Assembly (NCBI RefSeq): GCF_034372165.1
Contig: NZ_CP139698.1
Coordinates: 2,790,001-2,854,000 of the forward strand
From: Christiangramia sp. OXR-203
GTDB taxonomy: Bacteria > Bacteroidota > Bacteroidia > Flavobacteriales > Flavobacteriaceae
Length of the DNA: 64,000 bases
Direction of reading: 5' to 3'
Of this stretch, positions 1-64,000 are shown piece by piece. The number at the start of each line of letters is the position of its first letter. Within the stretch, counting starts at the first letter, position 1. Position numbers and translations under genes: made by a program. Under the pieces are notes generated by a model, which made no database searches, had not been told where the DNA came from, and was given only the letters and a program-made list of their open reading frames with translations.

Positions 1-1165
1 CCGCGAAATATGATTTAAACCACGCTGCATTTTCGGGAGCATACTTTGTAGCATTACTGAAAACCGTGTTCACCCCGGCTTTAAAACGATCTGTAACGTC
101 TACATCAATTTTAGACCTAAGGTTGAATCTCTCATATTCGTTTTTCATATCAAGAATTCCTTCCTGTCCGAAATAGTTGGCTCCCAAGGAGTAGGTTACT
201 TTATCTGCTCCACCGGTGATTCCAATACTATGGTTTTGGATGATCCCATCACGAAGTACTTCTTCATACCAATCTGTATTTACGGCAGGTACATTAGGAT
301 TGATCCTGCTACGGCCATAACGTTCCATGGCATTTAATACAAATTGCACATCTGGAGCAGAGCCAGATTCGTACGCCATCGTAGTAAACTGCTCGGCATT
401 TGCCATTTTCAGAACATTCTGAGCTCTTTGTATCCCGGTATAGCCATCGTACTCTATTTGTGGCTTTTGATTCTTCTTACCAGACTTGGTTTCAATGATT
501 ACTACCCCGTTAGCCGCTCTTACTCCATATATAGCGGAAGACGAAGCATCTTTTAGAATGTTTATTGACTTGATATCCTTTGTATTCAAGAAGTCGATAT
601 TGTCATATAGCGTACCGTCTACTACATAAAGTACATTCGTTGCATCCTGGTAAGTACCAAGACCTCTAATTCTTACTGTAGGTGAATCTCCCGGAGAGCC
701 GGCACTTACAATTTGCACCCCAGAAACTTTACCTTGTAATGACTGCATCACGTTGGAAGTAGGAGTCTTTTCAATTTCTTCGGAATCTACTGAAACGATC
801 GCTCCCGTAAGGTCTCTTTTCTTCTGAGTACCATATCCAACTACTACGACCTCGTCTAATTGACCAGCATCTTCTTCAAGAGAGATATTATAATCATTAC
901 TAGAAGTGACCTGAACGGTTTGCTGTTTAAATCCTAAGAAAGTTACTCTGAATGTATCACCTTCTTCTACACCTTCGAGGCTGAAGTTACCATCGAAGTC
1001 TGTAACATCAAAAATATCTTTGTCTGTTACTTTAATTTCTGCACCTGGTAATGGAACACCACCTGTGTCTGTAATGATACCAGAAATGGTTTTTGTTTGC
1101 TGTGCGTGAGCGAGTATAGAACATACTCCAAAAATCACACAGGCTAATAGTAATTTTACCTTCAT
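1..1165 (-). CDS. SusC/RagA-family TonB-linked outer membrane receptor (5' part, cut by window edge)
   Basis: The first 388 residues are present; the gene runs off the left edge. A signal peptide (about 1-22, ending HAQQ) is followed by a carboxypeptidase-D-like beta-sandwich (about 27-100, starting TISGIITDTGG), the VVVGYGTQKK element just after it, and a plug domain with PTVRIRGLGT and LYVVDGT. This is the usual SusC N-terminus. The family forms the outer-membrane half of a glycan importer with a SusD lipoprotein, which would be expected beyond the left edge. Upstream on the same strand is a hybrid regulator gene, and a sulfatase lies divergent beyond it, which suggests import of a sulfated polysaccharide (inference). 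The start is the only ATG giving a signal peptide. Confidence 0.93.
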   Translation of the reverse strand, partial: MKVKLLLACVIFGVCSILAHAQQTKTISGIITDTGGVPLPGAEIKVTDKDIFDVTDFDGNFSLEGVEEGDTFRVTFLGFKQQTVQVTSSNDYNISLEEDAGQLDEVVVVGYGTQKKRDLTGAIVSVDSEEIEKTPTSNVMQSLQGKVSGVQIVSAGSPGDSPTVRIRGLGTYQDATNVLYVVDGTLYDNIDFLNTKDIKSINILKDASSSAIYGVRAANGVVIIETKSGKKNQKPQIEYDGYTGIQRAQNVLKMANAEQFTTMAYESGSAPDVQFVLNAMERYGRSRINPNVPAVNTDWYEEVLRDGIIQNHSIGITGGADKVTYSLGANYFGQEGILDMKNEYERFNLRSKIDVDVTDRFKAGVNTVFSNATKYAPENAAWFKSYFA

Positions 1166-1392
1166 ACTTGTTGGGTGTTTATGCTTATTTGAAGTCACAA
1201 TATACATCCAAGCTCAAATTTTACGCAAACGTTATAGTACACATCTACTACTTCAAGTATGTTCTTAGTGCAACTATCTTGTTATCAAGGCTCTATAATA
1301 GTTTTGAAGTAATTTGAAAGTAAATATTTTTCGTGTTGATGTAGTATTGTAGTACTTAAATTTTGTAATATTTATGACTATTTACTGATAAT

Positions 1393-4158
1393 TTAGAAAT
1401 TCTTTATCAGGAATTTTGTCAAATTCACATCACTTTCGAGCGCCATTTTCTTCCTTAAACGATACCTGTGAACCTCAACACCCCTGACAGAAATTCCCAT
1501 TAACGGAGCAATTTCTTTTGAACTCAAGTTCATTTTTAAATATGAACATAACTTTAGATCCTTCCCAGATAATTTTGGATACTCCGAAAGTATATCCTTA
1601 AAGAAATCTTCATGAACTTCATTAAAGTTAGTTTCGAAGACTTTCCATTCATCCTTACTCTTAACCGCCGCATTGATTTTGTTCATAATATGTTTCATCC
1701 TGTACTGGTTGGAGAAGGAATTTTTATCCTTGGAAAGTTCATTTTGTATCTCCATAAGAACTTCATTCTTCTTTGCAGCCATCATGGTAGTATTAGCCAG
1801 TTCTTTTCTTTTCAGGTCAATTTCATGAACCAGGCGATCGTGTTCTATTCTAGCTAATCTTTCCTGGTGCTCATCTTCAAATTTTTCTTCCAGCTTCTGC
1901 TGATGTTTTCTCAGTTTTCTCTTGTTAATTAGAAAGACCACGGCGATAAGGGCCATAAACAGTAATACGTATAAAGCTTTCATCCAGGCAGACAAATACC
2001 ATGGAGGAGCGATTCCAAAGGAGTATTTCGCCAGAACCTTCTTGTTATCCTGCTCCCTTTCATGGATGATATCTAGCGCGTAATCACCATAGGAAAGATT
2101 TCTAAGATTCAACCAGCCGTCGCTACCTATTTTACCGCTATATTCTTCATCTCCCTTTAGTTTATAGGATAGCTCGTTCAAATTAAGATTTGGAGCTCCA
2201 ACCTGTACGCTAATATTTCCTGATGTTCTGTACTTCAAGGTAGGTGAAGAACTAAGGTCGTAGTAACCATTATTGTCACCGAACTTTTTTATGAATCCTA
2301 TCGATTCCCATTCTTCAGAATCAGTCCTTTTAAAGGCTGCAAAATCCAGCTTAGCGAAGCCATCATTTAGGGTTATATAATAAGTGGAGTCATTCGGTCT
2401 GGTCAAATTTTCATTAGCCTTTACCAGCCTGTTATCCAGTACACTTGCAGAAAGCCCGAGTGTATTCTTGTCGAAATCTGTAAATAGTATACTACCATTT
2501 TCTTCATTATTGAAGACGAAAAAATCGCTTGTATCCTGAAGCAACCTCAAACCTCTAAAGTCTTCGAATTCTTCAAATTCTTCAAAAGTCTCCTTGAATG
2601 GATTATGCCTATACCAGTTCTCGTTGACAAAGCAAATGATCTGGCCATTCAGTTTGAATAAGTTTACTCTGTAGTTATCAGTTTCCCCTAGTGCAGGAAG
2701 TTTCTGGACTTCTATTTGTTGAAAATTATTATGTGTAATTCTGTACAAACCTTCGTAAGGATGGGCAGCCCATAGTACCTGATCATTCTCAAATACAATT
2801 TGCTTCACTGGAAAATTCACTCCTTCCACTTCGCTTACTTCTCCAGTATTTTGATCGTAAATACTAATTCCCGTATACTCTCCCAGCAAATAAAGATTTT
2901 CACTACCGGGCACTTTCTCTATACAGAAACTACCCGTTCTTTTCTTAACCGGAATGAACTGATCCTTTTGTACCTGATAGATGCCTGTATTGTGATTCAC
3001 AAAAAGTTGATCATCCAGAACTTCAAGATTCCAGACATGGTCCTGACTTCCTTCCAGTAAACTCATCTTTCCATTCTGAAAAGTGTGTACACCGGTATTA
3101 CTAGCCAGATATGTTTTACCTCCAAACTCTTCAATATCATAAACAGCACCTAGTTCACCAGAATGATCTGTAAAGAATTTTAAAGGTGAATCAAGATCAA
3201 GTTTATCTATTCCTTTGTCCAATGCCAGCCATAAATTCCCCTGATGATAGCTCATCCCTAAGACCGTGTTGTTTTGTAAACCTTCAATACGATTGTAAAA
3301 CCGAAGTTCTTTAGTATCAAGATCGTATTCCGCTACGCCATTTTTGATTGTTCCAATAAGAACTTTTTCTTCTGAAACGCTCAGAATATGGTTAAGCTCA
3401 GATTCTGAAAGAAATTCATTCAGTTCTATGTCCTCGATCTTTGATAATTCCCCTTCGGAGTAAATAAAAAGAGAATTTTTACTTCCTATATATAAGGTAT
3501 CATTTAGAGCGAATAATTCTACAATATTTAATCCTTCCAGGGCTGAAAGATCTCCTTCCAGTTCCAGCCTGGCATTATCATTCGTTAAATAAAATATTCC
3601 TTTGCTTCTTTCGGCAATTACCAACCGACCTTGAAAAACCTCCATTGCCGTGGAAATATGGTTCTGAACTTTTAAGATCTCATTATCCTCATATTTAAAA
3701 ACACCTCCAAAAGATCTGAAGTAAATAGTTTCACCCAGGGATTCTATGCTCCAGAATTCATCACTTTGCAATTCCAGTCCGGTCATTAGTTTACTCAACG
3801 AGTGATAAACCATTTTACCTTTTTCATCGGTCTGCCAGTAACCAAATTCCCTGAAAGATCCTGTATATATTCTATCTCCTTTTGGAAATACCGATCGAAT
3901 GATGGAGCCACTTTCAAGTTTATGTAATTCCCAGCTTAATCCATCAAATTCTAAGAGGCCCTGATTATTTGCAGCAAATACTACCCCGCGATCATCCACA
4001 GCAATATCCCAATTCTGGCTGGCAGCATCATATAAAGCAGGATTATAGTTTTGTATAGGTGGAAGTAATTCCTGAGAATAAGTAGCATTCAGAGTTAAAC
4101 ATATAATAATCAGTATTTTAAATATTTTATGAATCATTTCGTACAGGTAATTGTGCAT
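1393..4158 (-). CDS. Beta-propeller (triple-tyrosine type) membrane regulator with C-terminal LuxR HTH
   Basis: A 921-residue protein with an N-terminal signal peptide or anchor (about 1-30), a long periplasmic region of repeated propeller-like strands (motifs such as IYTGSFREFGYWQ and NLWLALDKGIDKL), and a Y_Y_Y-like sandwich before a membrane segment at about 725-745. A coiled coil follows (about 750-815), then a cytoplasmic LuxR/GerE-type helix-turn-helix at about 860-915 (LSSKEIAPLMGISVRGVEVHRYRLRKK). There is no histidine kinase domain, so it resembles the one-component relatives of hybrid two-component systems that control PULs in Bacteroidota. It lies just upstream of the susC gene and probably regulates it (inference). 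An alternative start at 4137 gives a tidier signal peptide. Confidence 0.85.
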   Translation of the reverse strand: MHNYLYEMIHKIFKILIIICLTLNATYSQELLPPIQNYNPALYDAASQNWDIAVDDRGVVFAANNQGLLEFDGLSWELHKLESGSIIRSVFPKGDRIYTGSFREFGYWQTDEKGKMVYHSLSKLMTGLELQSDEFWSIESLGETIYFRSFGGVFKYEDNEILKVQNHISTAMEVFQGRLVIAERSKGIFYLTNDNARLELEGDLSALEGLNIVELFALNDTLYIGSKNSLFIYSEGELSKIEDIELNEFLSESELNHILSVSEEKVLIGTIKNGVAEYDLDTKELRFYNRIEGLQNNTVLGMSYHQGNLWLALDKGIDKLDLDSPLKFFTDHSGELGAVYDIEEFGGKTYLASNTGVHTFQNGKMSLLEGSQDHVWNLEVLDDQLFVNHNTGIYQVQKDQFIPVKKRTGSFCIEKVPGSENLYLLGEYTGISIYDQNTGEVSEVEGVNFPVKQIVFENDQVLWAAHPYEGLYRITHNNFQQIEVQKLPALGETDNYRVNLFKLNGQIICFVNENWYRHNPFKETFEEFEEFEDFRGLRLLQDTSDFFVFNNEENGSILFTDFDKNTLGLSASVLDNRLVKANENLTRPNDSTYYITLNDGFAKLDFAAFKRTDSEEWESIGFIKKFGDNNGYYDLSSSPTLKYRTSGNISVQVGAPNLNLNELSYKLKGDEEYSGKIGSDGWLNLRNLSYGDYALDIIHEREQDNKKVLAKYSFGIAPPWYLSAWMKALYVLLFMALIAVVFLINKRKLRKHQQKLEEKFEDEHQERLARIEHDRLVHEIDLKRKELANTTMMAAKKNEVLMEIQNELSKDKNSFSNQYRMKHIMNKINAAVKSKDEWKVFETNFNEVHEDFFKDILSEYPKLSGKDLKLCSYLKMNLSSKEIAPLMGISVRGVEVHRYRLRKKMALESDVNLTKFLIKNF

Positions 4159-4230
4159 GCTATGAGCAGGTGAAAATTAAACAATTCCTATAAAACTTTT
4201 GCATTTTTCCTCTATACAAAATCTATCTCA

Positions 4231-5916
4231 ATGTTACATCGAAGCTTGCCTATTTACTTTCTAATTCTTTTAAGCTCTATCTTTTTACAATCCTGCCAGG
4301 AAAAAACTTCTGAAGAAGTGACTGCAGATAAAAAACCCAATATCATCTTTATCATGACAGATGATCACGCTGCTCAGGCTATAAGTGCCTATGGACATCC
4401 AGTAAGTCAATTGGCTCCCACTCCAAATATTGACCGGATTGCCAATAACGGAGCTCGCTTTTTGAATAATTTCTGCACGAATTCTATTTGTGGACCCAGC
4501 AGGGCTGTGATCCTAACTGGAAAATTTAGTCACATAAATGGTTTCAGAATGAATGGGGACATCTTCGATGGTTCTCAACCTACATTGCCAAAATATTTGA
4601 AAGGTGCAGGATATAATACTTCTATAGTCGGAAAATGGCATTTGCATGGTAAGCCAGAGGGTTTCGATCACTGGCAAATCCTCAATGACCAGGGAAATTA
4701 TTACAACCCCGAGTTTATTACCAAAAATGACACCAGCGTTGTTGAAGGATATGCAACAGACCTCATTACCAATATGAGTATAGAGTGGTTACAGAACCGT
4801 GATTCCGAAGAGAAGAAAAAACCATTCTTCCTGATGGTTCATCATAAGGCTCCACATAGAAACTGGATGCCACCAATAAGGCACATCAATACCTACGATT
4901 CTATTAAGTTTCCACTTCCAGAAAGTTTTTACAGTAAACATGAAAATCAGCTTGCCGCAAAGCACCAGTTACAAACTATTTATAATGACATGTATGAAGG
5001 GCATGATCTCAAAATGACCATTGAGAAAGGCAGTGATTCATTAAGACATAATCCGTGGAAAACAGATTTTGATAGAATGACAAAAGCTCAGCGTGCCGAT
5101 TGGGATAAAGCCTACCGACCTAAAAATGACGCCTTTCATGAAGCTGATCTTAAAGGAAAGGATCTTGCGGAATGGAAAGGGCAAAGATATATGCGGGATT
5201 ATATGGGAACTGCACAGGCAGTCGATGAAGGCGTTGGAAAAATCCTCGATTACCTGGATGCAGAAGGACTCACAGAGAACACCATTATCGTTTATACTAC
5301 AGATCAAGGATTTTACCTTGGTGAGAAAGGCTTTTTTGATAAGCGTTTTATGTATGAAGAGTCATTAGCCATGCCTTTGCTTATACAATACCCGAAGGCG
5401 ATCTCAAAAGGAATTGTCATTGACGCACTGACTCAAAATCTGGATTTCGCTCCAACCTTTCTGGATTACGCCGGCACTGAAATTCCTGAAAAAATGCAGG
5501 GTAAATCTCTTAGGCCTCTACTCTCCAGTTCTGAGAACAATAAGACCTTCAGAAATGCCATTTATTATCATTATTATGATTTTCCAGCTTTTCATATGGT
5601 TAAAAGGCACTACGGAATAAGAACAGACCGGTATAAACTTATCCATTTTTACGATGATATTGACGAATGGGAACTTTACGATCTTGAGACAGATCCAAAG
5701 GAGTTGAACAATCTATATGGCGATCAAAAGTATGCGGATATTCAGAAGAAACTACATTTAGAGCTAGAAGAACTTCAGGAGAATTACGAGGTGACCGAAG
5801 AGGAATTCGCCACTACACCAAAAGCTCAGGTTAAAAAAGCCTATGAAAATTTTGCCCGTCTCGCTGATGAGGAGCCAGATTCTTATGAAGGCTATCATTC
5901 TTTGAAAAAAAATTAA
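4231..5916 (+). CDS. S1-family sulfatase, predicted lipoprotein
   Basis: A 561-residue type I sulfatase. The lipobox FLQSC (Cys22) predicts an exported lipoprotein. The metal-binding Asp pair is in IMTDDH (44-45). The formylglycine signature CGPSR has its Cys at about 87, followed by TGKFSHINGF and later GKWHLHG. TTDQGFYLGEKGFFDKRF is the typical C-terminal half metal/substrate region. The Cys-type signature needs a formylglycine-generating enzyme or anSME, which is not evident in this window. It removes sulfate esters from glycans; the exact substrate cannot be read from sequence. It is divergent from the regulator/susC pair, consistent with a sulfated-glycan locus. Confidence 0.9.
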   Translation: MLHRSLPIYFLILLSSIFLQSCQEKTSEEVTADKKPNIIFIMTDDHAAQAISAYGHPVSQLAPTPNIDRIANNGARFLNNFCTNSICGPSRAVILTGKFSHINGFRMNGDIFDGSQPTLPKYLKGAGYNTSIVGKWHLHGKPEGFDHWQILNDQGNYYNPEFITKNDTSVVEGYATDLITNMSIEWLQNRDSEEKKKPFFLMVHHKAPHRNWMPPIRHINTYDSIKFPLPESFYSKHENQLAAKHQLQTIYNDMYEGHDLKMTIEKGSDSLRHNPWKTDFDRMTKAQRADWDKAYRPKNDAFHEADLKGKDLAEWKGQRYMRDYMGTAQAVDEGVGKILDYLDAEGLTENTIIVYTTDQGFYLGEKGFFDKRFMYEESLAMPLLIQYPKAISKGIVIDALTQNLDFAPTFLDYAGTEIPEKMQGKSLRPLLSSSENNKTFRNAIYYHYYDFPAFHMVKRHYGIRTDRYKLIHFYDDIDEWELYDLETDPKELNNLYGDQKYADIQKKLHLELEELQENYEVTEEEFATTPKAQVKKAYENFARLADEEPDSYEGYHSLKKN

Positions 5917-5994
5917 TCTTTTGAGCTAATAGTTTATCGTTTAGGAGTCACTATGATTTTGGAATATTTCCTATTTTTGGATAAATTCCTAATT

Positions 5995-7254
5995 ATGGAT
6001 TTCGATCGAATAAAAGAAAAATTAAATATTCTGGCAGACGCTGCTAAATATGATGTTTCATGTTCTAGTAGTGGATCCAAGCGAACCAATACCAAGAAAG
6101 GCTTGGGTGACTCATCAGGAATGGGTATTTGTCACTCCTATACACAAGATGGCCGTTGCGTATCCTTACTGAAGATCCTTCTTACGAATCATTGCATATT
6201 CGATTGCGCTTATTGCGTTACCCGAAAATCCAATGATATTAAAAGAGCTGCTTTTAAGGTACAGGAAGTTGTAGATCTTACCATAAGCTTTTATCGTAGG
6301 AATTACATTGAAGGTCTTTTTCTAAGTTCAGGGATTTTTAAAAGTCCAGATCATACAATGGAAAGATTGATTCGAGTAGCCAAAAAATTGAGGGAAGAAG
6401 AGAACTTTAATGGCTATATACATCTTAAGAGCATTCCTGGAGCCAGTGATGAATTAATGAGAGAGGCTGGACTCTATGCCGACAGGTTGAGCGTAAATAT
6501 TGAGATCCCAACAAAATCAGGTCTTAAACTACTAGCGCCCGAGAAAAAACATGAGGACTTCATGAAGCCCATGGAGAAGGTAAAGAATGAGATCATTCAA
6601 TATAAATCTGAGTCGAAACTTATCAAAAGCACTCCTAAATATGCACCTGCAGGCCAAAGTACCCAGATGATCGTTGGAGCTACCGGTGAAAGCGATCGGG
6701 ATATCATGTACTCATCAGCATTCTTTTATAAGAATTACAATATGAAAAGGGTTTATTATTCTGGTTATGTCCCAATTAGTAATGATCCTCGTTTACCTGC
6801 TTTAGGAACTCAGGTTCCCATGATGCGTGAAAACCGACTCTATCAAACAGATTGGTTGATGCGCTTTTATGGGTATGATGTTCGGGAACTTTTGAATAAT
6901 GATTTCCAGCATCTTGAAATGGACATAGATCCTAAACTGAGTTATGCACTCCGTAACCGACATTTATTCCCTGTAGATATCAATAAAGTCGACAGACAGC
7001 TACTATTACGCGTTCCGGGAATTGGATTAAAGTCGGTTAATAAGATCCTTCAGGCACGAAAATTTAGAAAATTAAACTGGGAACATCTTCAGAAGATCGG
7101 TATCTCTATGAATCGCGCTAAGTATTTCATTACCTGTGATGCCAGGGAAAAGGAACTTAAAGATGTAAGCAGTGAAAACTTAAAGCAGTTAATCATTCAA
7201 AATTCCTTCAGTAAATATCGAAAGGAATTTAATCAGCAACTTAGTTTATTTTAA
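5995..7254 (+). CDS. Putative DNA modification/repair radical SAM protein (rSAM_link_UDG type)
   Basis: The start is set at ATG 5995 (MDFDRIKEKLNIL), which matches the family N-terminus. The frame extends upstream to 5953, but those 14 residues look like leader sequence. The radical-SAM cluster CX3CX2C is in NHCIFDCAYC (Cys 67, 71, 74). Further Cys residues occur at about 23, 46 and 55. The C-terminal third has a helix-hairpin-helix DNA-binding motif (LLLRVPGIGLKSVNKIL). The family is defined mainly by its fixed partnership with the next gene, which in other bacteria can be fused to a uracil-DNA-glycosylase-like domain. The chemistry and substrate are unknown; the HhH motif and partner suggest nucleic acid. 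It overlaps the next gene by 1 base. Confidence 0.88.
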   Translation: MDFDRIKEKLNILADAAKYDVSCSSSGSKRTNTKKGLGDSSGMGICHSYTQDGRCVSLLKILLTNHCIFDCAYCVTRKSNDIKRAAFKVQEVVDLTISFYRRNYIEGLFLSSGIFKSPDHTMERLIRVAKKLREEENFNGYIHLKSIPGASDELMREAGLYADRLSVNIEIPTKSGLKLLAPEKKHEDFMKPMEKVKNEIIQYKSESKLIKSTPKYAPAGQSTQMIVGATGESDRDIMYSSAFFYKNYNMKRVYYSGYVPISNDPRLPALGTQVPMMRENRLYQTDWLMRFYGYDVRELLNNDFQHLEMDIDPKLSYALRNRHLFPVDINKVDRQLLLRVPGIGLKSVNKILQARKFRKLNWEHLQKIGISMNRAKYFITCDAREKELKDVSSENLKQLIIQNSFSKYRKEFNQQLSLF

Positions 7255-8030
7255 TGAAAAGCGTTGTACTGAAATATGATGGAAGTTTTCCGGGATTTTT
7301 GACCTGTGTTTTCAATGCCTATGAGCAGAAGCTGGAAATTACCGAGATCATTCCTGAAGGAGAAGATCAGAAACAATTATTTAGTGAAACGCTAGAAGTA
7401 ATTACTGAAGATTTCAAGGTACAGAGAGTTTTAAAATCATTGAAGAAAAAGTTGTCATCAAATGGTGTTAAGAGATTATACTATTCTTTCCTGAGTGAAA
7501 TTCCCGGGATCGAACTGAAGATGTATGATATGATTCGATATGTCTATAGTTCTCAAGAGAAGGCAGAACTGGATTACTCTCATCCATCAGTGCTGGATAT
7601 TTCCAAAGCAGCAAAACAGGTTGGACGCGAAAAGCATAGAATGGAGGCATTTATAAGATTTAGACTTACTAAAGATGACCTATATTTCGCGGTGATCGAA
7701 CCAGACTTTAATGTTTTGCCTGTGATCACGAAGCATTTCAAAAGCAGGTATGCAGACCAGCGATGGTTGATTTATGATCTTAAGCGAAAATTGGGAGTGC
7801 ATTATGATCTTCAAAAGGCAGAATATGTTTCGATGGAATTACCTGAAGATATAGGTATCTCAGGCGGAAATCCCGACTATTTTGCTGAAGGAGAAATCTA
7901 CTTTCAACATTTATGGAAAGAATACTTTGACTCCACAAACATCAAAAGTCGAGTAAATATGCGGCTTCACATTCAACACGTGCCTAAAAGATATTGGAAA
8001 TATTTAAGTGAAAAGAGTCCTTTTGCATAA
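7254..8030 (+). CDS. TIGR03915-type putative DNA repair protein (DUF4130-like partner of radical SAM)
   Basis: A 258-residue protein translationally coupled to the radical-SAM gene (TAATG junction). The features match the DUF4130/TIGR03915 family: VLKYDGSFPGFLTCVFNAYE at the start, a central V(G)REKHRMEAFIRFRLTKDDLYFAVIEP segment, and DQRWLIYDLKRKLGVHYDL. In several other phyla this domain is followed by a UdgX-like uracil glycosylase domain. Here the protein ends at KRYWKYLSEKSPFA, so no glycosylase domain is present. The role is inferred only from the conserved pairing: these two genes probably act together on DNA or a nucleotide. Confidence 0.85.
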   Translation: MKSVVLKYDGSFPGFLTCVFNAYEQKLEITEIIPEGEDQKQLFSETLEVITEDFKVQRVLKSLKKKLSSNGVKRLYYSFLSEIPGIELKMYDMIRYVYSSQEKAELDYSHPSVLDISKAAKQVGREKHRMEAFIRFRLTKDDLYFAVIEPDFNVLPVITKHFKSRYADQRWLIYDLKRKLGVHYDLQKAEYVSMELPEDIGISGGNPDYFAEGEIYFQHLWKEYFDSTNIKSRVNMRLHIQHVPKRYWKYLSEKSPFA

Positions 8031-8077
8031 TAAAATTTTGTTTAAATTTGTGTCTTCAACTAATTAAACATTTTACA

Positions 8078-8311
8078 ATGAAAAAATTTTTATTATTATT
8101 TGCAGTTGCATCAATGAGCCTTTCTATCTATTCTTGTAGAGAAACTACTGAAGAAAACATGGAAGAAGACATGGAGCAAGCAGGTGAAAACGTAGAAAAC
8201 GAAATGGAAGAAGCTGGTCAGGAAGTAGAAGATGCTGCTGAGAACGCTGAAACCGAAATGGAAGAAGAAGTAGAAGGAACTGACGATATGAACGGTGATG
8301 ATGATATGTAA
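8078..8311 (+). CDS. Small acidic lipoprotein, tandem copy 1
   Basis: The start is ATG 8078 (MKKFLLLFAVASMSLSIYSC); the open frame begins at 8048, but that would bury the signal peptide. It has 77 residues. The lipobox SIYSC puts the lipidated Cys at residue 20. The mature part is almost entirely Glu/Asp/Asn/Met in a repeating pattern (ENMEEDMEQAGENVENEMEE), predicted as a long acidic amphipathic helix. It shares the CRETT(E/Q)E start of the mature region with the next gene, so the two are a tandem duplication. The function is unknown; such lipoproteins are common in flavobacteria. Confidence 0.75.
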   Translation: MKKFLLLFAVASMSLSIYSCRETTEENMEEDMEQAGENVENEMEEAGQEVEDAAENAETEMEEEVEGTDDMNGDDDM

Positions 8312-8334
8312 TCATTTTCTTTCTTAATATGATT

Positions 8335-8362
8335 AAAGCCATTCATTTGAATGGCTTTTTTT
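8335..8362 (+). terminator. Intrinsic terminator between the tandem lipoprotein genes
   Basis: AAAGCCATTC and GAATGGCTTT form a perfect 10-base stem around a short loop and are followed by a T run. It lies 24 bases after the first lipoprotein stop, so the two lipoprotein genes are probably separate transcription units. Confidence 0.85.
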
Positions 8363-8386
8363 AGTTTAACCCTAAAATTATAAACA

Positions 8387-8635
8387 ATGAAAAAGACTGT
8401 AACGATCCTGGCCTTAGCTGCAATGAGTATTTCTATGTATTCCTGCCGAGAAACAACCCAGGAAAAGACTGAAGAAGCAGCGGAAGCGATTGGAAATGAT
8501 ATTGAAGATGGTGCCAGAGAAGCTGGAGAAAAGATCGAGCGTGGAGCTAAGAAAGTTGGTGAAGAGATCGATGAAGAAATTCACGATACAGACGATGTAA
8601 ATAATGAGGAAGAGACAGATGACACTGTCCAGTAA
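8387..8635 (+). CDS. Small acidic lipoprotein, tandem copy 2
   Basis: An 82-residue paralog of the preceding gene. The signal peptide has the lipobox SMYSC (Cys20), followed by CRETTQEKTEEAAEAIG. The mature part alternates charged residues (DGAREAGEKIERGAKKVGEEI) and looks like a YtxH/apolipoprotein-like amphipathic helix. It is less strictly acidic than copy 1 because Lys and Arg alternate with Glu. The function is unknown. Confidence 0.75.
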   Translation: MKKTVTILALAAMSISMYSCRETTQEKTEEAAEAIGNDIEDGAREAGEKIERGAKKVGEEIDEEIHDTDDVNNEEETDDTVQ

Positions 8636-8638
8636 TAT

Positions 8639-8671
8639 AAAAAGCGGCACGATGTGTCGCTTTATTTTTTT
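8639..8671. terminator. Bidirectional intrinsic terminator
   Basis: AAAGCGGCAC and GTGTCGCTTT form a stem-loop (one mismatch) with A and T runs on both sides. It lies between the convergent lipoprotein and polyprenyl synthase genes and overlaps the latter's stop codon. Confidence 0.8.
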
Positions 8672-9639
8672 CGTTCTATAACGTAATTTACCATTAATTC
8701 TAAACTGTCACGGTATTCAGATGCTGGGTAGTCCTGCAATAATAGAAGTGCTTCTTTCTGAAATTCCTTCATACGTTTTACCGCGTAATCCAGTCCTCCA
8801 TTAACCTTCACGAATTCAATCACTTCTCTTACCCTTTTACGATCCTTATTGTGATTTTTGACAGAATTGATTAACCACTTCTGATCTTTTTCAGAAACAG
8901 TATTTAAGGTATAAATTAAGGGTAATGTCATTTTTTGCTCCTTTATATCAATTCCCGTAGGTTTCCCGATCTTCTCAGTACCATAATCAAAGAGGTCATC
9001 CTTGATCTGGAAGGCCATACCTATAAGCTCTCCAAATTTCCGCATCTTTGCGACATCACCGCTGTCTGGCTTTACAGAAGCCGCACCAAGACTACAACAA
9101 GCTGCGATTAGCGTTGCAGTTTTCTGTCTTATAATATCATAATAAACTGCTTCGGTGATATCAAGTCTTCGGGCTTTCTCGATTTGCAACAGTTCACCTT
9201 CACTCATTTCGCGAACAGCTACAGAAATGATCTTCAGCAGATCGAAATCATTGTTATCAATGGAAAGTAATAAACCTTTACTCAACAAATAATCACCCAC
9301 AAGAACGGCGATCTTATTTTTCCATAAAGCGTTTATACTGAAGAAACCTCTCCTTCTGTTGGAATCATCTACAACATCATCGTGTACGAGCGTGGCAGTA
9401 TGTATTAGCTCAATTACAGAGGCGCCACGATAAGTTCTTTCATTCACTTTACCTTCAGAAACCATTTTGGCAACCAGGAATACGAACATGGGACGCATTT
9501 GCTTCCCTTTCCGGTTTACTATATAATGAGTGATCCTGTTTAGAAGGGCCACTTTGGAAGACATGGATTCGAAGAACTTTTTTTCAAAAAGTTCCATCTC
9601 TTTTTCTACCGGTAGCTTTATTTGAGAGATGACCTTCAT
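8662..9639 (-). CDS. Polyprenyl synthetase (long-chain trans-prenyl diphosphate synthase)
   Basis: 325 residues, normal length. The first aspartate-rich motif is LVHDDVVDDSNRRRG (about 89-103) and the second is QIKDDLFDYG (about 212-221). KGKQMRP near residue 50 is the conserved Lys/Arg substrate-binding stretch. The enzyme condenses isopentenyl diphosphates onto an allylic primer and is cytosolic or membrane-peripheral. In flavobacteria the product usually becomes the side chain of menaquinone-6, so a hexa- to octaprenyl product is likely (inference). The IspB name would be by analogy only. Confidence 0.9.
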   Translation of the reverse strand: MKVISQIKLPVEKEMELFEKKFFESMSSKVALLNRITHYIVNRKGKQMRPMFVFLVAKMVSEGKVNERTYRGASVIELIHTATLVHDDVVDDSNRRRGFFSINALWKNKIAVLVGDYLLSKGLLLSIDNNDFDLLKIISVAVREMSEGELLQIEKARRLDITEAVYYDIIRQKTATLIAACCSLGAASVKPDSGDVAKMRKFGELIGMAFQIKDDLFDYGTEKIGKPTGIDIKEQKMTLPLIYTLNTVSEKDQKWLINSVKNHNKDRKRVREVIEFVKVNGGLDYAVKRMKEFQKEALLLLQDYPASEYRDSLELMVNYVIERKK

Positions 9640-9685
9640 TAAGGCTGTAAATATAAGAGTTTTAAAGAGGTTCTATACTTTATCA

Positions 9686-10729
9686 TTAAGCCGATTTATT
9701 CGCCAGCTGCCCACAGGCTGCATCAATATCCTTACCTCTTGAACGTCTCACCGTTACTGTAATATTGTTACTTTCCAGCATTTGTTCGTACATTCTCGTA
9801 GCTTCCCTAGCTGCCTGCTGGAAATTACCATCATCAATTGGATTGTACTCAATAAGGTTCACTTTACATGGAACATACTTACAGAAACGCACCAGCGCCT
9901 GCGCATCTTCCCGGGTATCGTTAATATCTTTCCAGACAATATATTCGTAAGTAATCCGGCTTCCAGTTTTTGAGTACCAGTATTCAAGAGATTCTCTAAG
10001 ATCTTTCAGCGGGAAAGTTTCGTTGAATGGCATAATCTGTGTCCGCACTTCGTTTCTGGCCGAATGCAGGGATACTGCCAGTTTGATCTTAGCTTCATCA
10101 TCTGCCAGCTTCTTGATCATTTTAGGTACGCCAGATGTCGATATTGTTATTCTTTTTGACGACATGCCCAGACCTTCAGGAGAAGTGATCTTTTCAATAG
10201 ACTTCATTACGTTATTGTAATTCATCAAAGGCTCACCCATCCCCATGAACACGATATTGGACAAAGGTCGGTCAAAGTATAACCTGCTTTCATTATCGAT
10301 CGCAACCACCTGATCGTAAATCTCATCTGGATTGAGGTTACGCATACGTTTTAACTTTGCAGTAGCACAAAACTGGCAATCAAGACTACAACCAACCTGT
10401 GAAGAAACACAAGCCGTGGTTCTTGTTTTAGTAGGAATCAATACAGATTCTACAGTAAGTGAATCATGTAATTTCACCGCATTTTTTATCGTCCCATCGC
10501 TGCTGCGCTGCATACGATCCACACGAATATGATTGATCACAAAGTTCTCATCCAGCATTTGCCGGGTAGACTTAGAGAGGTTTGTCATATCCTCAAAAGA
10601 ATGTGCTGCTTTATTCCATAGCCATTCATAAACCTGAGTTCCACGAAAGGATTTATCTCCCTGTGACACAAAGAACTCCTGCAATTGCTGCTTGGTTAAT
10701 GCTCGTATATCTTTTTTCCTGTCTTTCAC
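9686..10729 (-). CDS. rlmN: 23S rRNA (adenine2503-C2)-/tRNA (adenine37-C2)-methyltransferase RlmN
   Basis: 347 residues. The radical-SAM motif CX3CX2C is in GCSLDCQFCATAK (Cys 114, 118, 121). The family also needs a methyl-carrying Cys near the C-terminus and another upstream, and DAACGQL (Cys339) fits the first. GMGEPLMNY and SLHSARNEVR are further signature stretches. It methylates C2 of A2503 in 23S rRNA and A37 in some tRNAs. It lies 46 bases downstream of nothing obvious on its own strand and is separated from queA by a terminator. Confidence 0.96.
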   Translation of the reverse strand: MKDRKKDIRALTKQQLQEFFVSQGDKSFRGTQVYEWLWNKAAHSFEDMTNLSKSTRQMLDENFVINHIRVDRMQRSSDGTIKNAVKLHDSLTVESVLIPTKTRTTACVSSQVGCSLDCQFCATAKLKRMRNLNPDEIYDQVVAIDNESRLYFDRPLSNIVFMGMGEPLMNYNNVMKSIEKITSPEGLGMSSKRITISTSGVPKMIKKLADDEAKIKLAVSLHSARNEVRTQIMPFNETFPLKDLRESLEYWYSKTGSRITYEYIVWKDINDTREDAQALVRFCKYVPCKVNLIEYNPIDDGNFQQAAREATRMYEQMLESNNITVTVRRSRGKDIDAACGQLANKSA

Positions 10730-10787
10730 GCTGCTAAATTACAAAGTTATTACCAAAGCTTCAGTCTTTTACCAGACAATAGCTTAC

Positions 10788-10824
10788 AAAAAAGGCCATA
10801 AACCGAAATCGGATTATGGCCTTT
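10788..10824 (-). terminator. Intrinsic terminator downstream of queA
   Basis: AAAGGCCATAA and TTATGGCCTTT pair perfectly over 11 bases around a 12-base loop. On the minus strand the 3' arm runs into six T. It begins 20 bases after the queA stop. Confidence 0.88.
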
Positions 10825-10843
10825 AAATTTTATTTTCAACTTC

Positions 10844-11893
10844 TTAGATGATCAGCATTGCATCACCATAAGTATAGAATCTGTATTTTTCCTTTACTGC
10901 TTCTTCGTAAGCCTTTTTCATAAAATCATGACCGGCAAATGCAGACACCATCATCAACAACGTAGATTTTGGCGTATGGAAATTAGTGATCATACAATTT
11001 GCAATATTGAAATCGTATGGAGGAAAGATGAACTTGTTAGTCCATCCACCAAATTCGTTTAAAGTCTGGTCTGAAGATACAGCACTCTCAAGCACCCTCA
11101 TTACAGTTGTACCAACTGCACAAACTCTACGCTTATCGCGTTTCGCCTGATTGATGACATCTGTAGCGTTCTTCTCAATAAAAGCTTCTTCACTATCCAT
11201 CTTATGTTTGGAAAGATCTTCAACTTCCACCGGGCTAAATGTTCCCAGCCCAACGTGAAGTGTAACCTCAGCAAAATCAACACCTTTGATCTCCAAACGT
11301 TTAAGTAAGTGCTTGGAAAAGTGAAGTCCTGCAGTAGGAGCTGCAACAGCACCTTCATTTTTAGCGTATATTGTCTGGTATCTTTCTTCGTCTTCAGGCT
11401 CTACTTCTCGCTTGATATACTTCGGAAGAGGAGTTTGCCCTAGTTCTTTTAATTTCTGTCTGAAATCACTGTAAGATCCATCGTAAAGAAAACGAAGAGT
11501 TCTACCTCTTGAAGTTGTATTATCGATTACTTCAGCAACAAGACTTTCGTCTTCACCGAAGTATAATTTGTTACCAATTCTTATTTTTCTTGCAGGATCA
11601 ACAAGTACGTCCCACAATTTTGTTTCAGGATTCAGTTCTCTAAGAAGGAAAACTTCAATTCTGGCCCCGGTTTTCTCTTTATTTCCGAAGAGCCGCGCAG
11701 GAAAAACTTTCGTATTATTTAGAACCATCACATCTTCCGGCTCGAAATAATCAATTATATCTTTAAATTTTTTATGTTCAATCGTCTGCTCCTTACGGTT
11801 TAGAACCATTAGCCTTGCTTCATCCCTGCTTTCAGAAGGATATTCAGCCAAAAGTTCCTGAGGCAGTTCAAAATTGAAATTAGAAAGTTTCAT
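10844..11893 (-). CDS. queA: S-adenosylmethionine:tRNA ribosyltransferase-isomerase QueA
   Basis: 349 residues from the chosen start [11 protein letters not shown]; an in-frame ATG two codons upstream is less typical. Family signatures include [51 protein letters not shown] and [21 protein letters not shown]. It transfers and isomerises the ribosyl part of SAM onto 7-aminomethyl-7-deazaguanine at the tRNA wobble position, giving epoxyqueuosine. It stands alone, followed by a terminator. Confidence 0.96.
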
Positions 11894-11980
11894 TCCCATA
11901 GTTCCTGTTTTAAAAGCTGCAAATATACAATCTCAACATAGGCGTTGTCAAGTAAATGGCGGTTTATTTATAGAATAATT

Positions 11981-13201
11981 CTATTCTCGATAGGTGTAGC
12001 CAAGTTCTTTAAGATCTTCCCAGAAATCTGGATAGGATTTAGAGACGACCTCAGCATCCAGAATGCGCAGATCTGTCTTTAATGCAAGTGGAGCAAAAGC
12101 CATCGCCATTCGATGATCATTATAAGTTTCGATCTCAACGCCCTGCTTCAAATCAGGATTTGGAATTAGTTGCAGACTATCTCCTGTAATTCTCACTTCT
12201 GTACCAAATTTCTCAATTTCATTCTTGAGAGCCTGCAGCCGGTCGGTTTCTTTGATCTTCAGAGTATGTAAACCTGTGAGCATACACTCGGTTTTAGTCG
12301 CGAGACAGGTAACGGCGATAGTTTGAGCGATATCTGGAGAATTGCGAAGATCTTCCCGAAGGCTTCGCGCACGAGTCTTTCCTGTCTTCTTCAGCGTGAT
12401 ACTATTTTCAGAATAAATGGTTTCCACACCAAAGTGCTTATAAATTTCAGCAAGGGAAGAATCTCCCTGCCTGCTTTCCTTTCGGTAGTTATTAAGTTTA
12501 ATTTCCGCAGTTTCAGAAATAGCTGCAAGACTATAGAAGTAGGAGGCAGAACTCCAGTCAGATTCCACAGGAATACTTACCGGTTTTACAGATTCCTGAG
12601 GTTCAATAAAAATTCTGTCTTTTACAAATTTACCATGGATACCGGACTGTTTGATAATTTCCAGCGTCATAAGAATATAAGGCGTGGAGGTTACGGGACC
12701 TTCCAGAATGATCTCGAGCCCTTTCGGCAAGGTAGCTCCTATGAGCATCAATGCTGAAATGTACTGGCTGCTTACATTGGCTTCCAGCTTAACTGAAGAT
12801 GCATATAATTTTTTTCCCTTGATAAGTAAAGGCGGGTAACCGGTCTCATTTTTATAAGTGATGTCGGCGCCCATACGTTGTAAGGCATCCACCAGTAATC
12901 TAACTGGTCGCTCCTTCATTCTTTTACTTCCGGTAAGCTCAACTTCACAGTCTTCCTTCACCGCGAAATAAGCCGTTAAGAAACGCATTGCCGTTCCTGC
13001 GTGGTGTATATCTATGATCCCGTTCCCTTTTTCAAGGGCCTTTTTCAATACTTCAGAATCATCACTATTCGAAAGATTGTCGATCGAAATTTCAGGGTAT
13101 AATGCCTGAAGAATGAGCAAACGATTCGATTCACTTTTAGAACCGGTGATTTGAAGTGCTGCTTTTAGATTCTTTTCTTTGGTATGTAGGGATAGATTCA
13201 T
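11981..13201 (-). CDS. aroA: 3-phosphoshikimate 1-carboxyvinyltransferase (EPSP synthase)
   Basis: 406 residues. Substrate-binding motifs are GSKSESNRLL (20-29), HAGTAMRFLTAYFA (PEP loop), GSKRMKERPVRLL, SDWSSASYFY and YNDHRMAMAFAPLAL near the C-terminus. It joins shikimate-3-phosphate and PEP, the sixth step of the shikimate pathway. It is on the same strand as, and 27 bases downstream of, a small membrane-protein gene, so it may be co-transcribed with the MazG/DUF3857 genes. It is separate from the leader-controlled aromatic operon at 19-23 kb, although it feeds the same pathway. Confidence 0.95.
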   Translation of the reverse strand: MNLSLHTKEKNLKAALQITGSKSESNRLLILQALYPEISIDNLSNSDDSEVLKKALEKGNGIIDIHHAGTAMRFLTAYFAVKEDCEVELTGSKRMKERPVRLLVDALQRMGADITYKNETGYPPLLIKGKKLYASSVKLEANVSSQYISALMLIGATLPKGLEIILEGPVTSTPYILMTLEIIKQSGIHGKFVKDRIFIEPQESVKPVSIPVESDWSSASYFYSLAAISETAEIKLNNYRKESRQGDSSLAEIYKHFGVETIYSENSITLKKTGKTRARSLREDLRNSPDIAQTIAVTCLATKTECMLTGLHTLKIKETDRLQALKNEIEKFGTEVRITGDSLQLIPNPDLKQGVEIETYNDHRMAMAFAPLALKTDLRILDAEVVSKSYPDFWEDLKELGYTYRE

Positions 13202-13228
13202 GAGAGTTCGTAAAGATGAATTACGAAA

Positions 13229-13483
13229 TTACTCTTTCTTTTCTTTACTGCGAAACTGTCCAAACGACAAAATAAACCCATACAGGAACGAGGCGATCAA
13301 CTGTCCAATGATAAAACGAGCTAATTTCCCATTTGCCGTACGCTCTTCAAAGAACCTCGTAAATTCGAAACCGCCGTATTCGAATAGCATCGTGATCACA
13401 TTATACAATACAAGAAAAGATAGACCTAACCAGAAAACCGACTTCCAGAAAGGACGTTCAGAAACCATTTCTTTGAACTTCAT
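13229..13483 (-). CDS. Small two-helix membrane protein, unknown function
   Basis: 84 residues. Two hydrophobic segments are visible, about 12-34 (SVFWLGLSFLVLYNVITMLF) and 55-74 (ARFIIGQLIASFLYGFILSF). Charged stretches lie between and after them, and the tail is Lys/Glu-rich. I do not recognise the family. Its start is the base where the upstream MazG-like gene ends, so it is very probably real and translated in the same operon, between the MazG-like gene and aroA. Confidence 0.7.
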   Translation of the reverse strand: MKFKEMVSERPFWKSVFWLGLSFLVLYNVITMLFEYGGFEFTRFFEERTANGKLARFIIGQLIASFLYGFILSFGQFRSKEKKE

Positions 13484-13809
13484 TATTGCAGTTTTTCGTT
13501 GTTCTTATGTCTGTCCTTATCCCGTTTTGTCTTAAGGTCGAGCTTTTTATCAAATGCATCCTGCAAATTAATACCAGTCTGGTTTGCCAGGCAAAGCACT
13601 ACAAATACCACATCTGCCAGCTCCTCACCCAGGTCTTTATCCCTATCGCTTTCTTTCTCACTTTGCTCCCCATAACGACGGGCAATGATACGGGCAACTT
13701 CTCCAACTTCCTCTGTTAACTGAGCCATATTGGTAAGCTCGTTGAAGTATCGCACTCCGTGTTCCTGTATCCAGTTATCTACCGCTGTCTGCGCGTTCTT
13801 CAAGTCCAT
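13483..13809 (-). CDS. MazG-like nucleotide pyrophosphohydrolase
   Basis: 108 residues, one MazG/dUTPase-like four-helix module. Metal-binding acidic motifs are LTEEVGEVARII (EEVGE) and LGEELADVVFVVLCLAN (ExxD). The family hydrolyses nucleoside triphosphates to the monophosphate and pyrophosphate, often as house-cleaning of non-canonical nucleotides. It overlaps the 3' end of the DUF3857 gene by 35 bases; the conserved N-terminus (DLKNAQTAVDNWIQEHGVRY) requires this start, so the overlap looks genuine. Confidence 0.9.
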   Translation of the reverse strand: MDLKNAQTAVDNWIQEHGVRYFNELTNMAQLTEEVGEVARIIARRYGEQSEKESDRDKDLGEELADVVFVVLCLANQTGINLQDAFDKKLDLKTKRDKDRHKNNEKLQ

Positions 13810-15826
13810 CTGCTGAAATTTTCTTCAAAACTATGCTTTCATTTTGTTTTTTGATAATGTTGTCGTAAAACTTTTGAATGTATTCATAGTCTGTCGCAGC
13901 AAAAATTGTTTGCGCCAAGTTCACTTCAGATTCTATTCTAATTACATTGTTCATGTGCTTTACAAGATACTTGAACTCTCCGGCAGCATCTTTTAATTGT
14001 ACGATAGCACTCTGCGGAAGCGATTCCACCTTATAGCCTTCAGGAATCAACATATTCACCTGGTGGTGCTTCTTCATTGGAAAATCAAAGTATACTGGTA
14101 ATGTTCTGGTTTCAGCTTTAAAAGGATTTTCTGAAGTTACATTGAACAACATAGGCTTTACGTAGATCTTATCTCCAATTACATCCTGACCACTTTGGGT
14201 ATTAAACTCATAAGTATTTTGTATACTTTCTCCAAGTTTTTCAAAGTTTTCAATCTTTACTTCGGAAATGGAATGATTGCTCAATCCCGATTCCAGGTTT
14301 GCCGTAGCATCGCTCAAATTCCCATGATTTAATCTGAAGTTTCTGGCATAAAGAGCATCTAGATTATTGAAGTATTTACCTGAAATTCCATCTTCTGCCA
14401 GCTGAACATTCAGCCTGGTTTTATTTTCTGAAAAATATAAAGGTTGCAGGTTTACCCATTCCGAAGTTCCATCTTCACGAATCAATCTACCCTGCCAGTT
14501 TCTTGCTCTTTTAGGCAGTTCCCCTGGAATTGCCAGTGGATCACTAGCATCCATCAGGATCACATTATCACCAATTTTAGCGGCAGCAATCAAGTAATTA
14601 AACCCATCTTTTGTTGGAAACAACGGAGTTCCATTGCTAACGGTACTTACCAGAACTGGATTTGCATCGATATTAGCATACTTCAGCATGGAAACCAGTA
14701 AAAGATTGATATCACCGGTATTTCCCGTGCCTTCCTCGTAAGCATCACGTAGCCCATTTTCAGCTATATAACCCACGTAATCATTCCAGGTCATCTTCTG
14801 CTTCACAAAATTGAAGATCTTATTCATTTTTTGTTCCTGGTTGGTCAATGTGCCAAGCAAAGCATCGATATCATCATCAAAAAATCGCTGATTGCGCAGT
14901 TCTGTGTTGAATCCGCTATCATTATAAATGGACTTGGAAACACCTTCCCAGGTTTGAGAATAGTTATCGATGGGAGAATTTGGAAACTTGGTAAACTTTA
15001 ATTCCCAATCTAAAAACGCCGCGTAATTCTCCATATAATCTACATGACTTTCAGCTTTCAGGGCAGGGATATTTTCCTGGTCTATCTCATACGTGTTCTG
15101 TATATAATCTAACTCTGTGTTGGTGGTAGAATGGCGAATAACATTTCCCTCATATGAAGTATTTCTTTCAGTATTGGTGAAGGATCTTCTGAACGGTTTC
15201 GTTCCCTGATTGATTTTAGCATAGAAAGCTGCTTTTGGATTGTTATAAACTCCAAAATTTAAATATTCCGGGATCGTCACGCTTATATTAAGCTTGTCAA
15301 TAGGAATCGTATACTGTAAATTAATACGATCCATCGAAGTCGTGATCCGGTCGCTGATTTTCTTATACTCATATTCGATCACAGTTCCCTCTTTTACCGC
15401 CGGCATAGTGAACGTAGTAAGCTCGCGATATTTGCTTGCCTCATTCTCATAAATATCCTTACGATCAAGCTTGGTTTCCTTAATTTTTCCATTTTCCAGA
15501 TTGTAACTAACTCCCTTTACTCCAGAAACGTTTTCCTCGTAACCTCCTTTATAGGCACTGATCTTATGCGTTGCCCAATCAAAACCATCTTTATTGTAGA
15601 TTTTGATACGCTCGTGATATTCGGTTACCACAAAGAATCCGGAGTTAGGCTTGTAATCGTAGTATGTACGCTGATATTTATATAAAACAGCAGCGTTCGC
15701 ATCTGGCTCTTTGTCGTGTTGTTTCTGGGCAACTTCACTTTTAGATACTTTTCCAAATTTATAATTCTGAGCATAGGTCGTGCTACTCAGAATTAAGAAA
15801 CTGAGGATAAAAAGGTATTTGGTCAT
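13775..15826 (-). CDS. DUF3857/transglutaminase-like protein, catalytic residues replaced
   Basis: 683 residues with a signal peptide (MTKYLFILSFLILSSTTYAQ), a DUF3857 beta-rich domain (about 60-250), a transglutaminase-like fold (about 290-420) and a C-terminal DUF2569/3858-like beta domain. At the position where active relatives read GDC-K, this protein reads GNTGDINLL, so the catalytic Cys is Thr. Where FNH is expected for the catalytic His it reads FNYLIAAAK. It therefore looks like a pseudo-transglutaminase. It probably acts in the periplasm. It is 2 bases downstream of a paralog that keeps the Cys, and the two probably form one operon. The function is unknown. Confidence 0.82.
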   Translation of the reverse strand: MTKYLFILSFLILSSTTYAQNYKFGKVSKSEVAQKQHDKEPDANAAVLYKYQRTYYDYKPNSGFFVVTEYHERIKIYNKDGFDWATHKISAYKGGYEENVSGVKGVSYNLENGKIKETKLDRKDIYENEASKYRELTTFTMPAVKEGTVIEYEYKKISDRITTSMDRINLQYTIPIDKLNISVTIPEYLNFGVYNNPKAAFYAKINQGTKPFRRSFTNTERNTSYEGNVIRHSTTNTELDYIQNTYEIDQENIPALKAESHVDYMENYAAFLDWELKFTKFPNSPIDNYSQTWEGVSKSIYNDSGFNTELRNQRFFDDDIDALLGTLTNQEQKMNKIFNFVKQKMTWNDYVGYIAENGLRDAYEEGTGNTGDINLLLVSMLKYANIDANPVLVSTVSNGTPLFPTKDGFNYLIAAAKIGDNVILMDASDPLAIPGELPKRARNWQGRLIREDGTSEWVNLQPLYFSENKTRLNVQLAEDGISGKYFNNLDALYARNFRLNHGNLSDATANLESGLSNHSISEVKIENFEKLGESIQNTYEFNTQSGQDVIGDKIYVKPMLFNVTSENPFKAETRTLPVYFDFPMKKHHQVNMLIPEGYKVESLPQSAIVQLKDAAGEFKYLVKHMNNVIRIESEVNLAQTIFAATDYEYIQKFYDNIIKKQNESIVLKKISADGLEERADSGR

Positions 15827-15828
15827 GG

Positions 15829-17745
15829 TTAGGATTTTTCGGATTTGGCGATTACTGCTTTTAGGTTATTTAAGGTGTTTACTTTGTCGATAAACTGGGT
15901 GAAGTTCTGGAATTGCTCACTTGGCCACTCCCCTTCGCGAATAATTAGAACTCTCTCTACTTCTATACTTTTATCTTCTTCGGAAGCGCTAATGTTTATA
16001 CTGAATTCTCCAAATTCTGAAGCGATCTCGTCACTTCCAGGTAATGCTTCGATCTCATAACCTTGCGGAATCTTAAAGCTGAAGTGATCTTTGTAGGTTT
16101 TTCCACGTTCGAAGACAAAAGGCATGGTTCGCTCCTGCGGAGTTTTCTTCATGATGTTCCCCTGCTGAATAAAATTGAGTGGAACCAGTAATCTTTCTCC
16201 GGCAGGACTCGCCAGTCTGCTACCACTAAACTTCAGTTTCTCCTGAAATTGAATAGCGACCCGATCATCTTCAAAAGCAATGTTCTCAAAATGCAGATTC
16301 TGAAGTCTGCCCCACTCATTTCTATAGTATTTTTTAAGATCGTCTTCAGTTTCTCTCTTTAATCCGTAGCGATCACTGTAAGGAATACCTTCTGAGATTC
16401 TGGTGAATTCCGCATCGAAATTGCCATTTTCGTCCAGCTGAATCTCGCATTCTATCGCCTGTACATTATCTGAAGCTGTATATTTTCTGGTACGTATGAT
16501 CTCTCCACCGTCTTCTGATACCCTTAGCGCGTAACGGTCATCTGTGAAGTCTCCCATATAGTTGAAAGGAGTAGTCTGACTCGTACATTCCAGCCATAGA
16601 TCTGTATCATCTTCCGCAGGAATATTCAGGATCACATGATTTCCCTGCATGATGGTGAAATCAGGATTTATATGACGCTTTGAATCTCCACCATAGATTA
16701 CGGTATAATAAGATTCGATACCCTGACTTTTAAGCAAGGCTTTCGTATAATTCGTTAATCCCTTACAGTCGCCATACCCAAGTCTGTCCACGTTCATGGC
16801 AGTTTCTGGCTCCCAGCCACCAATACCATATTGCACAGAAATATAACGGGTATTTTCCTGAACGTACTGGTAAATAAGTCTGGCTTTTTCTTCTATACTA
16901 CTGGCAGAGCTGGTCAAATCTTCCATTTTTTTAATGGTGCTCTCTGGCAGGTGATCATGTTCTGCAACAAGATTATCGTACATCCATTTTCCATAATGTT
17001 TCCAGTCCCTGGTTTCTCCGGCGACACCTTTCAGTTCAAATTTTTCAAGGCTAAATAGAAGGTTGGGTGTAGTAGTGCGTAAAGACGGTTCGAAATCTTC
17101 GTGTTTCCTCGCTTTGACATTCCGAAGTTTATAAAGGAAATGATTCTCAACCGAATGATCTTCTATGGCAACCTTATCAAAGTTGTTTTCCTGAAATCTT
17201 AGTGCATGCGCATCTGGATTTTCAAGTTCGAAAATAGATTCTTCTATACTTACATTATAACCTTCCAGAGGAAACCACTGATCGAGAAAAACGGTGTCTT
17301 CGTTTTCAAATTCACTGGTATAAATTACGGTATATGGATAGTTTCTGGCGTTATAATCCATATAACTAACTCTATTGTCTGCAAATAAGGTCCCTGAGCC
17401 AAAAGCGCTAACATCTGAAAAATCCTTTTTTCTGAACTTTTCAACTTCATTCCCCATTGCATCAAGAATGATGGCTTGCTGTTTTTCTATCCCATCACCC
17501 TCATCATAATGCTGGTAAGCATCGATGAAGTATTCACCATTCTCATTGAAAACAGTGACAATACGAGTAGTGTGTACGACCACTTTATCTATGTCTTCAA
17601 CAACAAGTTTTGTGTGCATCTTGCGAACGACCGCATCTGCATTTTCTAATAATTCCGGGGAAATTTTTAAAATAGAATATTCTTGCTGGGAATACATTGA
17701 AGACATGCAGACCAGCAGCAAAAAAGTGATGATTCTTTTGCGCAT
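15829..17745 (-). CDS. DUF3857/transglutaminase-like protein with intact Cys
   Basis: 638 residues with a signal peptide (MRKRIITFLLLVCMSSMYSQ). The DUF3857 domain (about 50-230) is followed by a transglutaminase-like core in which YGDCKGLTNYTKALLKSQGI carries the nucleophile Cys and GNHVILNIPAEDD supplies His. Instead of the usual Asp in the third position the sequence reads LWLECTSQT. The C-terminal part is beta-rich. It is presumably periplasmic. The paralog next to it lacks Cys and His. The role in flavobacteria is unknown; peptide or glycan cross-link processing is only a guess. Confidence 0.82.
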   Translation of the reverse strand: MRKRIITFLLLVCMSSMYSQQEYSILKISPELLENADAVVRKMHTKLVVEDIDKVVVHTTRIVTVFNENGEYFIDAYQHYDEGDGIEKQQAIILDAMGNEVEKFRKKDFSDVSAFGSGTLFADNRVSYMDYNARNYPYTVIYTSEFENEDTVFLDQWFPLEGYNVSIEESIFELENPDAHALRFQENNFDKVAIEDHSVENHFLYKLRNVKARKHEDFEPSLRTTTPNLLFSLEKFELKGVAGETRDWKHYGKWMYDNLVAEHDHLPESTIKKMEDLTSSASSIEEKARLIYQYVQENTRYISVQYGIGGWEPETAMNVDRLGYGDCKGLTNYTKALLKSQGIESYYTVIYGGDSKRHINPDFTIMQGNHVILNIPAEDDTDLWLECTSQTTPFNYMGDFTDDRYALRVSEDGGEIIRTRKYTASDNVQAIECEIQLDENGNFDAEFTRISEGIPYSDRYGLKRETEDDLKKYYRNEWGRLQNLHFENIAFEDDRVAIQFQEKLKFSGSRLASPAGERLLVPLNFIQQGNIMKKTPQERTMPFVFERGKTYKDHFSFKIPQGYEIEALPGSDEIASEFGEFSINISASEEDKSIEVERVLIIREGEWPSEQFQNFTQFIDKVNTLNNLKAVIAKSEKS

Positions 17746-17797
17746 TAAGCTGAAAATAGGTTAGTTCAGCCCGCAATATATAAAAAATTAACTCTTT

Positions 17798-18250
17798 TTA
17801 ACGCTTTTCTTTCGAATCGATGATAATTGTTACTGGACCATCATTGAGCAAGGAAACTTTCATATCTCCTCCAAAGACTCCTACCCCAACGCTTTTACCA
17901 AATTCTTTTTCAAAAGACTTTACAAAATTCTGATATAATGGTTCCGCAATATCAGGTTTCGCCGCATTTATAAAACTGGGCCTGTTCCCTTTTTTAGTAC
18001 TGGCGTGTAGTGTAAACTGACTTACAATTATAGCATCTCCATTTACAGTTTTGAGAGACTTATTCATTTTGCCCTCATCATCCCCAAAAATTCTCATGTT
18101 AATGACCTTACGGCAGAGCCAGTCGATATCTTCCTGGGTATCGCCCTCCTCTATTCCAAGTAGGATCAATAAGCCTTCGCGCATTACCGCGCAAACTTTG
18201 TGATCTACAGTGACCGATGCTTCTGTAACTCGTTGTATTACTGCTCGCAT
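17798..18250 (-). CDS. dtd: D-aminoacyl-tRNA deacylase
   Basis: 150 residues, the normal length. The catalytic-pocket motifs are SQFTLHAS (about 78-85, active Thr) and the cross-subunit Gly-cisPro motif in NDGPVTIIID (about 136-145). MRAVIQRVTEASVTVD is the typical N-terminus. It releases D-amino acids or Gly from mischarged tRNA. It overlaps the rsgA stop by 1 base and is therefore translationally coupled to it. Confidence 0.95.
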   Translation of the reverse strand: MRAVIQRVTEASVTVDHKVCAVMREGLLILLGIEEGDTQEDIDWLCRKVINMRIFGDDEGKMNKSLKTVNGDAIIVSQFTLHASTKKGNRPSFINAAKPDIAEPLYQNFVKSFEKEFGKSVGVGVFGGDMKVSLLNDGPVTIIIDSKEKR

Positions 18251-19194
18251 TACTTCTGGTATTGATCTACTCTATAGTTTTCATCTTCACCTTCCATGAT
18301 CTGTAAATAACTTTTGTACCTGGACCAGGCGATCTCTCCTTCTTCGAGAGCATCTTTTACAGCACATTTTGGTTCATTAAGATGCAGACAATTATGAAAT
18401 TTACAGTGCTGTTTTAGCTGAAAAAATTCCGGGAAATAGTCGCCAATTTCTTCCTTGTCCATATCCACTACTCCAAAACCTTTAATTCCGGGAGTATCAA
18501 TGATTCTCGCATCAAATTGAAGGTCAAACATTTCAGCGAAAGTCGTGGTATGTTGTCCCTGGCTGTGCTGCCTGCTAATTTCCGAAGTTTTAAGATCGAG
18601 AGTAGGCTCTATAGCATTGATAAGAGTAGATTTTCCGGTACCACTGTGACCAGAGATCATACTGGTCTTTCCAATCATCTTATCCTTGACTTTATCTACG
18701 TTTTTACCTTCTTTAGCTGAAATTCCAATACACTCATAGCCTGCACCGCGGTAAAGTTCTGCAAGGTATTTCACCTCAGCAAGTTCCTCGATGCTATAAG
18801 TATCTACTTTATTGAAAAGCAGCACCGCCGTAATAGCATAGGCTTCTGCAGTAACCAGAAAGCGGTCTATAAAAGTGGTTAAGGTAGGCGGATTATTAAG
18901 GGTAATAAGCAAAAAAACCTGGTCAACATTTGAAGCAATAATATGAGTTTGCTTTGACAGATTAACCGACTTCCGGATTATATAGTTTTCCCGTTCGATG
19001 ATCTTTTTGATCACCCCGGTTTCCTCCTCGCCATCTTCTACATCAAATCTTACGACATCCCCTACAGCCACAGGATTTGTGCTTTTAATTCCCTGTATCC
19101 TGAACTTTCCTTTGATCCGGCATTGGTAAAATTGGCCATTCTCGGCTTTTACATGATACCAGCTCCCGGTAGACTTATAAACAACTCCCTGCAT
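18250..19194 (-). CDS. rsgA: Ribosome small-subunit-dependent GTPase RsgA
   Basis: 314 residues. The N-terminal OB domain (about 1-70) is followed by a circularly permuted GTPase: G4 (FNKVDTY) and G5-like (GISAKEG) come before G1 (SGHSGTGKSTLIN) and G3 (DTPGIKGFG). The Zn-binding C-terminus reads CKFHNCLHLNEPKC. It checks late 30S maturation. It is 86 bases downstream of the DAHP synthase gene on the same strand, so read-through from the aromatic operon is possible, although no terminator was found in the gap. Confidence 0.96.
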   Translation of the reverse strand: MQGVVYKSTGSWYHVKAENGQFYQCRIKGKFRIQGIKSTNPVAVGDVVRFDVEDGEEETGVIKKIIERENYIIRKSVNLSKQTHIIASNVDQVFLLITLNNPPTLTTFIDRFLVTAEAYAITAVLLFNKVDTYSIEELAEVKYLAELYRGAGYECIGISAKEGKNVDKVKDKMIGKTSMISGHSGTGKSTLINAIEPTLDLKTSEISRQHSQGQHTTTFAEMFDLQFDARIIDTPGIKGFGVVDMDKEEIGDYFPEFFQLKQHCKFHNCLHLNEPKCAVKDALEEGEIAWSRYKSYLQIMEGEDENYRVDQYQK

Positions 19195-19280
19195 TAAGCT
19201 AAACTATTCATATCTAATAATTACTTTCCGCAAATTTAGGCATTAATTTATGAAGCTACCGGGTAGCGTGAAATCATCCC

Positions 19281-20363
19281 CTATACATCAAGGATTTTCT
19301 GTTGGTGATTAATAGATTCCTGGTGAATGGCTTTGAACAATCTTAGAACAAATTCTTCGCTCAGGCCTTTATCTTCACCTTCCAGTACCATTTTACCAAG
19401 GATCTCGTTCCATCGTTTTGTTTGTAGAATAGCTACGTTCTGATCTTTCTTCACCTGTCCTATTTCTTCGGAAATTTTCATGCGTTTAGACAAGATCTCC
19501 AGAATCTGACTATCGGTAATATCAATCTTAGAACGCAAAGCTGTTAGCTTATTCTGAAAATCTTGACTTGCAGAGATCTCTTTTCTAACCTTTAGATCTT
19601 CCATCATCTGTATCAAAGCAGCTGGTGTAATTTGTTGTGCAGCATCACTCCATGCTTTATCTGGAGTATGGTGAGTTTCCACCATGATACCGTCGAAATT
19701 AAGATCAAGTCCTGTTTGACAAAGATCAAAGATGATATCTCTTCTTCCTGCGATATGAGATGGATCCAGGATCAAGGGAAGGTCCGGGAATTTATTCTGT
19801 AACTCAATGGGAATCTGCCATTCCGGGTTATTACGGTACTTTGTTTTCTCGTAAGCAGAGAATCCACGATGTATTACTCCAAGGTTGTTAATATCTGCCG
19901 TGTGTAAGCGCTCAACCGCTCCCAGCCACAAAGCAAGATCTGGATTAACAGGGTTTTTAACCAGTACGATCTTATCTGTTCCTTTCAAAGCATCTGCGAT
20001 CTCCTGTACAATAAATGGAGAAACCGTTGTTCGCGCTCCAATCCAGAGAATATCTACATCATGTTTTAATGCAAGATCAACATGGTTCGGGTTTGCAACT
20101 TCAGTAGTAGTTAGCATTCCGGTTTCCTCTTTCGCCTTCTGAAGCCATTTTAGACCCAGTGCACCAACTCCTTCGAAATTTCCAGGGCGAGTTCTTGGTT
20201 TCCAGATTCCTGCACGTAAAACAGTTGCGTCACTATCTTTTAACTGGTGAGCGATCGTTAATACCTGCTCTTCGGTTTCTGCACTACACGGCCCTGCAAT
20301 CACCAACGGGTGAGACAGGTTGAAGTTGTCTAACCAGCCTCTGAGTTCTTTTTTATTTTCCAT
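19281..20363 (-). CDS. Bifunctional DAHP synthase (KDSA-like class I) / chorismate mutase type II
   Basis: 360 residues. The first about 265 form a DAHP synthase barrel (VIAGPCSAETEEQVL, LRAGIWKPRTRPGNFEGVG, ILDPSHIAGRRD). The last about 90 are an AroQ-type chorismate mutase (LTALRSKIDITDSQILEILSKRMKISEEIGQVKK). This fusion starts the shikimate pathway and also commits chorismate to Phe/Tyr, so a single gene links entry and branch point. It overlaps tyrA by 11 bases and is the last gene of the clear aromatic operon. Confidence 0.95.
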   Translation of the reverse strand: MENKKELRGWLDNFNLSHPLVIAGPCSAETEEQVLTIAHQLKDSDATVLRAGIWKPRTRPGNFEGVGALGLKWLQKAKEETGMLTTTEVANPNHVDLALKHDVDILWIGARTTVSPFIVQEIADALKGTDKIVLVKNPVNPDLALWLGAVERLHTADINNLGVIHRGFSAYEKTKYRNNPEWQIPIELQNKFPDLPLILDPSHIAGRRDIIFDLCQTGLDLNFDGIMVETHHTPDKAWSDAAQQITPAALIQMMEDLKVRKEISASQDFQNKLTALRSKIDITDSQILEILSKRMKISEEIGQVKKDQNVAILQTKRWNEILGKMVLEGEDKGLSEEFVLRLFKAIHQESINHQQKILDV

Positions 20364-21237
20364 TCTCCTGTAATTTTAATTCTTCGTTCTTATTTATTCC
20401 GTTTAATACTTCTTTTATATGATTGGTTCGATCCATTTCCTGGTAAAGCTGATCGAAATTGTCTTCCTGCATCAATTTTCTGAAATTCTGAAGATTCAGA
20501 ATATATTCATCAAGAGTTTCCAGTACATTTTTTTTATTCTGACTAAAAATCGGTGCCCACATTGCCGGGGAACTTTTAGCGAGTCTCACAGTCGAGGCAA
20601 ATCCACTACCTGCAAGGTCGAAAATATCCCGCTCGTTTTTTTCCTTTTCCAGTACTGTTTTTCCCAGCATAAAGGAGCTAATATGCGATAAATGAGAGAC
20701 ATAAGCTATATGACGATCATGTGAACGGGCATCCATATATCGTATTCTCATTCCTATCTTCTGAAATACCTCTAAAGCTTTTTCCTGAAGCTTGAAAGCG
20801 GTCTTTTCTACTTCGCAGATAATATTGGTCTTATTTCTGAATAATCCATGAATTGCAGCCTGCGGACCAGAAAACTCAGTTCCCGCTATCGGATGTGCTG
20901 CCAGAAAGTTTCTTCTTTTCGCATGATCCTCGACTACCTGGCAAATATTCTCTTTAGTTGATCCCGCATCTATTACCACGCAATCATCTTTTACTATATC
21001 CAGGATTTGTGGAAGCACCTTAATGCTGGCATCTACCGGAATTGCAAGGTACACAAGGTCGGCTTCATGAATATCTTCTATCGCAGACATTCTGTCGATA
21101 AGACCTAGTTCAAGCGCCTGCTTCAGGTGATACTCATTTCCATCTATTCCGGCTATACTAATCCCAGGAATACCCGCTTTGAGATCCAGCGCGAAACTGC
21201 CGCCTATTAACCCAATTCCTACTATAAATACCTTCAT
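20353..21237 (-). CDS. tyrA: Prephenate dehydrogenase
   Basis: 294 residues. The Rossmann motif GIGLIGGSFALDL (7-19) binds NAD(P). HPIAGTEFSGP (about 117-127) and SHDRHIAYVSHLSH contain the conserved His/Arg prephenate-binding residues. It oxidatively decarboxylates prephenate to 4-hydroxyphenylpyruvate for Tyr. The start overlaps the aminotransferase stop by 4 bases and the end overlaps the DAHP synthase start, a tightly coupled operon. Confidence 0.94.
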   Translation of the reverse strand: MKVFIVGIGLIGGSFALDLKAGIPGISIAGIDGNEYHLKQALELGLIDRMSAIEDIHEADLVYLAIPVDASIKVLPQILDIVKDDCVVIDAGSTKENICQVVEDHAKRRNFLAAHPIAGTEFSGPQAAIHGLFRNKTNIICEVEKTAFKLQEKALEVFQKIGMRIRYMDARSHDRHIAYVSHLSHISSFMLGKTVLEKEKNERDIFDLAGSGFASTVRLAKSSPAMWAPIFSQNKKNVLETLDEYILNLQNFRKLMQEDNFDQLYQEMDRTNHIKEVLNGINKNEELKLQENGK

Positions 21238-22379
21238 GATCTAATTCTTTTTAAAGCTTCATCGATCATTTCTTCCGTAGCACAAAGGGAGAAACGAACA
21301 TAATCTCTTCCCTGCTCACCAAATATAAAACCCGGTGTTACGAACAGATCTTTATCGTACAATAATTCATCAACCAGGCTTTCTGCACTTTTACCTTCAG
21401 GAGCCTTCGCCCATACGAAAAGTCCAGATTGTCCCGGTGCTGCTTCACAATTCAATGTTTTTACCAGTTCCAGTACCTTCTTTTTTCTTGAACTGTATAA
21501 CTCGTTTAAATTTACAAACCATTCATTTGATAGTTGAAGCGCCTTTACCGCCCCAGCCTGCAAAGGATAGAACATACCACTGTCCATATTAGATTTTACT
21601 TTTAGAACAGCTTCAATATTTTTCGGACTCCCGGCGAGCATTCCAACTCTCCAGCCAGCCATATTAAAACTTTTACTTAGCGAATTAAGTTCCATCACGT
21701 AATCGCTCCTTTTGTCGGTATCTAGAATACTCAAAGGTTCTGTATTCTGAATAAAACTATATGGATTATCATTGACAACCAGAATTTCATTCTTTTCAGC
21801 AAAAGCAGTCAGTTTTCTAAAGAAGGCCGCAGTCGCTTTGGTTCCCGTAGGCATATGAGGATAATTCACCCACATGATCTTCACATTTTCAAGTCCCTGT
21901 TTTTCTAATTTTTCCAGATCTGGTAACCAGTTCTGCGATTCGTCCAAAGTATATTTCTGAACTTCTGCCTGTAGTAATCCAGAAACCGAAGTATAGGTAG
22001 GATAGCCTGGATCCGGAACTAAAACTTTGTCACCTTTATTCAGGAACGCCATGGAAATATGCATGATCCCTTCCTTGCTTCCCATGAGCGGAAGGATTTC
22101 ATTCTCAGCATCCAGATTTACATGATAATAGTGAGAATAAAAGCCTGTCATGGCATTTCTTAGTTCCGGTATACCTTTATAAGGCTGGTATTGATGCGCT
22201 TTGGAATGTTTTAGCCCATTTTCCATCGCATCTACTACTTGCTGCGGTGGTGCAAGGTCCGGACTTCCAATTCCAAGATTGATCACCGGCTTGCCCTGTT
22301 CTCGCAAAGCTGCCACTTCCCTTAATTTTTTGGAGAAGTAGTATTCCTGTACGCTTTCCAGTCTTTCTGCTGTCTTCAT
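21234..22379 (-). CDS. PLP-dependent class I/II aminotransferase (probable aromatic aminotransferase)
   Basis: 381 residues, fold type I. The PLP Lys lies in NSLSKSFNMAGWRVG; NLGIGSPDLAPP and NYPHMPTGTKA are typical of family I-gamma members that include LL-DAP and aspartate/aromatic aminotransferases. Its place between prephenate dehydratase and prephenate dehydrogenase, overlapping both by 4 bases, suggests it transaminates phenylpyruvate and 4-hydroxyphenylpyruvate to Phe and Tyr (inference). Sequence alone does not fix the substrate. Confidence 0.9.
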   Translation of the reverse strand: MKTAERLESVQEYYFSKKLREVAALREQGKPVINLGIGSPDLAPPQQVVDAMENGLKHSKAHQYQPYKGIPELRNAMTGFYSHYYHVNLDAENEILPLMGSKEGIMHISMAFLNKGDKVLVPDPGYPTYTSVSGLLQAEVQKYTLDESQNWLPDLEKLEKQGLENVKIMWVNYPHMPTGTKATAAFFRKLTAFAEKNEILVVNDNPYSFIQNTEPLSILDTDKRSDYVMELNSLSKSFNMAGWRVGMLAGSPKNIEAVLKVKSNMDSGMFYPLQAGAVKALQLSNEWFVNLNELYSSRKKKVLELVKTLNCEAAPGQSGLFVWAKAPEGKSAESLVDELLYDKDLFVTPGFIFGEQGRDYVRFSLCATEEMIDEALKRIRS

Positions 22380-23200
22380 GACAATCTGCTTTTGTATATT
22401 CCTAATATGTTCAGGTCTTCGGTCATTAATTTCAAAACATCCATCGCACGATCAAAATCTTCTCTTTTATCAAAGATCACATCTACGAAAAAAGAATATT
22501 TCCAGGGCTCGTCTATAATTGGCAATGACTGTATCTTGGTTAGATTCAAATAAGAATCCCGTAGAATGTTGAGTACTGAAACTAAACTTCCACGGTCGCT
22601 CTTTAGATCAAATTTCAAAGATGCTTTATCAAGAATTTCACCATTCGGTTTTTGTTCCTCTGTTCCCAGAACCAGAAATCTGGTGGTATTGGATTTGATC
22701 GTATGAATGCCTGAAGCCAGAATTTCGAGTCCGTACATACTCGCCGCCGCAGGACTTGCTACCGCCGCAACTTTCAATTTTTCTTCGGAAGAAATTCTTC
22801 GGGCAGCCTCTGCAGTATCTGCATCTTCTATCAACTTAATATGCGGATGCTTCTTAAAAAATTGTTTGCATTGCAACAAGGCCATAGGATGAGAATATAC
22901 TTTTTTGATATCTTCTATTTTCTGACCTTTTACCGCCATCAAATTCATATTCACCGGAGTGTAATGCTCTCCAATGACCTTCAGCTTGTATTCATCAATC
23001 AGGGCATAATTAGGAAGAATAGAGCCGGCAATACTGTTTTCGATAGCCATCACAGCTTCTGTCGTCCCACCTGAGGCAAGCGCTGTTGTGAGTTCCTGAA
23101 ATGACATATGTTCAGCCACAGCAGTTTGCTCTCCAAAATAGTCCATCACTACGAGGTGATGAAAAGACCCTTTAATACCCTGAATTCCGACTTTTCTCAT
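22376..23200 (-). CDS. pheA: Prephenate dehydratase with ACT domain
   Basis: 274 residues. The catalytic domain (about 1-180) has VGIQGIKGSFHH, MAIENSIAGSI and SNTTRFLVLG (Thr-Arg-Phe motif). The C-terminal ACT domain (about 190-270; LKSDRGSLVSVLNILRDSYLNLTKIQSLPI) would bind Phe for feedback control. It is a monofunctional enzyme because the chorismate mutase is fused to DAHP synthase three genes on. It is first in the aromatic operon and is preceded by a Phe/Tyr-codon leader and terminator 9-141 bases upstream. Confidence 0.95.
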   Translation of the reverse strand: MRKVGIQGIKGSFHHLVVMDYFGEQTAVAEHMSFQELTTALASGGTTEAVMAIENSIAGSILPNYALIDEYKLKVIGEHYTPVNMNLMAVKGQKIEDIKKVYSHPMALLQCKQFFKKHPHIKLIEDADTAEAARRISSEEKLKVAAVASPAAASMYGLEILASGIHTIKSNTTRFLVLGTEEQKPNGEILDKASLKFDLKSDRGSLVSVLNILRDSYLNLTKIQSLPIIDEPWKYSFFVDVIFDKREDFDRAMDVLKLMTEDLNILGIYKSRLS

Positions 23201-23208
23201 TTTTTTCC

Positions 23209-23242
23209 AAAAAAAAAGTCCCGATCTAAGATCGAGACTTTT
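23209..23242 (-). terminator. pheL_term: Attenuator terminator before the aromatic operon
   Basis: On the minus strand a 13-pair stem (AAAAGTCTCGATC with GATCGGGACTTTT, one U-G pair, loop of three) is followed by nine T, ending 8 bases before the pheA start. The one imperfect pair is a wobble only in the minus-strand RNA (a C-A mismatch on the other strand), which indicates the hairpin acts in the pheA transcript. The 5' arm segment at 23231-23237 can instead pair over 7 bases with 23275-23281 at the end of the leader frame, an antiterminator. Confidence 0.85.
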
Positions 23243-23263
23243 ATATAATTTTAGCTTATTTAA

Positions 23264-23341
23264 TCATATAGCATTCCCGATTCTATTCCTGGTATAGAAA
23301 TAAAAATAATAGAATGCGTTCCAGTTAATTAAGCTTGTCAT
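23264..23341 (-). CDS. Phe/Tyr-rich leader peptide of the aromatic operon
   Basis: A 25-codon frame, ATG to TGA, with no in-frame upstream start. Codons 10-16 encode FYYFYFY, seven consecutive Phe or Tyr codons, which matches the amino acids made by the operon. One Trp codon also occurs (residue 7). A strong terminator lies 22 bases after the stop. Within the leader, 23308-23315 and 23280-23287 form a perfect 8-base stem that would compete with the antiterminator. A ribosome stalled on the aromatic codons would cover the first strand and free the second to disrupt the terminator. This is the classic attenuation layout. Translation is not proved. Confidence 0.82.
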   Translation of the reverse strand: MTSLINWNAFYYFYFYTRNRIGNAI

Positions 23342-23359
23342 TTCATTAATTATGAATCA

Positions 23360-23390
23360 CTAAAGTAGTACTAATATTCAAGACTCAAAA
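23360..23390 (-). promoter_or_regulatory. Candidate Bacteroidota-type promoter of the aromatic operon
   Basis: TTTTG at 23386-23390 and TACTTTAG at 23360-23367 are separated by 18 bases, close to the TTTG-N19-TAnnTTTG consensus. The predicted start site would give a leader of about a dozen bases before the leader-peptide ATG at 23341. Confidence 0.5.
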
Positions 23391-23543
23391 TTAAACGGTA
23401 TCCAAATTAGAACTTTTCCCATATTCGGAAAATTGATGTGAATTATTTACAGATTACGATCTAATACCACAAAATTGACTGCTAACATTGAAAGATAATC
23501 AGTCAGTTCTCTGAAGAATTATTCCTAATTTTGATCACCATCT

Positions 23544-24461
23544 ATGTCTATACAAGTAAATAACATATCAAAAAGCTTCGGAGATCAGCAGGCGCTGGAA
23601 AATATAAGCTTCGAAATTGGCCGCGGTGAGATCGTTGGATTCCTTGGACCTAATGGTGCAGGAAAATCAACTTTAATGAAGATCCTTACCGGCTACCTTT
23701 CTGCAGATTCCGGCGAGGCCAGGATCAATGATTTCGCGCTGGATACTCAGCTGGCAGATCTTCAGCGAAGTATTGGGTATCTGCCAGAGCATAATCCTTT
23801 ATATACTGAAATGTATGTTCGGGAGTACCTGCAGTTCCATGCATCAATATTTTCAGCTTCTAAAGACAGGATCGAAGAAGTCATTAAACTTACCGGGCTT
23901 TCTCCTGAAGCAAACAAAAAAATAGAACAGCTATCGAAAGGATACCGGCAACGTGTTGGTCTTGCGGCTGCGCTTTTGCATGATCCTGAGGTATTGATCC
24001 TGGATGAACCTACTACAGGTCTTGATCCAAATCAGCTAGTTGAAATAAGATCTTTAATTAGTTCTATTGGAAAAGATGGCAAGGATGGAAAGCGGGGAAC
24101 AACCGTATTTCTTTCCACACATATTATGCGTGAGGTAGAAGCGATCTGTGACCGGGTCATCATTATAAGTAATGGAAAGATAGTTGCTGATAAGTATCTA
24201 AAAGATCTTAGAAATGAAAAAGAACAGGTGATTTTTGTCGAATTCGATTATAGAATTGAAGAAGTTGCGCTTCAAAAGATTCCTGGAATGATCTCTGCAA
24301 AAAATACCGGCGGCTTTACCTATGAGCTGATTTTTGATTCCAATAAAGACATGCGTCCAGCTGTTTTTGATTTCGCCCATGATAACGGACTCAAAACACT
24401 ACAGCTAAATCAAAAGACGAAGAACCTGGAAACCCTGTTCGCTGAACTTACCCAAAAATAA
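23544..24461 (+). CDS. gldA: Gliding-motility-associated ABC transporter ATP-binding subunit GldA
   Basis: 305 residues. Walker A is GPNGAGKS (35-42), the signature is LSKGYRQRVG and Walker B is VLILDEPT, followed by the H-loop in STHIMREVEAI. The extended C-terminal region after about 220 and the overall sequence match flavobacterial GldA, which with GldF and GldG forms an ABC complex needed for gliding and linked to the type IX secretion machinery. GldF/GldG are not adjacent here. It is divergent from pheA. The last dozen codons are duplicated 235 bases downstream. Confidence 0.88.
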   Translation: MSIQVNNISKSFGDQQALENISFEIGRGEIVGFLGPNGAGKSTLMKILTGYLSADSGEARINDFALDTQLADLQRSIGYLPEHNPLYTEMYVREYLQFHASIFSASKDRIEEVIKLTGLSPEANKKIEQLSKGYRQRVGLAAALLHDPEVLILDEPTTGLDPNQLVEIRSLISSIGKDGKDGKRGTTVFLSTHIMREVEAICDRVIIISNGKIVADKYLKDLRNEKEQVIFVEFDYRIEEVALQKIPGMISAKNTGGFTYELIFDSNKDMRPAVFDFAHDNGLKTLQLNQKTKNLETLFAELTQK

Positions 24462-24530
24462 CATCAATCAAATAACAAGTTCAATGTTAAAGGACACCAG
24501 TTCTAACTCCATCCTGTTTTGGACGATTTT

Positions 24531-24631
24531 GCGTTAGGGATTGCAGCGGCATCCTTTTAACACGAGGCTGAGCACGTCGAAGCATTGTGTTGAAAGATAA
24601 AGCGGAAAGCCCGGCCCGAAGGGAAACGCCC
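24531..24631 (+). repeat. Interspersed dyad repeat, copy A
   Basis: It begins GCGTTAGGGATTGCAGCGGC and ends CCGAAGGGAAACGCCC. The ends are complementary (GCGTT with AACGC), and an inner arm CTTTTAACAC pairs with GTGTTGAAAG. Copies at 24762, 27766 (inverted) and a diverged one at 46535 show it is a dispersed family. All copies are intergenic. The function is unknown; REP-like elements or a structured RNA are options. Confidence 0.85.
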
Positions 24632-24660
24632 ATATTTTTAAAGATCTCTACAATATATAT

Positions 24661-24761
24661 CTGGAAACTCTAGTTGCTGAACTCTCCAAAAAAATAACAT
24701 TAATCAAGCACAGGTTCCATAAAAGCTACAGTTGTAACTCTAAACTGCAATGTAGATGTTT
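24661..24761 (+). pseudogene. Duplicated gldA tail plus flank
   Basis: This segment begins CTGGAAACTCTAGTTGCTGA and reads on to a TAA, closely matching the last codons of gldA (CTGGAAACCCTGTTCGCTGA at 24426) and the bases after its stop. The following repeat copy B stands in the same relation to it as copy A does to gldA (offset about 231-235 bases). So a unit of about 205 bases, gene tail plus repeat, was tandemly duplicated and has since diverged. Confidence 0.75.
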
Positions 24762-24862
24762 GCGTTAGGGATTGCAGCGGCATCCTTTTAACGCAAGGCT
24801 GAGTTTATCGAAGCCTTGTGTTGAAAGATAAAGCGGAAAGCCCGGCCCGAAGGGAAACGCCC
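24762..24862 (+). repeat. Interspersed dyad repeat, copy B
   Basis: Nearly identical to copy A at both ends (GCGTTAGGGATTGCAGCGGC and AAGCGGAAAGCCCGGCCCGA), with a diverged centre. It is part of the tandem duplication next to gldA. Together copies A and B and their flanks fill the 421-base gap between gldA and the convergent DUF2807 gene; no other gene is visible there. Confidence 0.85.
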
Positions 24863-24882
24863 AAATCTGAAAAATCATCGAA

Positions 24883-25632
24883 CTATTCAAAAATCAATCT
24901 GCCTTCGAAGTGTTCGGTCACATCAACATTTGCCGGCCTGTTTACCGAAATGATATCCCCGTAACTAAAAAGATCGGCTTTTAAAAATTGTTGCGGATTA
25001 ATGATCAATTTATTCGTTCCGCGATGTAGAAGGTCGTAATGCTGCACGACAAGATCTCTTGCTTCCAGCCTGGAATCTCCTGCTGCAAAGAAGCCGTCAA
25101 AATTTTCCACGCTTCCAGAAAGAAAGAAATGCGAATAATTATCGCTGGTGATCCGGAAATTCTTCACTTTAAGATCCAGTTTAAAATCACCATTGGTATA
25201 TACCTCAATGTCTTTATCCTGATTTTCTGAAACCAGCCAAAGCTCATTCAGGCGCAAAGTTCCTACACTTTCTATCATCAAATTTCCTGCATGTCTCAAG
25301 TAAGTGAGATCGGGAACAGTGACGTAAACTTTGGTGTTATTAAAATCACGCACAAAATTGCAATCGTTCTCGTTTCTTAAAACCAACTGACCGTTGATCA
25401 CTTTAGCCGAGACCTCATTTCGAAGATTTTCACCGGTTTCAACAATAACTTTTTGCGATTCTCCCTGTTCGATAAACAATTTGATCTTATCATACACCAA
25501 GATCTCGTCAAAGCTTTCAAGCACTATTTCTTCGGAAGTGATCGCGCCAGCTTTCTGAAAACAATCATTGGCATCTTCAGAATCACAACTCCAGAGAACT
25601 ATTCCGAAGAATAAAAATATCAGTTTTTTCAT
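24883..25632 (-). CDS. DUF2807 (head GIN domain) lipoprotein
   Basis: 249 residues. The signal peptide ends at a lipobox-like VLWSC (Cys16). The mature protein is a right-handed beta-helix-like DUF2807 domain (FDEILVYDKIKLFIEQGESQKVIVETGENL, then repeated short strands such as LTYLRHAGNLMIESVG). The domain is common in Bacteroidota cell-envelope proteins; its role is not known. Its start overlaps the stop of the PagL-like gene by 4 bases, so the two are co-transcribed. Confidence 0.85.
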   Translation of the reverse strand: MKKLIFLFFGIVLWSCDSEDANDCFQKAGAITSEEIVLESFDEILVYDKIKLFIEQGESQKVIVETGENLRNEVSAKVINGQLVLRNENDCNFVRDFNNTKVYVTVPDLTYLRHAGNLMIESVGTLRLNELWLVSENQDKDIEVYTNGDFKLDLKVKNFRITSDNYSHFFLSGSVENFDGFFAAGDSRLEARDLVVQHYDLLHRGTNKLIINPQQFLKADLFSYGDIISVNRPANVDVTEHFEGRLIFE

Positions 25633-26732
25633 AATCTGTAACCTATTGAAAATTCAACTGCTTCAGCATTTGCTCCATGGGATCTAACTGTGACCGAAGC
25701 CCACCAGTCTTTAGAAAAATCACGTTGCAAACCCATTCGGTTATAAACTCTGTCCACATAATCATCATAGGGATAGTATGCATAATAACCTAGATGCGTG
25801 ATCAGGGACATTTTATTAAAAGTGAGTTTGTGACCCAAAAATAATCCCACTCGCTTAGCATTCTCATCGCCTGAAGTTCCTTTCTGTGGAAATGCAATCG
25901 ACTGATACCTGATAAATTCTTCCAGGGATCTTGAAAAGAAAAGCTCTGCTCCTCCATGCAGCGTACTTCTATGATTCAGAACTTTATCTGCATACGCTGA
26001 AACCGTCAAAAATGGCAATCTCGGAGAACCTATCACTCCTGAAGTGTTCACACCACTTCGAACAGCGAAATTATAATGAAAAGGTTCGGTATATTTTTCT
26101 TCCTCACCTCTTGGAATATATTCAGGATGCTCCTTATGGTCCAGCAGGTAATTTACTCCTACATTAAAAGTGAAGGTATTTGTACTATGATTTGGAGAAC
26201 CCATATCTGCATTGGAATAATGTATAATGGTCACTCCGGCATTCAGTCCCAATCCGCCCACGATCTTTTCCTTGTGAATATTTCCCATTAAATAGGTAGA
26301 ACTCAAAAAGCGGGTTCCGTAGGCATTATTCTGATAATTGGTATCAGGATCGTAAGGATCTGTAGTATATGCAATCCCCTGTCCTATTCGAAACATCAAC
26401 AATCGCTGTAGGAAATAGAAGCTAAAATGACCGTAAACAGAATAATTCTCACCGAGATACTGATTTTTCATATTCTGATAGATAAAAGAATATCCAAAAT
26501 CAGGATAATTATACCTGCTTTCCCATTTTTCGAGTCCGTAGGTTTTCCGGTTCACGCTCAGTAAAAAACCTTCCTGGTGCTCATCGATCAAATGTGCAAT
26601 ATCCGGGTTATGTTCGAGGATACTTCCATAAAAATAACTGGCATCGAAGGAATAATATTTTTCAGGTTTTTCTTCCTGAGCCTGTATGAACAAGCTGAAA
26701 AACATGAGGAGAGCGGGGAGAATTCTTTTCAT
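25629..26732 (-). CDS. PagL-like acyloxyacyl hydrolase / lipid A 3-O-deacylase family outer membrane protein
   Basis: 367 residues with a signal peptide (MKRILPALLMFFSLFIQAQ) and alternating aromatic beta strands typical of a barrel. HYSNADMGSPNHSTNTF around residue 175 resembles the His-Ser active-site stretch of PagL deacylases (HxSN...PN). The C-terminal half contains a second barrel-like section, longer than classic PagL. It could trim lipid A acyl chains in the outer membrane (family knowledge); activity is inferred. It is followed by a 4-base-overlapping DUF2807 lipoprotein. Confidence 0.68.
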   Translation of the reverse strand: MKRILPALLMFFSLFIQAQEEKPEKYYSFDASYFYGSILEHNPDIAHLIDEHQEGFLLSVNRKTYGLEKWESRYNYPDFGYSFIYQNMKNQYLGENYSVYGHFSFYFLQRLLMFRIGQGIAYTTDPYDPDTNYQNNAYGTRFLSSTYLMGNIHKEKIVGGLGLNAGVTIIHYSNADMGSPNHSTNTFTFNVGVNYLLDHKEHPEYIPRGEEEKYTEPFHYNFAVRSGVNTSGVIGSPRLPFLTVSAYADKVLNHRSTLHGGAELFFSRSLEEFIRYQSIAFPQKGTSGDENAKRVGLFLGHKLTFNKMSLITHLGYYAYYPYDDYVDRVYNRMGLQRDFSKDWWASVTVRSHGANAEAVEFSIGYRL

Positions 26733-26783
26733 ACGGAAACAAATCTAACATATTTACGAATATTATTCCGTTAGAGTTTGAAC

Positions 26784-27740
26784 TTAGAAAACCGCTTCAG
26801 CAATTTGCCTGATATTGGTACTTTTCCCCATGGAATAATAGTGTAAAACAGGCGCTCCACCTTTGATCAATTCCTTACTTTGCTGGATGCACCATTCCAC
26901 ACCAACCTGCCGTACCTCTTGATTATTTTCACATTTTTCCACTTCGTGAATCAGGGCTTCTGGAAGATCCACGTGAAATCTATGCGGCAGTAAATTCAAT
27001 TGTTTTTTAGTCGCTAAAGGCTTCAATCCCGGAATAATAGGCACGTTAATCCCCTGATCGCGGCACTTTTCAACGAACTCGAAATAACACTGGTTATTAA
27101 AAAACATCTGGGTCACCACATATTCTGCACCGGCATCTACTTTTTGTCTTAAGCGCCGAACATCAGAATCTATACTTGGAGCCTCCATATGTTTTTCCGG
27201 ATAACCAGCAACGCCAATACAAAAATCTGTGTTATGCCCTTTTTCGATGACTTCATCCAGATACTTACCTTCGTTCATATCCCTGATCTGTTCCACCAGT
27301 TCACTAGCAAATTGGTGTCCGTTTGCTTCCGGCTTAAAATAAGTTTCGCTTTTTACTGCATCTCCCCGAAGTGCCACCACGTTCTTGATCCCCAGAAAAT
27401 CCAGATCGATCAGGAAATTCTCGGTGTCTTCCTTTGAAAAACCTCCGCAAAGAATATGAGGCACCGCATCCACTCCATATTTACTTTGTATCGCAGCACA
27501 GATCCCAACCGTTCCAGGACGTTTCCTAACGATCTTTTTTTCCAGGAGTCCGTTTTCACGCTCAGAATACACATATTCTTCACGATGGTAAGTTACGTCT
27601 ATAAATGGCGGATTAAACTCCATCAAAGGATCGATATTTTCGTAAATAGAATTAATATTAAATCCCTTTAAAGGCGGCAGGATCTCAAAAGAAAATACTG
27701 TTTCTCCCGCGGTTTTCTCCAGATGTTCGGTAATCTTCAT
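26784..27740 (-). CDS. metF: Methylenetetrahydrofolate reductase [NAD(P)H]
   Basis: 318 residues, one TIM-barrel flavoprotein. Signatures are FSFEILPP (Glu in the active site), DVTYHREE, LRGDAVKSE, YVVTQMFFNN and PIIPGLKPL. It makes 5-methyltetrahydrofolate, the methyl donor for MetH, whose genes lie 272 bases upstream on the same strand. The gap holds an interspersed repeat (copy C), and no separate promoter stood out. It forms the methionine-methylation branch of the island. Confidence 0.95.
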   Translation of the reverse strand: MKITEHLEKTAGETVFSFEILPPLKGFNINSIYENIDPLMEFNPPFIDVTYHREEYVYSERENGLLEKKIVRKRPGTVGICAAIQSKYGVDAVPHILCGGFSKEDTENFLIDLDFLGIKNVVALRGDAVKSETYFKPEANGHQFASELVEQIRDMNEGKYLDEVIEKGHNTDFCIGVAGYPEKHMEAPSIDSDVRRLRQKVDAGAEYVVTQMFFNNQCYFEFVEKCRDQGINVPIIPGLKPLATKKQLNLLPHRFHVDLPEALIHEVEKCENNQEVRQVGVEWCIQQSKELIKGGAPVLHYYSMGKSTNIRQIAEAVF

Positions 27741-27765
27741 GTTATTGGTAATAATTTCAATTTGT

Positions 27766-27863
27766 GCGTTGCCCTTCGGGCCGGGCTTTTCACTTTATCC
27801 TTTAGCACGATGCTTCAAAAGCTCAGCTTCTTACTAAAAGGATGCCGCTGCAATCCCTAACGC
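27766..27863 (-). repeat. Interspersed dyad repeat, copy C (inverted)
   Basis: On the minus strand it reads GCGTTAGGGATTGCAGCGGC, then CCTTTTAGTAAG, and ends in CCGAAGGGCAACGC, the same family as copies A and B. It lies in the metH-metF gap. The remaining bases to 28012 hold nothing I can identify. Confidence 0.85.
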
Positions 27864-28012
27864 ATGTTTCTCACTTCACAATTTTTTAATATCTGAACCT
27901 GTTTCAGGATATTCAAAGAAGCTGAAATCGATGATTCACGGATTTGATTAGTCCAGCTTCACTGATATCTTTTCTGACTTCTCTAATTTCCTATTGGTCT
28001 AAATACTCAGTA

Positions 28013-30691
28013 CTAGTCCGCTATATTTGGATTTAACCATTTTTCGGCTTTGAGATAATCAATTCCTTTTCTTTCAGCATAATCCCGAACCTGGTCTTCT
28101 TTAATTTTTCCGAGACCAAAATATTTAGCTTCAGGATTGGCAAAATAATAACCACTTACACTTGCCGCAGGCCACATCGCCAGGCTTTCGGTAAGTTCCA
28201 CGCCGATGTTCTCCTTTACTTTAAGAATTTCCCAGATCGTTAGTTTTTCCAGATGATCCGGGCAAGCAGGATAACCAGGCGCAGGCCGGATACCTTTATA
28301 TTCTTCTTTGATCAAGGCTTCGTTGCTCAGGTTTTCTTCAGAATCATAACCCCAATAGTTCAGCCGGACTTCTTTATGTAAATATTCAGCAAAAGCTTCG
28401 GCTAACCTATCTGCCAGAGCTTTGATCATGATCGAATTGTAATCGTCCAGATTCTTTTCGAATTCCTGAGCTAATTCCTGCGTTCCAAAACCTGTAGTCA
28501 CACAAAAACAACCTATATAATCCTGAACGCCATTTTCTTTTGGAGCTATAAAATCTGATAACGCATAATTCGGCTGATCTCCATGTTTTTTCAATTGCTG
28601 ACGTAATGTTCTGAAAATGGCAGTTTTCTGTTCTGAATCTTGATAAAATTTTACTTCAATATCATCGTCTTCAACAGAATTCGCTTCAAATAATCCAAAA
28701 GTAGCTTTAGCCTTCAGCAGTTTTTCCTTCAGAATTCGTTGCAGTAAAACCTGGGCATCTTCAAATAAACTCTTGGCTTGCTCTCCAACTTTTTCATCTT
28801 TCAGAATATCTGGATAGCGGCCATGCAGATCCCAGCTTCTGAAAAATGGAGACCAGTCGATATAATCGAGTAATTTAGAAAGATCAAAGTCTTCTATCAC
28901 CTGTGTACCGAGCTTATTCGGTTTTTTGATCTCAGTATTCTTCCAGTCAATATGAAATTTATTTTTGCGAGCTTCTTCAATACTTAGAAATGATTTGACC
29001 TTACTTCGTTTCTTGAAATTAAGGCGGAAAGTATCATAGTCGGTTTTAAGGTCGCGCTTGTATTTTTCTTTCGTACTCTCCTTTAGCAACTGTCCAACAA
29101 CCGTCACCGCACGGGAAGCGTCGTTAACATGTGCAACGGCATTCTTATATTGTGGATCTATTTTAACTGCGGTATGAGCTTTAGACGTTGTTGCACCACC
29201 TACCAATAAAGGGACAGAAAAGCCCTGACGTTCCATTTCCTTCGCCAGAAACACCATTTCATCCAGGGACGGAGTAATGAGTCCGCTAAGACCAATCACA
29301 TCTACATTCTCTCTTTTGGCTGTTTCAATGATCTTCTCTGGTGGCACCATCACTCCAAGATCGATGATCTCGTAATTATTGCATCCCAACACCACAGCCA
29401 CGATATTTTTACCAATATCATGTACATCACCTTTTACGGTGGCCATCAAAACTTTTCCAGCCGACTGTCTTTTATTCGATTTATCGGCTTCGATATAAGG
29501 TAATAAATGCGCTACGGCTTTTTTCATTACGCGGGCAGATTTTACTACCTGCGGCAGAAACATTTTACCACTTCCGAAGAGATCTCCCACTACATTCATT
29601 CCGTTCATCAAGTGACCTTCGATAACATCTAAAGGTTTTTCAGCTTCAATTCGCGCCTGTTCAATATCTTCAAGAATATAGGCATCAATTCCTTTTACCA
29701 GGGCATGTGTAATTCTATCCTGTAATGGTTTCTCGCGCCAGGAAAGGTCTATTTTATTCTCTTTTTCTCGCCCCACTACATTTTCAGCCAGGTCCAGCAA
29801 ACGCTCTGTAGCATCCTCGCGACGATCGAGGATCACATCTTCCACATGTTCCAGCAGCTCTTTCGGAATTTCGTCATATACCTCCAACATCGAAGGATTC
29901 ACGATCCCAATATTCATCCCAGCTTTGATCGCATGATATAAAAAAACCGAATGCATCGCCTCCCGTACCGGATTATTGCCACGGAAGGAAAAGGAAACAT
30001 TGCTCACACCACCGCTCACACTACAGTGCGGCAAATTCTCTTTGACCCATCGTGTACCTTCAATAAAGTCGATCGCGTTTCTTTTGTGTTCATCCATTCC
30101 TGTTCCCACGGGAAAGATATTGAGATCAAAAATGATGTCTTCGGGAGGAAATTTTACCTGATTGACGAGAATTTCATAGGAGCGTTTGGCAATTTCAATG
30201 CGACGTTCATAATTATCTGCCTGCCCTTTTTCATCAAAAGCCATCACGATCACGGCGGCGCCGTAGCGTTTTATTTTTTTGGCATGAGTGATGAATTCTT
30301 CTTCACCTTCCTTTAAACTGATGGAATTCACCACGCATTTCCCCTGAACTACCTGAAGTCCGGCCTCAATGATCTCCCATTTGGAACTATCGATCATAAT
30401 AGGAACACGGGAAATATCGGGTTCAGCAACCACGAGATTGAGGAACTTTATCATGGCTTCTTTCCCTTCAATAAGGCCATCGTCCATGTTCACATCGATG
30501 ATCTGTGCACCATTTTCTACCTGTTCCCGGGCAACTTCCAGTGCTTCATCAAACTTCTCTTCTTTAATGAGACGCAGGAATTTTTTAGATCCGGCAACAT
30601 TGGTTCTTTCTCCTACATTTATAAAATTACTATCCGGTGTGATCACCAGCGGTTCCAATCCGGAAAGTTTTAAGGGTCTTATTTGTGACAT
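28013..30691 (-). CDS. metH: Methionine synthase, pterin/cobalamin/activation part (split MetH)
   Basis: 892 residues from ATG 30691 ([15 protein letters not shown]). The open frame extends to 30796 but would overlap the upstream gene, and the extra residues look unlike the family. Domains: methyltetrahydrofolate (pterin) binding, about 15-275 ([15 protein letters not shown]); cobalamin cap and Rossmann domains, about 310-560, with DVHDIG at 422-427 (axial His424); and the SAM-binding activation domain, about 580-892 ([12 protein letters not shown]). It transfers methyl from methyl-THF via B12 to homocysteine. The homocysteine-binding half is the separate upstream gene, with a single base between its stop and this start. 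Confidence 0.96.
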
Positions 30692-30692
30692 T

Positions 30693-31706
30693 CTAGATAC
30701 TTTCTGTTTCGAGCTGTGGTAAGACTCTAGGTTTGTAATTAGAAGCGATTTCGGCAATTGCCTTAATATGTTTTGGTGTGGTTCCGCAGCAACCACCGAG
30801 AATATTTACCAGGCCTTTATCAAGATATTCTTCAATTTGAGCTGCCATCTCCTGCGCATCCTGATCGTACTCCCCAAAGGCATTCGGTAAGCCGGCATTA
30901 GGATAGGCCGAAACTCCCGAATTCGCATAGCGGTTTAAAACTTCCAGATGAGGAGTTAATTGTTTTGCACCCAATGCGCAGTTAAAACCGACACTTAACA
31001 ACGGAATATGAGCTACTGAAATAAGAAAAGCTTCTGCCGTCTGTCCGGATAGGGTTCTTCCGGAGGCATCGGTAATCGTTCCGCTTACCATGATGGGAAT
31101 ATCAAGATTCAGTTCTTCTTTTAATTCTTCGATCGCAAAAAGTGCTGCTTTCGCATTTAATGTATCAAAAACAGTTTCTACAAGAAGAACATCTGCTCCA
31201 CCTTCAACAAGCGCTTGCGCCTGCTGTTTGTAAGCTTTCCGAAGTTCATCAAAAGAAATAGCGCGGTATCCGGGATCGTTCACATCCGGACTCATACTAG
31301 CCGTTTTGTTCGTCGGCCCCATCGCTCCAGCTACGAATCTTGGTTTGGATGGGTCCTCCGCAGTGACCTGTTCCGCCACCGCTTTAGCAATTCTGGCCGA
31401 CTCAAAATTAAGCTCGTAAACGAACTCTTCCATTTGATAATCGGCCATCGCAATGGTGGTTCCTGAGAAAGTATTGGTTTCTACAATATCGGCGCCGGCA
31501 TCAAAGTATTTACGATGGATGGTGGCAATAGCTTCAGGTTGGGTAAGGGATAGCAGATCATTATTTCCTTTCAATGAAATGGGCCAGTCGGCAAAACGTT
31601 TTCCGCGGAAATCTTCTTCAGAAAATTTATATTCCTGAAGCATGGTACCCATGGCACCGTCTAGTATTAATATTTTTTGAGAGAGTAACTCTTCTATTTT
31701 CGACAT
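30693..31706 (-). CDS. Methionine synthase, homocysteine-binding part (split MetH)
   Basis: 337 residues, a homocysteine S-methyltransferase barrel. Zinc ligands are Cys243 (GFNCALGAK) and Cys306-Cys307 (GGCCGTTP). [16 protein letters not shown] is the typical MetH N-terminus. It is the N-terminal module of cobalamin-dependent methionine synthase encoded as its own protein and must work with the next gene. It is first in the operon; a SAM-I riboswitch lies 54 bases upstream. Confidence 0.95.
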
Positions 31707-31759
31707 GATTATTCAAATAATACGATATCAAAAAAAGAAGACTGGAAAGAATTCTGATT

Positions 31760-31859
31760 GTTATCTATCCGAGACTGAACTCAGTAGAATGTAGCACCTT
31801 CTCCTAAGGAGGGTTGCTAAGGTTTCACAGGGTCTAATCCCTCAACCTTTCTTGATAAC
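31760..31859 (-). ncRNA. SAM-I (S-box) riboswitch upstream of split metH
   Basis: On the minus strand: P1 GTTATC with GATAAC; the conserved core TTATCAAGAAAGGTTGAGGG; TAGACCCTGTGAAACCTTAGC then AACCCTCC; and GGTGCTACATTC. These match the S-box consensus (AGAG..G.GGA, GAAACC..GCAACC, AAGGTGC). It is about 100 bases long and directly upstream of the homocysteine-methyltransferase gene. The expression platform is not obvious: a T run (TTCTTTTTTT) follows at about 31729, but I see no clean terminator stem, so translational control or a weak terminator is possible. Confidence 0.93.
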
Positions 31860-31888
31860 GATTGTTAGTAAACAATGAACTTACGAGA

Positions 31889-31918
31889 CAAATATAGGGT
31901 TCAGCCTCTAAAAACCAA
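31889..31918 (-). promoter_or_regulatory. Bacteroidota-type promoter for the SAM-I/metH transcript
   Basis: TTG at 31916-31918 and TATATTTG at 31889-31896, spaced by exactly 19 bases, match the TTTG-N19-TAnnTTTG consensus. The predicted start lies about 25 bases before the riboswitch P1 stem. Confidence 0.65.
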
Positions 31919-31946
31919 GGCTTTTGGCAAAAAATTAATCTGATTA

Positions 31947-32453
31947 TTAAAATGAGAAATTTCCTCTTTGCTGCACATTTAGTAAATTATCTTCACCTAA
32001 TTCCTTCAGAAATGATCTAAATTCTTCTTTCATCTCCTTATTGGAAAGGGTAATTTCAAGATCTCTCTTTTCTCCAGATCTATGGGTAAAATATAAATGG
32101 TTCTTATTTCCGTAGATCGTGTGTTTCCAGAAACTGGCATATCCTACATAGTCAAAACCAAGATCCTGTAATTCTGTGATCTTATATATTTTTGATTCAT
32201 TCTCCTTTTCAATAATGATCTCATCGCGAGTGATCCTTAATAGGCCTAAAATCCTTGGTTTTAGAAAAGTTTGCCCTAATGCAATGAACATGCAGATAAC
32301 ATAAACCGCATATGCGGAATTTAGCAGCCATGGATTTTCCGGTTCCCAGACATACGCGATCACACCGCTACCCAGCAAAAATACAGCTAGCGGAATTCGG
32401 ACTTTCCATGAGGGATCCCAGGTTTTTACAATTCTCGTTTCGAACGAATTCAC
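31947..32453 (-). CDS. Membrane protein of unknown function
   Basis: 168 residues. Two hydrophobic segments (about 19-36 and 44-64) are followed by a soluble beta-rich part of about 100 residues (LLRITRDEIIIEKENESKIYKI) that resembles a PH-like fold seen in YcxB/bPH-type proteins. I cannot name the family. It overlaps the OsmC gene by 1 base, so the two are translationally coupled. Confidence 0.7.
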   Translation of the reverse strand: MNSFETRIVKTWDPSWKVRIPLAVFLLGSGVIAYVWEPENPWLLNSAYAVYVICMFIALGQTFLKPRILGLLRITRDEIIIEKENESKIYKITELQDLGFDYVGYASFWKHTIYGNKNHLYFTHRSGEKRDLEITLSNKEMKEEFRSFLKELGEDNLLNVQQRGNFSF

Positions 32454-32875
32454 TATAGAACTTTTTCCGAATTAAGGCTCACACTATATGAGATCTCCGC
32501 AGCTTTTTCCAGCATTTTCGAAACTGAACAATATTTATCCATCGATAGTTTCACCGCTCTCGCCACTTTTGATGCCGGAACGTCACCCTTCAGAATAAAA
32601 TCAAGATGGATCTTTTTGAAAACATTAGGAATAGCGCCATCTTCACGATAACCATCCACCTCAACCTGAAGATCTTCCAGCTCGTGATTTTGCTTTCTCA
32701 AGATCATCACAATATCTATACTGCTACAACCCGCAATTCCCCTAAGCAGAAGATCCATGGGACTCGCCCCTTTTGGCTCCTCATCAGATTTGTTATCCAG
32801 CAATACTATATTCCCGCGCTCATTTACAGTCTCGAACAGGTAATTCTCGTTGATTCTCTTTAAGCTGATCTTCAT
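32453..32875 (-). CDS. OsmC-family peroxiredoxin-like protein
   Basis: 140 residues, single OsmC/Ohr fold. Two Cys residues are at the expected positions: GIAGCSSIDIVMILRKQ (about 51) and MDKYCSVSKML (about 118). The central helix and EVDGYRE strand match the OsmC subgroup. The family reduces organic hydroperoxides with paired Cys, in the cytosol. It lies near the sulfur-assimilation genes, but whether it belongs to that regulon is not shown. Confidence 0.88.
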   Translation of the reverse strand: MKISLKRINENYLFETVNERGNIVLLDNKSDEEPKGASPMDLLLRGIAGCSSIDIVMILRKQNHELEDLQVEVDGYREDGAIPNVFKKIHLDFILKGDVPASKVARAVKLSMDKYCSVSKMLEKAAEISYSVSLNSEKVL

Positions 32876-32944
32876 TTTTTCAAATTTTCAATAAATATAG
32901 GAATTCTCATACATCTGAAGAGTAACCTTAGTTACCAAGATCTT

Positions 32945-33999
<1,055 letters not shown>

Positions 34000-34007
<8 letters not shown>

Positions 34008-34593
34008 TTTTCTCCTTTTCATATATTAAAGACTCAGTAATGCTATTCATTTGTTCCACTTTGGCTTCAAAATCACCTTTGATGGATTTTCGATATTCAT
34101 TCAAATTCTCCACCATTTCGCTAACATTTTCGGGAATCACTTCTTCAAAAAACTGTCGCAAACGCTTTGCGGTCGTTGGTGATTTTCCATTAGTGGAAAT
34201 GGCGATTTTCACATGCCCTTTGTTAACGATCCCGCCCATATAGAAATCACATAATTCTGGTGTATCTGCGATATTCGCCAGTAAAAATCTCTTTTTTGCA
34301 TCTTTATACACCCTTTTATTAAGCTTTGCATCGTTTGTTGCAGCGATCACAAAATGCCGCTTCTTGAGATATTTTCGTTTATACCTTCCCTTAGTCAATT
34401 TAGCTCCGTGTTTTCTGGCAAGCTCTTCTGTTTCTTTCAGGAACCATTTTGCTACCACTTCGACCTGCGCATTAGGACTGGATTTAAATAGAAAATGAAG
34501 CTTTTCGTGACCTACATTTCCACCACCAACTACCAAAATATTAAGTTGATTCACTTTTAAAAAAACCGGATATAATTCGTTTCTCTCTTCCAT
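34000..34593 (-). CDS. Precorrin-2 dehydrogenase / sirohydrochlorin ferrochelatase-like (CysG N-terminal or Met8p type)
   Basis: 197 residues. The NAD-binding motif VVGGGNVGHEKL lies at about 20-31; FVIAATNDAKLNKRV and DFYMGGIVNKGHVKIAISTNGKSPTTAKRLRQ are typical of the siroheme-synthase N-terminal domain. It oxidises precorrin-2 and may insert iron to make siroheme for the sulfite reductase. Its usual partner, uroporphyrin methyltransferase, is the next gene upstream, 125 bases away across a small intergenic repeat. Confidence 0.9.
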
Positions 34594-34630
34594 TTTTTTG
34601 TTTAATAATTCACATTTCGACTGTGCTCAA

Positions 34631-34707
34631 TGTGACAAAACTTTTATTTTGTCAAGCTGAACTCGATACAGCTTCTCTATAGATCCTGAATCAAGTTCAG
34701 GATGACG
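34631..34707. repeat. Intergenic palindromic repeat
   Basis: ATCCTGAATCAAGTTCAGGAT at 34683-34703 is a stem-loop (8 pairs), preceded by GTCAAGCTGAACTCGATACA and a CAAAA/TTTTG dyad. This resembles palindromic intergenic elements seen many times in flavobacterial genomes; only one copy is in this window, so the repeat claim rests on recall. Confidence 0.45.
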
Positions 34708-34717
34708 GGCTTACTCT

Positions 34718-35509
34718 TTAAGCAGCTCCAATGTTTACATATCCCTGTTGTTTCGGAAGACTTTTCACGTTCTGAAAAACTGTTTGTAAAGCATTCGCTT
34801 CCTTCACGACCTCACCAATCACTATAATCGCAGGCGCTCCCAGATTTTTTTCTGAAACTATCTTTTCAATAGTTTTTATAGTTCCAAAACCTGAATTTTC
34901 ATTAGCAGTAGTACCATTCTGAATAATTCCTACGGGCACATCTTGCTTTCCAAAACCACTGAAGATCTCCACTATCTCCTTCAATTTTCCCATTCCCATC
35001 AGGATTACTACGGTTGCTGTAGATTGTGCTGCCAATTGCACGTCATTAGATAAATTCTTCTGAGAAGTGGTTCCCGTGATCACCCAGAAACTTTCAGAAG
35101 TGCCTCTTTGCGTCAGCGGAATTCCAACATTTGCCGGTACCGCAATGGAAGAGGTTATTCCTGAAACAACCGCAGTTTCCAGTCCATGCTTTCGAGCATA
35201 GATGATCTCCTCAGACCCTCTTCCGAAGATGAATGGATCTCCTCCTTTAAGTCTTACCACATGACCTTTTTCTGCAGCATATTTCACAATTAGTTCATTG
35301 ATCTCATCCTGAGAAAATCGATGTTTATCCTTTCGTTTTCCCACGAAAATATGTCTCGCCTGGGGAGCATATTCCAATAAGTCTCTATTAATAAGTGCAT
35401 CATACAGAATTACGTTAGCCGACTTTAAAGTATTTAAAGCCTTCACTGTGATCAATTCCGGATCACCCGGACCTGCGCCTACTACCGTTAGTTTTGCTGA
35501 ATTAAACAT
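34718..35509 (-). CDS. cobA: Uroporphyrinogen-III C-methyltransferase
   Basis: 263 residues from ATG 35509 (MFNSAKLTVVGAGPGDPEL); the open frame extends 9 codons upstream. SAM-binding motifs: VGAGPGDPELITVKA, VRLKGGDPFIFGRG and GITSSIAVPA. It methylates uroporphyrinogen III twice to give precorrin-2, the precursor of siroheme and B12. It overlaps the sulfite reductase stop by 8 bases, consistent with supply of siroheme to that enzyme. Confidence 0.94.
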   Translation of the reverse strand: MFNSAKLTVVGAGPGDPELITVKALNTLKSANVILYDALINRDLLEYAPQARHIFVGKRKDKHRFSQDEINELIVKYAAEKGHVVRLKGGDPFIFGRGSEEIIYARKHGLETAVVSGITSSIAVPANVGIPLTQRGTSESFWVITGTTSQKNLSNDVQLAAQSTATVVILMGMGKLKEIVEIFSGFGKQDVPVGIIQNGTTANENSGFGTIKTIEKIVSEKNLGAPAIIVIGEVVKEANALQTVFQNVKSLPKQQGYVNIGAA

Positions 35510-37595
35510 TCTGTACCTCCTTCGTCCTATAAGCATCTACTCTATTCAGAAATAACTGCGCATCCTCTAAATACTTTCTGGCAAAGTCTTCGCTGGGTTC
35601 ATGCTGGTTTAACTGGTATGTAAATTCTTTAAAAGTGGTCGCCAGATCGATCTTCCCGGTTTCAACGAATAGTTCATCGAATTGCGCAATGATCCCGGCC
35701 TGGGTATTCGTTTTTACATCTTCAGCCAGCAGCAAGGCTTTCGCTGAATTTACAATCGAAGTGTACGCGTGATAAATACTGTCTGCCCAGTCCTTTCGTT
35801 CCAACGCAGATTTGGCATTATCGATCTTCTCTTCACTTTCAAACAATAATGTTGCAATCAGGTCAATGACCACCCCGGCACATTCCCCTACTCCTACTGC
35901 CTTAATATATGGGGTTTCATGTCCCCAATCCACGAACTCATTCTCGGAAATATTTGAAGTATCTGCCAGATCTTTCAGCAAATCATAGAAATAGGTTTTT
36001 TCTTTACGATCGTAATACTCTATAAATTGTTCCTTCGCTTCTGAATTTGCCTCAAAATCATTCAGTATAGTCCTTAATGCTTCAGGACCACGTTTACTGG
36101 GAACTTTGACAAGTTTATCTGCAAATCTACCTTTACCATTCCCGAGGGTTCCACCACCTAGTAACACCTGAAGGGCCGGTGCGACCGTTTTCCCGACTTT
36201 TATAGACATTCCCTGGAATCCAATTTCAGCCATATTATGCTGTCCACAGGCGTTCATACAACCACTAATTTTTATGGTGATATCCTTTCCATTAGTGAAT
36301 TGCGGATATTCTTCTTTGAGAACATCTTCCAGCACATCGGCAATACCGGTACTGCTGGCAATACCAAGATTACAGGTATCGGTGCCAGGACAAGCCGTAA
36401 TGTCTACAGTCTTATTGTATCCAACTTCTGCATAACCCAGTTTTTTCAGTTCTGTATAGAAGAAAGTCAGTAAATCCTGCCGAACGTGACGAATCAAAAT
36501 ATCCTGTCTTAAGGTTAATCTTAACTCGTTACCTGCGTATTTTTTAATTAGGTCTGCCAGCTGCCTCGCTCCACGAGTATAAAAATCACCAAGTGGCACA
36601 CGTATTCCAATAGCGAATAATCCTTCCTGCTTTTGCTCAAAAACATTCTTTTGCTTCCAGTTTTCAAATTCTTTCTCATCTTCGATTTCTACGGAAGGAA
36701 ACTCAACTTCCTGCAATGCTGGAGCTGCTTCGAATCTTTCAATCTCAAATTCAGGTTGTTCTTGCGAAAGTGCCGTCTTTTGTTCGGCTACCAGTTTCAT
36801 AAACGCTTCTTTTCCTATATCCTTCAGAAGAAATTTCATCCTGGCTTTTAGACGCTTAGCACGTTCCCCATGTCGATCAAAAACCCGGAGTACACCTTCA
36901 ATTAGAGGTATGATTTCTTCCGCAGGTAAAAAGTCATATAACTCATCTGCATGCCGGGGTTGTGATCCCAGACCGCCACCAAGCATTACTTTGAATCCGC
37001 GTTTTCCATCCTTCAGTTTGGCGATAAAACCAAGATCATGTATATAACTAAGCGCAGTATCTTCATCTGAAGAAGAGAAGGACATCTTAAATTTTCTACC
37101 CATTTCCTGGCAGATTGGATTCCGAAGAAAAAATTGAAAGACAGCGTGTGCATAAGGTGAGACATCGAAAGGCTCATTAGGATCTATCCCAGCTGTTGGC
37201 GAAGCTGTGATATTTCTTACTGTATTCCCACAGGCTTCTCTAAGAGTGATATCATCTCTTTCTAGTTGCGCCCATAGCTCGGGAGTCCTGTCCAGGCTCA
37301 CGTAATGAATTTGGATATCCTGCCTGGTTGTGATATGCAGCCGACCTTTGGAATACTCATCTGAAACATTAGCGATCCGGTGTAACTGTTCTGAAGTTAC
37401 CTTTCCAAACGGCAGTTTTATACGAACCATTTGAACTCCTGACTGTCGCTGTCCATAAACTCCGCGTGCCAGGCGTAGGCTACGAAACTTCTCTTCATCA
37501 GCCTTTCCTTCGCGAAAAAGCCTGATCTTTTTTTCTAAATCCAGGATATCTTTCTCGACTACAGGATTTTCAATTTCGGTTCTAAAACTTTGCAT
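35502..37595 (-). CDS. Sulfite reductase (siroheme/4Fe-4S hemoprotein) with C-terminal HEPN domain
   Basis: 697 residues. The duplicated ferredoxin-like/siroheme folds occupy about 35-560. The siroheme-[4Fe-4S] Cys ligands are C402 and C408 (ACPGTDTC) and C446 and C450 (GCMNAC). From about 575 to 690 there is an all-helical HEPN domain (DNAKSALERKDWADSIYHAYTSIVNSAKALLLAE). The reductase makes sulfide with six electrons, probably from ferredoxin since no NADPH flavoprotein partner gene is nearby. The HEPN fusion is unusual for the enzyme in general but seems typical of Bacteroidota. A Cys-codon leader and terminator precede the gene, 20-147 bases upstream. Nitrite reductase activity cannot be excluded. 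Confidence 0.9.
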   Translation of the reverse strand: MQSFRTEIENPVVEKDILDLEKKIRLFREGKADEEKFRSLRLARGVYGQRQSGVQMVRIKLPFGKVTSEQLHRIANVSDEYSKGRLHITTRQDIQIHYVSLDRTPELWAQLERDDITLREACGNTVRNITASPTAGIDPNEPFDVSPYAHAVFQFFLRNPICQEMGRKFKMSFSSSDEDTALSYIHDLGFIAKLKDGKRGFKVMLGGGLGSQPRHADELYDFLPAEEIIPLIEGVLRVFDRHGERAKRLKARMKFLLKDIGKEAFMKLVAEQKTALSQEQPEFEIERFEAAPALQEVEFPSVEIEDEKEFENWKQKNVFEQKQEGLFAIGIRVPLGDFYTRGARQLADLIKKYAGNELRLTLRQDILIRHVRQDLLTFFYTELKKLGYAEVGYNKTVDITACPGTDTCNLGIASSTGIADVLEDVLKEEYPQFTNGKDITIKISGCMNACGQHNMAEIGFQGMSIKVGKTVAPALQVLLGGGTLGNGKGRFADKLVKVPSKRGPEALRTILNDFEANSEAKEQFIEYYDRKEKTYFYDLLKDLADTSNISENEFVDWGHETPYIKAVGVGECAGVVIDLIATLLFESEEKIDNAKSALERKDWADSIYHAYTSIVNSAKALLLAEDVKTNTQAGIIAQFDELFVETGKIDLATTFKEFTYQLNQHEPSEDFARKYLEDAQLFLNRVDAYRTKEVQNV

Positions 37596-37614
37596 GATCT
37601 TGATTATTTAAATG

Positions 37615-37654
37615 AAAAAAGTCCTTTTAAGAATGACACTTAAAAGGACTTTTT
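37615..37654 (-). terminator. Attenuator terminator between cysN and sulfite reductase
   Basis: A perfect 16-base stem (AAAAAGTCCTTTTAAG with CTTAAAAGGACTTTTT), loop of 7, and six T at the minus-strand end, just 20 bases before the sulfite reductase ATG. An alternative pairing exists: the 5' arm (37639-37646) can pair over 8 bases (one G-U) with 37677-37684, which spans the stop codon of the upstream Cys leader. That is an antiterminator. Confidence 0.85.
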
Positions 37655-37679
37655 ATAATTCAGTTTATAAAATGGACTT

Positions 37680-37742
37680 CTAAGTATGAGGCGAATCGCA
37701 CATACACATTTTTGATAAAATGTTGATATTGAAGTGGTTCAT
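37680..37742 (-). CDS. Cys-containing leader peptide upstream of sulfite reductase
   Basis: A 20-codon frame (ATG 37742, TAG 37680) starting 13 bases after cysN ends. Codons 12-15 read M-C-M-C, two Cys codons in a short peptide that otherwise has no catalytic look; a shorter version could start at codon 12 (MCMCDSPHT). It is followed 25 bases later by the terminator described separately. The operon makes sulfide for cysteine, so Cys codons fit an attenuator that reports charged tRNA-Cys. Translation is not proved. Confidence 0.75.
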   Translation of the reverse strand: MNHFNINILSKMCMCDSPHT

Positions 37743-37754
37743 TTTTTGGTGATA

Positions 37755-38999
37755 TTATTTTATAAATCCTACTCCGGCCGTGGTATTAGTTTGAGTATCT
37801 ACCAGAATAAATCGACCATTTGTTCGATTCGTATTATAACTGTCGACATAAATAGGTTTACTTAGTTTGATCTTTACGCTACCAATATCATTTAGACTCA
37901 AAGAAGTTACATTCTCTTCGGCTCCAAAATTCGAATCGATATGACTTTCTACTTTATCTATTTTAGCCAGAACACCGTTGGTATTATGTTGTAAAACATA
38001 TTTTTTGCCCGGAACCAAAGGATGATTATCCATCCAGCAAACCATGGCATCCACAACTTTTGTTTCTTCAGGAACCTCTTTGGTTTTCACCAGCATATCT
38101 CCTCTGGCGACATTTATATCATCTGCCAGGCTAATAGTTACAGAACTTCCTGCTGGAGCTTCATCAAACGTTTCTTCAAAAAAATGAATGTCTTTGATTT
38201 TAGAGGTCGTCAAGGATGGCAATACGGTTACTTCATCTCCTACTCTCAAACTATTACCACTAATTTTTCCAGCATATCCTCGATAATCATGAAATTCTTC
38301 GGTTTTAGGTCTTATCACTGTTTGAACAGCAAACCTGGCCTGACTTTCTTCCGCAAAATCTTCAGCTTTGAGATCTTCGAGATGTTCCAGTATGGTTTGC
38401 CCTTGATACCAAGACATTGCAGTAGATTTTTCAGCAATATTCTCTCCCCATAAAGCGCTCACCGGAACAAAGGTGAGTTTCTGATCCTGGAAATCACTTT
38501 TACTTCTCAATTCATCAAATTCCGTAATGATGTTATTGAATACATCTTCAGAGTAATTGACAAGATCCATTTTGTTAATAGCGACTATAACTTCTTTGAC
38601 CCTCAACAAATTATTTATAAAAAAGTGCCGGTACGTTTGTTCGATAACTCCCTTTCTGGCATCTATAAGTATAATTGAAGCTTGCGAAGTTGATGCACCG
38701 GTCACCATATTCCGTGTATATTCAATATGCCCCGGAGTATCGGCGATGATATAACTTTTCTTTGGTGTTGAAAAGTAGATATGAGCTACATCTATTGTAA
38801 TCCCCTGCTCTCTTTCTGCTACCAGACCGTCTGTAGCTAGTGAGAAATCCAAATAGTCCAGACCATTTTTCTTACTTACCCTATCAATGGCTTCCAATTT
38901 ATCTGAAGTTAAAGATTTGGTATCGTAAAGCAGTCTGCCAATGAGTGTACTTTTACCATCATCAACGCTTCCTGCTGTTGCTATTTTTAATACTTCCAT
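37755..38999 (-). CDS. cysN: Sulfate adenylyltransferase subunit 1 (GTPase, CysN)
   Basis: 414 residues from ATG 38999 (MEVLKIATAGSVDDGKST), the conserved start; the frame extends 27 codons upstream into the cysD end. Elongation-factor-like GTPase: Walker A GSVDDGKS (10-17), DTPGH, NKMD. The C-terminal beta-barrel domains follow. No APS kinase (CysC) domain is fused at the end. With CysD it makes APS from sulfate and ATP. The start is 13 bases after the cysD stop. Confidence 0.95.
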   Translation of the reverse strand: MEVLKIATAGSVDDGKSTLIGRLLYDTKSLTSDKLEAIDRVSKKNGLDYLDFSLATDGLVAEREQGITIDVAHIYFSTPKKSYIIADTPGHIEYTRNMVTGASTSQASIILIDARKGVIEQTYRHFFINNLLRVKEVIVAINKMDLVNYSEDVFNNIITEFDELRSKSDFQDQKLTFVPVSALWGENIAEKSTAMSWYQGQTILEHLEDLKAEDFAEESQARFAVQTVIRPKTEEFHDYRGYAGKISGNSLRVGDEVTVLPSLTTSKIKDIHFFEETFDEAPAGSSVTISLADDINVARGDMLVKTKEVPEETKVVDAMVCWMDNHPLVPGKKYVLQHNTNGVLAKIDKVESHIDSNFGAEENVTSLSLNDIGSVKIKLSKPIYVDSYNTNRTNGRFILVDTQTNTTAGVGFIK

Positions 39000-39012
39000 T
39001 CTCTTCTTTATT

Positions 39013-39912
39013 TTAAAAATAACCTTGTTGCTTTCTTGTTTCCATGGCGGCCTCAGATCTTTTATCATCGATTCTTGCACCTCTTTCTGAAATAGCTGAC
39101 TCCCTTATTTCCTTGATAATCTTTTCTACGGTATCTGCTCCAGATTCCACTGCAGCCGTACAGGTTATATCTCCCACAGTTCTAAATCGAACGGTTTTCA
39201 TTTCTGTAATCTCATGATCGTCTTTGTAAACGTGTTCTGAAGCTGTCCAAATCAACCCGTCTCTTTCAAAAATCTCCCTCTCATGAGCGAAATAAATGGA
39301 AGGAATTTCAATCTTTTCAGCATCTATATAACTCCATACATCCAGCTCTGTCCAGTTAGAAATTGGAAATACTCTAACATTCTGGCCCATATCAATACGA
39401 CCATTTAGCATATCAAAAACCTCCGGTCGTTGGTTCTTTTCATCCCATTCTCCAAAGTCATTTCTTACTGAAAAAATTCTCTCTTTAGCACGAGCTTTTT
39501 CTTCATCCCTTCTTGCTCCACCTATACATGCATCGAACTTATATTCTTCAATGGCACTCAAAAGAGTATTGGTTTGCAATGAATTCCTGCTGGAATACCT
39601 GCCTTTTTCTTCAATAGAAACTCCGCTGTCAATATCAACCTGAACTTTTCTTACAATAAGTTTCAGTCCAAGTTCTTCAACTAATCGATCTCTGAACTCG
39701 ATAGTTTCAGGAAAGTTATGACCGGTATCTATGTGCATTAATGGAAAAGGAATCCTGGCAGGATAGAAGGCCTTTTGCGCTAGGCGTACCAAAGTGATAG
39801 AATCCTTACCGCCCGAAAATAATAGTACGGGATTTTCGAACTGAGCCACAACTTCCCGCAAGATGTAAATAGCTTCGCTTTCTAACGTATTTTGATTTAA
39901 AATCGAACTCAT
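39013..39912 (-). CDS. cysD: Sulfate adenylyltransferase subunit 2 (CysD)
   Basis: 300 residues from ATG 39912 (MSSILNQNTLESEAIYI); the frame extends 9 codons into the upstream gene's end. The PP-loop motif is LLFSGGKDSITLVRLA; LLHIDTGHNFPE-like PLMHIDTGHNFPETIEFRD, GGARRDEEKARAKERIFS and the C-terminal RTVGDITCTAAVES are diagnostic. It carries the adenylation active site. The operon order is cysH-cysD-cysN with about 10-base gaps. Confidence 0.95.
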   Translation of the reverse strand: MSSILNQNTLESEAIYILREVVAQFENPVLLFSGGKDSITLVRLAQKAFYPARIPFPLMHIDTGHNFPETIEFRDRLVEELGLKLIVRKVQVDIDSGVSIEEKGRYSSRNSLQTNTLLSAIEEYKFDACIGGARRDEEKARAKERIFSVRNDFGEWDEKNQRPEVFDMLNGRIDMGQNVRVFPISNWTELDVWSYIDAEKIEIPSIYFAHEREIFERDGLIWTASEHVYKDDHEITEMKTVRFRTVGDITCTAAVESGADTVEKIIKEIRESAISERGARIDDKRSEAAMETRKQQGYF

Positions 39913-39922
39913 TTTTAAACTT

Positions 39923-40552
39923 TTAGGTGTGTAAACCACACTCTCTGTTATCTAATACTTTTGTAGGGTCGAAATACTTGAATTCATTCGGTAGCTTATG
40001 CTCTCTTAAATACCCATCTAATTTTTCGTCTGACCAGTGGTAAAAGGGACTAACCTTCAGAAGACCGTCCTTACTATAACTTAGAATATCGATGCTATCT
40101 CTAAAATTTGTCTGTCCTTTTCTGAGATTCGTAAACCACACATCAGGATTTTGTTCAGTCATTGCTCTTTGAAAAGGTTCCAGTTTTACCTGCCTGGTAA
40201 ATTCCTCATGATCTGGAGAATCTACACCAGGAATACCGCTAAAAAATGCGTCTCTATAAGCAGCCGTTTCTTTTGGTGTGTAGAGTTTTACATTAAGATC
40301 TAAATGATCTATAAGAAATTGAGCATGTTTATAGGTAGGCAGGGTATTGTAACCTGTGTCGCACCAAATTATCTTCATAGTACTTTCTACCTGAGTACAG
40401 GCATGTAAGATTGCTGCTTCATAAGGTCTGAAATTGGTAGTAACTACTGGATTATTACTAGATGCCAAGACCCTTTGAATTATTTCTGAAGGTGCTACAC
40501 CCCGTAACTGACTGTTAAGTTTTTCTATTTCTGAATCGCTAAACTTTCTCAT
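39923..40552 (-). CDS. cysH: Phosphoadenylyl-sulfate (PAPS) reductase-like protein CysH
   Basis: 209 residues. The PP-loop fold is seen with TTNFRPYEAAILHACTQ and WCDTGYNTLPTY, and the catalytic C-terminal motif ECGLH has Cys205. The two Cys pairs that bind [4Fe-4S] in APS reductases are not present, so by family rules it should use PAPS, not APS. That would need an APS kinase, which is not in this window and not fused to CysN. It reduces the activated sulfate to sulfite using thioredoxin. It is second in the operon after DUF2061. Confidence 0.85.
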   Translation of the reverse strand: MRKFSDSEIEKLNSQLRGVAPSEIIQRVLASSNNPVVTTNFRPYEAAILHACTQVESTMKIIWCDTGYNTLPTYKHAQFLIDHLDLNVKLYTPKETAAYRDAFFSGIPGVDSPDHEEFTRQVKLEPFQRAMTEQNPDVWFTNLRKGQTNFRDSIDILSYSKDGLLKVSPFYHWSDEKLDGYLREHKLPNEFKYFDPTKVLDNRECGLHT

Positions 40553-40639
40553 CTGTCTTTATGATTTAATTCTGGTCAATTGCGAATAATCAGTTACTAT
40601 TTCGCATTAGTATAATTTCCGGTTCGCTACTATTTAAAG

Positions 40640-40897
40640 CTAATCTTTGCCATAGGGGATTAAATTCCAAAGCCGTTCGTGACCAAAGTACAGGATCATT
40701 TTTGTCACCAGTTCTACAGATCCAATTGCGATAGCGGTTTCTATTTTTCCAGTAAGAAACCATGCGATCATGACCGTATCCAGGGTTCCAACTATTCTCC
40801 AACTAATAGTTTTTAGAATACTTCGAAGCGGTCGTTCTGTAGTCCTATCTTTTTTATAGGTACTTTTTTCTTTAGTTTGATTCAGTAACATCAACAT
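40640..40897 (-). CDS. DUF2061 small membrane protein
   Basis: 85 residues; the start could also be the ATG two codons later. RSILKTISWRIVGTLDTVMIAWFLTGKIETAIAIGSVELVTKMILYFGHERLW is the DUF2061 core, with two short hydrophobic segments. The family is often next to sulfate-assimilation genes; a role in sulfate or sulfur handling is inferred from that only. It is first in the cys operon, behind a good promoter. Confidence 0.85.
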   Translation of the reverse strand: MLMLLNQTKEKSTYKKDRTTERPLRSILKTISWRIVGTLDTVMIAWFLTGKIETAIAIGSVELVTKMILYFGHERLWNLIPYGKD

Positions 40898-40945
40898 ACT
40901 TTCTTCCTTAAAAACTATAATCCTATCGGTTTACTGGGTTTTAAG

Positions 40946-40976
40946 CAAAACTAGACTTCGTTTATTTAAACACCAA
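40946..40976 (-). promoter_or_regulatory. Promoter of the cys operon, with candidate operator just downstream
   Basis: TTG at 40974-40976 and TAGTTTTG at 40946-40953 (20-base spacing) match the Bacteroidota promoter. Just downstream, at about 40915-40935, lies ACCGATAGGATTATAG, a candidate target of the adjacent Rrf2 regulator. The operator idea is inference only. Confidence 0.55.
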
Positions 40977-41012
40977 TTTATTTCTCTGTAAAATTTTATT
41001 TTAACACCCTTG

Positions 41013-41429
41013 TCATTGCTTTAAGGCAATGTCTGCAAGCGTATTCTCTCCAAGTACATTCAGCGATGCATCTCTAACCTGTATCATTAATTTATGAACA
41101 GAACAGGCGTCCTCATCTGGACAGTCATCGCATTTTTCGTAGTAATTAAGGCTCACACATGGAACCATGGCTATGGGTCCTTCCAGTACCCTGATCACTG
41201 CGGTCATCTTAATTTCTGAAGGTTTTTTTATTAAATAATAACCTCCACCTTTTCCCTTCTTAGATCCTAGAAAGCCAGATTTCCTGAGTTCCAGCATGAT
41301 ACTCTCCAGGAACTTCTGAGAAATATTCTCACTTTCTGAAATTTCAGAAGCCTGAACAGGGAATTTTTCATCTTTTCGAGCTATGTATGTTAGCGCTTTG
41401 ATGCCATACTTGGTCTTTTTGGAAAGCAT
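41013..41429 (-). CDS. Rrf2-family transcriptional regulator (IscR/CymR-like)
   Basis: 138 residues from ATG 41429 (MLSKKTKYGIKALTYIA), the usual family start; the frame extends 8 codons further. Winged-helix N-terminus with GFLGSKKGKGGGYYLIKKP. Cys-rich loop PCVSLNYYEKCDDCPDEDACSVHK has four Cys, which could hold an Fe-S cluster. It sits between the met operon (33 bases after metZ) and the cys operon, so it is a good candidate sensor for cysteine/OAS or Fe-S status. This is inference. Confidence 0.85.
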   Translation of the reverse strand: MLSKKTKYGIKALTYIARKDEKFPVQASEISESENISQKFLESIMLELRKSGFLGSKKGKGGGYYLIKKPSEIKMTAVIRVLEGPIAMVPCVSLNYYEKCDDCPDEDACSVHKLMIQVRDASLNVLGENTLADIALKQ

Positions 41430-41462
41430 GAAACGAAAATAAAAAATTTCCAACTTCTATTG

Positions 41463-42626
41463 CTATTCCTGCAAGGCCTTTTTAAGATCATTAATAATAT
41501 CTTCCACATGTTCCAGACCCACCGAAATTCTGACCAGGCTTTCTGAAATTCCTACCGCTTCCAACTCTACTTCACTTAATTTACTATGTGTTGTAGAAGC
41601 AGGATGAGTCACGATCGTCCTGGTATCTCCTAAATTTGCAGATCTTGAACACATTTGCAGTCCGTCGATAAACCTTCTACCTGCTTCCAGTCCGCCTTTG
41701 ATTTGGAATGCCACTACATTACCTCCCAGTTTCATTTGTTTTCTTGCCACTTCATATTGTGGATGAGATTTTAAGAACGGATATTTAACAGTTTCCGCCT
41801 GAGGTAAAGACTCAAGAAACTCTGCAACTTTAAGCGCATTTTCACAATGCTTCTCTAGTCTAATAGAAAGTGTTTCCAAGCTTTTCGATAAAACCCAGGC
41901 ATTAAATGGCGATAGTGCCGGACCCGTATTTCTACTAAAAAGATATATTTCCCGAATTAGATCTTCTCTACCAACAGTAACTCCGCCAAGGACTCTACCC
42001 TGTCCATCCATCAATTTTGTAGCCGAATGTATTACGAGGTCTGACCCAAATTTTATAGGATTCTGCAAATACGGAGTCGCAAAGCAATTATCGATGATCA
42101 AAATGAGATCATGTTTTCTGGCAATATTTCCAAGTAATTTCAGATCCAGAATGTCAACACCAGGATTGGTAGGTGATTCAGCAAACAGGATTTTTGTTTC
42201 AGGTTTGATCAAACTTTCAATATCTTCCGGCGCATTCACATCAAAATAATCATGTGAAATGTTCCATTTAGGAAAATATTTAGTTAATAATCCATGAGTT
42301 GAACCAAATACAGAGCGGGATGAAACTACATGATCACCGCTTTCCAGCAAGGCTGCCAAAGTAGAAAACACCGCAGCCATACCTGTCGCAAAAGCAAATC
42401 CATCTTCAGCTCCTTCCATCTGCACTACCTTGTCAATAAATTCTGAAGTATTAGGATTTGAATAGCGACTGTAAATATTTCGCTCCTTCTCTTCAGCAAA
42501 GCTTGCACGCATATCTTCTGAATCTTCAAAGATATAGCTGGATGTCAGGTACATAGGTGTGGAGTGCTCCTGAAATTGTGTTCGTTTCAATTGCGTTCGT
42601 ACCGCGATGGTTTCAAATTCTGCCAT
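41463..42626 (-). CDS. O-succinyl/O-acetylhomoserine sulfhydrylase-like PLP enzyme (MetZ type)
   Basis: 387 residues, Cys/Met-metabolism PLP family. The PLP Lys is in VIHSATKLMDGQGRVLGG; YSRYSNPNTSEF and CSRSANLGDTRTIVTHPASTTH are typical. It makes homocysteine or a related thioether by gamma-replacement. It is the fourth gene of the metY-metX-hom operon, 4 bases after hom. A second enzyme of the family (metY) is first in the same operon, so one may use sulfide and the other another thiol or substrate. Cystathionine gamma-synthase activity cannot be excluded. Confidence 0.85.
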   Translation of the reverse strand: MAEFETIAVRTQLKRTQFQEHSTPMYLTSSYIFEDSEDMRASFAEEKERNIYSRYSNPNTSEFIDKVVQMEGAEDGFAFATGMAAVFSTLAALLESGDHVVSSRSVFGSTHGLLTKYFPKWNISHDYFDVNAPEDIESLIKPETKILFAESPTNPGVDILDLKLLGNIARKHDLILIIDNCFATPYLQNPIKFGSDLVIHSATKLMDGQGRVLGGVTVGREDLIREIYLFSRNTGPALSPFNAWVLSKSLETLSIRLEKHCENALKVAEFLESLPQAETVKYPFLKSHPQYEVARKQMKLGGNVVAFQIKGGLEAGRRFIDGLQMCSRSANLGDTRTIVTHPASTTHSKLSEVELEAVGISESLVRISVGLEHVEDIINDLKKALQE

Positions 42627-42630
42627 TACT

Positions 42631-43704
42631 TTAGTTTAATTGCTTGTTTATCTTCAGAATATCGCTAAAAACACCTCGTGCGGTAACATCAATTCCTGCG
42701 CCTGCTCCCTGTATAACCAGTGGAAACTCTTTATAGGATTCAGAATAGATCTCAAAAATATTATCGGTTCCATCAATCTGGCCAAGCGGAGTTGCAGCAT
42801 TCGCTGAGATCAACCTGGTTTGCAAACTTCCATTTTCTACATTGAGTTCCCCCACATAACGCAATACTTCTCCGCTCTTATTCTCCTCTTTATGCTTCTG
42901 AAAAATATCGTCTAAAATTGAAACTTGCTTCTGAAAATGCTGTAAACTGGTTCCACCATCTATGGATATAGGAAGTAAAGATTGAACACTTACCTCTTCC
43001 AGCTCTTTCTTCAGCTGAAGTTCTCGTGCAAGAATTAGTAATTTTCTGGCTACATCCTTCCCGCTAAGATCCATCCGCGCATCTGGCTCGGTATAACCTA
43101 ATTCACCAGCCTTGCGAAGCACCTCTGAAAATTGAACATTCTGCTTTGAATAGGTATTAAAGATATAGCTGAGTGAACCCGAGAAAACTCCCCGAATTCT
43201 GGTTACCTGCTCTCCAGAATCATACAGGCTCTTGATGGTTTCCAACACTGGCAAGCCAGCTCCCACATTGGTTTCGTACTGGAATATTTTATGATTTCGT
43301 TTTAACGCTGTTCTTAACTGCTCGTAAAAATCCAGACTTAGTGTATTGGCAACTTTATTTGCGGCTACAATATGACTCTCATGTTCGATCAAATCAATAT
43401 AATTCTCCGGTAAACTATCACTTGCCGTAGTGTCTATGGAAATTAGATTAGTAAATGCATTATTTTCTAAATATTCCAGAATATCGTGGAATTGGTAAGA
43501 GCGCTTTTCCTTGCTAAACCTTTCTTTCCAGTGCTCATTAAGACCTAGTTTATCAGTGATCAAATTACTGGAATTGGCAACCAGGATAATTCTGATCTCA
43601 AGGTCTGAATTTCTTAGAAGTTGATCTTTCGCAGCGATGATCTGCTGAATTAATTTACTTCCAACCTTACCCGGCCCAAACAGAGCGAGATTTATTATTT
43701 TCAT
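42631..43704 (-). CDS. Homoserine dehydrogenase
   Basis: 357 residues, monofunctional, similar to the C-terminal half of ThrA. NAD(P)-binding LALFGPGKVGSKLI (7-20), DTTASDSLPENYIDL, ETNVGAGLPVLETIKSLYDSG, GVFSGSLSYIFN and TEPDARMDLSGKDVARKLLIL. It makes homoserine, the substrate of the MetX gene that overlaps it by 38 bases. The overlap is long but the conserved N-terminus needs this start. No aspartokinase is fused. Confidence 0.92.
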   Translation of the reverse strand: MKIINLALFGPGKVGSKLIQQIIAAKDQLLRNSDLEIRIILVANSSNLITDKLGLNEHWKERFSKEKRSYQFHDILEYLENNAFTNLISIDTTASDSLPENYIDLIEHESHIVAANKVANTLSLDFYEQLRTALKRNHKIFQYETNVGAGLPVLETIKSLYDSGEQVTRIRGVFSGSLSYIFNTYSKQNVQFSEVLRKAGELGYTEPDARMDLSGKDVARKLLILARELQLKKELEEVSVQSLLPISIDGGTSLQHFQKQVSILDDIFQKHKEENKSGEVLRYVGELNVENGSLQTRLISANAATPLGQIDGTDNIFEIYSESYKEFPLVIQGAGAGIDVTARGVFSDILKINKQLN

Positions 43705-44677
43705 TTGTGTAGTTTTTTTGTTGAAATATGGGTTCTAAAAATTTGGCTACCTGGTCGGTTTCGATCAAAAATGCATCATGTCCATGAATAGATTTGATCT
43801 CGTGAATACTAACATTATTCTTGAATAGTGACAGCTCTACATAAGTGTTCCAATTTTCTTCTGCCAGGAAAAAAAGATCCGTATCTATGGTGATTATATG
43901 TATATGACCCTTAACCCTTGCGGCAACTTCAATGGTGTTTTGTGAGTCGTTTGAAATATTGATCGTAGTCAATAAATGGTTCATCAACTTATAGGAACTT
44001 AAACTAAAGCGTGATCTAAGTTTACTCCCGTGATGCTCCAGCCAGTTTTCGACCTTAAAACTATTCGTAGTTTCATCTTTTTCATTTCTGAATTTGTAGC
44101 TAAGCGATTGTGGTGTACGATAAAAGGTCATTGCATGCATACGCGCATCCTCCAATGGATTCTCACTGTTATTCAGAATCCTGTCCTGAATTTTACAATT
44201 TGCCAGAAGCCAGTCTGTCGATTTCAGATCTGTAGCGATTGGTATCACGTGTAAAGCAAGGTCTGGTTTTAAAGCTGCCAGCTGCCAGGCCAGTGCCCCG
44301 CCAATAGAAGCTCCAATGATGGCAAATAGCTCGGTAATATTTAAGTGTTCCAGAACTTTAACCTGGATTCTTGCAATATCATTCAAGGTAAACTCCTTAT
44401 AATTATGAAAGTTATCTTCATCATTCTTCAGAATTCCATTTCCAGGAATATTGATGCAAATAATGGAAAATTGATCTGTATCTATGCTAGCTCCGGGCCC
44501 CACAATATCACTCCACCAGCCTCCTGAACCGCAAACCTGGGCATTTCCGGTAAGCGCATGATTCACCATAATTACCGGAGCGGTGCCCAGTTTTCTGCCA
44601 AATAACTGGAAACAAACATCAATGTTCTGAACGCTGCCGGCACTATTCCTAAAACCTGTTATTCTTATTTGTTGCAT
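43667..44677 (-). CDS. metX: Homoserine O-acetyltransferase
   Basis: 336 residues from ATG 44677 (MQQIRITGF); the open frame begins 12 codons earlier at 44713 (MQCMRFRF), which seems too long. Alpha/beta-hydrolase: nucleophile elbow GASIGGALAWQL (Ser124), Asp in TIDTDLFF, His in SIHGHDAFLIE near the C-terminus. NHALTGNAQVCG is the family oxyanion region. It acetylates homoserine for the adjacent sulfhydrylase. It lies 67 bases after metY, with a hairpin in the gap. Confidence 0.92.
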   Translation of the reverse strand: MQQIRITGFRNSAGSVQNIDVCFQLFGRKLGTAPVIMVNHALTGNAQVCGSGGWWSDIVGPGASIDTDQFSIICINIPGNGILKNDEDNFHNYKEFTLNDIARIQVKVLEHLNITELFAIIGASIGGALAWQLAALKPDLALHVIPIATDLKSTDWLLANCKIQDRILNNSENPLEDARMHAMTFYRTPQSLSYKFRNEKDETTNSFKVENWLEHHGSKLRSRFSLSSYKLMNHLLTTINISNDSQNTIEVAARVKGHIHIITIDTDLFFLAEENWNTYVELSLFKNNVSIHEIKSIHGHDAFLIETDQVAKFLEPIFQQKNYTNENNKSRSVWAG

Positions 44678-44692
44678 AAAATTGAGGTTAAA

Positions 44693-44724
44693 CCGGAACC
44701 GCATACATTGCATACAGGCTCCGG
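44693..44724 (-). other. GC-rich stem-loop in the metY-metX gap
   Basis: On the minus strand CCGGAGCC pairs with GGTTCCGG over 8 bases (one G-U), enclosing a 16-base loop containing a direct repeat GTATGC. No clear T run follows, so it is a weak terminator at best; RNA processing or stabilisation is another option. Confidence 0.4.
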
Positions 44725-44743
44725 CGATTAAACCAAACTAAAA

Positions 44744-46036
44744 TTAAACAAGTGATTGTTGAGTAACCTGAGCGAAAGCCTGCTTCAAATCTGCTTTAAG
44801 GTCCTCTGTATCTTCCAGCCCTACTGAAAGTCTTATTAGATCCGGCTTTACCCCGGCAGATAATTGTTCTTCGTCTTTCAACTGCTGGTGAGTGGTACTG
44901 GCAGGATGAATAATAAGGGATTTAGTATCTCCAATATTGGCAAGCAGTGAAAATACCTTTGATGCATCTACTACTTTTTTAGCGACTTCATAACCTCCTT
45001 TAATTCCGAAAGTCACGAGTCCGCTTTGCCCTTTTGGTAAATACTGCTGAGCGATATCGTAGTATTCGCTAGACTCCAAACCGGGATAATTTACCCATTC
45101 CACTTCCTCTTGCTGCTCCAGCCAGGTGGCTAGTTCCAGGGCATTTTTGCTATGTTCGTTTATTCTAACTTTCAGCGTTTCCAGTCCCTGGATAATCTGG
45201 AACGCATTAAACGGACTAAGTGCCGCACCATGATCACGCAATCCTTCAATCCTGACTTTAGCAATGAATGCAGCTTCCTGCAATGCTTCGTGATAAACTA
45301 ATCCATGATAACCTGGAGATGGCTCCGTAAATTCAGGAAATTTTCCACTGGACCAGTCGAACTTACCAGCGTCAATAATCACTCCTCCAAGACTGGTTCC
45401 GTTCCCGCCAATATACTTGGTTAGAGAGTGTATTACGATATCTGCTCCGTAATCTATTGGATTCAAAAGGTAAGGTGTGGCTACGGTATTATCCACGATA
45501 AACGGCACTTTGAATTCCTTTGCCTCTTTGGAAATTGCCTCCAGATCCAGAACATCCAGTTTTGGATTCCCCAGCGATTCAACGAAAAATACCCGGGTAT
45601 TTTCCTGTGTTGCTTTCTTGAAATTGGCAGCATCACGTGGATCCACAAACGTGGTTGTTATGCCAAACCTTGGCAGTGTATTTTGTAAAAGGTTGAAAGT
45701 CCCACCATACAAGCTGCTGCTAGCTACAATATGATCGCCAGCCTTTAGTAAAGTTAGTAATGCAGTATTGATCGCAGCAGTTCCAGATGCCGTAACCACA
45801 GCTCCAATTCCACCTTCTAGCGCTGCCAGTCTTTGTTCCAGCACATCATTGGTGGGATTGTTTAAACGGGTATAAATAAAACCTGGCTTTGCAAGAGAAA
45901 ATAGATCTGCCGCATGCTGACTATCGTTGAAAACATAGGAACTGGTCTGGTAAATTGGTACCGCTCTGGTTCCTCCATTTTGAGTTGTATCGTGTCCTGA
46001 ATGTAATGCCTGTGTTGAAAATTTTTGAGTACTCAT
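44744..46036 (-). CDS. metY: O-acetylhomoserine aminocarboxypropyltransferase / cysteine synthase (MetY)
   Basis: 430 residues, longer than the MetZ-type paralog, as usual for MetY. The PLP Lys is in [42 protein letters not shown] and the C-terminal [19 protein letters not shown] are diagnostic. It makes homocysteine from O-acetylhomoserine and sulfide; some members also act on O-acetylserine. It is first of the operon metY-metX-hom-metZ-rrf2 and is preceded by two Met/Cys-rich leaders, each with a terminator. Confidence 0.93.
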
Positions 46037-46071
46037 GATATAAATTTTTAAAAATTGAAATTGATTGAAAT

Positions 46072-46111
46072 AAAAAAGTCCCCCTGATATGCTATTACCA
46101 GGGGGACTTTT
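46072..46111 (-). terminator. Attenuator terminator 2, directly before metY
   Basis: AAAAGTCCCCCTG and CAGGGGGACTTTT (13 pairs) flank a 12-base loop, with six T on the minus strand; it ends 36 bases before the metY start. The loop and 5'-arm segment 46091-46099 is perfectly complementary (9 bases) to 46150-46158, inside the Met-rich leader upstream, which is a possible antiterminator. Confidence 0.9.
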
Positions 46112-46132
46112 GAATTGATTCCTTTTTAAAAT

Positions 46133-46228
46133 CTATATTCTCGAGTTCAGGTAATAGCTATACATGCTGCACATACACATCATCATGCGCATGTTCATCA
46201 TATTTTTAACTGTTACCTGTAATATCAT
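46133..46228 (-). CDS. Met/Cys-rich leader peptide 2 (proximal to metY)
   Basis: A 31-codon frame from ATG 46228 to TAG 46133. Codons 10-20 read MMNMRMMMCMC, with seven Met and two Cys codons among eleven, then SMYSYY. A shorter frame could start at codon 10. It is followed 21 bases later by a strong terminator, and the downstream gene makes the methionine precursor homocysteine. Ribosome stalling on Met or Cys codons would leave 46150-46158 free to pair with the terminator region. The reading frame on the opposite strand at this place (His-rich) is a shadow of the repeated ATG. Confidence 0.85.
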   Translation of the reverse strand: MILQVTVKNMMNMRMMMCMCSMYSYYLNSRI

Positions 46229-46267
46229 AATTGTAAAGTTTTGTGTTCTAATTTCAATTTTGGCAAT

Positions 46268-46300
46268 AAAAAAAGCCGCTGCGGTTGGCAGCGGCTTTTT
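46268..46300 (-). terminator. Attenuator terminator 1, between the two Met leaders
   Basis: AAAAAGCCGCTGC and GCAGCGGCTTTTT pair perfectly over 13 bases (loop 5) with seven T on the minus strand. The 5' arm 46288-46293 is complementary over 6 GC-rich bases to 46337-46342 in the end of leader 1, giving an alternative antiterminator. Two terminators in tandem before metY mean that both must be passed. Confidence 0.88.
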
Positions 46301-46321
46301 GCAATATATATTCTTTCAGAA

Positions 46322-46393
46322 TTATGCAACAAGATGCGCTGCGGAAGTTCTCCACATCATACACATCATCATATTGCAAACTGTTCTGTACAT
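46322..46393 (-). CDS. Met/Cys-rich leader peptide 1 (distal to metY)
   Basis: A 23-codon frame, ATG 46393 to TAA 46322. Codons 6-14 read CNMMMCMMW, five Met and two Cys codons in nine, with a Trp. The end of the frame includes CCGCAGCG, which can pair with the arm of the terminator 22 bases downstream. Within the leader, the last Met-Trp codons (GTGGA) can pair with TCCGC, so stalling would change which pairing forms. A promoter with a perfect TAnnTTTG element lies about 18 bases upstream. Translation is not proved. Confidence 0.85.
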   Translation of the reverse strand: MYRTVCNMMMCMMWRTSAAHLVA

Positions 46394-46410
46394 TGTTTTA
46401 AATTGTTTTA

Positions 46411-46442
46411 CAAAGATAACGTCAGAGTTTTTTATTATCCAA
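46411..46442 (-). promoter_or_regulatory. Promoter of the metY leader transcript
   Basis: TATCTTTG at 46411-46418 exactly matches TAnnTTTG, and TTG at 46440-46442 lies 21 bases upstream. The predicted start gives a very short untranslated stretch before the leader-1 ATG at 46393. Confidence 0.6.
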
Positions 46443-46534
46443 GCTTTTGCGTACATATTTTTTTAGCCTTCTAGAATTTATAAAGTGCAACACGCATAAA
46501 TACTGATAGTTACAAAGTATATTTTTTTTTGGTT

Positions 46535-46641
46535 GCGTTAGGGATTGAGCGAGTTGTTCGAGCTCTTTTGGTTCTTTTTCGAACCAAAAAGCGAGTCGCG
46601 AAAGCCCGGCGCGAGACCGGAACGGGCGAAGCGCAACGCCC
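46535..46641 (+). repeat. Interspersed dyad repeat, copy D (diverged centre)
   Basis: The ends match copies A-C (GCGTTAGGGATTG at the left; AAAGCCCGG and CGCAACGCCC at the right), but the centre is different and contains a long perfect arm TTTTGGTTC with GAACCAAAA. It sits between the divergent metY leader and metK control regions. Confidence 0.8.
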
Positions 46642-46699
46642 TGATTATTCCGAAAAATACAACTGTAATTCCACGTCCTTTAAAATGGCGTTAAATCGA

Positions 46700-46729
46700 T
46701 TTGCTATCCTTTTAAATTTTATACATTTG
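46700..46729 (+). promoter_or_regulatory. Promoter of the metK transcript
   Basis: TTTG at 46700-46703 and TACATTTG at 46722-46729 with 18-base spacing match the Bacteroidota consensus well. The riboswitch-like sequence begins 14 bases downstream. Confidence 0.65.
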
Positions 46730-46742
46730 TATCAACTTATTG

Positions 46743-46815
46743 AAAGGGATAGATTTGACTGATTGCAACCCTCTACATCACATAGATGTTTTAAAATGCT
46801 AAAGCAGAATGGTAA
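46743..46815 (+). ncRNA. Probable SAM-II riboswitch upstream of metK
   Basis: AGGG with CCCT forms P1; the loop holds GATTTGACTGATTGCAA, close to the SAM-II core (GATTTnACnGnATTGCA), and the 3' strand AAAATGCTAAAGC matches the conserved AAAnGCTAAAnG segment. A small extra hairpin (CATC/GATG) lies between them, as described for the Bacteroidota form. The match is to a consensus I recall, not to a covariance-model score. It lies 65 bases upstream of metK and would lower expression when SAM is plentiful. Confidence 0.75.
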
Positions 46816-46879
46816 TTACACTCCTTTTTAGCTTCCCACGTCAAATTTTTCCATTCTTATAAACTTAAAAAGTAATTGA

Positions 46880-48139
46880 ATGGCTTATTTATTTACTTCA
46901 GAAAGTGTATCTGAAGGACACCCGGATAAAATTGCAGATCAAATTAGTGATACGTTACTGGATAATTTTCTTGCCTTCGATGGCGAATCGAAAGTAGCTT
47001 GCGAAACTCTGGTTACAACCGGGCAGGTAGTACTTGCTGGTGAAGTACGTAGTAATACATACCTGGATGTTCAAAATATCGCACGTGATGTGATCAATGA
47101 TATTGGTTATACAAAAGGTGCTTACAAATTTAGTGGTGATAGTTGCGGTGTGATCTCCCTTATTCACGAACAGTCCCAGGATATTTACCAGGGTGTGGAT
47201 CGTGGAAAGAAGGAGGAACAGGGTGCTGGTGACCAAGGAATGATGTTTGGTTATGCGACCAATGAAACTGAAAACTATATGCCGCTGGCATTGGATATTT
47301 CACATCGTATCCTTATTGAACTGGCTAAACTTAGAAGAGAAGGAAAGGATATCGAATATCTACGACCTGATTCCAAGAGCCAGGTGACTATTGAATATAG
47401 CGATGACAACATACCAGAAAGAATTGTTGCGATCGTGGTTTCTACTCAGCATGATGATTTTGACCAGGATGATGAGAAAATGCTGGCGAAGATCAAAAAG
47501 GATATGGTTGAGATTCTTATCCCAAGAGTTAAGAAACAACTGCCAGATTATGTCCAGGAATTGTTTAATGATGATATTATTTACCATATTAATCCTACAG
47601 GTAAGTTCGTAATTGGAGGTCCGCATGGTGACGCAGGGCTTACCGGAAGAAAAATTATCGTAGATACCTATGGTGGAAAAGGTGCTCACGGTGGTGGTGC
47701 ATTTTCAGGAAAAGATCCTTCTAAAGTAGATAGATCTGCCGCGTATGCTTCCAGACATATTGCCAAGAACCTGGTAGCTGCGGGTGTAGCTCCTGAAATT
47801 TTAGTACAGGTATCTTATGCAATTGGAGTGGTTGAACCAACTTCTATTTCGGTTTATACCTACGGAAAAAACAATACAGATCTTTCTGATGGTGAAATTG
47901 CTGAAAAGGTTCGTAATATCTTTGATATGAGACCAGCTGCGATCGAGGAACGACTGAAGTTGAGAAATCCAATTTACCGGGAAACTGCTGCATATGGACA
48001 TATGGGAAAAACTCCGCGTACAGAAACTAAAGTTTTTGAAAGTCCGTATAATGGTAAGATCACCAAGGAAGTGGAACTATTTACCTGGGAGAAACTGGAT
48101 TATGTGGACAAGATCAAAGAGAGTTTCGATTTAAAATAA
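46880..48139 (+). CDS. metK: S-adenosylmethionine synthetase
   Basis: 419 residues. Motifs FTSESVSEGHPDKIADQISD (5-24), GAGDQGMMFGYAT (ATP binding), GGPHGDAGLTGRKIIVDTYGG and GGGAFSGKDPSKVDRSAAY. The length is somewhat above E. coli MetK. It makes SAM from methionine and ATP, the effector of the two riboswitches in this island. Own promoter and probable SAM-II riboswitch; terminator after the stop. Confidence 0.97.
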   Translation: MAYLFTSESVSEGHPDKIADQISDTLLDNFLAFDGESKVACETLVTTGQVVLAGEVRSNTYLDVQNIARDVINDIGYTKGAYKFSGDSCGVISLIHEQSQDIYQGVDRGKKEEQGAGDQGMMFGYATNETENYMPLALDISHRILIELAKLRREGKDIEYLRPDSKSQVTIEYSDDNIPERIVAIVVSTQHDDFDQDDEKMLAKIKKDMVEILIPRVKKQLPDYVQELFNDDIIYHINPTGKFVIGGPHGDAGLTGRKIIVDTYGGKGAHGGGAFSGKDPSKVDRSAAYASRHIAKNLVAAGVAPEILVQVSYAIGVVEPTSISVYTYGKNNTDLSDGEIAEKVRNIFDMRPAAIEERLKLRNPIYRETAAYGHMGKTPRTETKVFESPYNGKITKEVELFTWEKLDYVDKIKESFDLK

Positions 48140-48157
48140 AATCACACTAAAATATGT

Positions 48158-48188
48158 AAAAAGCCTCTAAAAGTTTAGAGGCTTTTTT
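48158..48188. terminator. Intrinsic terminator downstream of metK
   Basis: AAGCCTCTAAA and TTTAGAGGCTT form an 11-base stem with A and T runs on either side, so it can serve metK and the convergent SDR gene. It lies 18 bases after the metK stop. Confidence 0.88.
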
Positions 48189-48194
48189 AATGGA

Positions 48195-49064
48195 TCAAAT
48201 CGTGTACTGGCCTCCAGTGACCTGTACCGTTGAGCCAGTCATATAACTAGAATCTTCGGAAGCTAGCAAAACAAAAGCTGCCGCCAATTCTGCTGGTTGT
48301 CCCGGTCGTTTCATAGGGGTATCACCTCCAAAATTCTTCACCACATCGTTTGGCATGGTTGCCGGGATAAGCGGAGTCCAGATTGGTCCCGGAGCTACAC
48401 AATTCACCCGAATCCCTTTGTCTGCCAGCAATTGTCCCATACTCGCTGTAATATTCTGTATCGCACCTTTAGTAGCAGCATAGGCCAGAAGATCTGGACG
48501 TGGATTGTATGCATTTACTGATGTGGTATTTACAATTGTACTGCCCGGTTTCATATGAGGTTCTGCCGCTTTGCATAAATAGAACAGGGAGTAAATATTC
48601 GTTTTAAAGGTGTAGTCCCATTCTTCTGCTGAAATCTCCTGCAAGGACTCTCTCGCCATCTGGTAAGCAGCATTATTTACCAGGATATCGATCTGGCCAA
48701 ATTCAGCAATAGCCTTTTCTACTATACTTTTACAATGTTCCTGATCACCGATGTCTCCCGGTACTAAAACTGCTTTTTTGCCTGCCTCTTCTACCAGCTT
48801 GGCAGATTCCTTAGCATCCTCATGTTCTTCAAGATAAGAGATCAAGACATTGGCCCCTTCCCTGGCAAAAGCAATTGCGACTGCTCTTCCAATTCCGCTA
48901 TCTGCCCCGGTAATGATCGCGTTTCTGCCTTTCAGTTTACCTGAACCTTTATAGGATTTTTCACCATGATCTGTATCCGGATCTATGCTACTTTCTGTTC
49001 CCGGTTCACTCTGGTTGAGATTTTCAAATGGTGGTTTTGGATATTTTTCCTGTGGATGTTCCAT
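48195..49064 (-). CDS. Short-chain dehydrogenase/reductase (YghA/YdaD-like)
   Basis: 289 residues from ATG 49064 (MEHPQEKYPKPPFENLNQ); the frame extends 45 codons upstream without family-like sequence. Rossmann motif TGADSGIGRAVAIAF, active-site Tyr-Lys in YAATKGAIQNITASM with Ser in TTSVNAYNP, and NNAAYQ. The N-terminal PKPPFENLNQSEPGTE tail with a C-terminal SSYMTGSTVQVTGGQY is typical of the general-stress SDR group. Substrate not known; NADP preference is likely from the motif context only. Confidence 0.88.
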   Translation of the reverse strand: MEHPQEKYPKPPFENLNQSEPGTESSIDPDTDHGEKSYKGSGKLKGRNAIITGADSGIGRAVAIAFAREGANVLISYLEEHEDAKESAKLVEEAGKKAVLVPGDIGDQEHCKSIVEKAIAEFGQIDILVNNAAYQMARESLQEISAEEWDYTFKTNIYSLFYLCKAAEPHMKPGSTIVNTTSVNAYNPRPDLLAYAATKGAIQNITASMGQLLADKGIRVNCVAPGPIWTPLIPATMPNDVVKNFGGDTPMKRPGQPAELAAAFVLLASEDSSYMTGSTVQVTGGQYTI

Positions 49065-49249
49065 AATTATTGATTTTAAAGGTTTCTCTAAAATTATAGA
49101 ATGCTTCGATATATCAGGAAAGCAGATATTGTAAACTTTCCCTAAATCTTTATGGAAAAGCGCGATATTTTTTATCAACTCTTCGGAAAACCTTAACAAG
49201 CGAACGCGGTTTTAATTCCTAAATTGAAATTCCACCAAGAGGAATTTCT

Positions 49250-50614
49250 ATGTCTTTATTTAAAAAAGTTCGTGATACGGTTAACCTGCTAAAATCGGTT
49301 GATCTGGATCAGCTAGCTAAGATCAATCAAAAGATTGATCTAGCTGAAGCGATGAAAACTTTGGGCAAACTTGACGACCGTCAACTCGCCGGATTAATGA
49401 AAATGTTAAAAACCAAGAAGAAGAAAGGTCAGCACGACCTGCCTCCTATCGATGGTGATTTTTATAATCTGGATCTCAAGCTTACGCCGGAACAACGGGA
49501 AATTCAGCTTAAGGTTAGAAATTTCATGGAAGACGAGATTCGCCCTTTAGTAAATGAATACTGGAAGAAAGATCAGTTTCCATTTGAAGTGATCAAAAAA
49601 TTCAGCAAACTGAATATTGTTGGCGTTCCTTATGAAGGATATGGATGTCCAAACATGCCATTTTTGATGGAAGGTATCATAGCTCAGGAAATTGCACGTG
49701 TAGACGTTTCAATCTCTACCTTCTTTGGAGTTCACAGTGGTCTCGCCATGGGTTCCATTTATCTATGCGGAAGTGAAGAACAGAAACAGGAATGGTTACC
49801 ACAAATGGCAAAAATGGAAAAGATCGGTGCCTTTGGCCTTACCGAACCTAATGTTGGTTCTGGAGTTGCTGGCGGACTCGAAACTACCTGCAAATTTGAT
49901 GGAGAGAACTGGGTATTGAATGGTCAGAAAAAATGGATAGGAAACGCCACTTTCGCTGATGTAATTGTTATTTGGGCTCGGGATCTTGACTCTGGCAGAG
50001 TAAAAGGTTTCCTGGTACGTAAGGAAAACCCTGGTTTTTCCGCAGAAAAGATTCAGGATAAAATGGCATTGAGGATCGTGCAAAACGCACTAATCACTCT
50101 AAAGGATTGCAAGATCCCTGAAGGTGACAGGTTGCAGAACGCTAATTCTTTTAAAGATACTGCCAATGTTCTTAGAATGACCAGAGCCGGAGTTGCATGG
50201 CAAGCGGTTGGTTGTGCCAGAGGTGCTTATGAAAGTGCTTTGAAATACACCAAAAAAAGAGAACAGTTTGGGAGACCTATTGCCTCTTTTCAGCTTATTC
50301 AAAATCATCTTGTGGAAATGCTTTCCAATCTTACGGCAATGCAAACACTTTGCTTTAGGTTATCAGAAATGCAGGACCAGGATCTGCTTACAGATGAGCA
50401 CGCCAGTCTTGCAAAGGTTTATTGTAGCATGAGAATGCGTGATGTAGTGAGCAGAGCTAGAGAAGTTCTAGGTGGAAATGGAATATTATTAGAATACGAC
50501 GTAGCTCGTTTTGTAGCAGATGCTGAAGCGATCTACAGTTATGAAGGAACTAAAGAAATCAATTCATTGATCGTTGGCCGTGCAATTACAGGTTACAGCG
50601 CATTTGTGAGTTAA
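49250..50614 (+). CDS. Acyl-CoA dehydrogenase family protein (glutaryl-CoA dehydrogenase-like)
   Basis: 454 residues. An N-terminal extension of about 75 residues, rich in Lys/Asp/Leu, precedes the normal fold. FAD/substrate motifs: GAFGLTEPNVGSGVAGGLETT, WIGNATFADVIVIWARD, KKREQFGRPIASFQLIQNHLVEML. The catalytic base is expected in YEGTKEINSLIVGRAITG (Glu of the group I-type position). Most similar in pattern to glutaryl-CoA dehydrogenases, but substrate is not certain. Two genes follow within 20 bases (2-hydroxyacid dehydrogenase, universal stress protein). Confidence 0.85.
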   Translation: MSLFKKVRDTVNLLKSVDLDQLAKINQKIDLAEAMKTLGKLDDRQLAGLMKMLKTKKKKGQHDLPPIDGDFYNLDLKLTPEQREIQLKVRNFMEDEIRPLVNEYWKKDQFPFEVIKKFSKLNIVGVPYEGYGCPNMPFLMEGIIAQEIARVDVSISTFFGVHSGLAMGSIYLCGSEEQKQEWLPQMAKMEKIGAFGLTEPNVGSGVAGGLETTCKFDGENWVLNGQKKWIGNATFADVIVIWARDLDSGRVKGFLVRKENPGFSAEKIQDKMALRIVQNALITLKDCKIPEGDRLQNANSFKDTANVLRMTRAGVAWQAVGCARGAYESALKYTKKREQFGRPIASFQLIQNHLVEMLSNLTAMQTLCFRLSEMQDQDLLTDEHASLAKVYCSMRMRDVVSRAREVLGGNGILLEYDVARFVADAEAIYSYEGTKEINSLIVGRAITGYSAFVS

Positions 50615-50631
50615 ATGAAAAAGAAAAATTT

Positions 50632-51561
50632 ATGTCAGTATTAATCGTTGCTCCGGGAAGAGATTCGGAGGCATGGGTAGAAGCATTGAAAAATCAACAT
50701 CCAGGAATGAATATTTACACCTATCCGGAAGAACATGACCCGGAAGAGGTAGAATTTGCACTAACCTGGAACCACCCAAGAGGATTATTCAAGAATTATC
50801 CGAATTTGAAAGTAATCGCCAGTATGGGTGCAGGTGTAGATCATATTTTAAGTGATAATTCGCTCCCTGAAAATGTTGCGATCACCAGGGTAGTAGACGA
50901 AACACTTACCGAAGATATGGGAGATTTCGTACTTAGCCAGGTAATGAATCATATTCGTAATCTTCATGGTTACGTAAAGTCGCAGTATAAAAAGCAATGG
51001 GATAGGTCTCAGTATAAAAGACCACAGAATACCAACGTTGGAATTATGGGCCTAGGTGTCCTGGGGAATGCTGTAGCAGACAAATTACACAAGAACTTTT
51101 TCAAAGTGTCCGGTTGGTCAAAAACAGAAAAAGATTGTGATAATGTTACTAGCTATTACGGGAAAGATCAGCTGGAAGAATTTTTAAATAATTCTGAAAT
51201 TTTAGTTTGTCTTCTTCCTTTGACCGAAGACACTGAGAATATCCTGAATGAAGATCTTTTCGATATGCTGCCGGAAGGTGCATATGTGATCAATGTTGCG
51301 CGTGGTGAACACCTGGTGGAGCATGATTTAATGAAAATGATTGATAATGGTCATCTTTCGGGAGCATCTCTGGATGTATTCAGAGAAGAGCCATTGCCGG
51401 AAGAACATCCATTCTGGGAACATGATCGTATCAATATCACTCCGCATATTGCCAGTGTAACCAAACCGGAATCTGTGGTTCCTCAGATCGCTGAAAATTA
51501 TGATCGTATGAAGGAAAACCAGGATCTTAAGAACAAAGTTGAAATGGACAGAGGTTATTAA
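50632..51561 (+). CDS. D-2-hydroxyacid dehydrogenase (glyoxylate/hydroxypyruvate reductase A-like)
   Basis: 309 residues. NAD(P)-binding GIMGLGVLGNAVADKL, the catalytic Arg in NVARGEHLVEHDL, Glu in FREEPLPEEHPFW and His in ITPHIASVTKPES. IASMGAGVDHIL is characteristic of the GhrA subgroup, which reduces glyoxylate and hydroxypyruvate. It starts 17 bases after the acyl-CoA dehydrogenase stop and ends 10 bases before the universal stress gene, so an operon is likely. Confidence 0.9.
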   Translation: MSVLIVAPGRDSEAWVEALKNQHPGMNIYTYPEEHDPEEVEFALTWNHPRGLFKNYPNLKVIASMGAGVDHILSDNSLPENVAITRVVDETLTEDMGDFVLSQVMNHIRNLHGYVKSQYKKQWDRSQYKRPQNTNVGIMGLGVLGNAVADKLHKNFFKVSGWSKTEKDCDNVTSYYGKDQLEEFLNNSEILVCLLPLTEDTENILNEDLFDMLPEGAYVINVARGEHLVEHDLMKMIDNGHLSGASLDVFREEPLPEEHPFWEHDRINITPHIASVTKPESVVPQIAENYDRMKENQDLKNKVEMDRGY

Positions 51562-51571
51562 TTAATTAGCT

Positions 51572-52018
51572 ATGGATACATTCAAAAATATCATGGTAGC
51601 GGTGGACTTCAATGACAGCATTGGTGAATTAATGATTTTTGCTGATAGTCTAGCTCAAAAGTATGAATCGAAATTATGGGTTTTGCATGTAGCAGATCCA
51701 GAACCAGATTTTGTTGGTTATGAACCAGGACCTCAATATATAAGAGATCTTCAAGCTGAAGAATATCGCGAGGAGCATCGTAGTCTTCAACAGGTATGCG
51801 ATAGTTTTATAAGCAAAGAAGTTGAGAGCGACGCCTTACTTATTCAAGGATCAACGGTAAGTACCGTTCTTGAGGAAGCTAAAAAACTAAATGTAGATCT
51901 ACTAATAGTTGGAACTCATAAACATAGTTTCCTCTACAATCTGCTGAATGAAAGCGTCTCGATGGAACTCGTCAAAAAGGCTGAAATCCCCATGTTAACG
52001 ATACCAATTACTGAATAA
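51572..52018 (+). CDS. Universal stress protein (UspA family)
   Basis: 148 residues, one Usp domain. MVAVDFNDSIGELM at the start and LLIVGTHKHSFLYNLLNESVSMELVKKAEIPMLTIP at the end; the last contains a variant of the G-x2-G-x9-GS nucleotide loop, but with GTHKHS and NESVS instead of the full ATP-binding form. It may therefore not bind ATP (inference). It is the last gene of the unit starting at 49250; a terminator follows at once. Confidence 0.88.
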   Translation: MDTFKNIMVAVDFNDSIGELMIFADSLAQKYESKLWVLHVADPEPDFVGYEPGPQYIRDLQAEEYREEHRSLQQVCDSFISKEVESDALLIQGSTVSTVLEEAKKLNVDLLIVGTHKHSFLYNLLNESVSMELVKKAEIPMLTIPITE

Positions 52019-52049
52019 AAAAAATCCCCGTAATCACGGGGATTTTTTA
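52019..52049 (+). terminator. Intrinsic terminator after the universal stress gene
   Basis: AAAAATCCCCGT with ACGGGGATTTTT (12 pairs, 4-base loop), A run before and T run after. It begins right at the stop codon of the universal stress gene. Confidence 0.9.
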
Positions 52050-52071
52050 TTTTAGTATAAAACTAAAAGAT

Positions 52072-53013
52072 TTGAATAGCAGCAAAGAAGAACTTCTAAA
52101 AGTTCTGGAGACCATAGCGCCATTTATCCATAGAACTCCGGTTCTAACTTCTACGCTAATCGACGAAATAGCCGGCTGCGAAATTCAATTTAAGTGCGAG
52201 AATTTTCAAAAGATGGGTGCATTCAAAATGCGCGGTGCGATGTATGCGATTTCAAAGCTTTCTGAAGCCAAAAAGAGTGCCGGGGTGGTCACACATTCTT
52301 CAGGAAATTTTGCGCAGGCTTTGTCTCTGGCAGCTAAAAGTTTGAATGTGCCTGCTTACATTGTAATGCCCGATTCGGCTCCAGAAGTTAAAAAAGCTGC
52401 GGTCCGAACTTATGGAGGGGAGATTACAGAATGTCCGTCTACTCTTCATGATAGGGAAGCTACAGCTAAAAGAATAATGGAAGAAAAAGGAGCAAGTTTT
52501 ATACATCCTTCTAATGATATGAATGTGATCCTGGGACAGGGAACTGCAGCAACCGAATTATTGCTCGATCATCCTGAACTGGATAGGGTCGTTTGTCCGG
52601 TTGGCGGCGGTGGCCTGATTGCCGGAACTGCTATCTCAACTCATGTTTTGCTCCAAAACTGTCTTTGTATTGGTGCAGAACCTATGGAAGCTGATGATGC
52701 CTGGAGATCTCTAAAAAGTGGAAAAATTGAAAGCAACTCTTCTGTTCTTACCGTTGCAGACGGACTCAAAACAATGCTTGGAGACGTTAACTTCCCTATA
52801 ATCAGGGATCATGTTGCTGAGATCATCAGGGTTTCTGAAGAAGAGATTATCGCGGCAATGCGCTTGATCTGGGAACGCATGAAGATCGTAGTAGAAGCCT
52901 CCAGCGCTGTAGCCCTGGCCGCAATTCTTCAACAGAAAGATAAATTTAGAAACAAGAAAGTGGGTTTGATCATTTCCGGCGGCAATGTTGATCTTACGAA
53001 TCTACCATTTTAG
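52072..53013 (+). CDS. PLP-dependent serine/threonine dehydratase or serine racemase-like protein
   Basis: 313 residues, fold type II. PLP Lys52 in MGAFKMRGAMYA, phosphate-binding SSGNFAQALS, glycine loop VGGGGLIAGTAIS and C-terminal LIISGGNVDLTNL. The family removes ammonia from Ser or Thr or racemises Ser. The start is a TTG codon (52072); no ATG upstream fits, since the first ATG is inside the conserved core. It lies 23 bases after a terminator, so a short promoter region must be within or before the terminator. The 3' end overlaps the convergent DinB gene by 4 bases. Confidence 0.88.
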   Translation: MNSSKEELLKVLETIAPFIHRTPVLTSTLIDEIAGCEIQFKCENFQKMGAFKMRGAMYAISKLSEAKKSAGVVTHSSGNFAQALSLAAKSLNVPAYIVMPDSAPEVKKAAVRTYGGEITECPSTLHDREATAKRIMEEKGASFIHPSNDMNVILGQGTAATELLLDHPELDRVVCPVGGGGLIAGTAISTHVLLQNCLCIGAEPMEADDAWRSLKSGKIESNSSVLTVADGLKTMLGDVNFPIIRDHVAEIIRVSEEEIIAAMRLIWERMKIVVEASSAVALAAILQQKDKFRNKKVGLIISGGNVDLTNLPF

Positions 53014-53525
53014 GAGTCTTTTACTACAGATATTGTTACCAGCATTTGTCCTATATGTCTTTGAGAATGTTCCGCAGTATGAAAAAGTACGCCAATTAAA
53101 CTTGACTTAATTCGCTTTCTTCCTACTTCTACACTATTGGTTAGATCTTCAGGTTTCTGAGATTTCAAAAATTCTACCGCTGCGTTCAATTCATTTTCAG
53201 CCTGAATTATTAGTTCTTCAACACTAATGGAGGCATCAGCTTCTCCTTCCAGCTTTAAATATCGAAACTGAGCTTCCCTCAATTGTTCGCCTTTTGCATA
53301 AGTGATCAAACGGTTAGTTACGCCAGCTATATGCTGAAGATGAAACCCTACAGATGCCCTCCCCGCAGGTTTAGTCCATAACTTTGCTGATGGGAAATCA
53401 GTAAGATATTTACGGAGTTCTTCTTTAGACTGAAGTAGTGCATGTGCTGCCGGCTGCAACAGATCAGGAACATTCTCCACTTTACCTCTCAGCCAATTCT
53501 CTGGTTTAGATTTATCCATCTTCAT
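53010..53525 (-). CDS. DinB-family putative metal-dependent hydrolase
   Basis: 171 residues, four-helix DinB fold. His residues at the expected metal positions: VGFHLQHIAGVTNRLI (around 62-66) and HTAEHSQRHIGQM (around 148-156). An alternative start two codons later (MDKSKPENW) is equally plausible. Related to thiol-transferases such as BstA and YfiT-like proteins. Substrate not known. It is convergent with the dehydratase, 4-base overlap. Confidence 0.8.
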   Translation of the reverse strand: MKMDKSKPENWLRGKVENVPDLLQPAAHALLQSKEELRKYLTDFPSAKLWTKPAGRASVGFHLQHIAGVTNRLITYAKGEQLREAQFRYLKLEGEADASISVEELIIQAENELNAAVEFLKSQKPEDLTNSVEVGRKRIKSSLIGVLFHTAEHSQRHIGQMLVTISVVKDS

Positions 53526-53615
53526 ATTTTACTGAAAAGTAGAAATTAATTCAGGTAATAAAAAGAAGTCTTATCTTTAATAAGAACATCAGGTTGTTAT
53601 AGTAAATAAATTCAG

Positions 53616-55415
53616 ATGGAATTGTATCTCACCGTTGCGATCATCATCATTGGTATCATCCTGTTTGTGCGCGATTATTTTTCGATAGATACTACTTCTA
53701 TTATAATTATGGCGCTTTTTATCATTTCGGGAGTTCTAAGTCCCGAAGAAGGTTTCTCGGGATTCAATCACCCGGCAACCATTACGCTTGGTTGTATGTT
53801 CGTAGTAAGTGCCGCCGTTTTTAAATCGGGGATTATTGACGGACTTAGTGCCAGGCTTATTAAGATTGCACGTATTAATTATTTTTCTGCACTCGTTTCC
53901 TTATGTCTCACTTCAGCTGTTCTTTCTGCCTTTATTAATGATTCTGCGGTAGTTGCAATTCTTATTCCTGTGGCACTACTGGTTTGCCGCGAGGCCGAAA
54001 TTAGCCCTGCCCGACTTCTAATTCCTATCTCCTTTTCAGCATTATTTGGTGGCACCTGCACTCTTATTGGAACCTCAACGAATATCCTGGTAAGCAGTTA
54101 CGCTGAAAAACTGGGTTCTGAACCCTTTGGCATGTTCGAATTTTCCATGGCTGCTCTGTGCTTACTTGCTATCGGACTCACTTATATCTTCCTGCTTGGG
54201 CCCATTCTATTACCAAAAAGAGGATTGCCCGAAAACACCGGACTGATAAAGCAAACTGAAAAATATATGGCTGAGATCGAACTGCATCATGATCATGTTG
54301 ATATCGATCTACCGGTTTCCCAATCCAGACTGGTTAAAGACTATAAAATACAGATACTTAGAATTAAACGAAAACATTACCGGGTATATGAAATAAATGG
54401 TGAAACGGTTTTAAGAGAAAACGATAGGATTAGGATCCTGGTGGACCCAGTAAACTTAGCAAAGCTAAAATCAAAAAAAGGGATTTCTGTAAGAGGTGAC
54501 AAGGAAAGTATCCAGGAAATGGAGGCTAATCAGGATGCCTCAGAAGTTTCAGAAGAAAAAAAAATCTTCGAAGTCATGATCCCGTATGGATCTGAACTTG
54601 CCGGTAATTCCATTCGGGAAATGAACTTCAGAAGCACTTATTACGCATCTGTTCTAGCTATTCGCCACCGCAAGGAAACGATCACCGAAGATGTTTCCCG
54701 GGTAGTTCTTAGAGAGGGTGATATGATGTTGTTATTCGCTTCAGAAAAAGCAATTTCGGTACTAGCTTCAGAAAAAATGATCGTAACACTTTCAGAATAC
54801 CAGGGGAGAAATGTGAACTACAAAAAGGCAATTCCTGCATTACTCATCGTGATTGGTGTGGTTGCCGCGGCAGCCTTTAACCTTACTTCTATCCTCATTA
54901 GCGCGATGGTTGGAAGCTTATTGATCGTCACACTTACGATTTTAAAACCTCAGGAAGCATACGAAGCCATTGAGTGGAAAGTGATATTTATGATCGCCGG
55001 TGTACTTTCTATGGGAAAAGCCCTGGAAAAAACCGGTGGATCCGATATTGTTTCCCAGTACGTCTTTGAAACTCTGGGCGATATGGATCCCCGATGGACA
55101 TTGAGTATGATATTTTTATTCACCTTTCTTTCCACCAATGTCCTATCCAGTAAAGCTGCGGCAGCGCTTATGACGCCTATAGTAATAAGTCTGGCAGGCG
55201 CAATGCAGGTAAGCGAAAAACCTTTTTTGATTGGCGTCATGTTCGCATGTTCGCTTACTTTTATGACTCCGGTAAGCTATCCCGTGAATACAATGGTGTA
55301 CGCACCGGGAAATTATAGGTTCAGAGATTTCCTAAAGTTCGGAACTCCACTTAACTTTATCATCTGGATCGCAGCCTCATTTATTATCCCGATGTTTTTC
55401 CCTTTTGAACTATGA
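53616..55415 (+). CDS. SLC13-family permease with two TrkA-C domains
   Basis: 599 residues. N-terminal membrane half (about 1-200, with SAFINDSAVVAILIPVAL, a signature of the divalent anion-Na+ symporter family, and TCTLIGTSTNILV), then two cytoplasmic TrkA-C (RCK-C) modules (about 220-290 and 310-390), then a second membrane half (about 410-599, with STNVLSSKAAAALMTPI and TPVSYPVNTMVYAPG). These transporters often carry sulfate, phosphate or dicarboxylates with sodium. Substrate not clear; a sulfate role would fit the island but is not shown. It overlaps the next gene by 4 bases. Confidence 0.9.
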   Translation: MELYLTVAIIIIGIILFVRDYFSIDTTSIIIMALFIISGVLSPEEGFSGFNHPATITLGCMFVVSAAVFKSGIIDGLSARLIKIARINYFSALVSLCLTSAVLSAFINDSAVVAILIPVALLVCREAEISPARLLIPISFSALFGGTCTLIGTSTNILVSSYAEKLGSEPFGMFEFSMAALCLLAIGLTYIFLLGPILLPKRGLPENTGLIKQTEKYMAEIELHHDHVDIDLPVSQSRLVKDYKIQILRIKRKHYRVYEINGETVLRENDRIRILVDPVNLAKLKSKKGISVRGDKESIQEMEANQDASEVSEEKKIFEVMIPYGSELAGNSIREMNFRSTYYASVLAIRHRKETITEDVSRVVLREGDMMLLFASEKAISVLASEKMIVTLSEYQGRNVNYKKAIPALLIVIGVVAAAAFNLTSILISAMVGSLLIVTLTILKPQEAYEAIEWKVIFMIAGVLSMGKALEKTGGSDIVSQYVFETLGDMDPRWTLSMIFLFTFLSTNVLSSKAAAALMTPIVISLAGAMQVSEKPFLIGVMFACSLTFMTPVSYPVNTMVYAPGNYRFRDFLKFGTPLNFIIWIAASFIIPMFFPFEL

Positions 55416-55738
55416 GAAAAGTAAAATTACATAACCCTTTCAAAGCCAGAATCATTGACGAAAAACTGCTTCGTGAACATCTCGCTTTGGAAAGAACTAA
55501 ACTTGCCAACGAAAGAACATTACTTAGCTATATTCGGGCATCTATTTATTTGCTAATTAGCGGACTTGCTTTATTACAAATCAAGGACTACCAGGGCATC
55601 AGCCTGATGTGGGTAGGTTATTTATCACTTTTCCTCTGTATCCTATTTATTATTGTTGGATTTTCAAGGTATGTTGCCCTGGAACGTAAACTTAACGGAC
55701 TGCTTAGAGAACAACCGGAAGAAAAAAATAAATCCTGA
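55412..55738 (+). CDS. DUF202 (YidH-like) small membrane protein
   Basis: 108 residues. LALERTKLANERTLLSYIRASIYLLISGLAL is the DUF202 core (about 24-54), with a first membrane helix at about 44-60, a second at about 70-90 (MWVGYLSLFLCILFIIVGFSRY) and a charged C-terminal tail. Function not known. Coupled to the permease gene (ATGA overlap) and to DUF6122 (1-base overlap). Confidence 0.88.
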   Translation: MRKVKLHNPFKARIIDEKLLREHLALERTKLANERTLLSYIRASIYLLISGLALLQIKDYQGISLMWVGYLSLFLCILFIIVGFSRYVALERKLNGLLREQPEEKNKS

Positions 55739-56058
55739 TGCTACAGAGTCTGGTGCATTATTCCATGCACTTTTTGGTAATTGGCGCTATCGCCTGGTTC
55801 TATGATCGTGAAAACTGGATAAAGTACTGGGCAATTCTTGCTGCTACCATGATCGTGGATATTGATCATTTACTAGCCACCCCAATTTTTGATCCCAATC
55901 GCTGCGGAATTGGATTTCATCCCTTACATTCTGAAATTGCTATCGCTGCGTATTTCTTCGGAATGTTATTTATCAAACACAGGATCATCAGGTTGATATG
56001 CATAGGATTGCTATTTCATATGATCACAGACTTAATAGATTGTCTTTGGACGAACTAA
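55738..56058 (+). CDS. DUF6122-family membrane protein
   Basis: 106 residues with three to four hydrophobic helices. Conserved His/Asp residues are present: HYSMHFLVIG, MIVDIDHLLATPIFDPNRCGIGFHPLHSEIA and HMITDLIDCLW. These resemble the membrane-metal hydrolase YdjM/DUF457 group (His-Asp-His pattern), but I only recognise it as DUF6122. It is the last gene of the permease operon. Confidence 0.82.
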   Translation: MLQSLVHYSMHFLVIGAIAWFYDRENWIKYWAILAATMIVDIDHLLATPIFDPNRCGIGFHPLHSEIAIAAYFFGMLFIKHRIIRLICIGLLFHMITDLIDCLWTN

Positions 56059-56447
56059 AATTGTAATTCATATATTTTTCCAAATCCCTACTATAGCCCT
56101 ATCCTTCCGAAGTTAATTGCAACCAAACTTTTCTGCTTTAGGACGATGATACTTCTGAAGAAGCATTTTGAACTGGTAAGGTTATCGTGATAAATGATTC
56201 TTTTAGGCTTACATATATAAAAGCTATTTCGAATCAGTAGTTAGTACAAAACCACTTCAGTTAATTTTGAGATAGTGCCAGGCCGTGACAAGTGAAAATC
56301 AAACCCCCCTTTTTTAATTCAATAAAATATTGATCAACAACGATTTAGTCTTTGTTGAAAATTTCTTTCTCCAAGCAATATCAAATTGACCATTTTAACT
56401 CAATTCTTTTATCTTTACATTCCTTAATTCAGCCTAAGAAATAAATT
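56059..56447. other. 389-base gap, with candidate promoter for the deoxynucleoside kinase gene
   Basis: No gene, tRNA or clear repeat is visible. A promoter-like pair, TTG at 56386-56388 and TATCTTTA at 56410-56417 (21-base spacing), lies 30 bases before the kinase ATG. A CCCCCCTTTTTT run at 56304-56315 has no accompanying stem, so it is not called as a terminator. The rest shows nothing I can explain. Confidence 0.5.
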
Positions 56448-57062
56448 ATGCATGTAGCCATAGCAGGAAATATTGGTGCAGGAAAAACAACATTAACTCG
56501 ATTATTAGCAAAGCATTACAACTGGGAACCACAGTTTGAAGATGTTCTGGAAAACCCCTACCTCGAAGATTTTTACAACAAGATGGAGCGTTGGTCGTTT
56601 AACCTGCAGATCTATTTTTTGAATAGCAGGTTCAGGCAGATCCTTCAAATTCGTGAGAGTGGCCAGAAGATCATTCAGGATCGTACGATCTATGAGGATG
56701 CTTATATTTTCGCACCTAACTTACATGCAATGGGTCTTATGACCAACAGGGATTTTGAAAATTATAAGTCACTCTTTGATCTTATGGAAAGCGTGGTTCA
56801 GGGACCAGATCTACTCATTTACTTGAGAAGCAGTATTCCTAACCTTGTAAAACAGATCCATAGTAGAGGTCGTGATTATGAGAACTCTATTTCTATTGAC
56901 TATTTGAGCAGGCTGAATGAACGCTACGAAGCTTGGGTACACGATTATAATAAAGGAAATTTGCTTATAATTGATGTAGATAATATTAATTTTGTGGACA
57001 ATCCTGAAGATCTTGGTGACATCATCAACCGAATCGACGGACAGTTACACGGACTTTTTTAA
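56448..57062 (+). CDS. Deoxynucleoside kinase
   Basis: 204 residues. P-loop GNIGAGKT (7-14), the ERS/DRT-like motif in IIQDRTIYEDAYIFA, and the LID Arg cluster in HSRGRDYENSIS. Same fold as thymidine-kinase-2/deoxyadenosine kinases (dNK family). It phosphorylates deoxynucleosides for salvage. The specificity among dA, dG and dC is not clear. The next gene starts 14 bases downstream. Confidence 0.93.
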   Translation: MHVAIAGNIGAGKTTLTRLLAKHYNWEPQFEDVLENPYLEDFYNKMERWSFNLQIYFLNSRFRQILQIRESGQKIIQDRTIYEDAYIFAPNLHAMGLMTNRDFENYKSLFDLMESVVQGPDLLIYLRSSIPNLVKQIHSRGRDYENSISIDYLSRLNERYEAWVHDYNKGNLLIIDVDNINFVDNPEDLGDIINRIDGQLHGLF

Positions 57063-57075
57063 ATGATAATTGACT

Positions 57076-57744
57076 ATGGAATCCACTAAGCTAAAAAGAC
57101 CAAAACATAAGGGTTCTCCAAAACTTTTCGATAACCCGATCCTGGAGAAGTTAACGCATACGCATATATCGCTACCATTGATCATCTTTGGATTGATCTC
57201 TGTTGCATTAATCTATTACGGAATCATTGATAAAGGTTTCGAAGCACCAGCGATGATTGGATTATTCCTTGCAGGCCTGTTCTTCTTTACTTTTATTGAA
57301 TATGTAATGCATAGATATCTGTATCACATTCCGGCAACTACGCCTAAAAAGCAAAAATTGAGCTATACCATGCACGGCGTACATCATGATTACCCAAAGG
57401 ATAAATCCAGGCTGGCCATGCCTCCAGTTCTTAGTCTTGTAATTGCAACTGTGCTATTCATCATTTATCGTGCAGTACTGGGCGACTATGTATTCGGTTT
57501 TCTTGCAGGTTTCCTTATTGGATACGCTGCTTACCTGGCTGTTCATTATTCTGTACACGCTTTTAAAGTACCAGATAATTTTCTAAAGATCTTATGGCAT
57601 CATCACAGTATTCATCATTATCGTGAACCAGATCGTGCTTTTGGAGTTTCCTCTCCACTATGGGATCAGATCTTCGGAACCATGCCAAGAAAGTCGCCGG
57701 TTCAGGATAGAGCCGCAGTTGGAACCAGTATTGACCCTAGCTAA
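57076..57744 (+). CDS. Fatty acid hydroxylase / sterol desaturase family membrane protein
   Basis: 222 residues from ATG 57076 (MESTKLKRPKH); a TTG two codons before would also fit the frame. Three to four membrane helices and the eight-His di-iron pattern: HRYLYH, HGVHHDYP, HYSVHA and HHHSIHHY. It hydroxylates lipid or carotenoid-like substrates at the membrane. Candidate substrates in flavobacteria include fatty acids of sulfonolipids or carotenoids (inference only). Terminator after the stop. Confidence 0.88.
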   Translation: MESTKLKRPKHKGSPKLFDNPILEKLTHTHISLPLIIFGLISVALIYYGIIDKGFEAPAMIGLFLAGLFFFTFIEYVMHRYLYHIPATTPKKQKLSYTMHGVHHDYPKDKSRLAMPPVLSLVIATVLFIIYRAVLGDYVFGFLAGFLIGYAAYLAVHYSVHAFKVPDNFLKILWHHHSIHHYREPDRAFGVSSPLWDQIFGTMPRKSPVQDRAAVGTSIDPS

Positions 57745-57764
57745 ATCAGTATTTACAAAAAATT

Positions 57765-57794
57765 AAAAAGTCCCTTTTTCAAGGGACTTTTTTT
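57765..57794 (+). terminator. Intrinsic terminator after the hydroxylase gene
   Basis: AAAAAGTCCCTT and AAGGGACTTTTT form a 12-pair stem with a 4-base loop and T run. It also faces the convergent App1-like gene, for which the A run at the other end could serve. Confidence 0.88.
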
Positions 57795-57817
57795 ATTTGT
57801 TGAATTTCGTAACCGGA

Positions 57818-58855
57818 CTATTTTATAAAACCATTTTCGCGGGCGTGTTCTTCAGCTTCCTCACTACTCATGACCATTAGCACCGGTACTGTATCAAAAT
57901 TATCGATGATACTTTGCACTCGTTGCATTTGCTTTTTATGTTTTACACTTCTTAGATAGATCGCCATTATTCGGTCTGAATACTGAGCCGCAATATCTGT
58001 ATAAATACTCGCATCATGTTCACCACTATCACCAATAAGGATAAATTTAAGATCTGGATAGGTTTTCAAGATATTGGTGATCTCTTTTTGCTTATGAGGT
58101 TTTTCAGGTTTTATAGTACTTTCGAAAGGAGTTCGAAGATCACGTAACAACATGGGGCCCTTTGGGAAATTATTGTGATCCAGGAACAATTTGAGATATT
58201 CATACATGTTCCAGGGACTGTTACTTAGGTAAAACATGGGATTTCTAAACTTACCACTGGTTCCCTCGTGTAATTTCTGGTAAAGACTCGGAGCTCCTTT
58301 TAATGGGATTCTCTTGTAAGCATTTGTAAGCAATGAATTCTTCAGAAGCCGCCATTTTAAAAAAGAAGTAACTCCGGTATGCAGGATTGTATCATCAATA
58401 TCACTTATGACTCCGAATTCGGCATCATGCTGCGGAATAAGAAATTCCCCACGTTTTGGATTCTCCAGTTCATCTGTTCTAGGTTCTACCTTTTCACAGT
58501 ATCGAACCACATAATCTATCCAACCTTCATTGGACGCATATTCAGATAAATTTTCATCAAAAGTCTTATCGAAAAGAAAGTAGCCTTCATCATTGGTAGT
58601 CGTTCTCAAATTTACTTTTCCAGGAACCACCAGCTCCATCTCGGCATCAGGAATTTCAAAGCTATCGAACTGCTTATAAGTATTCTTGATAGTCCGAAAA
58701 ATGGACTGTTCCTTGACGATATTCAATGGTTCATTATCTAAAACCCGTCCAAAGACATATAAATGCGAATAAGTACCATAACTTCTATAAGGCACGATAT
58801 GAATTTGATCGAGATTTCTATATCTGCCTAGTAGTTTTTTAAAACGTTTGATCAT
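57818..58855 (-). CDS. App1-family phosphatidate-phosphatase-like protein
   Basis: 345 residues. The HAD-like catalytic motif DIDDT sits at 152-156 (GVISDIDDTILHTGV), with the second motif in FYLSNSPWNMYEYL and the third in KFILIGDSGEHDASIY. The N-terminal 110 residues form a beta-sandwich. Fungal App1 dephosphorylates phosphatidic acid; the bacterial role is not known. No signal peptide, so likely cytosolic or peripheral. Confidence 0.85.
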   Translation of the reverse strand: MIKRFKKLLGRYRNLDQIHIVPYRSYGTYSHLYVFGRVLDNEPLNIVKEQSIFRTIKNTYKQFDSFEIPDAEMELVVPGKVNLRTTTNDEGYFLFDKTFDENLSEYASNEGWIDYVVRYCEKVEPRTDELENPKRGEFLIPQHDAEFGVISDIDDTILHTGVTSFLKWRLLKNSLLTNAYKRIPLKGAPSLYQKLHEGTSGKFRNPMFYLSNSPWNMYEYLKLFLDHNNFPKGPMLLRDLRTPFESTIKPEKPHKQKEITNILKTYPDLKFILIGDSGEHDASIYTDIAAQYSDRIMAIYLRSVKHKKQMQRVQSIIDNFDTVPVLMVMSSEEAEEHARENGFIK

Positions 58856-58937
58856 TAAATTTGAAGGTTTTGGTTCAAGTTATATTTTATTCTGAACCGA
58901 GTCCGCCAGAAGGCCCAGTTTTATAATTATTTTAGTA

Positions 58938-61325
58938 TTAAAGTCGGTTTAGGGCTTCCAACGCCTTTGCCATATCTAAACCTTCACCCAATACCCCATT
59001 GAAAAGATTGGGATTCTCAACAATTCTTGCAGGCATATTCTTAATATTAAAATCTTTGATTTTCAAACCGGACTTCAATTCGTTCCAGTGTAGAGGAGCA
59101 GATACCGGAGCACCAGGTTTAGGTCTCGCACAGTAAGGAGCAGCCAGTGTTTGTCCCCTTCTATTCTGCAAATAATCCAGATAGATCTTATTTTTGCGAT
59201 TCTTTACAGCCCGATCCATACTGGTAAGACCTTTGGTTCGCTCGAGAACATAATAACAGATGAGTTTTGTAAATTCCCGACCTTCTTCGTAAGAATATTT
59301 CGCACCAAGTGGGATATAAATATGAATCCCCGAAGATCCTGATGTCTTGCAATAAGCTACGATGTTTGCCGACTCTAAAATTTCCTTTGTTACCTGCGCA
59401 ACTTCAATTACTTCCTCAAATGTATTTTTTTCTGAAGGATCCAGATCAATGACTACATAATCTGGTTGGTCCAATGAGTTTTTCCTGCTATTCCAGGGAT
59501 TGATCTCAATACAACCCAGGTTCGCCATATAAATCAAACTAGCCTCGTCCTGGCAGAGAAGGTACTTAATATCTCTTTTTGAAGAAGTAGACCAAACCTT
59601 TAAAGTTTCGATCCAGGAATCCAGCAAACCTTCATTGTCTTTCTGGTAAAAACCTTCCTTCTCGATACCATTTGGGTGCCTGTGGAGATTTTGTGGACGA
59701 TCTTTTAGAAACGGGATCATATATTCTGAAACCTGTATGTAATAATCGATGAGATCATACTTCCTGAAACCTTCTCCCGGCCAATAGATCTTATCAAGAT
59801 TCGTAACATTAACTGTTCTGCCATTTATGTCTAAGGCATTGGAACTAGCCTTTGAAGATTTCTGAGATGATTTATTAGCGGTTTTCTCATCACTTAAAGA
59901 TTTGTCTTCTCTTAAACCTTTGTACACAGGATGACGCATTCTACCACTCTCTGTCCATTCTGAAAATTTGATCTCGCATACAAGTTCCGGTTTTACCCAA
60001 TTTGGTATTCTGCCTTTGAGGTTTATTATATGTCCGAAAGGTGACTTTTGAGTTTCAAGTCCCTGCATTTTCTGAAGTAATTCCTGTTGTACCGCAGATG
60101 AAAATCCTGTTCCGCAATTACCTACGTATTGTAATTTACCTTCTCTGTACATCCCGAGTATCAACGATCCGAAAACGGATCCTTTTGAATCTGTATAACC
60201 ACAGATCAAAGCTTCTTCAGATCTTGTTCCTTTTATTTTTAACCATTTCTCACTACGATAACCTGGAGTATATACCGAATCTGCTTTTTTTGCGATCACT
60301 CCCTCCATACCATTTTTGATAGCTTTCTTGTAAAATGCATCTGCCATACTCTCAACATGCTCACAGTAATAGGTCATCTCCAATCCTTCCAGAATATCAG
60401 GAAGCAGACTTTTACGCTCGAGCAGGCCTAAGTCCAGTGTACTGTGTCCATTTAGAAAAAGTATGTCAAAAACATAAAAACGAAGATCTGCCGGAGAAGT
60501 ACTGTCGTAATTCTGCAGTTGTTGAAACTGTGGTTTTCCCTGCTCATCCAGAATTACCACTTCCCCATCGAGTATCACATCATGCGGGATGTTATCCAGG
60601 TCCTGAGCGAGCTTTGAAAACTTATTATTATAATTTATACCATTCCGGGAATACAGGTTCACATTACCTTGGCTGATACTTGCAAGAACTCTGTAGCCAT
60701 CCCATTTTAACTCGTAGATCCACCCGGCTTTACTAAAGATTCCATCGGCTGCAGTTGCCAGCATAGGCTTTATGACATCAGAATCGTTTAAGCTTTTTAC
60801 GATTCCTTGCGGAGCATAATCTTCTGCGTCGTAATTTGAAGTTACCGAATGATCGTCTTTCTTCTTTATAAGCAACCAGTGTTGCTGTCCATCCTGCCTT
60901 CTTGTTCTAATAAGGGCAAATGTTCCTATAAGCTTATCACCATGAAATTTCACTTTCAAATCACCCTTTTTTAATGCCTCCTCAGCTCCAGAATCTCCTA
61001 CCGATTCAAATGTACCGGTATCCCAGATCCGCATTTTACCAGCTCCATAATTACCCTTTGGGATGGAACCTTCAAAGTGTAGATACTTTACCGGGTGATC
61101 TTCAGTTTCAATAGCCAGCCTCTTATCGTCGGGGTTCATGGAAGGGCCTTTAGGAACGGCCCAGCTTTTAAGAACACCACCAACCTCAAGTCTCAAATCA
61201 TAATGCAATCTTGAAGCACGATGACGCTGAATAACGAACCTATGGAGATTCTCATTTTCAAGATCTCCCTTAGGTTCAGAGGTTTGAGTAAAATCACGTT
61301 TTTTATTGTATTCCGTTAAAGACAT
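58938..61325 (-). CDS. ligD: DNA ligase D (phosphoesterase-ligase-polymerase order)
   Basis: 795 residues. A 3'-phosphoesterase domain at about 8-160 (RFVIQRHRASRLHYDLRL, HFEGSIPKGNYGAG), ATP-dependent ligase at about 185-460 with Lys207 in YELKWDGYR, and an archaeo-eukaryotic primase-like polymerase at about 500-795 (YVVIDLDPSEKNTF, CKTSGSSGIHIYIPL). In Mycobacterium the order is polymerase first; here the polymerase is at the end, as in Pseudomonas-type and Bacteroidota LigD. It joins double-strand breaks with Ku, encoded 3 bases upstream. Confidence 0.95.
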   Translation of the reverse strand: MSLTEYNKKRDFTQTSEPKGDLENENLHRFVIQRHRASRLHYDLRLEVGGVLKSWAVPKGPSMNPDDKRLAIETEDHPVKYLHFEGSIPKGNYGAGKMRIWDTGTFESVGDSGAEEALKKGDLKVKFHGDKLIGTFALIRTRRQDGQQHWLLIKKKDDHSVTSNYDAEDYAPQGIVKSLNDSDVIKPMLATAADGIFSKAGWIYELKWDGYRVLASISQGNVNLYSRNGINYNNKFSKLAQDLDNIPHDVILDGEVVILDEQGKPQFQQLQNYDSTSPADLRFYVFDILFLNGHSTLDLGLLERKSLLPDILEGLEMTYYCEHVESMADAFYKKAIKNGMEGVIAKKADSVYTPGYRSEKWLKIKGTRSEEALICGYTDSKGSVFGSLILGMYREGKLQYVGNCGTGFSSAVQQELLQKMQGLETQKSPFGHIINLKGRIPNWVKPELVCEIKFSEWTESGRMRHPVYKGLREDKSLSDEKTANKSSQKSSKASSNALDINGRTVNVTNLDKIYWPGEGFRKYDLIDYYIQVSEYMIPFLKDRPQNLHRHPNGIEKEGFYQKDNEGLLDSWIETLKVWSTSSKRDIKYLLCQDEASLIYMANLGCIEINPWNSRKNSLDQPDYVVIDLDPSEKNTFEEVIEVAQVTKEILESANIVAYCKTSGSSGIHIYIPLGAKYSYEEGREFTKLICYYVLERTKGLTSMDRAVKNRKNKIYLDYLQNRRGQTLAAPYCARPKPGAPVSAPLHWNELKSGLKIKDFNIKNMPARIVENPNLFNGVLGEGLDMAKALEALNRL

Positions 61326-61328
61326 GTT

Positions 61329-62102
61329 TTAGCTGGCCTTTGACTTTTTCTTTTCAAGACTGGCCTTCAGTTTAGCCATAAGATCGTCTGCCTGCGTGGG
61401 TTCTGAATCGTAATCTTCAACTTTAGGCTTTTTACCAGTCGCTTTGGATTCTATGATCTTCATTAACTGGTCATTATAAATATCCTTATATTTTTTAAAA
61501 TCAAAGTCAGAAGTATACTGTTCGATGAGTGAAACCGCCATATCTACCTCCTTGGCCTTTACCTTGGTTTTGGTAAGCTTCAGTTCTCCGGGATTCCTAA
61601 TCTCATCTTCAAATCTAATCACATGTAACACCAGTGCATCCCTGTAAATACCTACAAGAGATAAATGCTCCTTTTGTCGCATCACGAATGTGGCCACACC
61701 CAGTTTTCCTGTCTTTTTTAATGCCTGCAGCAGTAAATTATAGGATTTACCCCCTTCTTTTTGTGGTTCCAGGAAGTAGGGCTTTTTAAACAACACATCG
61801 GCTACCTCATCCTCATCGATAAATTCTTCGATATCGATAGTTTTAGTCTTTTTCATGTTCGCCTGGTCAAAATCCTCTTTTTCCAGAATAACATAGCCGT
61901 CATCCTTTTTATAACCTTTTACAATATCCTTCCATTCCACCTCTTTGCCGGTATCCTCATTAATACGTTTATAGCGAATACGGGCATGATCATTTTTATC
62001 GAGCATATCCAGGTCTATTCGCCTGTCTTCAGAACCCGAATAAAGTTTCACGGGAATTGAAACCAGACCAAAACTTATTGAACCATTCCAGATTGAGCGC
62101 AT
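61329..62102 (-). CDS. ku: Ku protein (non-homologous end joining)
   Basis: 257 residues. MRSIWNGSISFGLVSIPVKLYSG is the family start; YVILEKEDFD, YFLEPQKEGGKSYNLLLQAL and HLSLVGIYRDALVLHVIRF follow. The C-terminal tail beyond about 205 is short and Lys-rich (KATGKKPKVEDY ... KASLEKKKSKAS). It binds DNA ends as a homodimer and recruits LigD. Directly upstream of ligD and 1 base downstream of the small Rho_N-like gene. Confidence 0.96.
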   Translation of the reverse strand: MRSIWNGSISFGLVSIPVKLYSGSEDRRIDLDMLDKNDHARIRYKRINEDTGKEVEWKDIVKGYKKDDGYVILEKEDFDQANMKKTKTIDIEEFIDEDEVADVLFKKPYFLEPQKEGGKSYNLLLQALKKTGKLGVATFVMRQKEHLSLVGIYRDALVLHVIRFEDEIRNPGELKLTKTKVKAKEVDMAVSLIEQYTSDFDFKKYKDIYNDQLMKIIESKATGKKPKVEDYDSEPTQADDLMAKLKASLEKKKSKAS

Positions 62103-62103
62103 A

Positions 62104-62352
62104 TTAGTGGTTTCTTAGTGCTTTAATCAATTCATCTTTAGACATATCACTTCGTCCATCGATGCCTACTTTTTTCGCCTGCTCGTAGAGTTCCTCTTTT
62201 GTTCTCTCTTCGTAATTTTCGGCTTTACCACCTTTCTCTCCGGAATTGGACGTATTGGCGATCCTCGCCGCTTTTTCCTTGCTCATTCCTTCCTTGCGCA
62301 ATTTCTCGTACTGCTCATCATTTTTAATACTGGGTCCGTGATCTTTTGACAT
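62104..62352 (-). CDS. Small Rho_N/SAP-like protein associated with Ku
   Basis: 82 residues, no signal peptide. The N-terminal half is a charged KGxS repeat-like stretch (KLRKEGMSKEKAARIANTSNSGEKGGKA, DUF7218-like). The C-terminal half (YEERTKEELYEQAKKVGIDGRSDMSKDELIKALRNH) is a Rho-N/SAP helix-extended-loop-helix, a nucleic-acid-binding motif. It begins the NHEJ cluster, with 1 base to the Ku gene. It may help hold DNA or regulate the pair (inference). Many bacterial Ku proteins carry a C-terminal SAP-like module; here it is separate. Confidence 0.85.
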   Translation of the reverse strand: MSKDHGPSIKNDEQYEKLRKEGMSKEKAARIANTSNSGEKGGKAENYEERTKEELYEQAKKVGIDGRSDMSKDELIKALRNH

Positions 62353-62502
62353 CTTCTGAATCTTTTGAATTGAACTTAAATTTAATCAACCTTTCAGCAG
62401 TCCTGAAATTTTAAGGGATTGATTAACCATAGTTTAACTGAAATACCAGTTTAAAGATCGTTTTTCCGAAGGAATAGGAGAATGATACTTTTGGCTAGAA
62501 AT

Positions 62503-62532
62503 TGAAAAACCTCCACAATTGCGGAGGTTTCT
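62503..62532 (-). terminator. Intrinsic terminator downstream of the pyrophosphatase gene
   Basis: AAACCTCC and GGAGGTTT pair with an 8-base loop, and the minus-strand end is GGTTTTTC, a short T run. It lies 26 bases after the hppA stop. Its stem is short, so it is moderate. Confidence 0.7.
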
Positions 62533-62558
62533 TTATTTCTTTTTTATTGAAGGGTTTC

Positions 62559-64000
62559 CTATAGTGCGTCGATCTTTTTCTGCACTTCCAGGCTTGTGCC
62601 TTCAAATTCATAGGTATCACTGGTCTCATTTCCATTTAAGGAACTTGTGACCACTACCCTTGCAGTTACCAGATCTTCCAGATCATTTTTCTCCAAACTA
62701 ATTTCTTTTGAAATCACAGAACCTTCCAAAGAGATCACCTCAACAGTTTCCTCCTGGTTTGGAATGTCAGCATCTGTATGCCCACCTAAAATTGGTGCGA
62801 TTACCAGGCCGATAAGGCAGGTTAATTTAATTAATATATTCATAGAAGGACCTGAAGTATCCTTGAAAGGATCTCCTACCGTATCACCGGTTACTGCTGC
62901 CTTGTGAGCATCAGAGCCTTTATAGGTCATCTCCCCATTGATCATGACTCCGGCTTCAAAAGATTTCTTGGCATTATCCCAGGCACCTCCGGCGTTATTC
63001 TGAAAGATAGCCCAAAGCACACCACTCACAGTAACCCCCGCCATATAGCCCCCAAGCATTTCAGCAATTGCGAGATTATCCATCCCAAAGATCATTGGTA
63101 GAAATGCGATGACCAATGGAAAACCAATAGTTAACATGCCTGGCAGCATCATTTCTCTTAAGGAAGCTTCCGTAGAGATCGCCACGCACTTATCATATTC
63201 CGGTTTCGCCGTTCCCTCCATAATTCCCGGAATATCCTTGAATTGTCTTCGTACTTCCTGCACCATTTCCATCGCGGCTTTACCCACCGCATTCATTGCC
63301 AAAGCAGAGAAAACCACGGGAATCATCCCACCAACAAAAAGCATCGCCAGAACAGGAGCTTTGAAAATATTAATTCCTTCAATCCCTGTAAAGGTTACAT
63401 AGGCGGCAAAGAGAGCTAAAGAAGTTAAAGCAGCAGATGCAATTGCAAAACCTTTTCCTGTGGCTGCGGTCGTATTTCCTACAGAATCCAGAATATCTGT
63501 TCTTTCTCTTACTATTGGCTCCTGCTCACTCATTTCAGCAATACCTCCAGCATTGTCTGCTATAGGTCCAAAGGCATCGATCGCCAGCTGCATAGCTGTA
63601 GTTGCCATCATTGCTGAAGCTGCCAATGCAACTCCGTAAAATCCTGCGAAAGCATAAGACGCCCAGATCGCACCGGCGAATAATAAAATTGAAGGAAAGG
63701 TAGAGATCATACCGGTCGCCAAACCTGCAATTATATTTGTTCCAGCTCCAGTACTTGATTGCTGAACGATCTTGAGAATTGGTTTTTTCCCCAGCCCTGT
63801 ATAATATTCGGTAACTGAAGAAATCGCTCCACCTACAACCAGACCAACCAGCGTTGCGTAAAATACGCGCATGGAACTTATGTTAATCATTTCAAATCCT
63901 TCCTCTCCACCTATAAAGAATCCCATCGTCATGGTATTCGCAGGTAGCATCCAGTTTACCAGAAAATAACAGGAAACCGCGACCAGTAAGATCGAAACCC
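62559..64000 (-). CDS. hppA: Membrane-bound proton/sodium-translocating pyrophosphatase (C-terminal part)
   Basis: 480 codons are in the window; the frame stays open to the right edge. Conserved catalytic stretch [21 protein letters not shown] and many helices. The motif [15 protein letters not shown] carries Ala at the position that marks K+-dependent members (K+-independent ones have Lys there). [48 protein letters not shown] is a further family signature. It couples pyrophosphate hydrolysis to cation export. An extra C-terminal tail of about 90 residues is acidic ([22 protein letters not shown]), unusual for the core family. Confidence 0.94.

Follow-up and report, generated by a model that had tools for sequence, protein, structure and literature searches.

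The metY gene of Christiangramia sp. OXR-203 is preceded by two leader–terminator units, which we interpret, with a probability of about 0.87, as two classical leader-peptide transcription attenuators arranged in series, both sensing the charging of methionine and cysteine tRNAs. The open reading frames (ORFs), terminators, pairing, geometry, conservation, and promoter position that lead to this interpretation are described below as read from the sequence.

Two leader–terminator units upstream of metY

In the window (the whole stretch of DNA analysed, 64,000 nucleotides), leader 1, terminator 1, leader 2, terminator 2, and metY follow one another 5′ to 3′ on the minus strand, with the following features.

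46411–46442, minus strand: flavobacterial sigma-A type promoter, TTGG (46442–46439), 20 nt, TATCTTTG (46418–46411)
46322–46393, minus strand: leader 1 ORF, MYRTVCNMMMCMMWRTSAAHLVA, 23 codons and stop (relatives in alignment A1)
46352–46356, minus strand: leader 1 region 1 (TGTGG), read from the sequence and local folds
46337–46342, minus strand: leader 1 region 2 (GCAGCG), antiterminator strand within the leader
46288–46293, minus strand: leader 1 region 3 (CGCTGC), 5′ arm of terminator 1
46268–46298, minus strand: terminator 1, AAAGCCGCTGCCAACCGCAGCGGCTTT and T run (−18.9 kcal/mol; covariation)
46133–46228, minus strand: leader 2 ORF, MILQVTVKNMMNMRMMMCMCSMYSYYLNSRI, 31 codons and stop (alignment A2)
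46201–46163, minus strand: Met/Cys cluster of leader 2
46150–46158, minus strand: leader 2 region 2 (GCTATTACC), antiterminator strand
46091–46099, minus strand: leader 2 region 3 (GGTAATAGC), loop and stem top of terminator 2
46072–46111, minus strand: terminator 2, AAAAGTCCCCCTG GTAATAGCATAT CAGGGGGACTTTT(TT) (fold and covariation)
44744–46036, minus strand: metY, O-acetylhomoserine/O-acetylserine sulfhydrylase (TIGR01326, above cut-off)
43667–44713, minus strand: metX-like homoserine acyltransferase (below equivalog cut-off)
42631–43704, minus strand: homoserine dehydrogenase-like protein (below cut-offs)
41463–42626, minus strand: metZ-like sulfhydrylase (PRK08133, 505 of 522 bits)
34000–41453, minus strand: sulfur genes (Rrf2, DUF2061, two of PAPS-reductase fold resembling cysH/cysD, cysN-like GTPase, sulfite reductase, sirohaem), named from their Pfam domains; on the same strand as metY and only candidates for co-transcription

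Each leader is a short ORF enriched in codons for the products of the operon, and the presence of both Met and Cys codons fits the methionine and sulfur-assimilation genes behind metY. At least seven Met plus Cys within 14 codons were found in two of the 512 ATG ORFs of 15–60 residues on both strands of the window, namely the two leaders only; for this survey leader 1 was counted as the longer frame that opens at 46456, an in-frame ATG situated upstream of the promoter and left out of the leader 1 ORF listed above. An intrinsic terminator, recognized by sequence and covariation, is present between each leader ORF and the operon, and the leader end pairs with the 5′ side of that terminator as a conserved antiterminator, more weakly for leader 2. 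Over 46072–46456, no Rfam family scored above its gathering score, and the family models gave no match to a SAM-I or SAM-II aptamer.

In leader 1, region 1 (TGTGG) is pairable with CCGCA at region 2 in the absence of a ribosome, as far as can be read from the sequence. The exact complement between leader 1 and terminator 1 amounts to six bases, a length reached in 180 of 2000 shuffles and alone not significant, so that the support for this unit is comparative. Leader 2 starts ~40 nt downstream of terminator 1. Its 31-codon frame, proposed in the first-pass annotation, was confirmed at 46228–46133 with coordinates and frame correct. The 13-pair terminator said to end 36 bases before metY also checked out in both figures: AAAAGTCCCCCTG (46111–46099) pairs with CAGGGGGACTTTT (46086–46074), the T run ends at 46072, and the ATG of metY is at 46036, 36 positions on. 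By script, terminator 2 was located at −74 to −38 from metY (−24.5 kcal/mol). The nine-base complement claimed between leader 2 and the loop of its terminator (46158–46150 with 46099–46091) is exact, and 14 of 2000 dinucleotide shuffles of leader 2 reach nine bases, but eight of the nine bases belong to the loop, the first G being the closing base of the stem.

Promoter position and a predicted single transcript

A study on Flavobacterium psychrophilum gives TAnnTTTG as the consensus of flavobacterial promoters (PMC9723704). The motif scored here was TTTG-N16–23-TAnnTTTG with a threshold of 11.5 or more, and the loci with both leaders comprise 43 relatives and the window (n = 44). Upstream of leader 1 the motif occurs in 40 of these 44 pair loci (shuffles, 3.9%), the window scoring 12.0 at this place and 9.0 upstream of leader 2. 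A promoter between the two leaders that bypasses the first, which the first-pass annotation had put forward as incompatible with serial control, was absent at threshold from the 90 nt before leader 2 in every pair locus (0/44), but the motif does appear in one of the 38 terminator 1-to-leader 2 intervals scored, another six of the 44 being too short to score; this check is at sequence level only. Both units are predicted to lie on one transcript from the promoter upstream of leader 1.

Among all 57 leader loci, eight have the motif in the 90 nt before leader 2 (shuffles, 1.7%), and all eight are single-leader loci: six Flavobacterium loci with leader 2 only (L041, L044, L046, L049, L050, and L052, where the promoter-like site lies 47–55 nt before leader 2), together with L054 and L078. 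These sites would suit a scheme in which metY is controlled solely by leader 2, with a promoter of its own, and leader 1 belongs to a different short transcript or is a relic, as would two genomes of the genus that holds the Flavobacterium contigs, in which leader 1 is followed by a 948-residue gene, receptor-like by appearance, and then by leader 2 before metY (L196, 457–3733; L197, 537–3862). We regard this scheme as quite unlikely, given the absence of a site at threshold from the 90 nt before leader 2 in all 44 pairs and the finding that leader 1 is no less conserved than leader 2 (mean column identity, 63% versus 47% over 29 and 40 rows, respectively, the loci differing between the two sets).

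Covariation and pairing between leader and terminator

Both terminators are preserved as helices. In terminator 1, 94.1% of the alignment cells are paired and changes on both sides occur at six of ten pairs, with a covariation score of 0.322 against 0.175 in shuffled alignments; in terminator 2, 97.3% of cells are paired and both-side changes occur at six of 11 pairs, with a score of 0.469 against 0.287. For terminator 2, two counts stay within chance, that of double-change pairs (equalled or exceeded in 129 of 500 shuffles) and that of further pair types (in 481 of 500); its paired cells and covariation score rise above the shuffles.

The leader strands also match their own terminators better than those of other loci. 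The pairing energy was −16.75 kcal/mol for own and −13.10 kcal/mol for swapped partners in leader 1, and −13.48 and −11.23 kcal/mol in leader 2, with 0 of 20000 permutations reaching the observed value in either case; the permutations, which ignore relatedness, were run on the rows left after dereplication (29 of 44 for leader 1 and 40 of 56 for leader 2). L054 and L078, whose terminators are of the leader-1 type, were dropped from the leader-2 pairing and geometry sets. Among the arm types chosen for comparison, no other partner outdid the own one for five of six leader-1 types, but this held for only three of 12 leader-2 types.

Gap runs before the stop codon are in multiples of three in 28 of 30 cases in A1 and 155 of 195 in A2, unlike those after the stop codon (23 of 80 and 25 of 217, respectively), which supports translation of the leaders. 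At the same time, the leader-1 RNA containing CCGCAG is read as Ser-Ala-Ala in some rows of A1 and as Pro-Gln-Arg in others; the same RNA thus persists across shifted codon phases, indicating that the RNA is conserved and the peptide is not. Met/Cys-rich peptides can bind metals, and both leader frames are open and show in-frame conservation, as would be expected if the ORFs encoded real small Met/Cys-rich proteins, for example metal-binding ones, followed by ordinary terminators. That explanation is very improbable, in view of C-terminal residues that track the RNA pairing through the phase shifts, terminators that pair better with their own leader ends than with swapped ones, and, as described below, SAM riboswitches standing in for the leaders at most leaderless loci and His and Trp analogues within the same genome.

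Ribosome geometry and folding of the exposed RNA

A ribosome covers 13 nt from the first A-site base to its front edge, and this distance was used to find the last Met or Cys codon at which a stalled ribosome leaves region 2 free. With L082 dropped, the gap from the ribosome edge to region 2 of leader 1 is then 0–2 nt in 41 of 43 rows and 5 nt in the remaining two (L084 and L088); in leader 2 it is wider, 0–7 nt where defined. In the window, a stall with Cys codon 20 of leader 2 in the A site is predicted to expose exactly GCTATTACC. A ribosome at the stop codon overlaps region 2 in 43 of 44 leader-1 rows and 47 of 56 leader-2 rows; for leader 2, the part of region 2 that it masks amounts to 44% in the window, and in nine of the 56 rows region 2 is left entirely uncovered, although a wrongly assigned helix may account for several of these nine. 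The helix finder picked another helix in L082, L064, L068, L071, and L073, and perhaps in L058, L084, and L088; in L064, L068, L071, and L073 the stop codon precedes region 2.

In the window, RNA downstream of a stalled ribosome folds into the antiterminator as long as the 3′ arm has yet to be transcribed (−16.9 and −17.0), and RNA downstream of a ribosome at the stop codon folds into the terminator. The same alternation is found throughout the alignments: RNA from region 2 onward forms the 2:3 helix before the 3′ arm, and RNA past the stop-codon ribosome forms the terminator, in 43 of 43 leader-1 and 49 of 49 leader-2 rows each. In the former case the start at region 2 was chosen by hand and not set by a codon; L082 was skipped for leader 1, and L054, L078, L064, L068, L071, L073, L058, L084, and L088 for leader 2. 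With no ribosome, at least half of region 2 is sequestered by upstream leader RNA in 42 of 43 leader-1 and 37 of 49 leader-2 rows, so that the absence of translation should terminate transcription. The local fold energy of leader 1 is −7.17 against −4.21 in shuffled sequences; the leader-2 mean is unusable, because the overly short contig of L037 distorts it. At equilibrium in the window, the full terminator wins even under a stall (−26.3 and −28.7), and the switch would therefore depend on co-transcriptional timing.

From these features we infer the following mechanism. Transcription would start ~13 nt upstream of leader 1, as judged from the promoter. As long as both Met-tRNA and Cys-tRNA are charged, the translating ribosome would reach the leader stop codon and cover region 2, so that region 3 pairs with region 4 and RNA polymerase halts at the terminator. 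When Met or Cys is scarce, the ribosome would stall within the Met/Cys run and leave region 2 free to pair with region 3 while region 4 has yet to be transcribed, and RNA polymerase would read on. Leader 2 would repeat this test after terminator 1; metY and the genes behind it would thus be read only if both terminators are passed. The scheme assumes coupling of ribosome and polymerase in Bacteroidota. As both units appear to sense the same mix, a tighter off state and a steeper response are the likely gain of doubling; that two units give the steeper response is plausible.

Proposed signal of the two leaders

Methionine is an odd signal for an attenuator, because the start codon itself needs Met-tRNA. 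Across the 44 pairs, the mean Cys share is 0.31 in leader 1 and 0.29 in leader 2, being higher in leader 2 in 14, and the shares of the two leaders are correlated (Spearman, 0.53, relatedness ignored), which favours the same signal being sensed twice. The first-pass annotation had suggested that leader 2, which contains Tyr codons, may respond to a different mix. These codons fall within and next to the antiterminator strand of leader 2, at positions where relatives carry other residues; Tyr as a control codon of leader 2 was rejected, and the suggestion of a different mix is not supported.

A division of labour in its wider form, with leader 1 reading Met and leader 2 reading Cys or another mix including Tyr, would agree with two loci. 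In one genome (G100) the units are split: a Met-only leader 1 precedes metY and a leader-2-like ORF with three Cys precedes a sulfite reductase gene (L151, 5688–5756 and 9855–9926). In L179, a leader pair precedes a cysH-like gene, and both of its leaders are very Cys-rich. We nevertheless consider such a division unlikely, since in the pairs the Cys shares are equal and correlated and the Tyr codons at region 2 are not kept.

Conservation of the tandem among relatives

The scan of genome contigs kept the best 80 of 209 metY relatives, and the locus set consequently leans to near relatives. Both leaders with their terminators, in the same order, were found by script in 43 of these best 80 loci, one leader in 14, and none in 23. 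By record title the pairs belong to Christiangramia/Gramella, Salegentibacter, Salinimicrobium, Gillisia, Mesonia, and Flavobacterium, and they further occur in one Chryseobacterium MAG and in MAGs classified only to family or above. Among the 14 single-leader loci, L037 is cut at the contig end, and L054 and L078 are the two with leader-1-type terminators mentioned above.

A model of leader 2 and its terminator (R2) scored below 1e-6 in 18 of 299 family genomes, the own genome included. Thirty loci were read after this search, and 16 carry the pair (L111–L118, L120–L126, and L129), with the metY start visible behind it in 15; in G273 (L128), which also scored below 1e-6, no leader was found on reading. 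At E ≤ 0.01, R2 matched 176 of the 299 genomes, mostly weakly and in terminator-like sequences. The model R1 scored 6.8e-10 or better in 16 of the 18 genomes chosen from the R2 search and lay directly upstream of R2 in 17 of the 18, with weak scores in two (G224 and G022); the exception is G100. At 1e-5 or better, R1 matched 21 genomes in a set of 196 from the order, made up of the own genome, 17 from a single further genus of the family, and three from other families; in a set of 198 from the class it matched eight, four of them outside the order (L192–L195). Of these four, L193 has a Met-rich ORF and a terminator with no sulfur gene seen nearby, and L192, L194, and L195 showed nothing convincing as leaders on reading; no such leader accompanies the other R1 matches of the own genome (L153, L154, and L190). 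The exact pattern ATGATGATGTGYATG matched 32 of 397 genomes, and a true leader was present in one (L027) of the 15 loci read, which are those of 30 with the pattern on the stored plus strand. The large R1 and R2 genome runs used stricter filters that lose weak matches, and the exact frequencies are limited by model sensitivity; the named loci and genome sets overlap (for example, G266 and L039), and the counts are not independent.

As judged from these matches, the tandem is widespread among the relatives and far from universal in the family. The claim of two complete attenuators in series before metY is supported, the pair being kept in more than half of the best 80 loci; as for the accompanying remark on rarity, tandem attenuators may be rare as a kind, but in the set of close relatives studied here this arrangement is common. 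Drift, in which a duplicated attenuator is retained since losing a copy costs little, would accord with the occurrence of loci with one leader, of pairs in split form, and of additional pairs upstream of metX-like genes. This account has a small chance of being right: across several genera and in the Chryseobacterium MAG, both units retain their order, antiterminator, and terminator, and the sequence of one unit is very unlike that of the other.

SAM riboswitches and rearranged modules

At the 23 leaderless loci of the best 80, a SAM riboswitch often occupies the place of the leaders: SAM-I lies just upstream of metY in nine and SAM-II in six (15/23). SAM-II lies ~1.3 kb upstream of metY in three more; two loci leaderless by script have a leader-1-like ORF on reading (L101 and L109), two have a long receptor-like gene upstream, and one is cut. 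At the 57 leader loci, no SAM match lies upstream of metY on the metY strand (0/57); SAM-II is present on the opposite strand at many of them, and SAM-I beyond metY at some.

The window itself contains, as the SAM matches nearest to the leaders, SAM-II at 46739–46812 (plus strand) before metK and SAM-I at 31861–31758 (minus strand) before a methionine synthase-like gene; together with the leaders, Met sensors of three kinds lie within ~15 kb in a single genome. This metH-like gene (28013–31706, minus strand) comprises two overlapping frames, 30693–31706 (Pfam-searched) and 28013–30796. Three Flavo-1 RNA matches are also present in the window (24526–24851, plus strand; 27775–27865, minus strand).

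Besides the split forms described above, with gene names in all split or copied loci read from translations, leader 1 alone precedes a cysteine-synthase-like pair (L184 and L185) and a metZ-like fragment (L183), and a Met/Cys leader pair with terminators precedes an EamA-like transporter gene on the minus strand of L164. Pairs poorer in Met and Cys precede metX-like genes, with SAM-I further on in two loci (L152 and L197). In L152 (2635–3510), a Met/Cys-poor pair, SAM-I, and the metX-like gene place three RNA elements in a row. On this evidence we lean slightly toward a reading in which, within a lineage of Flavobacteriales, two same-signal Met/Cys attenuators in series take the place that the SAM riboswitch of metY has in relatives and act as an AND gate that multiplies two tRNA-charging tests, the module having also been divided, duplicated, and put to use at other sulfur genes.

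The same genome has further leaders with terminators before hisG (MTNFNVHHHHFLLHAQAR; L160, 1202–1258, plus strand) and trpE (MFITNTHNWWWSNLRNKS; L162, minus strand), and possibly before ilvD (MISIVEKFVVAVLEILF; L161, 1097–1150, plus strand). The His and Trp runs of these leaders suggest that the attenuation mechanism is at home in this genome.

Comparison with known systems

The trp and his attenuators of Escherichia coli consist of a short ORF with a run of the regulated codon, alternative 1:2, 2:3, and 3:4 helices, and a U-run terminator before the operon. The metY units resemble them in the codon run, the predicted alternative helices, and the U-run terminator before a biosynthetic operon, and differ in combining Met with Cys codons, in forming two full serial units, and in the Bacteroidota promoter type. 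Leader-peptide attenuation is thus known, and the serial same-signal Met/Cys pair may be unreported in the open PMC literature searched: no such tandem was found in the titles and abstract openings listed, and the supplement of PMC9723704 may list one. Same-signal serial units kept over several genera offer a natural test of the effect of serial attenuation on basal level and steepness, and the split and copied forms are ready-made comparisons for single units.

The Salmonella mgtCBR virulence operon is reported to have tandem attenuators for ATP and proline with additive effects (PMC3641672); as in the metY pair, a single leader mRNA carries a pair of short ORFs together with alternative structures, but the metY pair apparently reads the same Met/Cys signal twice, precedes an amino-acid operon, and is found across genera. 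In F. psychrophilum, of the same family, clues to leader-peptide attenuation have been noted upstream of amino-acid biosynthesis operons (PMC9723704), a likeness in both family and operon type; the main text of that paper lacks the word methionine, and its passages on attenuation name no tandem, but a metY case may be in its tables. Short ORFs resembling leader peptides are mentioned for Bacteroides in PMC7366714. The Cys-codon leader ORFs before cys operons of Mycobacterium are similarly Cys-rich and short and precede sulfur-assimilation genes; unlike the metY pair, they are single, were found to lack conserved terminator hairpins, and belong to Actinobacteria (PMC1262725). Sensing systems are reported to switch at the same gene (PMC2965389), and by our reading metY is under S-adenosylmethionine control in some relatives and under tRNA-charging control in others. 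SAM-I and SAM-II occupy the same place before the same gene in these relatives and sense S-adenosylmethionine directly, without translation, whereas the metY leaders would need to be translated.
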